IMG/VR virus record: IMGVR_UViG_3300030618_000475
Coordinates: 1-26,966 of that record
Strand: one strand, 5' to 3'
Length of the DNA: 26,966 bases
Source of the DNA: a virus
Shown here: positions 1-26,966 of the stretch, in pieces
How positions within the stretch are numbered: the stretch's first letter is position 1
Layout: each line of letters opens with the position of its first letter
Program-made: the position numbers and the translations under genes
The notes under the pieces: generated by a model
Told to the model about the DNA's origin: nothing
The model's input: the letters and a program-made list of their open reading frames with translations, nothing else
The model's database searches: none

Positions 1-618
1 ACGGTGGTTGCAGGTGTACCCGCGTGGGAAACGGCGGCAGGTGGTGGGTCAAAGTTCCAGACAGCAGGACTGGGTTGGTTTCTTGGCGGTCAGGACTATA
101 GCACAGTTGGGACTAGCGGAAGCATTCTCACTAACAATGTCGTGAATGTAATCCAAGTCATTCTCGAAGTTGAGTTTGTCATATCCCACGTCACGGCTAC
201 CACGGTCACAGGTTCGGGTGCTGGCGGTTGGATGACGTGTGCTCTCTACTCAGCGGATGGAAATACGAAACTGATTGACGCGGGAGCAAATTTTCTCGAC
301 ACGTCAAATCACAGCCAATGGACTAAACAGGTTGCGGTTGGGCCTGTCACTCTCCCTTCGGGAATTTACTGGTTCGCGTGGGGGAGTTACGATGCCTCAA
401 ACGGCGGTTCCGTGTTCAGCCATCAGGATTCCTCTTCGATGGCGAACCTCCTGAATCAATGGTCGTTTCCGTACTCGTCTCCAGTCCCACCCGTCCGATT
501 TGGTTCAGCCGCAAATGCAATCACAGGCGGTGGGGTTATGCCCACCACTCTGGGCACGATTACGCCATTCTCGTTCGGGGGAGAGCCAGTCGTGCCTGTT
601 GTAATGTTTAGCGTTTAA
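1..618 (+). CDS. Fibre-like virion protein, 3' part (5' end outside window)
   Basis: The reading frame is open from the first base, so the gene probably begins upstream; the GTG at position 4 need not be the start. The visible ~204 residues are rich in Gly, Ser, Thr and Val with alternating hydrophobic residues, as in all-beta fibre or receptor-binding domains. The central part (ISHVTATTV, then LYSADGN, then LPSGIYWFAWGSYDAS) follows the pattern of carbohydrate-binding-like jelly rolls at the ends of phage tail fibres and spikes, where a 'LYS..G' strand is followed by 'L..G.YW.A'. No signal peptide or membrane segment is visible. The next gene starts 11 bases downstream. A role in host attachment is inferred from fold pattern and context only; I recognise no specific family. 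Confidence 0.6.
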   Translation, partial: TVVAGVPAWETAAGGGSKFQTAGLGWFLGGQDYSTVGTSGSILTNNVVNVIQVILEVEFVISHVTATTVTGSGAGGWMTCALYSADGNTKLIDAGANFLDTSNHSQWTKQVAVGPVTLPSGIYWFAWGSYDASNGGSVFSHQDSSSMANLLNQWSFPYSSPVPPVRFGSAANAITGGGVMPTTLGTITPFSFGGEPVVPVVMFSV

Positions 619-629
619 GGAAGGTCGTC

Positions 630-947
630 ATGAGACAGCGTACCTTCGCAAGTATAACGAAACTCAACTACAGTCCCCCTTTGCAGGGGGTATTCCTCCC
701 TTCGGAGCTTAAAATGGCAAAGAAAATCGCAGCAGCAGACGCATCAGCAATGAACTCGCTCTACAAGGGCGAACTCGGTCGTCTAGGCCTCAAGGTAGCA
801 CAGAAGGACGCAAAGGACTCAGCCGCAGGGCAGTCCCACGATCCTCAGGCGTTCGAGGATCACGAAGACTACATGAAGACCCTTGAGTCAGTCCTGAAGG
901 AAGACGAAAAGACTGGCGGCGACCCTAACGATCCGATCACTGACTAA
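630..947 (+). CDS. Small acidic hypothetical protein
   Basis: A 105-residue protein of unknown function. Two starts are plausible. ATG 630 has AAGGAAGG (617-624) about five bases upstream and follows the fibre-like gene closely. ATG 714 has GGAG (704-707) six bases upstream and would give a 77-residue product beginning MAKKIAAADAS. A perfect GC-rich hairpin at 675-690 lies between the two, so it would be in the coding region for the long form and in the leader for the short form. The body is Lys/Asp/Glu/Ala-rich and predicted helical, with an acidic tail (EDEKTGGDPNDPITD). No conserved domain is recognised. It lies between a fibre-like gene and a homing endonuclease, which suggests but does not show a virion or assembly role. 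Confidence 0.65.
   Translation: MRQRTFASITKLNYSPPLQGVFLPSELKMAKKIAAADASAMNSLYKGELGRLGLKVAQKDAKDSAAGQSHDPQAFEDHEDYMKTLESVLKEDEKTGGDPNDPITD
675..690 (+). other. GC-rich hairpin between two alternative starts
   Basis: CCCCCT at 675-680 pairs perfectly with AGGGGG at 685-690 across a TTGC tetraloop. It is not followed by a T run, so it does not look like an intrinsic terminator. Its place 23 bases upstream of ATG 714 and its GGAG site would allow an effect on translation start choice or RNA stability; that role is inference. Confidence 0.4.
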
Positions 948-962
948 CTTTGGAGTCTGGCA

Positions 963-1574
963 ATGCTTGTTTACCGCATTACAAATACGGTCAACGGCAA
1001 GGTCTACATCGGCAAGTGGGAAGGCTCCAGCGTTAATCGTCGGTGGAAAGAGCATCGGTACAGAGCCCGCAGGGGTAGTCCATTCTACTTTCACAACGCC
1101 ATCCGCAAGTACGGTGCAGAGGCTTTTACCGTCGAGGTCTTGCACCAAGCCAAGACCAAGGAAGAACTCCGTAAAATGGAGACCTTCTTCATTATCCTGC
1201 ATCAATCCCATAAACCTGAGAACGGCTATAACCTGACGATGGGGGGTGACGGGTTAATCCCCAATGAAGAGACTCGTCGGAAGATGAGCGGGGTAAACCA
1301 TCACCAGTACAGAAAGCCCATCCCCCAAGCTGTTCGTGACAAGATTAGCAAGTCGATGTTTGGGCGCACTGTTCCCCAAGATGTTTGCGATAAGATCAGC
1401 AAAACCCTTAGTGAAATGCCCTGTGTAACTTCAAAAGAGCAGCTAATAGCAAACCTCGGTACTAGGTTCAAAGACAGAAGGCACTCCGAAAGCACGATAC
1501 AGAAAATGAAGTCGGCTGCTCAAGGTAGAGTCCCTTGGAACAAGGGTCGGCGAGAGGTGAACTGTGCGCCTTAA
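963..1574 (+). CDS. GIY-YIG homing endonuclease with NUMOD3-like repeats
   Basis: A 203-residue free-standing homing endonuclease. The N-terminal domain (about residues 1-97) has the GIY-YIG core: the first motif is degenerate (LVYRI) but NGKVYIG is intact at residues 11-17. A basic helix with RRWKEHRYRARR follows, and the domain ends in the usual N.GYNLT.GG. The rest carries NUMOD3-like DNA-binding repeats, seen as EETRRKMSG, VRDKISKSMFG, CDKISKTLS and IQKMKSAAQGRVPWNKG. Such enzymes cut a phage allele lacking the element, so that repair copies the gene across. The gene lies precisely between a small gene and the giant gene and overlaps the latter by 11 bases. Its last codons contain AGGTGA (1555-1560), a possible ribosome binding site for the next gene. 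The family call is secure; the cleavage target is unknown. Confidence 0.93.
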   Translation: MLVYRITNTVNGKVYIGKWEGSSVNRRWKEHRYRARRGSPFYFHNAIRKYGAEAFTVEVLHQAKTKEELRKMETFFIILHQSHKPENGYNLTMGGDGLIPNEETRRKMSGVNHHQYRKPIPQAVRDKISKSMFGRTVPQDVCDKISKTLSEMPCVTSKEQLIANLGTRFKDRRHSESTIQKMKSAAQGRVPWNKGRREVNCAP

Positions 1575-4500
1575 CGCAGGACAAATCGTGTACGGTGTTG
1601 ATGGAAAAGCCTACCGCATTTCGTCTACGCTGAAAATAGCGGGAGAGTGTGCCTTCAAATTGGCCGACCTTCAGGGGCGACCGTGTTCAACCCCCGCAAA
1701 CTTCTCCCCGATTGCCGGGGCTTGGATGCATTTCGCGTCCCTCCTGAAGTTTGCCTTCAACAAAGACCTGACCGCGATTGTCAACTCGCTCATCGAGCAG
1801 GCGGGGTTACCCACTGACCCCAAGATGGACTGGGCGAAGTACCTCACCAAAATCTACTCGTCGATTCTCAACTCCGTAACCCAAGACCAAGACATTCAGG
1901 ATGAGGTGATCTACCGAGCGGTCGTCTCCCTTCTGTTCGAGCGGACGCAGAAGAACGGCAAGAAGCTGCTGGAAAACTTTGCCGAGAAGGTCAAAGGCTT
2001 CGACAAGGAAACCCAGAAGAAGCCCATCGCTGAGCAGGTCAGTTCCTACCTCAAGAGCACGTTCATTTACTACGCCAAGGATCACGCGAAGCAGGACGCG
2101 ATTGCTTTGATTCGCCCCGAAGAGATGAGCATGGAACAACCCGGAGAAGAGGGCGAGACCTACAACATCCTCGACACCGAAGAGCACGCTACAACCCCGG
2201 GCGTCGGTCAGTCCGAGTCCGACCGCGACATCAATCAGTTTATCGAGAAGTTCGAAGCGTGGGTGAAGACCAAGGAGACTCCGAAGTCCGCCCCCAATTA
2301 CGCCGCCCTGCTCAAGATTTACTGGGATCAAGCTCAGCAAACCGAGAGTGGCGACGTTAAGATCAGCGACCTGACTCAAGAGTGGATTCACCGCACAGGT
2401 TTGAGCTTCGATTCCCTGAAGCAGTACCGAGACAAGATCGGCGGCTTGCTCCGCGACTTCGTTTACGAGAACAAGACTCAACTGGGCAACTCCTACCAGC
2501 TTGCGGACCTGTTGCAACACATGTTCCCACCGCCGCCAAAGGCGAAGGCACGTCCCGCCAAGGCTTCGTCCGAGAAGGTCAAGTTTAAGGCTGCTGGGTG
2601 CATCGCATCCGAGTATTGTCCGCAATGCGGCAACGATGAGAACGGCTGCTATTGCCCGAACAAAGCAGATTTGCTGGACGGTGAGACACGAGGCGATAAG
2701 ACGGCCTCGAACCACCACCGCAAGCAAGTGTGCAAGTGTGGTAGCGTTCAGACCTGCCGTTGCTCGGCTCCGAAGATTGCTTTCAACGTGAACTCCTGCT
2801 CCAACTGTCGCACGGCTGCGGAAAAGCCGAAGTGCCCCCATTGCGGCTCTGACGATTACGGCTTGATGCCCACGGACTTCGAGACCGCCAAGTGCAACAA
2901 GTGCGGCAAGAACTGGGAGCACGGCATTGTCAAGGGTATCAACGATCCGAAGGAAGCTGCTTACGGACACGCCGACAGACCGATCAATGAGGAACAGACG
3001 AAGCTGGAACAGGACGTAGATCGTTTCAGCAAGGAACTCAAGAAGTTCCCCAAAGGGCCAACGGGCATGACGCCCGATGCTACCAAAGCTACCCCCGAGT
3101 GGCAGGCGGCGAAGCGCAATTACGATACGGCTTTCCAAGCTCTGCGGAATTACAATTCCAAACACACGGCGGCTGACCTCGGTCGATGCTCCTGTGAGTG
3201 GGAAGAGTGCCCGCTGGGTCACAAGGCGGGCGGATGTCCGAACCCCGCCGCTCACATGCTTGAGATTTACGGATACAAGACTCGCTACTGCCAGCCATGC
3301 ACCGATGCGACTATCGAGTACATCCGTCTGGAACAAGGCACGGGTGATGCTGACAATACGGTCAAGATTTTATCTTCTGTACAGGAGCCATACTGCGATG
3401 GTTGCGATAGACTGAAAAAGAACTGCATCTGCGAGGGCTGTGATTGCCCCGAGAACAAGAACGCAAGCAAGTACGGCGATAAAATCAAGAAGATGGAAGC
3501 TCGTCGTGGCGAGTCCATTGATGAGACCCTGAAGAAAGCGGACGGTGAAGAGCAGCCCACCCTTCAAAAGCTTCCCAGTGAGGGCGGCTTTAAGCCTATC
3601 GCGGCAGGTCCTCAGTACGCGGCTCCCGGATTGCGCGTTGTGCTCGCCGAGGACTGGTTTATTTATGTGACGGATGAGACCACGGAGCACATGTGGGTTT
3701 ACAATACGGAGATGTGGTACGAGTGGGGAGAGATTCCAAACGCTTTCGGTGAGGACACAACGAAGCCTCAGCCCACGGTCGAAGCGATGATCCCGTATGC
3801 CAAGGGGCACACACCTCAACCCGTCATGAAAGACGATGGGCAGCAATTGACGCTTCAAGAGTTTGAAACTGAGGGTGCGGAGTGGACTGACCCCGGCTTT
3901 GAAAAAGAAGGCATGATCGGGCACGACTTCGTGAACGCCGATCAGGATGCGATTCGTCCCAGCATTACGCCGGGTGACACTGGACGCCTGCCTCATGGAC
4001 GCACGCAAGGATCGAAAGAGGCTGCGGAACTCGCTGGGCGTGGGGGCGGGTCGGACGATGTGCGCGGAGCAGGCGATCTGTGGCGTGAAGAATTTTATCA
4101 AGAAGGCGGCTCGGCTGGGGCTCCTCCAAAGATTGCGACATCATTGAAGACGTTAGAGTGCTGCGGGTCGGTCACGAATCACCACAAGATCGATTGTCCG
4201 CAGAAGGAAAAGGTTTGGAATGATACACTCGGTAAGCTGTACCCATCAGGCACGGCGGGACCGAAGGTAGCGGGTAAATGGAAAGTCCTCCTGCGTGATC
4301 CCAAGGGTCAGCAACGTGAACAGCAGGTTTCAGGTGTGGACTACGGTTCTGCCGAACGTGCCGTGAAAAAGTACATGAAGGAAGGCGAGAAGGTTGTATC
4401 GATGACTATTGCGAGGAAGACAGCGGCTCCAGCGGCAGCGGCTCCCGCAGCACGTCCCGCCGCACCTGCCGCCGCACCACAGACAGTAGTAGCTCCACCA

Positions 4501-7470
4501 CCCGGAACGGCCGTTGCTCTGCCGGGTCAGCAACCAACGACCGAAGACGAGAAACCAATGCGGAAGACAGTTGTACCCGAACTTCCCGGAAAGAAGTGGC
4601 ACATGACCAGCAAAACAGCAAGCATTCTCGAAGATGCCTTCGAGTATTTCATGGAAGGCAAGAAGGAGGGCGGGCTGGCGGACGTGTTCAACGAGCGTTA
4701 CACCCGCACGGGCAAGGGCGAAGACAAGTACATCGCCTGCTCCAAGCTCATGATGGATTTTGAGTACGCTTTCCGCCGCGAAGAGGACGGCTCGCTGAGC
4801 GACATCGACGACTATCGTGAAGACGCGGAGAACGCCCTGCGTGAAATTGTCGGCGACGACCCGAACTATACCGAGCAGGGTCATACCGAGAGATCAAGCG
4901 GCGGTGTTACTGAGACGCCCAACAAGGTGAGTGCGGGATTGCTGACCGAACAGAACACGCCAGAGATGGAAGCTCGCGTAGCACAGTTGGCACAGACGCA
5001 CCCCGAGACCGAGATTCACGAGAACTGCAATCCGTACTTTGAGCACGGGCAGTGGTGGATTGTTTGTGGGCCGTGCGGAGCCACGTGGTCGGTTGTTGAC
5101 GTAGGTCACCACATGGGCGACGAAGGCGATCTTGATCTCGAACAGATTGACAACGGCGACGACTCTTGCCAAGAAAATTTCCATGAGTCTTCCACCCTCC
5201 CCATCCCGTCATCGCTGGCGACGAAGGCAGAGAACGTGATTGAGGCTTCTATCGAGAAGGAAGCGGACGGAGCACGCTTGACTAACATCAGCACTCACGA
5301 TCTGGACACTGACACCGATGGTCACTGCAAGCGTTGCGGTATGAGTATGCAGGAAGCCTCGAAAGCTCCATGCGCCAAGACTGGTTCGGCGAAGAAAGCG
5401 TGGCTTGATGAGGAGGAGACATCGGAAATTCAGGGTCGTTTGGAATACCTCCGAGGCGAACTCCGCGCCGAGCGGATCAGTCAGGGAGAGTTGATGGAAT
5501 TACAGGGCCTTGCCGACTACATTGATCCCGGCGATGTGGAATTGTTGGAAGCCGCTGGTGTCGAAGAAGTTATACCTCAGCCCGATGTACCCATTGAGAC
5601 ACCTGAGTTCGGCGAAGCCGATAAAACCCGTCTGAGGGGTCTTGGTGTAATTGGAAAGAAAAAGAAAGCGTTCGAGCCGGGTGCCAACAGTGGTATCCGT
5701 GGTTCCAACGACGGCACGTACATCTATCAAGCGGACGTGTGGTGCGAGAAGTGTGCGACAGAAATTGCTGCCACGCTGGACGCGGAGGGTAAGACGCCGC
5801 CTAACGTGATGGACGAGGCTTCGTATGATTCGGACAACTACCCGAAAGGGCCGTTCTTCGAGGAAGAATCCGATGCACCCGAGCACTGCTCTGGTTGCCA
5901 CATTTTCCTTGAGAACCCATTGACCACGGACGGTCAGACGTACATGCAGTCGATGGTTGACGAGGCTCTGGCGAAGGGTCGCGGCGATGAGCCACACATT
6001 AAGGAATGGATGGACTTTTACGGGTATCATCCTGAGGAGAAGGACATGCAAGAACATGAATCATCCGACGCATCGGACAAGATCAACGCAATGCCGCAAC
6101 GCGGCGGCAAGCTCAAGACCCCCGCACAGTTGGGTCTCACCGAAAAGTCAGACCTCGATCTGGCTAACGAGGGAATCCCACCTCGTCACAGCAGCGAGGA
6201 CAAAGTAGCGGCGACTGAACAGCCCACGTCTGGCGAAGACGAGGGGTTCAACGTCAAGGTCGTCTACAACAAGTACGGCATCACGCTGGAGCCCACCGCC
6301 AACCTGCTCAGCGATGTGCAGGGTATCGGCGAGATGATTAACAAGCCGAATATCTTCGAACTCATGGAGGACTTCTTCACCAATGGCTGGGAGATGGTCA
6401 ACCCCGAGGACATTGGAGCACTGACATCCGGCGAACTCATGAGCGACCAAGACGGTAACGTCTACTGGCACGAGCGTTACCAGATCGAGGACATGGTTGA
6501 AGAACTGATGAATGGCAACAAGGTCAACTTGCAGTACGGCGGCAACCTGTTCGAAATGGACGAGGGCAGCGAGATTGCCCCGCCTGCCGAACCTGATCCG
6601 AATCAGATGGACCTTCCACTTCAGTCTTCCGCTGAGGACACCGACTACAAAGACTGGCAGTATGAGGTCGCTAATGGCGACACGAAGCTTAATTTCGAGG
6701 ACTGGAAAATGTACAAAGAAGAAGCGGATAAGTTCAGCCCAACGAGTTCGTCCGAGGACACTGACCATAAAGACTGGCAGTATGAAGTTGCCAACGGCGA
6801 CACCAAACTGAATTTCGAACAGTGGAAAGAACACAAGCGGGAAGCCGATTCGTTTGGTCCGAATAAAAAGGAAGCCACGGGCGAGATGAGCCAGTCTGAA
6901 GCCGATGACGCCGAAGCATGGCCGATGCACCACGCCATCGCGAAGGCACTGGGCGGCACAGTCAAGGCGTTCGACCAGTATCAGGGTCCGTATGTCCTTG
7001 TGGGCTCCGAGATTCGCGGACAGGGCACCTATGCCCCTGCCATTCCGATGAAGGGCACCGTCCGTCTATGGATTCAAGCGACAGAAGGCGGCGACGGAGC
7101 GGAGCTTCAGGTCTACAATGAGGACAATCAGAAGCTCAGCGAGCCGTTCTGGTGGGAAGACACCAACGCGGCGGTCGATGCCGCCATGAGCGTGCTCGAT
7201 CAGCCCGCAGCTAAAGCCAAGCAGCCAAAGCCGCCCGCAAAGCGTAAGGGTAGCGAAGAGAAGCAGGCAGCACCCGGCGACGGCGGACTCCAACGCGACG
7301 TGCAGAATCAGTACGAGAACCACCCACTGATCGAAATGCTGTGGGGCTCCCTGAAACGTGACCCGTCGAACAAAGATCGTGTGCAGACGGCATGGGGCAC
7401 CAAGACGAAGCAGGGTTTGGTACTCAGCGTGGCTCGCGCCATGAAGGAAACCCCCGTCTCTGGAGAATAA
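1564..7470 (+). CDS. Giant modular zinc-knuckle protein with sigma-like N-terminus
   Basis: A 1968-residue protein starting at GTG 1564, three bases after AGGTGA inside the preceding endonuclease gene; GTG 1588 is an alternative. Residues ~100-180 and ~245-302 recall sigma regions 2 and 4: an acidic 'QDIQDEVIYRAVVSLLFE' helix, a 'SSYLKSTFIYYAKDHAKQ' helix, then a helix-turn-helix-like stretch ending LLRDFVYE. This is a weak resemblance. From residue ~350 onward there are many Cys clusters spaced like zinc ribbons (~352-365, 390-400, 414-447, 543-580, 611-629, 866-880, 1169-1172, 1255-1270, 1393-1396, 1441-1444). An Ala/Pro-rich linker lies at ~955-990 and two 40-residue tandem repeats at ~1688-1767. 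Short K-x-A-[AS/F] stretches recur at module boundaries. It may be an internal virion protein, possibly processed, that brings transcription functions into the cell; this is inference. No whole-length family is recognised. Confidence 0.85.
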   Translation: MRLNAGQIVYGVDGKAYRISSTLKIAGECAFKLADLQGRPCSTPANFSPIAGAWMHFASLLKFAFNKDLTAIVNSLIEQAGLPTDPKMDWAKYLTKIYSSILNSVTQDQDIQDEVIYRAVVSLLFERTQKNGKKLLENFAEKVKGFDKETQKKPIAEQVSSYLKSTFIYYAKDHAKQDAIALIRPEEMSMEQPGEEGETYNILDTEEHATTPGVGQSESDRDINQFIEKFEAWVKTKETPKSAPNYAALLKIYWDQAQQTESGDVKISDLTQEWIHRTGLSFDSLKQYRDKIGGLLRDFVYENKTQLGNSYQLADLLQHMFPPPPKAKARPAKASSEKVKFKAAGCIASEYCPQCGNDENGCYCPNKADLLDGETRGDKTASNHHRKQVCKCGSVQTCRCSAPKIAFNVNSCSNCRTAAEKPKCPHCGSDDYGLMPTDFETAKCNKCGKNWEHGIVKGINDPKEAAYGHADRPINEEQTKLEQDVDRFSKELKKFPKGPTGMTPDATKATPEWQAAKRNYDTAFQALRNYNSKHTAADLGRCSCEWEECPLGHKAGGCPNPAAHMLEIYGYKTRYCQPCTDATIEYIRLEQGTGDADNTVKILSSVQEPYCDGCDRLKKNCICEGCDCPENKNASKYGDKIKKMEARRGESIDETLKKADGEEQPTLQKLPSEGGFKPIAAGPQYAAPGLRVVLAEDWFIYVTDETTEHMWVYNTEMWYEWGEIPNAFGEDTTKPQPTVEAMIPYAKGHTPQPVMKDDGQQLTLQEFETEGAEWTDPGFEKEGMIGHDFVNADQDAIRPSITPGDTGRLPHGRTQGSKEAAELAGRGGGSDDVRGAGDLWREEFYQEGGSAGAPPKIATSLKTLECCGSVTNHHKIDCPQKEKVWNDTLGKLYPSGTAGPKVAGKWKVLLRDPKGQQREQQVSGVDYGSAERAVKKYMKEGEKVVSMTIARKTAAPAAAAPAARPAAPAAAPQTVVAPPPGTAVALPGQQPTTEDEKPMRKTVVPELPGKKWHMTSKTASILEDAFEYFMEGKKEGGLADVFNERYTRTGKGEDKYIACSKLMMDFEYAFRREEDGSLSDIDDYREDAENALREIVGDDPNYTEQGHTERSSGGVTETPNKVSAGLLTEQNTPEMEARVAQLAQTHPETEIHENCNPYFEHGQWWIVCGPCGATWSVVDVGHHMGDEGDLDLEQIDNGDDSCQENFHESSTLPIPSSLATKAENVIEASIEKEADGARLTNISTHDLDTDTDGHCKRCGMSMQEASKAPCAKTGSAKKAWLDEEETSEIQGRLEYLRGELRAERISQGELMELQGLADYIDPGDVELLEAAGVEEVIPQPDVPIETPEFGEADKTRLRGLGVIGKKKKAFEPGANSGIRGSNDGTYIYQADVWCEKCATEIAATLDAEGKTPPNVMDEASYDSDNYPKGPFFEEESDAPEHCSGCHIFLENPLTTDGQTYMQSMVDEALAKGRGDEPHIKEWMDFYGYHPEEKDMQEHESSDASDKINAMPQRGGKLKTPAQLGLTEKSDLDLANEGIPPRHSSEDKVAATEQPTSGEDEGFNVKVVYNKYGITLEPTANLLSDVQGIGEMINKPNIFELMEDFFTNGWEMVNPEDIGALTSGELMSDQDGNVYWHERYQIEDMVEELMNGNKVNLQYGGNLFEMDEGSEIAPPAEPDPNQMDLPLQSSAEDTDYKDWQYEVANGDTKLNFEDWKMYKEEADKFSPTSSSEDTDHKDWQYEVANGDTKLNFEQWKEHKREADSFGPNKKEATGEMSQSEADDAEAWPMHHAIAKALGGTVKAFDQYQGPYVLVGSEIRGQGTYAPAIPMKGTVRLWIQATEGGDGAELQVYNEDNQKLSEPFWWEDTNAAVDAAMSVLDQPAAKAKQPKPPAKRKGSEEKQAAPGDGGLQRDVQNQYENHPLIEMLWGSLKRDPSNKDRVQTAWGTKTKQGLVLSVARAMKETPVSGE
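6625..6864 (+). repeat. Two tandem 120-bp (40-residue) repeats inside the giant gene
   Basis: Units 6625-6744 and 6745-6864 each encode SS.EDTD.KDWQYEV, then ANGDTKLNFE.WK and a basic/acidic tail ending in F.P. The two copies keep an identical protein core of about 20 residues, while the DNA differs mostly at third positions (for example GAGGTCGCTAAT against GAAGTTGCCAAC). This indicates selection on the protein and an old duplication. Confidence 0.9.
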
Positions 7471-7473
7471 ACC

Positions 7474-7557
7474 ATGGAACGATTAGCCGCAGAATACTTG
7501 GAAAAACACGCCTACCAAACACCTATTGTAGAGAGGGAAACACCATGGCAAACGTAA
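7474..7557 (+). CDS. Possible 27-residue leader or small ORF
   Basis: ATG 7474 follows the giant gene by three bases and has GGAG at 7462-7465, eight bases upstream. The ORF encodes 27 residues (beginning MERLAAEYLEKHAY) and ends at TAA 7555-7557, overlapping the next gene's start at 7545 by 13 bases. The placement suits translational coupling: ribosomes ending here would release on top of the next gene's start. It is too short to judge by composition and no family is recognised, so it may be just a leader. Confidence 0.35.
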   Translation: MERLAAEYLEKHAYQTPIVERETPWQT

Positions 7558-8618
7558 AGAAGGCAGACCGTGAGGCAGTTCGCAAGGCTATTGTAGCCCG
7601 CCGCGAAGCCCGTAAGACCGAAAAAGTGGCTCAATACGCGAAAATGCGTGAAACAGCGAAGTCCCCGGCGAAGTTCGCCAAGGTCCTCGACGAGCTTGTC
7701 GCCAAGACCGCTCGTCAGGCTGACAGCATGGAAGCCCTCCGTCACAACCTCGGTCTCGCGAGAATCGCCAAGGATGCTCCCGCCAAAATCCGCGTTGCAG
7801 CCGCCCAAAAGTACGGCAAGAAGTTCATCCGTATCGCCGAAGAGCAGCCAGATATTCTGGCTGACGCCCTCCAGCAAGCCTATAAGGGCTTGGATGAGCA
7901 GGCAGCCGCGATGGAAATCGCCGCCGAAGCTCTGGGTATCGACTTGGGTGCCACGCCTGCTGAGAAGGCATTTACCGACGAAGGCAAGCACGAACTTGAG
8001 CTTGGTGAAGACAAGGGCGAAGCTGTAGCCGAGTCCGAAGGTCCCGATTTTGAAGCCAAGGAAGAGACTGAAGCTGAAGCCGCAGCCGAACCCGCCGACG
8101 ACGCGGAACCTGAAGCAGAGAAGGAAGCCGCCTCTGGCTCCGACGCTTTCAGCACCGACCGTGACCCATCCGGCAACCCCAAGGCACCGCAGAAGGCCAA
8201 GATGCCGCAGGCTCAGGGCGAGGCTGAGGGCAACAAACAGGGTTCTGGTGCACAGGAACCGACCAAGCAGAAGTACACCATCGCACCGCACTCCGAAAGT
8301 GCTGAGAAGTTCGTGAAGGAAATTCCGCAGGCTCAGGGTAAAGAAGCTGGCAACAAGCTTTCCGCGATGAGCAAGAAGGATTTCATCGCTCTGGCAGACG
8401 CAATCAAGAACATGAGCGTCGGTCCCGATGAGAAGCGCAACATCGCCGAGGGATTGTGCAGCACACTACGCGCATCCAACCCACGTTTCATGAAGGAACG
8501 CTTCATGGGCTACGTGATGGGCGAGAATGGTCCGAGCGGCGGTGCAGTAAAGCCGATTGGACAGCCGCGTAAGTCGCGTCCCGCACCGATCACGACTGCT
8601 CCCGCTGAAGGCATGTAA
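7545..8618 (+). CDS. Ala/Glu/Lys-rich protein, possible virion core or scaffold
   Basis: A 357-residue protein started at ATG 7545, preceded by GAGAGGGA at 7531-7538. An in-frame ATG exists further upstream, at 7392, but it lies inside the giant gene and has a poor sequence context. The N-terminus is basic and helical (MANVKKADREAVRKAIVARREARK), residues ~190-240 are very acidic (EAKEETEAEAAAEPADDAEPEAE), and the C-terminus is basic and flexible. The element PQAQG(E/K)-EAGNK occurs twice, 40 residues apart (DNA ~8205 and ~8325). Highly charged, low-complexity helical proteins of this kind often serve as prohead core, scaffold or internal proteins in large phages, but nothing here proves that. 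It sits directly between the giant protein and an 86-residue gene that starts on the base after its stop codon. Confidence 0.8.
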   Translation: MANVKKADREAVRKAIVARREARKTEKVAQYAKMRETAKSPAKFAKVLDELVAKTARQADSMEALRHNLGLARIAKDAPAKIRVAAAQKYGKKFIRIAEEQPDILADALQQAYKGLDEQAAAMEIAAEALGIDLGATPAEKAFTDEGKHELELGEDKGEAVAESEGPDFEAKEETEAEAAAEPADDAEPEAEKEAASGSDAFSTDRDPSGNPKAPQKAKMPQAQGEAEGNKQGSGAQEPTKQKYTIAPHSESAEKFVKEIPQAQGKEAGNKLSAMSKKDFIALADAIKNMSVGPDEKRNIAEGLCSTLRASNPRFMKERFMGYVMGENGPSGGAVKPIGQPRKSRPAPITTAPAEGM

Positions 8619-8879
8619 ATGTTCTTCGTCTTCACAGGTGAAGAATACTACCCGGGCGGCGGCTGGAGTGATTTCCAAGGCACAGCCGACACCATTGAGG
8701 CAGCCCGTGCCAAAGTGGAATCCGTGATGGGCAACGACGATTGGTATCACATCGTCGATACCTCCTCCCTGAAGATAGTCGAAGAAGGCTCCATCAAAGA
8801 CTTAACCACTTACGACCCCTACGAAGAGAAACGTCAAGCCGTTCCCGCCGCAGGCGGCGAAGGCTACCACGGCGTATAA
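8619..8879 (+). CDS. Small hypothetical protein with YYPGGGW motif
   Basis: An 86-residue protein whose ATG directly follows the stop of the preceding gene (TAAATG), so the two are probably translationally coupled. The N-terminus (FVFTGEEYYPGGGWSDFQG, then TADTIEAARAKVE) is a compact alpha/beta pattern that I have seen in short uncharacterised phage and bacterial proteins that display or convert a measured value; no function is established. The end is flexible (EEKRQAVPAAGGEGYHGV). It is the last gene of the first plus-strand block; a new promoter begins about 30 bases downstream. Confidence 0.7.
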   Translation: MFFVFTGEEYYPGGGWSDFQGTADTIEAARAKVESVMGNDDWYHIVDTSSLKIVEEGSIKDLTTYDPYEEKRQAVPAAGGEGYHGV

Positions 8880-8910
8880 CCTGTTGAAAACAAACCAAAT
8901 ATAGTCCAAA

Positions 8911-8945
8911 ATTCCTATCGTTTCTGACCCATTTTTGGGTATAAT
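8911..8945 (+). promoter_or_regulatory. Promoter P1: ATTCCTATC box plus TATAAT
   Basis: ATTCCTATC (8911-8919) lies exactly 29 bases upstream of a consensus -10 box, TATAAT (8940-8945). The same two boxes at the same distance recur at 9922-9956. The -35 position lacks TTGACA, so the upstream box may be read by a phage sigma or activator. A perfect inverted repeat, ACCCA-TTTT-TGGGT (8927-8940), lies between the boxes and abuts the -10. The predicted start of transcription falls at the ATG of the next gene. Confidence 0.72.
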
Positions 8946-8951
8946 AGGGAC

Positions 8952-9176
8952 ATGACAAGCACCCAAGTAACGAATGCCCTGAAAGAGATTTGCGATGCGT
9001 TGATCGCGGTTGTGGCATCCAGCGGAAAACTTGGTACGCCTGCTGGAACTCTTTATGCAGCCCTGATGACGCATGGCTGCTCCCTCGAACAATTTGAGCA
9101 GGTCATGTCGGCTCTGGTTGCCGCAAGAAAACTCACGAAGCGGGGTGACCTTTACTTCGCAGTGGAGGCGAAATGA
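8952..9176 (+). CDS. Small hypothetical protein, probably from a leaderless mRNA
   Basis: A 74-residue protein of unknown function. The ATG lies seven bases after the TATAAT of P1, where transcription should begin, so the mRNA would start at or next to the AUG and need no Shine-Dalgarno site; none is present. The sequence (MTSTQVTNALKEICDALIAVV, then LGTPAGTLYAALMTHGCSLEQFEQVMSALVAARKLTKRGDLYF) matches a winged-helix pattern: two helices, a recognition-like helix and a short beta wing with 'L.KRGDLYF'. It could be a small DNA-binding regulator, but this rests on pattern only. It overlaps the next gene by four bases (ATGA), so they form an operon. Confidence 0.75.
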   Translation: MTSTQVTNALKEICDALIAVVASSGKLGTPAGTLYAALMTHGCSLEQFEQVMSALVAARKLTKRGDLYFAVEAK

Positions 9177-9376
9177 CGTTCATCGAGAAGGTCAACACGT
9201 TCGAAGCACTGTACGCGGCCTACATCGCGAAATTGGCTCGGCTGGATGAACTCAAAGCCAACGGTCGCTACGGCTACCAACTACGGATGCCGAAGAAATC
9301 CCTGAGCATCGCCGTCGCCAACCTGCGGCAGTTTGGGCAGGAACAGAACGTCGAAATCGCTTCCTTACTCAACTAG
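9173..9376 (+). CDS. Small hypothetical protein
   Basis: A 67-residue, mostly helical basic protein with no recognised domain, in the P1 operon. Its ATG overlaps the stop codon of the preceding gene (ATGA), which suggests coupled translation. The sequence (FIEKVNTFEALYAAYIAKLARLDELKANG) suggests a coiled or paired-helix fold. No Cys clusters, membrane segment or signal peptide are visible. Confidence 0.7.
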   Translation: MTFIEKVNTFEALYAAYIAKLARLDELKANGRYGYQLRMPKKSLSIAVANLRQFGQEQNVEIASLLN

Positions 9377-9385
9377 GAGACTGAC

Positions 9386-9685
9386 ATGCGGATATTGCTT
9401 TTCAGCCTGATGCTTGCGGTTCCAGCCTTCGCGCAAGAGCCGCGCACGCCTATCAAACCAGCGGACCCCGTTGCCGCCGCTACCCATGACGTGACTGTCA
9501 TCAGCGGCGAGTGCATGGACAAGCCATCGGTCCTGCCCACGGCGCTCCCGATCCTGAGAATTTCTCTTGGCGAGTACGCCCGCCAGATTCGAGCGCAGCA
9601 CGCCGCCGCACCCAAGGCCGCGAAGATTACCAGCAACGATAGGTTTGACGCAGAAGTAGAACTCGAAGCAAAGGTGACGAACTAA
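9386..9685 (+). CDS. Small exported protein with signal peptide
   Basis: A 99-residue protein with a classical Sec signal peptide, MRILLFSLMLAVPAFA, and probable cleavage before QEP at about residue 17. AGGAG (9377-9381) lies just upstream of the ATG. The mature part is Pro/Ala-rich and ends in 'LRISLGEYARQIRAQHAAAPKAAKITSNDRF'-like sequence (written here in shortened form: SLGEYAR, then KAAKITSNDRF). I associate a 'SLG..AR......K...TND' pattern with exported proteins of Acidobacteriota; this is memory rather than a search. An exported phage product could act in the periplasm, for example in superinfection exclusion or lysis, but there is no lipobox and no transmembrane anchor beyond the signal. 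Confidence 0.72.
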   Translation: MRILLFSLMLAVPAFAQEPRTPIKPADPVAAATHDVTVISGECMDKPSVLPTALPILRISLGEYARQIRAQHAAAPKAAKITSNDRFDAEVELEAKVTN

Positions 9686-9766
9686 TGGTGCAATGTCAAA
9701 GCTGCGGAGCATGGGCTGGTCGCTACGAGCACGAAACTCAAGAAAGCGGTTGTCCGCCAGCACGGA

Positions 9767-9910
9767 ATGGAGACCCGCATCATCGCTGCCCGTGTAGGCA
9801 AGAAGCGGGATGGCAAGACTCCGCTGGAGGTCCAGTGGTTGGGCTACGAGGGCTTCATCAACGGCGGCTGGCACGCGGTGGACGCCGATACTCGCATCGA
9901 CCTGCTCTAA
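9767..9910 (+). CDS. Small hypothetical protein; upstream part in a shifted frame
   Basis: The frame ending at TAA 9908-9910 encodes a well-formed 47-residue protein from ATG 9767 (METRIIAARVGKKRDG, then PLEVQWLGYEGFINGGWHAV). Upstream of that ATG the same frame stays open back to a stop at 9683 and reads like real protein (VKAAEHGLVATSTKLKKAVVRQHG), but contains no ATG, GTG or TTG start. An ATG at 9685, overlapping the previous stop, opens a different frame beginning MVQCQSCGAW with a CxxC motif; that frame runs on into promoter P2 and degrades. The simplest readings are a one-base indel in the true gene, a +1 frameshift, or a short gene starting at 9767. Confidence 0.5.
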   Translation: METRIIAARVGKKRDGKTPLEVQWLGYEGFINGGWHAVDADTRIDLL

Positions 9911-9921
9911 AAATAGTTCGG

Positions 9922-9956
9922 ATTCCTATCCTTTTCGAGCCCCGATAGGGTATAAT
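9922..9956 (+). promoter_or_regulatory. Promoter P2: ATTCCTATC box plus TATAAT
   Basis: ATTCCTATC (9922-9930) and GGGTATAAT (9948-9956) repeat the P1 arrangement at exactly the same spacing, with a CCC-GATA-GGG dyad next to the -10 box. Transcription should begin near 9963. No open reading frame with a start signal follows before the terminator at 10000-10034, so P2 appears to drive a short RNA. Confidence 0.7.
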
Positions 9957-9962
9957 GTAAGT

Positions 9963-10034
9963 GATAGTTTTGCTGGTGAGCGCGGAAAAACCAGTATCGG
10001 GGTGCGAGCCTAGAGCCGCACCCTATTTCTTTTT
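9963..10034 (+). ncRNA. Putative ~70-nt small RNA between P2 and an intrinsic terminator
   Basis: The predicted transcript from P2 starts near 9963. It can form a first hairpin from CTGGT (9973-9977) and ACCAG (9990-9994), and ends in the terminator hairpin at 10000-10023 plus a T-rich run. No start codon with a ribosome binding site opens an ORF in this stretch. The RNA sits between converging gene blocks and its 3' end touches the stop codon of the minus-strand gene at 10033. It could be a regulatory RNA, or merely a terminator leader for transcripts from P1. The start point is estimated, not observed. Confidence 0.5.
10000..10034 (+). terminator. Intrinsic terminator of the P1/P2 block
   Basis: GGGTGCG (10000-10006) pairs perfectly with CGCACCC (10017-10023) across a 10-base loop, followed by TATTTCTTTTT (10024-10034). 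This is a good Rho-independent terminator for plus-strand transcription. On the minus strand no T run follows the hairpin. Confidence 0.85.
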
Positions 10035-10218
10035 AGGCAAGACGGGCTTCTTGCTTGTTGAGGGCTTCGGTGATCTTGGTTGCCTTCGTGCCGCGTAAAT
10101 CCTCGTTGAGAACATAAGCGACCACGGTCTGCGACAGCTTGAGACCAGTGGCGATGCCATACTGAGTCTTCCCGGCGTGGCCAAGTTGAATGATTTTATC
10201 GACTGTGAGTTGATCCAT
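10033..10218 (-). CDS. Small helix-turn-helix-like protein
   Basis: A 61-residue protein with AAGGAG (10224-10229) five bases upstream of its ATG. The sequence (VDKIIQLGHAGKTQYGIATG, then LKLSQTVVAYVLNED) follows a helix-turn-helix pattern: a first helix, a turn at 'AGKTQYGIATGLKLS' and a recognition-like helix 'QTVVAYVL'. It resembles the short HTH of resolvases or sigma region 4 and could be a small DNA-binding regulator. It is the last gene of a four-gene minus-strand block, and its ribosome site lies in the second copy of a 14-bp tandem duplication. Confidence 0.75.
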   Translation of the reverse strand: MDQLTVDKIIQLGHAGKTQYGIATGLKLSQTVVAYVLNEDLRGTKATKITEALNKQEARLA

Positions 10219-10224
10219 ACCTAC

Positions 10225-10252
10225 TCCTTATTCGTAATTCCTTATTCGTAAT
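10225..10252. repeat. Perfect 14-bp tandem duplication at a gene junction
   Basis: TCCTTATTCGTAAT occurs twice in direct succession (10225-10238, 10239-10252). On the minus strand one copy contains the stop codon of the 51-residue gene, and the other contains most of the AAGGAG ribosome site of the next gene. The duplication may therefore have created or spaced the intergenic ribosome site. Confidence 0.9.
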
Positions 10253-10397
10253 AGACGATCATGAAATACTCGCTGAAGCCGCCACGTCCTGACTTGACTA
10301 CCGAGAAGATCGTGTAGCTTTGGCTTTGAAGGCTGTTGAGTCTGTCTTCCAGATCGTTGTCCTTGACCTCGGTCGTGTGCCACTTTCGAATCGCCAT
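10242..10397 (-). CDS. 51-residue hypothetical protein
   Basis: A very short minus-strand gene from ATG 10397 to TAA at 10242-10244. It encodes MAIRKWHTTEVKDNDLED, then RLNSLQSQSYTIFSVVKSG and an aromatic end (FSEYFMIVYYE). The pattern is a charged helix followed by two beta strands joined by a Gly-rich turn, as in a compact alpha/beta domain. It lies 11 bases after the upstream gene's stop and 23 bases before the next gene's start, filling what would otherwise be a gap in the operon. There is only a weak ribosome site. No family is recognised; it is accepted as a gene on composition and placement. Confidence 0.65.
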   Translation of the reverse strand: MAIRKWHTTEVKDNDLEDRLNSLQSQSYTIFSVVKSGRGGFSEYFMIVYYE

Positions 10398-10408
10398 ACT
10401 GTTTAATA

Positions 10409-11104
10409 CTACCGATTTGCCCGACTTACGAACATGTGGTCAAAATCGGGGTCTGTGATTTTCACTCGGAAGTCCCCAAGGATTGCGGGATCGGTTCGGT
10501 AAATATTCCCCAATTTTTGAACCTTCCGCTTCGAGAATCCCGTGCCGCTTGGGTTGGCTTTATCAATGAGAGAATGGATGAACGCTCCCAACGCCTTCTC
10601 TTCAGGGTCTTTGGATTCCAGCAGTTGCTTGCTTGACCGACTCATCGCACGGCGGATGTCAGGGCGGTGGAGCTTGTGAATTTCGGCAACACGCTGGAAG
10701 CTCCGGGTTTTGATGTACAGGTCAATGATCGTGCTCAGGGGCACGCTCTTGATGCTGTTCTCAAGTTTCGACTGCACCAACACGTTCTTCATCTTCTCCT
10801 CGGTGAACTCCTCCCCATACAGGATGAACGCGCATAGCACCTTGACCGCCATGCGGATGCGGAAGGAGCAGACCGTCTGCGTGCTGCGGTGGATGATCGC
10901 CAGTGTGTTTTGGGTCTTGCTCAGCAGGTAGTAGCTCAGCAGGAGTTCCTGATCCTCCTTCTTCAGAAGACGTAAAATCTTCAGGAACATTGGGAAATTC
11001 TCCTGAATGTAGGTGAGGATTTTCTGGTCCTCTTTCTTCTTGGGGTCGCTCTCTGCACTGAGAAGGGTCTGCCCTTCGAGGGCCTCTTCATCGGTTAGGA
11101 GCAT
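10409..11104 (-). CDS. Protein with helix-turn-helix/sigma-like segments
   Basis: A 231-residue protein if started at ATG 11104. That ATG has no ribosome site, and protein-like sequence continues upstream in frame (TKISENTPYFDSITSARA). An ATT codon at 11152-11150 has a strong AAAGGTGA (11159-11166) six bases upstream and would give 247 residues, so either ATT is used or an ATG there was mutated. Residues ~40-90 (LLKKEDQELLLSYYLLSKTQ, then NTLAIIHRSTQTVCSFRIRMAVK) recall a sigma region 4 helix-turn-helix. A second HTH-like stretch is at ~122-150 (LSTIIDLYIKTRSFQRVAEI, then HKLHRPDIRRAMSR). A DNA-binding or transcription-regulating role is inferred. It lies directly after a homing endonuclease. 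Confidence 0.75.
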   Translation of the reverse strand: MLLTDEEALEGQTLLSAESDPKKKEDQKILTYIQENFPMFLKILRLLKKEDQELLLSYYLLSKTQNTLAIIHRSTQTVCSFRIRMAVKVLCAFILYGEEFTEEKMKNVLVQSKLENSIKSVPLSTIIDLYIKTRSFQRVAEIHKLHRPDIRRAMSRSSKQLLESKDPEEKALGAFIHSLIDKANPSGTGFSKRKVQKLGNIYRTDPAILGDFRVKITDPDFDHMFVSRANR

Positions 11105-11153
11105 TGCGCGGGCAGAAGTGATGGAGTCGAAGTAGGGCGTGTTTTCCGAAATT

Positions 11154-11759
11154 TTAGTTCACCTTTCCCCAACGCACAGCGGAGCCTTTGATGCCGCCTC
11201 GACTGAGCATTGTAGGGTCTTTCAGGATTTGTTGTTCAAAACGTTTTGCTTGTGCGGCTCGGACCTCGGGTGTCCAACCAGCCTTTTGTGCTTCTTGCAT
11301 TTCGGCTCTGATTTTAGGGTCTTGCCAGCGAGCCTTGTTTTTCTTGCCAGAAGCCGCCTTGCCTTTCACAGTATCCGCCGTCGTGAATTTGTAGTAGTCC
11401 CCACGAGCCTTTCGTGCGATCCAAGCCTTCTTCATCTTGGCGATGGTCTCAGGCGAGGTTACGGGTGCCCATGCGTCACTGGTGACGTTGTAACCGAATT
11501 CTCGATCACACGCTTGAAGCCGGGTGATCCAAGCCTGTTCTCGGGCACGAAGCCATACAAGATCATCGACTTGTTCTAGAAGTTCGAACTCAAAAGCGTT
11601 GGCCCCATATCTGAGCCAAGCGGCTTGAAGGTGCACATTGGGGTGTTTTTGGACTTTCAAAAGACGGGTGTGGTGATATTTCCGCCGAATCACATCGGTT
11701 GTTGACCCGATGTAAACCTTTCCGTTTTCAACATTTACCCAGCAGTAAACACCGACCAT
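11154..11759 (-). CDS. GIY-YIG homing endonuclease
   Basis: A 201-residue free-standing homing endonuclease. The GIY-YIG domain is clear: GVYCWVNVENGKVYIGS at residues 3-19, then a basic helix VIRRKYHHTRLL, a conserved W-E region (VWLRAREQAWI) and 'GYNVTSDAW'. The C-terminal half is Lys/Arg/Ala-rich, probably DNA-binding, with weak resemblance to NUMOD repeats (ETIAKMKKAWIARKARG). The minus-strand -10-like sequence TATTAT lies just upstream of the ATG with no Shine-Dalgarno site. The last codons contain AAAGGTGA, which acts as the probable ribosome site of the following gene, the same arrangement as in the other GIY-YIG gene at 963-1574. It cuts endonuclease-free alleles to spread; the target is unknown. 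Confidence 0.92.
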   Translation of the reverse strand: MVGVYCWVNVENGKVYIGSTTDVIRRKYHHTRLLKVQKHPNVHLQAAWLRYGANAFEFELLEQVDDLVWLRAREQAWITRLQACDREFGYNVTSDAWAPVTSPETIAKMKKAWIARKARGDYYKFTTADTVKGKAASGKKNKARWQDPKIRAEMQEAQKAGWTPEVRAAQAKRFEQQILKDPTMLSRGGIKGSAVRWGKVN

Positions 11760-11802
11760 GTGTTATAATACTAAACCCCACGTAATTTTTTGAGGTTTTT
11801 CC

Positions 11803-11833
11803 AAAATAAAACGGGCTCCCCGAGAGGAGCCCG
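11803..11833 (-). terminator. Intrinsic terminator of the ice-binding-like gene
   Basis: On the minus strand, CGGGCTCC (11833-11826) pairs perfectly with GGAGCCCG (11819-11812) across a six-base loop, and TTTTATTTT follows (11811-11803). It lies about 20 bases after the stop codon of the 824-residue gene, so that gene is a separate unit, isolated from the homing endonuclease downstream. Confidence 0.92.
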
Positions 11834-11851
11834 ATGAGTCTGACCAGCGAC

Positions 11852-14326
11852 TTAGCTGTGTTGCAAGGCGACCACAGCTACGAGAGTCTCGTAACCGAGT
11901 GGGTTGGCGAAGCCGATTACCTCGCCAGTGCCGACTGGCGGGGAACCTGCGACTGGGCTGCCCCCAATTTCGTAGGTGACCAAGTAGTGAGCTTCAGAGC
12001 CCACCAGCTTGCCGTTGGAGATGATGTTCATTCCTGCGGCACCCGTAGCGTTTGCCGTGTTGATGGCCTCGGCTGCGGCGATGGTGACCGATCCGTTGCG
12101 AGCCAGCGCACGTCCATTGAGGGTTCCACCGTCCAGCGTGATCGACGTGTAAGCGATAATCGTACCGACCATCGTGTTGTTGTCGCCCACCTGCGTGAAG
12201 GAACTACCCACGATCCAGATAACGTTGCCAGCTTGGGCACCGTTAGCCAAGAGGACGGATGCACCGCTCTCAAGTGTGGTCGTTGAACCAGCGATGAACA
12301 CGAAGGTCGCATTCGGGTTACCCTGTGCATCCAGCGTGATGCTCGTTGGGATGTCCATCGAGGAACCAGCAGAGTAGACGCCAGCGGAATAGCGGCTTGC
12401 GCCCAAGTTGCCCAGAGTCGAAAGGTTGGCCGACGATGCGCTGAGTACCGTTGCAGGCAGTCCAGCGAAGTAGTTGTACGCGGACGTTGCAGCGACCTGA
12501 GCCGCAGGAGCGTCAGCGTTGTCCACTGTCCACACAGCAGCACCCGGCACGATGGTCGTGGTCGGGGATGAGCCAACTACGCCGCCCGTGACCACGGTCA
12601 CACCAGTATTGGTGATGCCGCTGCCAGCGAGGATCGAGTAGCTTCCAGCCGATCCCAGTTGCCCGCTGGTATTGATTGCCGAGCCTTCACCAGCGCCCAA
12701 GCCGTTCGCGCTCTTCTGAAGACCGACCGCGATGATTAGATCATTGGCCTGCGTTGTTTGGAAAGCTGGTGCAACCGCAGGGTTAGCGGATGATAGGCCG
12801 ACTGAAACCCCATCCAACGATACGCCCGTCATGTTCGTCCAGTCAATGACTTGGAAGTTGATGCCGCCATCGAATACTGGCTTACCAGCCGCCAGATCAA
12901 GTGGAGCCGTCACACCGTCCTGATAGACGGAATTGAGGTTCACGGCGTAAGTGCCTGCGTTTGCGGAGTAGCAAGCCCAGATGTAGAGACTCGGGTAGTA
13001 ACCGTCGAGGCTCCAGTCTGCGGCAGGCCACGAGGAGTTAGGAGCGGGAGGAATTGAGTATCCGCTGTAATCCGCGTCCGCGAGGTTGATGTGTGCCAAA
13101 AGCACCCAGTTGTTGACGATAGCGGTGCCCGTGCCAGCGGTTGTCGTGATAGCTGTTGCCGACGCGATAGTGACCGCCCCGTCGCCCCCACCTACGGCAA
13201 GAGCACGCCCGTTGAGGGTGCCGCCGCCAAGGGTGATGGATGTATAGGCGAGGATGACGCCGACCATGTTCGATGAGATACCATTCCAAACAGAGGTGAA
13301 GGAGCTTCCGACGACCCAGACCACGTTCGCAGCTTGTGCGCCGTTTGCGAGGATGATAGATGCACCGCTCTCAAGGGTGACAGTCGAAGCTGCGATGAAC
13401 ACAAACAAAGCGTTCGGGTTGCCCTGAGCATCGAGGGTGATCGAAGTCGGGATGTCCAAAGTACCGCCAGAGAAGACACCTGCGTGGTAGACGCCTACTC
13501 CACCACCACCATTGTTGGTGCTGAGGTTAGCGAGACCAGTCTGGGTGGGGGTTAATCCACTGTAATAGGTGAATGCTGCATTGCCCGCAGTGCGTGCTGC
13601 ACCCGCGCTGGCATTATCAATTGCTGCTGGAGGAACGAACGTGAAGCCCGCCTCAGGACCAGTTGTCGGGGCAGAACCGATGTTGCCGCCAGAGACTACG
13701 GATGCGCCCGTGTTCGTGATACCCGCATAGGCGAGGATGGCATACTCTGACGCCGAGCCCAACTCAGCGGTGACCGCATTGGGGCTATTGCCGCCGTTCG
13801 AGGTGTCCGAGATTGTCGGAGCCGTGGGCATGAAGTCGTTCAAGCCCTGAAGGTAGCCGAAACTCGGGGATGCGCCATGAAGCTGATCGAATGGATCGAG
13901 GCTCTTGAGGCCGAATGCGATGGCAATGAGGGTATCGCCAGCCTGCGGGCTCACGTAGACGTTATCGCCTTGGTTGCTGGACTGGAGTTTCTCGACCTTG
14001 GAGGCGTACTGCGAAGGATTGCCGTACCCAACGGATATCTGAGCCTGCCCTGCGGCAACTACAGCGGTGCTGTAGCGGTTGTTGAGGGTAAGGGTGGTCG
14101 CGGAGGACTGCACGCACACGAATTCGCCGTTGTTATTGAGGGCGGCGAAGCCAGTGATGTTGAAAGCCTTGCCTGCGTAAGCGCCGTTCGGCTGCGATGC
14201 CGTGGCTGCCCCGCCAGTGATGGTTCCTGTGTAGACTGTGGTGCCAGTGGTCGCCCCGGGATAGGGGAGAACTGATGCGGCAACCTGAGTCAGTGTAAAA
14301 ATTGGACCGATTGTTGGTACGCCCAT
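11852..14326 (-). CDS. Jelly-roll virion-like protein with two DUF3494 ice-binding-like domains
   Basis: An 824-residue all-beta protein with two copies of the DUF3494 (bacterial/fungal ice-binding, IBP-1) domain, at residues ~189-396 and ~557-756. Each starts LGSA..Y.IL and holds DIPTSITLDAQGNPNA, FVFIA.ST.TLESGAS, LANGAQA.NV.W.VGSSFT, MVG.I.AYTSITL.GGTLNGRALA. The remaining segments (~1-180, ~400-550, ~760-824) read as one interrupted jelly-roll domain: AGDTLIAIAFGLKS, then ISDTSNGGN broken from NNWVLLAHIN, then SLYIWACYSANAG, QVIDWTNMTG, QANDLIIAVGLQKS, and finally KLVGSEAHYLVTYE and YETLVAVVALQHS. There is no signal peptide, so surface display on the virion (decoration or fibre) is more likely than secretion. 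DUF3494 members bind ice or act as adhesins; true ice binding here is untested. The ATG is preceded by AAGGAA, and the gene has its own terminator. Confidence 0.88.
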   Translation of the reverse strand: MGVPTIGPIFTLTQVAASVLPYPGATTGTTVYTGTITGGAATASQPNGAYAGKAFNITGFAALNNNGEFVCVQSSATTLTLNNRYSTAVVAAGQAQISVGYGNPSQYASKVEKLQSSNQGDNVYVSPQAGDTLIAIAFGLKSLDPFDQLHGASPSFGYLQGLNDFMPTAPTISDTSNGGNSPNAVTAELGSASEYAILAYAGITNTGASVVSGGNIGSAPTTGPEAGFTFVPPAAIDNASAGAARTAGNAAFTYYSGLTPTQTGLANLSTNNGGGGVGVYHAGVFSGGTLDIPTSITLDAQGNPNALFVFIAASTVTLESGASIILANGAQAANVVWVVGSSFTSVWNGISSNMVGVILAYTSITLGGGTLNGRALAVGGGDGAVTIASATAITTTAGTGTAIVNNWVLLAHINLADADYSGYSIPPAPNSSWPAADWSLDGYYPSLYIWACYSANAGTYAVNLNSVYQDGVTAPLDLAAGKPVFDGGINFQVIDWTNMTGVSLDGVSVGLSSANPAVAPAFQTTQANDLIIAVGLQKSANGLGAGEGSAINTSGQLGSAGSYSILAGSGITNTGVTVVTGGVVGSSPTTTIVPGAAVWTVDNADAPAAQVAATSAYNYFAGLPATVLSASSANLSTLGNLGASRYSAGVYSAGSSMDIPTSITLDAQGNPNATFVFIAGSTTTLESGASVLLANGAQAGNVIWIVGSSFTQVGDNNTMVGTIIAYTSITLDGGTLNGRALARNGSVTIAAAEAINTANATGAAGMNIISNGKLVGSEAHYLVTYEIGGSPVAGSPPVGTGEVIGFANPLGYETLVAVVALQHS

Positions 14327-14448
14327 GGTGAGTGTTCCTTGGAGGAAATATCCTCTACATCCAATGGGTTTGGTAGCGAATAAAATCTGTTAACTAGCAA
14401 ACTCTCTATTTAGGAGTCAATAATAGGAGGATTGCGGTATTACCTGAT
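14327..14448. promoter_or_regulatory. Divergent intergenic region with dyads
   Basis: This 122-base stretch separates the minus-strand ice-binding-like gene from the plus-strand endonuclease/glycan operon, so it should hold promoters for both. I see GAGGA-AATA-TCCTC (near 14343-14356) next to the minus-strand ribosome site AAGGAA, and a GGTA-T-TACC palindrome (near 14436-14444) just before the plus-strand ATG. AGGAGG (14425-14430) lies 18 bases from that ATG, too far for ordinary initiation. No copy of the ATTCCTATC/TATAAT promoter is present. No convincing -35/-10 pair was found. Confidence 0.4.
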
Positions 14449-15060
14449 ATGACCCCAAAAACACCGAAAAAGTGGAAACTCGAAGACCTCCCACTAGCTG
14501 TTCGACAGGCAAAGTCGTGGACGGGAGCGTGCCTTGCTTTGGGGTTAAAGGCCAATAACGGGGCAAATTTGAAGAAATGGGTCGTACAATTGGGGCTTAG
14601 TACAGATCATTTCACAGGTGAGTGGCGAAGTCGTCGTAAATTAAGTGATGCGGAGGTTTTTTGCCAAGACTCTAAGCACGTATGGGCGGCTAAGAATCGG
14701 TTTTACAAACAGACACCAGACACTTGTATGCTCTGCGGACAGGGGACAATTTGGAATGGTAGACCCTTACGGTTTCAAATTGACCATAAAAACGGCGATG
14801 GCGGTGATTGTCGCCGAGAAAACCTACAGAAAATTTGCCCCAACTGTCACACTCAAACCGACACGTATTGTGGACGAAATCGGGTTGCCACGGATGGGAC
14901 TTACAGCAAAATTAACGGTCAAACAATTTGGTGTAACGGGTGTTGCCAGTGGCTTGTTCCCGACATGTTTGGAAATAAGGCTAGTATGCCAAACGGCAAG
15001 CAATCTCGATGTGCGTCCTGCATGGAGCCGAAAACAGAGGGGGCATCGAGTGGGGCGTAA
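14449..15060 (+). CDS. HNH endonuclease
   Basis: A 203-residue protein. The N-terminus (residues ~8-55: WKLEDLPLAVRQAKSWTGAC and onward) looks like a small helix-turn-helix specificity domain. The HNH core follows at ~100-145: CMLCGQG, then FQIDHKNGDGGD with the catalytic His, NLQKICPNCHTQTD with Asn, His and the second Cys pair. The last 45 residues form another zinc module, WCNGCCQWL...FG......G....CASC, which closely matches the start of the next gene's product. HNH genes of this layout are usually mobile homing-type nucleases in phages, though DNA-processing roles exist. It overlaps the next gene by 11 bases and leads the long plus-strand operon. Confidence 0.88.
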   Translation: MTPKTPKKWKLEDLPLAVRQAKSWTGACLALGLKANNGANLKKWVVQLGLSTDHFTGEWRSRRKLSDAEVFCQDSKHVWAAKNRFYKQTPDTCMLCGQGTIWNGRPLRFQIDHKNGDGGDCRRENLQKICPNCHTQTDTYCGRNRVATDGTYSKINGQTIWCNGCCQWLVPDMFGNKASMPNGKQSRCASCMEPKTEGASSGA

Positions 15061-15487
15061 AAGACTCTTCAACGACAAAACAAAATGGTGTCGGAAGTGT
15101 GAAAAGTGGCTCGTCTTGTCGGCTTTTGGCCTCAACAAACGCACCGCCAGTGGCCGCTCCTACTACTGCCGCACCTGCCACAACACCTATTGTGGGACGT
15201 TTTGGACGAAAGTTCACACCTATGACGCCTTCCTCGAACGCGAATACCACATGCACCCGGGTCAGTACCTCGACCTTTGGCGGGCTCAGGATAAAAAGTG
15301 CCCGATCTGTGACTTGGCGTTGGTATTGTATAACAGGAAGACTTTGGTGGATTTCCGCGATGGGCGGGTCCATGGGCTGTTGTGTGCCGACTGCATGGAG
15401 GGACTGAAGAAGCTGAAAATCTCCCCCGAGTTGCTTGCGAAAGCCATTCAGTATCTCAAACCGATTAGTATGGGAGTCACGCCGTGA
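15050..15487 (+). CDS. Endonuclease VII-like protein, catalytic residues altered
   Basis: A 145-residue protein of the recombination endonuclease VII family (T4 gp49 type), which resolves branched DNA before packaging. It starts at GTG 15050, with GAGGGGG just upstream and overlapping the HNH stop; the same frame is open much further upstream, but that part is a shadow of the HNH gene. An N-terminal zinc knuckle (WCRKCEKWL, then YYCRTC) precedes the family core: LWRAQDKKCPICDLAL, then VDFRDGRVHGLLCADCMEGL. The family usually has a 'DHDH...G..RGLLC..CN' core. Here the DHDH is DFRD and the Asn after the last Cys is Met, so the metal and catalytic residues are largely missing while the zinc Cys remain. 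It may be inactive, regulatory, or use other residues. Confidence 0.8.
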   Translation: MGRKRLFNDKTKWCRKCEKWLVLSAFGLNKRTASGRSYYCRTCHNTYCGTFWTKVHTYDAFLEREYHMHPGQYLDLWRAQDKKCPICDLALVLYNRKTLVDFRDGRVHGLLCADCMEGLKKLKISPELLAKAIQYLKPISMGVTP

Positions 15488-16191
15488 GCGACGTAGCACT
15501 CGTAATCATCTGTACAGGCACCGCCTACTGGAAATTTACCCAAGCGGCGGTCGATTCGGTGCGTGCGTTCTTTCCCGCCGACATCCTTCTGTTCACGGAC
15601 AATCCTCAGCAGTTTCCCGTCGCCAAGCAGGTGATGCACCCGCATCCCGGATGGCCGAACGCCACACTGATGCGATTCCATACCATATTGAGCCAGCGGG
15701 AATGGCTGTCCCAGTACAAGTACGTTTTCTACATGGACGTGTGCATGAACATGATGAGCCCGATAGCTGCGGCGGAAGTCCTCTCTGACGGCATCACGGC
15801 TTGCGTACACGCCTCGTTCGAATTGAGCAAGGGGCGTTACTGCACTCCCGAGGAGAACCCGAAGTCCACCGCCTACCTCAGTAAGAGGGACATCCGTAAG
15901 ATGTACATTGGCGGTTTCTGGGGCGGACCAACTGAGAAAATCTTGAGCATGGCGGAAACGATCAGCAAGAGGATCGATATCGACACCGCCAACAACTTTA
16001 TCGCCACATGGCATGATGAGTCGCACATCAATCGCTATTTCTACGAATTCCCGCCGACGAAGGAATTGGACTTGCCGTACAACAACTGGACTAAAACTCC
16101 TGACATCAAAATCTGGCGTGTCCCCAAGGGTACGCCCAACCGCCCGGCCGTGAACGGGGTGCAGCCATTTGAACAGAGGAATTTGCCATGA
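15484..16191 (+). CDS. GT6-family glycosyltransferase (ABO blood-group type)
   Basis: A 235-residue retaining alpha-1,3-Gal/GalNAc transferase-like protein starting at GTG 15484 (GTGA overlap with the previous stop). The family signature is clear: YKYVFYMDVCMNM at ~78-90 in place of the nucleotide-sugar DXD loop, MYIGGFWGGPTEKI at ~140-153, and TANNFIATWHDESHINRYF at ~168-186, matching the 'A.WHDESHLN.Y' of human ABO and GGTA enzymes. The DXD loop reads D-V-C. Vertebrate members have DVD and need manganese, whereas bacterial members are known with NXN and are metal-independent. GT6 transferases usually add Gal or GalNAc to a fucosylated galactose, and a GT11 alpha-1,2-fucosyltransferase-like gene lies two genes downstream. 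Donor and acceptor remain unknown. Confidence 0.88.
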   Translation: MSDVALVIICTGTAYWKFTQAAVDSVRAFFPADILLFTDNPQQFPVAKQVMHPHPGWPNATLMRFHTILSQREWLSQYKYVFYMDVCMNMMSPIAAAEVLSDGITACVHASFELSKGRYCTPEENPKSTAYLSKRDIRKMYIGGFWGGPTEKILSMAETISKRIDIDTANNFIATWHDESHINRYFYEFPPTKELDLPYNNWTKTPDIKIWRVPKGTPNRPAVNGVQPFEQRNLP

Positions 16192-16883
16192 AGGTGCTGG
16201 TAGCGATCTTGGCTTGCCATAGGTACGTCGGTATGCCGGGTAAAGGCTGGGATTGGACGAATAGGATGAAGCACAATTCCATCCCCGTAGACGTACAGAT
16301 CGCGGCGTGCCGTGAGACTTGGGTCAAGGATTTTGCAGCTTACCCCAATGTCGATGTGAGGTTCTTCTATGGGCGCGGAGCGAATCGACAGCCGCTACCC
16401 GATGAAGTGTTTTTGGACGTTCCAGATGACTACAAAAGCCTGCCGTACAAGACAAGAGGCGTGTGCCAATGGTCAGGGGAGCGCCAATACGATTTCATCT
16501 TCAAGACTGATGATGACACCTTTGTTTGGGTGGATCGCCTGATGAAGAGCGGGTTTGAGGCTTACGACTATGTGGGTTCCGCCAGCGTTCATACACCTCA
16601 AAACCTTTACGTGACTGGACTAGGGTACTGGTTGAGCGCAAGGGCCGCTAGGTTGGTCGCAGCCGCGCAACCAAACAATACATTAGAGGATCACTGGGTG
16701 GGGTCGGTGATGCGTAAAGCTAGGATCATTCCAAAGCATGATACGCGGTATCATCCCATAGCTGGCAAATTCGTAGGCGTAGCCGCGATGCCGAGGAATT
16801 CCGAGTTTATCGCCGTTCATCCGTGCGATCCTACTATGATGCGTACCTACGCTCAGGAGTTGAAAATCCATGGTGACAGTTAA
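16188..16883 (+). CDS. GT31-like glycosyltransferase
   Basis: A 231-residue protein of the beta-1,3-galactosyltransferase-like (GT31) superfamily. Visible family elements are MKVLVAILACHR at the N-terminus, CRETWVKDF at ~41-49, DVRFFYGR at ~56-63, DEVFLDVPDDYKSLPYKT at ~72-89, the FKTDDDTFV metal site at ~105-113, GLGYWLS at ~144-150 and EDHWVG at ~167-172. These inverting enzymes transfer Gal, GlcNAc or similar sugars. There is no transmembrane anchor, unlike Golgi members, so it should be cytosolic. It is the first and most canonical of four paralogues in the operon. It overlaps the GT6 gene by four bases and the next gene by 14. Confidence 0.87.
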   Translation: MKVLVAILACHRYVGMPGKGWDWTNRMKHNSIPVDVQIAACRETWVKDFAAYPNVDVRFFYGRGANRQPLPDEVFLDVPDDYKSLPYKTRGVCQWSGERQYDFIFKTDDDTFVWVDRLMKSGFEAYDYVGSASVHTPQNLYVTGLGYWLSARAARLVAAAQPNNTLEDHWVGSVMRKARIIPKHDTRYHPIAGKFVGVAAMPRNSEFIAVHPCDPTMMRTYAQELKIHGDS

Positions 16884-17640
16884 TTTAATGGGAGGGTTGG
16901 GGAATCAGCTTTTCCAATACGCCTACAGTAGAGCACTCGCAGCGCAGGGTCGCGAGGTCTATCTCACGAACATACAGGTTGTCAATGTTACGGACCACCG
17001 CATCTATTCTCTAGACGGTTTCAATACTATCGTCAAGCTCCACAACCCCCCGCCTATTGGGGCAGCGCCACTCTACGAGAGCGGACTACCCTTTGACGAG
17101 AGAATGCTTAACATCCCCGAACCTACCATCGTCTACGGCTATTTTCAAACAGAAAAGTATTTCCTAAACATCGAAGACTCAATTCGTAAAGAATTGACCC
17201 TGAAATCCTCGCTGAGTGAAAAGGCTCAAGCAATTGCCAAGGAGATTCAAAGCTGTGAAAGCATCTCCCTCCATGTACGCCGAGGCGACTATCTGCAATT
17301 GCTCGCATTTCATGGAATGGTGGAACCAACGTATTACACGGCAGCCATTGGTACAATCTCACAAAAGGTTTCCAACCCCAAGGTCTTCATCTTTTCCGAT
17401 GACCCGAAATGGTGTGAGGATAACCTGACTGGGACGGTCATTGAAACGGGAAGCAAGTTTGAAGACCTCCACTTGATGTCCCTCTGTCGTCACAACGTGA
17501 TCGTGAACAGTTCTTTCAGTTGGTGGGGTGCGTGGCTGAATCCGAACCCAGATAAAATCGTCGTGGCACCTAAACGATGGTTTTCTGCAAAGGATTTAGA
17601 CAGTCGAGACATCATACCTGACGGGTGGATTAAAATATGA
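16870..17640 (+). CDS. GT11 alpha-1,2-fucosyl/colitosyltransferase-like protein
   Basis: A 256-residue GT11 protein, about the usual length for short bacterial members. Motifs in order are [19 protein letters not shown] at ~5-23, LHVRRGDYL at ~135-143 (the GDP-binding Arg motif), [11 protein letters not shown] at ~168-178 and [12 protein letters not shown] at ~213-224. The family transfers L-fucose from GDP-fucose to O-2 of galactose (FutC, WbsJ); one characterised member, WbgN, transfers colitose. Both donors derive from GDP-mannose through the 4,6-dehydratase encoded immediately downstream. AGGAG (16855-16859) lies 10 bases upstream of the ATG, inside the preceding gene. Confidence 0.92.
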
Positions 17641-18635
17641 AGGCTCTAATTACAGGAATAACGGGGCAGGATGGTTCATACTTGGCGGAACTTCTGCTGG
17701 AGAAGGGCTACGAAGTCCACGGTGTCATTCGTCGATCAAGCAGTTTCAACACTGGACGAATTGACCACATTTTTGATCGTCTCCACCTCCACTACTGCGA
17801 TTTGACTGACGGTAGTGCCCTGAGTCGGTTGGTGGGGGAAATTCAACCCGATGAGGTGTACAACTTGGGAGCACAGAGCCATGTGCGCGTTAGCTTCGAC
17901 ATCCCCGAGTACACTGCCGATGTAGATGCTTTGGGGACGCTACGGCTTCTCGAAGCAATCAAGGCACAGTGCCCTACGGCCAAATTTTATCAAGCATCGT
18001 CCAGTGAATTGTTCGGAAAGGTGCTGGAAGTGCCGCAGACTGAAAAGACCCCATTCTATCCTCGGAGTCCTTACGGTATTGCCAAGCAGTTTGCATTTTG
18101 GACGACCGTGAACTATCGTGAAATGGGCATGTTTGCCTGCAACGGCATCCTGTTCAACCATGAGTCTCCTCGGCGTGGCGAAACCTTCGTATCGCGCAAG
18201 ATTACCAAAGCAGCGACGAGGATCAAGGTGGGACTCCAAAAGGAACTCTTGCTGGGAAACCTTGACGCTAAACGTGACTGGGGATATGCTAAAGATTACG
18301 TGGAAGCCATGTGGCTCATGCTACAGCAACCCACCCCCGAGGATTTCGTTATTGCCACGGGAGAAACACACACGGTGCGGGAGTTTCTGGATGAGACATT
18401 TGAATATCTGGGACTGGACTGGAACAAGTACGTGGGGATCGATCCGAAATACTATCGCCCCACAGAAGTAGATATCCTACTCGGGGATGCATCCAAGGCA
18501 AAAAGGATGCTGGGTTGGGAACCCCAGTGGAAGTTTCGAAATTTAGTCCGCATGATGGTTGACGCGGACATGGCGGACGCTCGCAGAGAATGTGGGCCTA
18601 ATGGTGGAAATCCTTACGAATGGGACTGGCAATGA
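17637..18635 (+). CDS. gmd: GDP-mannose 4,6-dehydratase
   Basis: A 332-residue extended short-chain dehydrogenase that converts GDP-D-mannose to GDP-4-keto-6-deoxy-D-mannose, the entry point for GDP-fucose, GDP-rhamnose, GDP-perosamine and GDP-colitose. The NADP-binding [17 protein letters not shown] is at ~5-21 and [17 protein letters not shown], typical of Gmd, at ~29-45. The active site shows [10 protein letters not shown] and the Y-x-x-x-K of SPYGIAK. The family core [20 protein letters not shown] is at ~169-188, and [14 protein letters not shown] follows. The length is normal and every key motif is intact, so activity is likely. It overlaps the GT11 gene by four bases. Confidence 0.96.
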
Positions 18636-19645
18636 CAACGACTCAAATGCTTAACCTCTTAATTCATGATGCTGAAGAAGCTCTAAGCGTGGTTGATTAT
18701 AAACCACTCGATGGCGCTCGTGTTTTTATTTCGGGGGCTACGGGGTTAATCGGTATGCACCTCCTGACGATTCTCTATGTCCTCAAACGGGAGGGGTACA
18801 AGATTGAGGGTTTCGGACAGTACCACAGCGAACCCGCGCCGTACACCAAAGAGCTTGCGACCCTTGCTGGGTTCGATCTTTATCACGATTCAATGAAGGT
18901 GCCTCAAACAGATGTTATCATCCACTCAGCGGGGTACGGTCAACCCATGATTTTCATGGCTAACCCCGCAGCGACCATTCTTGTAAACACAGCCGTTACA
19001 GAACGGCTGTTGGAATCCCTCAACTCGGGGGGTCGTTTCCTTTTTGTGAGTTCCAATGAAGTTTACCACGGTCTACACAAGGAGTTCGCTACGGAAGAAG
19101 ACATTGGAACCACCACCCCCTACCATCCACGAGCGGGCTACATTGAGGGAAAGCGGAGCGGCGAAGCAATTACTCACTCCTACCGTAAGAACGGTGTTAA
19201 CGCGGCGTCTGCCCGCCTCAACCTGACCTATGGCCTCGGCGCTCGTAAGGGTGACAAACGAGCCCTAAGCGGATTTATCGATCAAGCAGTAACAGCCAAT
19301 CACATCGAGATGAAATTTTCAGGTAAAGAGATGCGGACATGCTGCTACGCTAAAGACGTTGCGACGATGTTGTGGAGGGTTATCCTTCACGGCACAAAAC
19401 CCGTTTACAACGTTGGCGAGCGTTCCACAACCAGTATCGCCGAATTAGCAACCATCGTTGCTCGGCTTACAGGGTCAACGATTCAAATTCCAGAGGAGGA
19501 TAAGGAACTGCCCGGTTCTCACGCCCTGCCTCGGATGGACATCTCTCTAATGGAGGCTGACTTAGGAAAGACCGAGTACACCACTCTGGAAGAGGGTCTG
19601 AAGAGAACAATCGCGTGGCATAGGGGGCTACATGAATCACTTTAA
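18632..19645 (+). CDS. NAD(P)-dependent nucleotide-sugar epimerase/reductase (SDR)
   Basis: A 337-residue extended short-chain dehydrogenase. ATG 18632 overlaps the gmd stop (ATGA) and is preferred over ATG 18620. The Rossmann motif is [15 protein letters not shown] at ~31-45. The catalytic region shows VSSNEVYHG and Y-I-E-G-K ([15 protein letters not shown]), and a substrate-binding [17 protein letters not shown] segment follows. It resembles UDP-glucuronate decarboxylase/dTDP-glucose dehydratase relatives rather than classical GDP-fucose synthase. With gmd, the cupin epimerase and the PLP enzyme next to it, the likely role is C4 reduction (or dehydration) of a keto sugar. The exact substrate cannot be read from sequence. 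Confidence 0.87.
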
Positions 19646-20180
19646 GGTAGAAGACGAGAAGTTTGGCGGGCGTGTGAAGTTGATATCCTCAACCTGTTTT
19701 GAGGATAGTCGCGGCTTTTTTAACATCACTTACCTCGATGACGAGATGAAAGAAATGGGTCTCCCGCCGTTTGTCCGCGATCTCCACTCCCGCTCCATGA
19801 AGGACGTAGTTCGAGGGCTGCACTTTCAGTCTACACCACCCATGGCAAAGCTGATGCGTGTTCCACGCGGTAGAGTTTTTATGGTGACGGTTGATGTTAA
19901 CCCACAATCCCCCACGTTCCTACAATACTACAGCCTCATTATGGAGGAGGGGGACAAACTTCAGCTTTGGGGTGAGGCGGACATTGCTCGGGGTTTCTGT
20001 GCTTTAGAGGATTACTCCGAGGTGCAGTACAAGTGCTCGGGGCATTTCAATAAAGCATTCGATGACGCAATCCTGTGGGATGATCCTGTTATCGGCATCG
20101 ACTGGCCTGTAAAAGATCACCCCATCTTGTCGGATAGGGATCGACACGCCGTAACCGCGAAGGAGTTTTTCCACCTATGA
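19632..20180 (+). CDS. RmlC-like nucleotide-sugar 3,5-epimerase (cupin)
   Basis: A 182-residue protein of the dTDP-4-dehydrorhamnose 3,5-epimerase family. Family features are EDSRGFF at ~24-30, the catalytic VVRGLHFQ with His64, LMRVPRGRVFMVTVDVNPQSPTF at ~74-96 (shown as a region), Y133 in VQYKCSG, and DPVIGIDWP followed by SDRD with D170. The usual His of the F-x-H-G-F strand is Arg at ~120 (DIARGF), which may alter substrate choice. In this context it would epimerise C3/C5 or C5 of a GDP-4-keto-6-deoxy or 3,6-dideoxy sugar rather than a dTDP sugar; no rmlA or rmlB is present. It overlaps the SDR gene by 14 bases and the PLP enzyme gene by four. Confidence 0.88.
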   Translation: MNHFKVEDEKFGGRVKLISSTCFEDSRGFFNITYLDDEMKEMGLPPFVRDLHSRSMKDVVRGLHFQSTPPMAKLMRVPRGRVFMVTVDVNPQSPTFLQYYSLIMEEGDKLQLWGEADIARGFCALEDYSEVQYKCSGHFNKAFDDAILWDDPVIGIDWPVKDHPILSDRDRHAVTAKEFFHL

Positions 20181-21349
20181 GGCCCATAACTCTAGGAAAT
20201 CTGGACATCAGTACGAAGGGCAAGCAGTACGTCAACGATGCCCTAAATAACAATCGCCTATCAAAGGGTGAGTACACTCTTGCCTTTGAGAAGGGGTTTG
20301 CTGATTTGCACGGGTCAAAGCACGGCATTTTTATGAATAGCGGCACCAGTGCCCTACAGGTTGCGCTCGCGGCCCTCAAAGAAGTCCACGGCTATCAGGA
20401 TGGGGACGAAGTGATCGTTCCCGCGATCACGTTCATCGCTACCAGCAATATCGTCATCCAAAATAACATGAAGCCCGTCTTTGTGGACGTTGACCCCCTT
20501 ACCTTTAATCTAAACCCCGCGAGGGTCGAAGAGGCCGTTACCCCCCGCACACGCTGTATCATTCCAGTTCATCTGTTTGGGCTGCCCGCTGATATGACCG
20601 CTATCATGGAAATTGCGAGTAGGTGCGGGCTTCAGGTAATCGAGGATTCCTGCGAGACAATGTTTGCGAACCTAAACGGTCAGTCTGTTGGGTCTTTCGG
20701 TGACTTTGGTTGTTTTTCCACCTATGTCGCACACCTGATTGTCGGCGGTGTGGGTGGTATCGTAACGACCAGCAACACGGAGCTTGACGGACTTTGCCGT
20801 AGCTTGATGGCACACGGACGTGACAGTATCTACACAAACATTGATGACGATGACAACCCCGAATCAATTGAACTCTCAAAGCAAATCATCGAGAGACGCT
20901 ATCGTTTTGAACGTGTGGGCTACTCCTATCGCGCTACGGAACTGGAGGCTGCCATAGCCCTGAGCGAGTTGGAACGTTGGGAAGAAAACATCCTAACCCG
21001 CCGTACTAATGCATCCGAACTGACGAGTCTGTTGAGCGATATCCCCGAGCTACAGCTACCCGTCGTGCCTGAGGGGTATCAGCATTCGTTTATGATGTAT
21101 CCCATGGTGCTCGATGTCTCCGGTAGGGATAAACTCCTGATGTACTTGGAAGAGCGGGGCATTGAGACACGCTATCTCTTTCCCCTCCTTAGCCAACCGA
21201 TCTATCAGAAATTGTTCCCGGGTGAAGCGGCCAATCACCCAGTCGCAGAGCATCTGGCTAAGAATGGTTTCTTCATCGGTATGCATCAGGGCTTGACCTC
21301 AAGCGACATACACTACGTTTCAGAGGTTTTGCACGAGTACCTAAAATGA
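20177..21349 (+). CDS. DegT-family PLP enzyme with His for Lys (ColD-like 3-dehydratase type)
   Basis: A 390-residue fold-type I PLP protein of the DegT/DnrJ/EryC1/StrS family. Visible are NSGTSALQVALAAL at ~54-67, VPAITFIATSN at ~81-91, D157 in VIEDSCE (pyridine-nitrogen Asp), and FSTYVAHLIVGGVGG at ~180-194. At the position of the Schiff-base Lys (usually S....K....GEGG) stands His186. His at this place is the mark of the sugar 3-dehydratases ColD and the E1/RfbH group, which remove O-3 instead of transferring an amino group; E. coli ColD is of near-identical length with His188. Because gmd, which makes the ColD substrate, lies upstream, a GDP-4-keto-6-deoxymannose 3-dehydratase is the best guess. 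Similar His variants of unknown role also exist. Confidence 0.87.
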   Translation: MRPITLGNLDISTKGKQYVNDALNNNRLSKGEYTLAFEKGFADLHGSKHGIFMNSGTSALQVALAALKEVHGYQDGDEVIVPAITFIATSNIVIQNNMKPVFVDVDPLTFNLNPARVEEAVTPRTRCIIPVHLFGLPADMTAIMEIASRCGLQVIEDSCETMFANLNGQSVGSFGDFGCFSTYVAHLIVGGVGGIVTTSNTELDGLCRSLMAHGRDSIYTNIDDDDNPESIELSKQIIERRYRFERVGYSYRATELEAAIALSELERWEENILTRRTNASELTSLLSDIPELQLPVVPEGYQHSFMMYPMVLDVSGRDKLLMYLEERGIETRYLFPLLSQPIYQKLFPGEAANHPVAEHLAKNGFFIGMHQGLTSSDIHYVSEVLHEYLK

Positions 21350-22038
21350 CGCCAGAAACTTTCGAACAGAATTTTCAGAAACTTTGTAGTGAGTCTCAAG
21401 CTGACGGGCGGTTCACTCCCTCCCGCGATATTTGGTCTCCTCGGTTAGACGAGGACACGCAACAACTGACTTGGGACCAACACTACATCTATCACACGGG
21501 GTGGGCATCCCGCGTGCTCGCTGCTACCCGACCAGCTAAACACATCGATATTGCATCCTTGAATTTTTGGGCTGTGGCGGTGTCGGCCTTCATTCCCATG
21601 GAGTTCTATGAGTTTCGCCCTATGCCCTGTAAGGGATTGTCCAGTTTTGTTTGCGGTGAGGCCAACCTTACGTCGCTTCCGTTTGCCGACAATTCAATAG
21701 ATTCCCTTTCAAGCCTTCACACCCTTGAGCACATCGGATTGGGCAGGTATGGAGACGCGGTGGATGCTTCGGGGGACAGAAAAGCGGCGGCGGAATTAGT
21801 CCGCGTCTTAGCGCCGGGGGGTCAATTACTCATGGCTGTTCCTTGCGGAAAACCACGTCTCATTTACAACATGGGGAGAGTTTATTCGTACCAGATGGTG
21901 GTGGACATGTTTTATCCCCTCAAAGTGGCCGAGTTTGCCCTATGGACTGATGATCCGCAGGAATTTATTCTCAACGCCGATCCCGCCCTCGTAGCAAAAT
22001 GTGAAGGCGGGTGTGGTTGTTGGAGGTTTGTAAAATGA
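21346..22038 (+). CDS. DUF268 methyltransferase-like protein
   Basis: A 230-residue protein of the DUF268 type, seen in polysaccharide gene clusters and built like a class I SAM methyltransferase. The diagnostic stretch is SLSSLHTLEHIGLGRYGDAVD (residues ~125-145), followed by AAAELVRVLAPGGQLLMAVP, the post-fold strand/helix of methyltransferases, and an R-x-Y region. A clear glycine-rich SAM motif I is missing; the equivalent strand is IDIASLNFW. A sugar methyltransferase role is plausible from context only. It overlaps both neighbours by four bases. Confidence 0.82.
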   Translation: MTPETFEQNFQKLCSESQADGRFTPSRDIWSPRLDEDTQQLTWDQHYIYHTGWASRVLAATRPAKHIDIASLNFWAVAVSAFIPMEFYEFRPMPCKGLSSFVCGEANLTSLPFADNSIDSLSSLHTLEHIGLGRYGDAVDASGDRKAAAELVRVLAPGGQLLMAVPCGKPRLIYNMGRVYSYQMVVDMFYPLKVAEFALWTDDPQEFILNADPALVAKCEGGCGCWRFVK

Positions 22039-22739
22039 AAGTTCTAATCGCCATCATCTCCTTTCAGGGAGATGCTGAAAACGGAAATCACGACAAGATT
22101 CGACAGACTTGGGGTAAAGACGTTGCCCCCGCTGGCGCAGACCTACGCTTCTTTATAGGTCGCCGCGACAAATTCTATCAACCGAAACCCGACGAAACGC
22201 TGATCCCTTGGCAAGAAGACGGTACGCGGACCTGCCAGCATCCGTATTGGCACGCGGAGCCGGGGTGTACCTGTGTAGAATACTGGCAAGTCCTGTATCG
22301 GGGGATTCTGGACTGGTCTATTCGCAACGGGTACGACCACACCTTCCTCGCCGAAAATGACACTTTCCTCGTCCCGCGTAAGTTGATGAAACTCGGTTTT
22401 GAGAACTATGATTTTTCTGGCTGGATGATGTACGTTCACGCAGACAAGCCCGATTATTACTACGCGGAACCCGGTGGGTATTTCCTTTCACGACGGGCGG
22501 CTGAGGCCGTATTGAAAACAACCCCCGACCATTTGCACTTTGAAAACCTTGTTTGTGATGTGTTGAGACCTATGGCTGAGCGGGGGGAGATGGCGATCAA
22601 ATCCCTTGACCATTTTTGGAATGAGACTTCTTGGCATTACCGAGCGCAGGGGATTATAGACCCAGTGATTAGGGATGGCTACCCCGTGGGTTCTCCTTGG
22701 ATGTTCGACATGTATAAGAAACACGGAGCAGATCAATGA
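22035..22739 (+). CDS. GT31-like glycosyltransferase, divergent metal site
   Basis: A 234-residue paralogue of the GT31-like proteins in this operon, started at ATG 22035 (ATGA overlap); an ATG at 22011 lies inside the previous gene. It keeps MKVLIAIISF, IRQTWGK, DLRFFIGRRD and a GGYFLSRRAAEAV segment. The DXD site reads E-N-D-T-F at ~107-111. A Cys-containing insertion (CQHPYWHAEPGCTC) is shared in position with a Cys-rich stretch of the next gene, and NETSWHYRAQGIIDPV at the C-terminus matches AAAWHYREEGIADPV there. It is most closely related to that next gene, so they are probably a local duplication. Confidence 0.82.
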   Translation: MKVLIAIISFQGDAENGNHDKIRQTWGKDVAPAGADLRFFIGRRDKFYQPKPDETLIPWQEDGTRTCQHPYWHAEPGCTCVEYWQVLYRGILDWSIRNGYDHTFLAENDTFLVPRKLMKLGFENYDFSGWMMYVHADKPDYYYAEPGGYFLSRRAAEAVLKTTPDHLHFENLVCDVLRPMAERGEMAIKSLDHFWNETSWHYRAQGIIDPVIRDGYPVGSPWMFDMYKKHGADQ

Positions 22740-23206
22740 AAGTTTTAGTTGCTGTTTATTCACATACGGGGGATTCCGTCAACGGGAACCACCAAAAGAT
22801 TCGTGAGACTTGGGGTGGGCACCTAGCGCCTTGGGACCTTCGCTTTATGATAGGGCATCGAGACGCACCCGGTTGGAAGGCCGTATCGGATGAAGTGCTG
22901 CTACCTGAGCGAGCCAATCGTGCTTGCGGTGCTGACTGGCTGCTTTGGAACCTGTACTACCAAGAATTGACTATTGAGATGCTTCGTTGGTCCTTAGAAC
23001 AGGGCTATGATTTCACGTTTCTCTGCTGCAATGACACATTCGTTGTTCCGAGCAAGCTTAAGACAACGGATTTTGTAAAGTACGATTATTCGGGGGTCTT
23101 TTATCCCCCCCCCTCGACCGTGCACCGCTGGGAGAGACTTTCGATGAACCCTTCTATAAGCGCCCAGCTTATGCAGCGGCGGATGCGGGCACTGGGTGGT
23201 TCATGA
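22736..23206 (+). CDS. GT31-like glycosyltransferase, N-terminal part before C9 frameshift
   Basis: This frame encodes residues matching the first ~125 of the upstream paralogue (MKVLVAVYSHTGDSVNGNHQ, KIRETWGG, DLRFMIGHRD, CCNDTFVVPSKL, VKYDYSGVFYPP). At 23105-23113 it enters a run of nine C. After the run this frame reads STVHRWERLSMNP and on to a stop at 23206, sequence with no likeness to the family. In the -1 frame the family sequence continues directly: PPLDRAPLGETFDEPFYKR, PAYAAADAGTGWFMSRKASE. The intact product would be about 239 residues, matching the 234 of the paralogue. It may be a phase-off state, a slippage-expressed gene, or an error of one missing C in the assembly. Confidence 0.75.
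   Translation: MKVLVAVYSHTGDSVNGNHQKIRETWGGHLAPWDLRFMIGHRDAPGWKAVSDEVLLPERANRACGADWLLWNLYYQELTIEMLRWSLEQGYDFTFLCCNDTFVVPSKLKTTDFVKYDYSGVFYPPPSTVHRWERLSMNPSISAQLMQRRMRALGGS
23105..23113 (+). repeat. C9 homopolymer at the frameshift point
   Basis: Nine consecutive C follow TAT (TTTTAT then C9 then TCG). The frame before the run and the family-like frame after it differ by -1, so C10 (or C7) would restore one continuous gene. Runs of C or G of this length are the usual slippage sites in phase-variable surface-glycan genes, and also common assembly-error sites. Confidence 0.95.
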
Positions 23207-23451
23207 GTCGTAAGGCATCGGAGTTGGTTGTCAACAGCAACCAAGACGACTATTTTGGCACTAGCGACCAGTACGTGGGGCAGGTTTTGGGGCCGTATAT
23301 CAAATCGGGGGAAATCACCGCCAAGAATCTAGATAATTTTCATCATGCAGCCGCTTGGCATTACCGAGAAGAGGGAATTGCCGACCCCGTTACTGGGTAT
23401 TCGAGCACCTCCAATTGGATGCGCGGTATGTACGAGGAACACGGGGGATAA
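23203..23451 (+). CDS. GT31-like glycosyltransferase, C-terminal part after frameshift
   Basis: This frame carries the C-terminal ~113 residues of the split gene. It is open back to the C9 run, although its first ATG is at 23203 (MSRKASELVV). The sequence upstream of that ATG in the same frame (ETFDEPFYKRPAYAAADAGT, GWF) is family-like, so an independent 82-residue protein from 23203 is unlikely to be functional. The end, DNFHHAAAWHYREEGIADPV, corresponds to the C-terminus of the upstream paralogue. Read with 22736-23206 it forms one GT31-like gene. Confidence 0.7.
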   Translation: MSRKASELVVNSNQDDYFGTSDQYVGQVLGPYIKSGEITAKNLDNFHHAAAWHYREEGIADPVTGYSSTSNWMRGMYEEHGG

Positions 23452-23452
23452 A

Positions 23453-24466
23453 ATGTCCGAAGGTAAAACGTACAAACCCGTGATTTATGCCAACTACGAA
23501 TTGAACGTTCCCGAGCTAAATTGGAAAACGTCTATCTCGGTGGACTGTTTCAATCTTGCCGATACCACCCCGTACAAAGTTTTTTGGCAGCTTGAGCCGG
23601 AAGACATTATCCCGACAGAGGAGAGGCTCATTAAGAACCACAAGTTCTATGATTTGATTTTGACCGACAACAGTCGCGTGCTCAGCAAATGCCCCAACGC
23701 CGTCCTCTTCTCTAACAATGGGGTTTGGACTAAAGAAAGCGACACGTCGCAAAAAAAGTTTCAAGTCTCTTTTTTAACCAGCGCGAAAACCATGTGTGCT
23801 GGACATAGATTTCGCATTGCAACTTTCAAAGAGCTACAACAATGGTTGGGGGATGGAGGTGAGTTACCCCTTCCCGTCAAAATGCACATGTCGCCGCCTT
23901 ACCTACAGGACAAGCGCGACATGCTGGTGCCTTTTCAGTATGCGATTTCGATTCAAAACTCCCAACAACCCAATTACTTCTCGGAAATTCTTTTGGACTG
24001 TTTTGCCACGAAAACAATTCCGATTTTTTGGGGTTGTGCAAACATTGGGCAGTTTTTCAACTTGGATGGCGTACTGTCCTTTAGCGACGTTTCCCCCAGT
24101 GATACCACGGCAACGAGGCTCAAAGGGATTTTGGGTTCCCTGACACCCGATTTCTATCACTCATCAAAGGTACAGGCGGCAGTAGAAGAAAACTATCGGA
24201 AGGCTCTTGCATATAAAGATCGCATTGGGCTCTTGGTGGGGGCTATTACCACCAATAGAAAATTAAGATGCGAATGGGCATCAGAACTTTACAAGGCCGT
24301 AGGTACGGGCATTCCCGACTGGTGGGGTTCGACAGGCCAAGATTGTCACGAGCCCGCTACCATGCAGTGGGAAGCGGATCAACCACCCGCGTTGGTTGGG
24401 CGGGGTTTTTGTTTCGACCATTTCGTGATTATTCGATCAGCAGTCACTAAGGGTGATTGGAAATGA
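23453..24466 (+). CDS. GT10-family fucosyltransferase-like protein
   Basis: A 337-residue protein started at ATG 23453, with GGGGGA just upstream; an in-frame ATG at 23345 lies inside the previous gene. The GT10 (alpha-1,3/1,4-fucosyltransferase, Lewis-type) core is at ~160-200: PFQYAISIQNSQQPNYFSEI, LLDCFATKTIPIFWGC, corresponding to the family's 'F.IA.ENS...Y.TEK..DA...G.IPIYWG'. A GHRFRI segment at ~117-122 and a KFQVSFLTSAK segment before it are typical of phage and bacterial members. The usual Glu-Lys of the 'TEK' is Glu-Ile here. The donor would be GDP-fucose or a related GDP-6-deoxy sugar, consistent with gmd in the same operon. Confidence 0.83.
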   Translation: MSEGKTYKPVIYANYELNVPELNWKTSISVDCFNLADTTPYKVFWQLEPEDIIPTEERLIKNHKFYDLILTDNSRVLSKCPNAVLFSNNGVWTKESDTSQKKFQVSFLTSAKTMCAGHRFRIATFKELQQWLGDGGELPLPVKMHMSPPYLQDKRDMLVPFQYAISIQNSQQPNYFSEILLDCFATKTIPIFWGCANIGQFFNLDGVLSFSDVSPSDTTATRLKGILGSLTPDFYHSSKVQAAVEENYRKALAYKDRIGLLVGAITTNRKLRCEWASELYKAVGTGIPDWWGSTGQDCHEPATMQWEADQPPALVGRGFCFDHFVIIRSAVTKGDWK

Positions 24467-25257
24467 AAATCAGCTTAGTTATGCCGACCCACAATCGTGC
24501 AAAATATGTCCCGATGGCGATTCGGTGTTTCTATCAGCAGGGTTATCCCGATCTAGAGCTTATCATCGTGGATGATGGGACCGAGCCCTTGACCATTCCC
24601 AACGATGATCGAATACGGTATATTCATTTGACCGCCCGTACAACAACGGGGGCTAAGAGAAATCTGGGTGCGGAAAATGCCACGAGTGAAATCATCGCTA
24701 ATTGGGATGACGATGACTGGAGCCATCCTCACAGGATAGAGGACGAAGTTCGGCGTCTTCATAATTCGAGGAAGTCCGTTACGGGGTACAACCAGACTGT
24801 GATTTATGAGGTGACTCATAAAAAGTTCATGTTGAACTTGGGGGGACCCCCATACCTTGCTTCGGGCACCAGCCAAATGTACTGGAAACAGTGGTGGAAG
24901 CAGCACCAGTACCCGAACGTGTCCTTTGGGGAGGATAGTGTTTTTGCTAGAGAAGCCCGTCTCGCGGATCAACTAGCGATTGCTCCCGTGGGAAAAATGA
25001 TGGTCGCCCTGCGGCACGGGCGTAATACGGACAATTACCCCTTCCCGCATAATGGTTCGGGGCACTACCGGGCGTTGCAACCCCATGAAGTGCCACACCT
25101 TTTTCTTGAGGCGATTGGTCAATTATCGCCAACACCGCAGTATATGCAGATTCCCCACGTCTGTAATGAGGATTGCAGATCGAACGCCGAAGTCCAATTT
25201 GGGGCACCAACCGTAGAGTATAAAACCACCCACATCCCGGAGATTCACACCAGATGA
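24463..25257 (+). CDS. GT2-family glycosyltransferase
   Basis: A 264-residue inverting GT-A glycosyltransferase, started at ATG 24463 (ATGA overlap); ATG 24457 is two codons upstream in frame. Typical features are ISLVMPTHNRAKYVPMAIRCF at ~3-23 (nucleotide-binding start), LELIIVDDGTEPL at ~30-42, TTGAKRNLGAENATSEIIA at ~61-79 and the DXD motif in NWDDDDWSHPHRI at ~80-92. FGEDSVFAREAR at ~152-163 holds the probable catalytic acidic pair. The C-terminus carries HVCNEDC and no membrane segment, so the enzyme should be cytosolic. The sugar added cannot be read from the sequence. Confidence 0.88.
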   Translation: MKISLVMPTHNRAKYVPMAIRCFYQQGYPDLELIIVDDGTEPLTIPNDDRIRYIHLTARTTTGAKRNLGAENATSEIIANWDDDDWSHPHRIEDEVRRLHNSRKSVTGYNQTVIYEVTHKKFMLNLGGPPYLASGTSQMYWKQWWKQHQYPNVSFGEDSVFAREARLADQLAIAPVGKMMVALRHGRNTDNYPFPHNGSGHYRALQPHEVPHLFLEAIGQLSPTPQYMQIPHVCNEDCRSNAEVQFGAPTVEYKTTHIPEIHTR

Positions 25258-25895
25258 AAATCTTAGTCGCCATCCTTTCTTGCCATAGGGATCGCTCGAT
25301 CCATCAAGCCCAACGAGACACGTGGTTGAAGGACCTAAAGGACGTGGATTATCGCTTTTTCCTCGGGAGACCTGCGGGGCAACCAGAAAGTGATGAAGTG
25401 TTTCTCGATGTCGATGACGGATATCTCGGCCTTTCCCATAAAACCAGAGCGATGTGCGCGTGGGCGCACGGGTGTGATTACGATTTTATACACAAGACCG
25501 ATACGGATACCTTAGTCAATCCGTGGACTTTCTTGCACAGCGGCTTCGAACAACATGACTACATGGGGGGTGAGAATGCCGACAGAGTGCCCACTTGGGG
25601 AAATAGGACCGTGCAGTTTGCCAGCGGCGGGGCTGGGTATTGGTTGAGTAAAAAAGCCATGGCAATCGTCGCAAGCACCGAGGTAATGACGAATGCCGAG
25701 GATGTGTTTGTGGCGATTGCGCTGCTGAATAAAGGAATTCTACCCGTTTGGCACAGGGGCTACAGATGGCGTCCGGGTGAAACGGTGGACAAAGACATGG
25801 TTTCTTTGCATTTCTCCAGTGCGTTGCAGAGAAAGTACGATCCCAAAATGATGTATGAATACTATCAGAAAATTGGAGCAACCAATGGCAGCTAA
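25254..25895 (+). CDS. GT31-like glycosyltransferase
   Basis: A 213-residue paralogue of the protein at 16188-16883. It shares MKILVAILSCHRDRSIHQAQ, RDTWLKDL, DYRFFLGRP, DEVFLDVDDGYLGLSHKTRA, the metal site HKTDTDTLV at ~80-88, GGAGYWLSKKA and AEDVFVA, the equivalent of EDHWVG. The DXD motif is intact (DTD). It overlaps the GT2 gene upstream by four bases and the next GT2 gene by 11. It is likely a cytosolic inverting hexosyltransferase; donor and acceptor are unknown. Confidence 0.85.
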   Translation: MKILVAILSCHRDRSIHQAQRDTWLKDLKDVDYRFFLGRPAGQPESDEVFLDVDDGYLGLSHKTRAMCAWAHGCDYDFIHKTDTDTLVNPWTFLHSGFEQHDYMGGENADRVPTWGNRTVQFASGGAGYWLSKKAMAIVASTEVMTNAEDVFVAIALLNKGILPVWHRGYRWRPGETVDKDMVSLHFSSALQRKYDPKMMYEYYQKIGATNGS

Positions 25896-26841
25896 AGTTT
25901 CCATCATCATTCCGTGCTACAACCTCGCACAGTACCTCCCGCAGGCCATCCAGTCGGCGCTCGCTCAGGATTACGATAACGTTGAGGTGATCGTGGTGGA
26001 CGATGGTTCGACGGATAATTCACTCGCCGTCGCCTTAGGCTACAAAGAGATGGTGGATGGTCAGCACGCCGCATCGCCGACCATGAAAGTCATATCGCAG
26101 GAGAACATGGGACTCTCCTACGCGAGGAACACGGGGATCAATGTCTCGACAGCGGAGCCGCACGAGTTCATTCTCCCGCTCGATGCCGATGATTGGATAG
26201 ACCCTAGCTATCTGAAAAAGACGGTGCCCCTGATGCAGGGTACACGTGTGGCTGTCGTGGGCACCCTCGTCGCCTGTTTCGGGATAAAGGACTACATCTG
26301 GCGTACATACTCACCGACCCTTGAGCAACTCAAAACCGACAATTCAATCCCCGTTTGTTCGTTGATTCGACGTAGCGTGCTTCAAGAAGTCGGCGGGTAC
26401 AACCCCGCTCTAAGCGGATACGACAAGGAACACATCGGATACGAGGACTGGAACCTGTGGCTAGACATTGCGGAGCGTGGCTGGCGGTTTGTTATCGTCC
26501 CCGAGCCACTATTTCACTACCGTGAGAGACCCGACTCGATGCATAGAAAGACATCGACCCCTAACAGACAGAAATTGATTGCGAGAATTAAGTCGCTTCA
26601 CCCCGATCTTTGGCCGGTCGAAGCGGCAGCGGCGATACTACCGCCAGAGCAGCCCGCAGCCCCGAGACCCACACCCCCACCACCGACCATGGAGCAAAAG
26701 ATGGCATCGCCCGCCCGTAAAGCACAAACGGCACAGGTGTACAGGGCAGCGTCGGGGGCTCTTTTGGGACACGTGAAGCCGAGTCAAGGGGCTTTGTACC
26801 GCAATAATAGGGGCACAGATAGCCGAAGGAAGATCAAATGA
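25885..26841 (+). CDS. GT2-family glycosyltransferase with Pro-rich basic tail
   Basis: A 318-residue protein started at ATG 25885, with GGAG (25875-25878) six bases upstream. The catalytic part (~1-250) has VSIIIPCYNLAQYLPQAIQS, VIVVDDGSTDNS, SYARNTGI, the DXD motif in LPLDADDWIDPSYL and the acceptor-site YEDWNLWLDIAERGW (the 'ED' catalytic motif). After ~255 there is an unusual tail: a Pro-rich linker (PPEQPAAPRPTPPPPT) and a basic, Ala/Ser/Arg-rich end (ARKAQTAQVYRAASGALLGH, then YRNNRGTDSRRK) not found in ordinary GT2 enzymes. The tail could anchor the enzyme to nucleic acid or to a virion protein; this is inference. Confidence 0.88.
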   Translation: MAAKVSIIIPCYNLAQYLPQAIQSALAQDYDNVEVIVVDDGSTDNSLAVALGYKEMVDGQHAASPTMKVISQENMGLSYARNTGINVSTAEPHEFILPLDADDWIDPSYLKKTVPLMQGTRVAVVGTLVACFGIKDYIWRTYSPTLEQLKTDNSIPVCSLIRRSVLQEVGGYNPALSGYDKEHIGYEDWNLWLDIAERGWRFVIVPEPLFHYRERPDSMHRKTSTPNRQKLIARIKSLHPDLWPVEAAAAILPPEQPAAPRPTPPPPTMEQKMASPARKAQTAQVYRAASGALLGHVKPSQGALYRNNRGTDSRRKIK

Positions 26842-26966
26842 ACCGAGTGCTCGTAGAATCGTTGAGGCAGAAACAAGACCCATTACAACGTCCTCCGTGG
26901 AGTCAGTCATGGAGACGCGACCCGATTACCTCCGAGGAGATTCAGCAAGCACTTCAAGACCCCGCA
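26838..26966 (+). CDS. Hypothetical protein, 5' part (runs off window)
   Basis: An ATG overlapping the GT2 stop (ATGA) opens a frame of at least 43 codons that is still open at the last base. The visible part (MNRVLVESLRQKQDPLQRPP, then WSQSWRRDPITSEEIQQAL) is basic with a Trp/Pro-rich stretch. The coupling and strong coding look support a real gene continuing the operon; no family is recognised. Confidence 0.6.
   Translation, partial: MNRVLVESLRQKQDPLQRPPWSQSWRRDPITSEEIQQALQDPA

Follow-up and report, generated by a model that had tools for sequence, protein, structure and literature searches.

Genes of the sugar-gene island

Positions 15484-26841 of the window (the whole stretch of DNA analyzed, 26,966 nucleotides) form one gene-dense operon on the plus strand, in which genes overlap or abut. 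All genes listed in a first-pass annotation of this DNA were found at their positions on the plus strand; they include nine transferases, with a split GT31 gene counted once, together with donor-sugar synthesis genes in the same phage locus. The first gene (15484-16191) encodes a GT6 (ABO-type) glycosyltransferase, a family call confirmed by a match to PF03414 at 1.2e-19 (70.7 bits, curated cut-off 25). Its catalytic Glu motif HDES is intact within WHDESHIN, and DVC occupies the place of the DxD (or NxN) donor motif. DVC is common to this protein and the first GT6 of phage contig G003, DxD is found in all other motif-aligned phage GT6 sequences, and in the tree the window GT6 is placed outside the main group of viral sequences. 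GT6 in phages was known before, as described in passages of PMC3961637. The GT11 gene (16870-17640), predicted to encode an alpha-1,2 L-sugar transferase, was likewise correctly assigned: it matches PF01531 at 1.5e-32 (113.5 bits, cut-off 23.9) and its HxRRxDY motif is intact as HVRRGDY. A phmmer search of this protein against solved structures gave no matches at 0.001.

Four GT31-like transferases had been proposed. Two of them, GT31a (16188-16883, with a DDD motif) and GT31d (25254-25895), score above the cut-off of the Galactosyl_T/GT31 profile, while GT31b (22011-22739, with END instead of DDD) and the frame at 22736-23206 lack any Pfam match and are called GT31-like solely for their similarity to other GT31 genes. 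The latter frame belongs to GT31c (22736-23451), which reads as a single gene broken into two frames (22736-23206 and 23203-23451) after a C9 tract at 23105-23113, the sole homopolymer of at least 8 nucleotides in the 186-kb contig described below. The two GT2 transferases (24457-25257 and 25855-26841) are above the cut-off of their profile, and the second carries a C-terminal tail, KPSQGALYRNNRGTD, from 26776.

The GT10 assignment is sound at the level of the gene family but weaker for the window copy (23453-24466, with the start chosen at 23453 in an open reading frame listed from 23345). By itself this copy is below the Pfam cut-off (15.2 bits against 23.9, E 0.017), while a profile built from nine sequences, the window's included, matches solved alpha-1,3-fucosyltransferases (2nzw, E 2.3e-17). 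The same fucosyltransferase structures rank first for a predicted model (mean pLDDT 66.7), with TM-scores of only about 0.3. The donor motif EN...YxTEK is altered to QN...YFSEI, where Gln replaces Glu and Ile replaces Lys; this Glu and Lys are kept in 8 of the 8 other rows of the alignment, which omits L098 (stop codon).

The remaining genes of the operon encode GDP-mannose 4,6-dehydratase (gmd, 17637-18635; TIGR01472, 519 bits, above cut-off), an SDR and putative 4-reductase (18620-19645) that reaches 35 bits against the 500-bit cut-off of the GDP-fucose synthase (Fcl) profile and is not Fcl, an RmlC-like 3,5-(or 5-)epimerase (19632-20180), a DegT-fold PLP enzyme that is a putative ColD/E1-type 3-dehydratase (20177-21349), and a DUF268/methyltransferase protein (21346-22038). 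The set of SDR, RmlC-like, PLP and gmd genes is retained in L097 and L178/L179. Beside the operon, on the minus strand, lies a gene for an 824-aa protein with two ice-binding-like (DUF3494) domains (11852-14326), a candidate virion fibre and glycan acceptor.

Phage contig and relatives

The window is part of a 186-kb phage contig, possibly incomplete, from a relative of the Acidobacteriota jumbo phage Tunturi_5; the contigs of the window phage include G001, G002 and G053. A bacterial O-antigen locus is ruled out because the 186-kb contig has a tail sheath, a terminase and a run of virion genes in Tunturi_5 order, which bears out the phage origin assumed for the window. The carrier is probably a large myophage infecting Acidobacteriota. 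Homologues of Tunturi_5 gp346 and gp347, separated by 110 bp in that phage, flank the island. The gp346 homologue (10409-11104, minus strand, opposite in orientation to Tunturi_5) marks the left border of the stretch inserted into the phage backbone, and the surroundings of the island in the contig are virion-module homologues. The carrier of the island is a large soil phage.

In the relatives G003, G006 and L097 the gene order GT6-GT31a-GT11 is kept, and a homologue of the 824-aa protein adjoins the island. The GT6 proteins of the window and G003 are 97% identical, while P1968 in G003 is at about 50-85% by segment. Since the gp346-like gene near the island is also 99% identical in G003, recent exchange may explain the high GT6 identity. 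The nearest bacterial GT6 contig (L181, a Planctomycetota MAG) has no other ORF match to the window set or G001.

Coupling of GT11 and GT6 in phages

The real finding of this study is a recurrent side-by-side coupling of GT11 and GT6 in phages. GT11 was detected in 46 of the 50 viral records with GT6, in 45 of them above cut-off. It lies no more than 3 kb from GT6 in 43 of the 50, on the same strand in 43 of these 43 and within 150 bp in 27, and when the four window-phage records and G003 are removed it is still within 3 kb in 39 of 45. As a control, 16 of 50 gmd records (from the best 80 viral gmd loci) contain GT11 at any position, a difference with a Fisher p of 4e-10 if records are treated as independent, although they are not. 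Viral GT6 sequences form several tree lineages, with GT11 within 3 kb in 4/5, 4/5, 2/3 and 33/37 of their members. The reverse dependence is rare: GT6 is within 6 kb in only 7 of 80 viral GT11 loci (the best 80, some of them short). The viral GT6 scan covered the full set, and the viral GT11, viral gmd and bacterial GT6 scans covered the best 80 loci each. Such one-sided dependence would be predicted for a GT6 that uses the GT11 product as its acceptor, and the coupling fits a need of GT6 for that product, as in ABO synthesis. The blood-group logic of GT11 followed by GT6, put forward from the window itself, is supported by a pair that recurs in phages. The further grouping of both with GT10, which the first-pass annotation had suggested seeking in other phages, does exist, with a GT10-like gene in L026, L027 and L097, yet it is uncommon: Pfam GT10 is found in 6 of the 50 viral GT6 records, three of which are window-phage records below cut-off.

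No description of GT11-GT6 pairing in phages was found in the open-access literature, including the accessible portions of PMC3961637, PMC3037559, PMC11924767, PMC11987014 and PMC2984593. Phage sugar clusters with GT6 are already known, and the window island differs as a variant of these. The LPS-type clusters of the T4-like cyanophages P-SSM2 and ACG-2014f likewise group gmd, fcl, GT11 and GT6 in one region (PSSM2_257, 258, 265 and 268 by tblastn in P-SSM2), whereas the window phage belongs to another lineage and has GT31, GT10-like, RmlC-like and SDR genes, with no fcl found. The function of cyanophage-type LPS clusters was called unknown in 2010 in a passage of PMC3037559; they now gain a specific and testable candidate product, an A/B-like branched glycan end. 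Because P-SSM2 is cultured and has the pair, its virion glycans and host LPS are open to direct examination.

Donor sugar, product and target of the glycan

The PLP enzyme has His186 where the catalytic Lys stands, as expected for a GDP-colitose dehydratase; of the 42 DegT rows, 35 carry His at this site, including nine window-phage copies. Together with the epimerase and the SDR, this suggests from sequence a colitose-like GDP-L-sugar, and the donor sugar in the window phage is probably not fucose. Several matches count against this assignment. Among solved structures the PLP enzyme is closest to perosamine synthase (7e-58), ahead of E1 (3bcx, 2e-49) and ColD (3gr9, 1e-41), its best NCBIfam match is RfbH, below cut-off, and the best solved match of the SDR is UDP-glucuronate decarboxylase, not Fcl. 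ColC is a bifunctional enzyme. The GDP-colitose pathway (Gmd, ColD, ColC) and WbgN of E. coli O55 share Gmd, a His-type PLP enzyme and GT11 with the window, where two proteins, RmlC-like and SDR, would replace ColC. In other phages Fcl-like (L-fucose) or GDP-mannose 3,5-epimerase (GME, L-galactose) genes lie near GT11-GT6. The GT11 enzymes WbgN and FUT2 each accept GDP-L-Col, GDP-L-Fuc and GDP-L-Gal, according to sections of PMC11987014.

We propose that Gmd, the PLP enzyme, the RmlC-like epimerase and the SDR would convert GDP-mannose to a GDP-L-sugar of the galacto type, with GDP-colitose (3-deoxy-L-fucose) the likeliest product. GT11 would add this L-sugar alpha-1,2 onto galactose, and GT6 would then attach alpha-1,3 Gal or GalNAc. 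The result would be a branched, A/B-like terminus whose L-sugar is not fucose, on a stem that may be made by the GT31 and GT2 enzymes. The same two families act in ABO/H synthesis (GT11 FUT2, then GT6 ABO) and in bacterial BoGT6a; WHDES is kept in the window and the order of action would be the same if the enzymes act alike, whereas the DVC metal motif and donor genes other than those for fucose set the window apart. Chloroviruses glycosylate their capsids with virus-encoded transferases and sugar synthesis, for both of which the window also has candidate genes. Our best guess for the acceptor is virion fibres. The least certain steps are attachment of the glycan to surface proteins of the virion, for instance the candidate fibres with ice-binding-like domains encoded beside the island, and an effect of glycan variation, which could alter recognition of the particle by host, rivals or grazers. 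Taken jointly with this product and target, a swappable glycan-synthesis island in a myophage is our preferred explanation, held tentatively.

A possible, though doubtful, alternative is host surface remodelling, in which the enzymes decorate the LPS or capsule of the infected cell and block superinfection or grazing, as in phage O-antigen conversion. PHROGs place GT6, GT11 and GT2b in moron/host takeover, with GT2b near GtrB-like O-antigen conversion, and part of PMC2984593 suggests the same role for the LPS genes of P-SSM2. GT11-GT6 pairs within 3 kb are also common in bacterial loci (40 of the best 80 bacterial GT6 loci, with trimmed queries), so the pair alone does not point to virions. 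Against remodelling stand the virion-module homologues around the island and a crude hydropathy count on the possibly incomplete 186-kb contig, where no ORF among the 197 exceeds 3 predicted membrane segments and nothing resembling a multi-membrane flippase, polymerase, ligase or GtrII appears. This count is too crude to serve as proof of virion targeting and was set aside as such. Soluble transferases can act on host lipid-linked glycans too, which counts against a virion target.

It is improbable that the island is largely surplus or degenerating cargo that does little in the window phage. A passage of PMC3037559 mentions the possibility of 'stuffer DNA' for the LPS clusters of cyanophages, and the DVC of GT6, the changed GT10 donor motif and the broken GT31c frame may represent partial decay, which also counts against our preferred explanation. 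However, the remaining listed genes keep open frames, the GT6-GT31a-GT11 order is retained in the three relatives, and GT6 is conserved in G003 well beyond P1968, with the reservation about recent exchange made above. Similarly improbable is the complete fucose-based set proposed at first (GDP-fucose, H, A/B and Lewis fucosylation). In its favour, the island has GT6, GT11, gmd and a member of the GT10 family, an Fcl-like gene exceeds 390 bits in 20 of the 50 viral records scanned (none at the NCBI 500-bit cut-off), and Fcl might come from the host. Against it stand the lack of an Fcl match at 1e-15 beside gmd in the possibly incomplete G001, G002 and G053, the dehydratase-type PLP enzyme with its His, the replaced Lys and Glu of the GT10 donor motif, the DVC of GT6 and the GT31 frameshift.

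A broader form of our preferred explanation, which we consider unlikely as a whole, is that phages repeatedly carry a GT11-GT6 cassette which would place an ABO-like end on their own virions, with an exchangeable alpha-1,2 L-sugar (L-fucose, L-galactose or colitose through a Fcl/GME/ColD-type swap). These would be "phage blood groups", and the C9 tract could be an on/off switch here. If true, a single transferase pair accompanied by any of three donor routes would represent natural antigenic variation in phages, and the islands would supply enzymes for making L-galactose and colitose glycans.

Phage identity and the operon

The window record is a viral contig of 26,966 bases, matching positions 93,036-120,001 of the 186,275-base phage contig G001 without gaps at 99.93% identity. 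The + strand of 15484-26841 is a gene-dense operon in the order GT6, GT31a, GT11, gmd, SDR, RmlC-like, PLP enzyme, methyltransferase, GT31b, GT31c (split), GT10-like, GT2a, GT31d and GT2b. Among the genes of G001 are those for a tail sheath, a phage-type helicase and a nicotinamide phosphoribosyltransferase. Its terminase shares 41.6% identity with the terminase of Tunturiibacter phage Tunturi_5, and 29 of the 197 ORFs of G001 have a match in the compared part of that phage (149 kb of 309 kb), many of them collinear virion genes. Six ORFs match cyanophage pieces (L093/L094). The tail sheath, terminase and collinear virion genes bear out the phage origin proposed in the first-pass annotation. 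Since the terminase and the collinear virion genes resemble those of Tunturi_5, the host is probably an acidobacterium.

Pairing of GT11 with GT6

Family GT6 was found in 71 of 50,697 phage records, of which Synechococcus phages account for 60 and Prochlorococcus phages for four. Among 50 viral records with GT6, 46 contain GT11 (45 above the cut-off), which lies on the same strand less than 3 kb away in 43 and less than 150 bp away in 27. Four of the 50 come from the window phage and one is the related contig G003; with these five set aside, GT11 is within 3 kb of GT6 in 39 of 45. The first 50 from a set of 79 new gmd records served as controls; GT11 occurred anywhere in 16 and GT6 in six. Five of these six carry GT11 no more than about 1 kb from GT6, and in the remaining one GT6 lies at the end of the contig. 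For records of at least 20 kb, GT11 was present in 27 of 28 in the GT6 set (34 kb away in one) versus 16 of 34 controls by hand count (p 1.8e-5, related records not being independent). The reverse direction is weak, with GT6 within 6 kb in seven of the best 80 viral GT11 loci. Among the best 80 bacterial GT6 loci, GT11 also lies less than 3 kb away in 40 (in 33 of them on the GT6 strand), so that the pairing is not confined to phages, in which it is tighter. A tree of 119 GT6 sequences, with 39 viral rows after short and identical rows were dropped, needs at least five viral/bacterial changes; in its four hand-drawn groups GT11 is within 3 kb in 4/5, 4/5, 2/3 and 33/37, untreed viral loci being counted in the largest.

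One paper mentions GT6 in two cyanophages (PMC3961637), and another describes LPS clusters with co-occurring genes in phages (PMC3037559). In P-SSM2, tblastn places gmd, fcl, GT11 and GT6 together in a single cluster, whose genes NC_006883 lists as epimerases and glycosyltransferases; AY939844 labels the GT6 gene glycosyltransferase family 6. P-SSM2 resembles the window phage in clustering gmd, GT11 and GT6, and differs in possessing fcl, for which the window-phage contigs gave no match. No description of GT11-GT6 pairing in phages or of donor swapping was found in the literature searched, outside subscription journals.

Donor sugar and exchange of the island

The operon had been read as a complete, fucose-based blood-group set. 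GT6, GT11, gmd and a GT10-family gene are present, the last assigned by profile with weak agreement from fold search (TM-scores only ~0.3), and several transferases look modified. The motif reads DVC in the window GT6 and in the first GT6 of G003, against DxD in all other phage GT6 in which it was aligned; the best 80 bacterial GT6 include 39 with NAN and 27 with DAD. In the GT10 copy, Gln and Ile replace the Glu and Lys of its eight relatives. The GT31c frame is broken after a C9 tract (23105-23113), the only homopolymer of at least 8 in the 186 kb of G001, for which a first-order model predicts about 10. Its length is equal in all four records compared (window, G001, G002 and G053), and the tract would fit a phase-variable switch as well as a broken gene.

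The fucose donor route lacks support: GDP-fucose synthase (Fcl) gave no match at 1e-15 in G001, G002 or G053, contigs that may be incomplete. The PLP enzyme has His where aligned solved relatives have the catalytic Lys, a mark of ColD/E1 dehydratases. ColD and E1 are among its PDB matches, ranking behind perosamine synthase. This His occurs in 35 of 42 DegT rows from the loci collected (nine of the 42 being window-phage copies), including all five other rows with at least 40% identity (L097, L098, L106, L178 and L179). Judged from sequence, the pathway product is likely to be a GDP-3,6-dideoxy-L-hexose such as GDP-colitose. According to PMC11987014, the GT11 enzymes WbgN and FUT2 each accept GDP-L-Col, GDP-L-Fuc and GDP-L-Gal. 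The same His is found in the annotated aminotransferase gp225 of cyanophage ACG-2014f (L094, 9246-10439), which is therefore probably a 3-dehydratase. The flanks of the 50 viral GT6 loci, often incomplete, contain Fcl with Gmd in 16, GDP-mannose 3,5-epimerase (GME) in six, the window set in three (all window-phage records), Gmd alone in two and no donor gene seen in 23.

Tunturi_5 has 110 bp between gp346 and gp347; their homologues in G001 (103444-104139, reversed, and 122303) are about 18 kb apart, enclosing an ice-binding-like gene, homing-type endonucleases and the sugar island. GT6-GT31a-GT11 adjoins an ice-binding-like gene in G003 (155 kb), the related contig G006 (223 kb) and locus L097, and the genes 3' of it are not the same among relatives. 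The window SDR, RmlC-like, PLP and gmd genes remain together in L097 and L178/L179, alongside GT11 and a GT10-like gene. The fetched stretches of G003 (80 kb) and G006 (58.5 kb) contain no orthologues of the window gmd, SDR, RmlC-like, PLP or GT10 genes, the sole match to gmd being an epimerase gene at ~22% identity. The proposed GT6, GT10 and GT11 grouping recurs, with a GT10-like gene, in L097. Both contigs carry GME in place of the window donor set, which implies GDP-L-galactose. The G003 copy (70723-71700) matches a solved GME at 2.5e-92 and is 92% identical to that of G006 (209842-210822); the solved relatives are from plants. Each contig also has one ORF fusing GT6 to a GT31-like part (Pfam-tested in G003). 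The sugar island thus appears to be swappable.

Around the island lie three homing endonuclease genes, two of GIY-YIG type and one of HNH type (window 963-1574, 11154-11759 and 14449-15060), which may be a means of exchange. A C-terminal tail, KPSQGxLYRN..., is conserved across otherwise different transferases, namely GT2b (window 26776-26841) and the GT31-GT6 fusions (G003 66039-66104; G006 212472-212534), and also occurs in L097.

Candidate acceptors of the glycan

Virions are slightly favoured as the acceptor, because the island sits among virion-module homologues, fibre-like proteins adjoin it and a crude hydropathy count found no multi-membrane proteins among the G001 ORFs. The less favoured acceptor is the host surface, to which PHROGs labels point and which is the reading put forward in PMC2984593. 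Phages of this group often encode ice-binding-like (DUF3494) domains, with five matches in G001, three in G003 and six in G006; such domains are present in 8 of 23 records tested. Domain matches in the window lie at 11852-14326 (-) and 1-618 (+); the 614-aa protein ending at the latter also has an N-terminal tail-fibre PHROG match.
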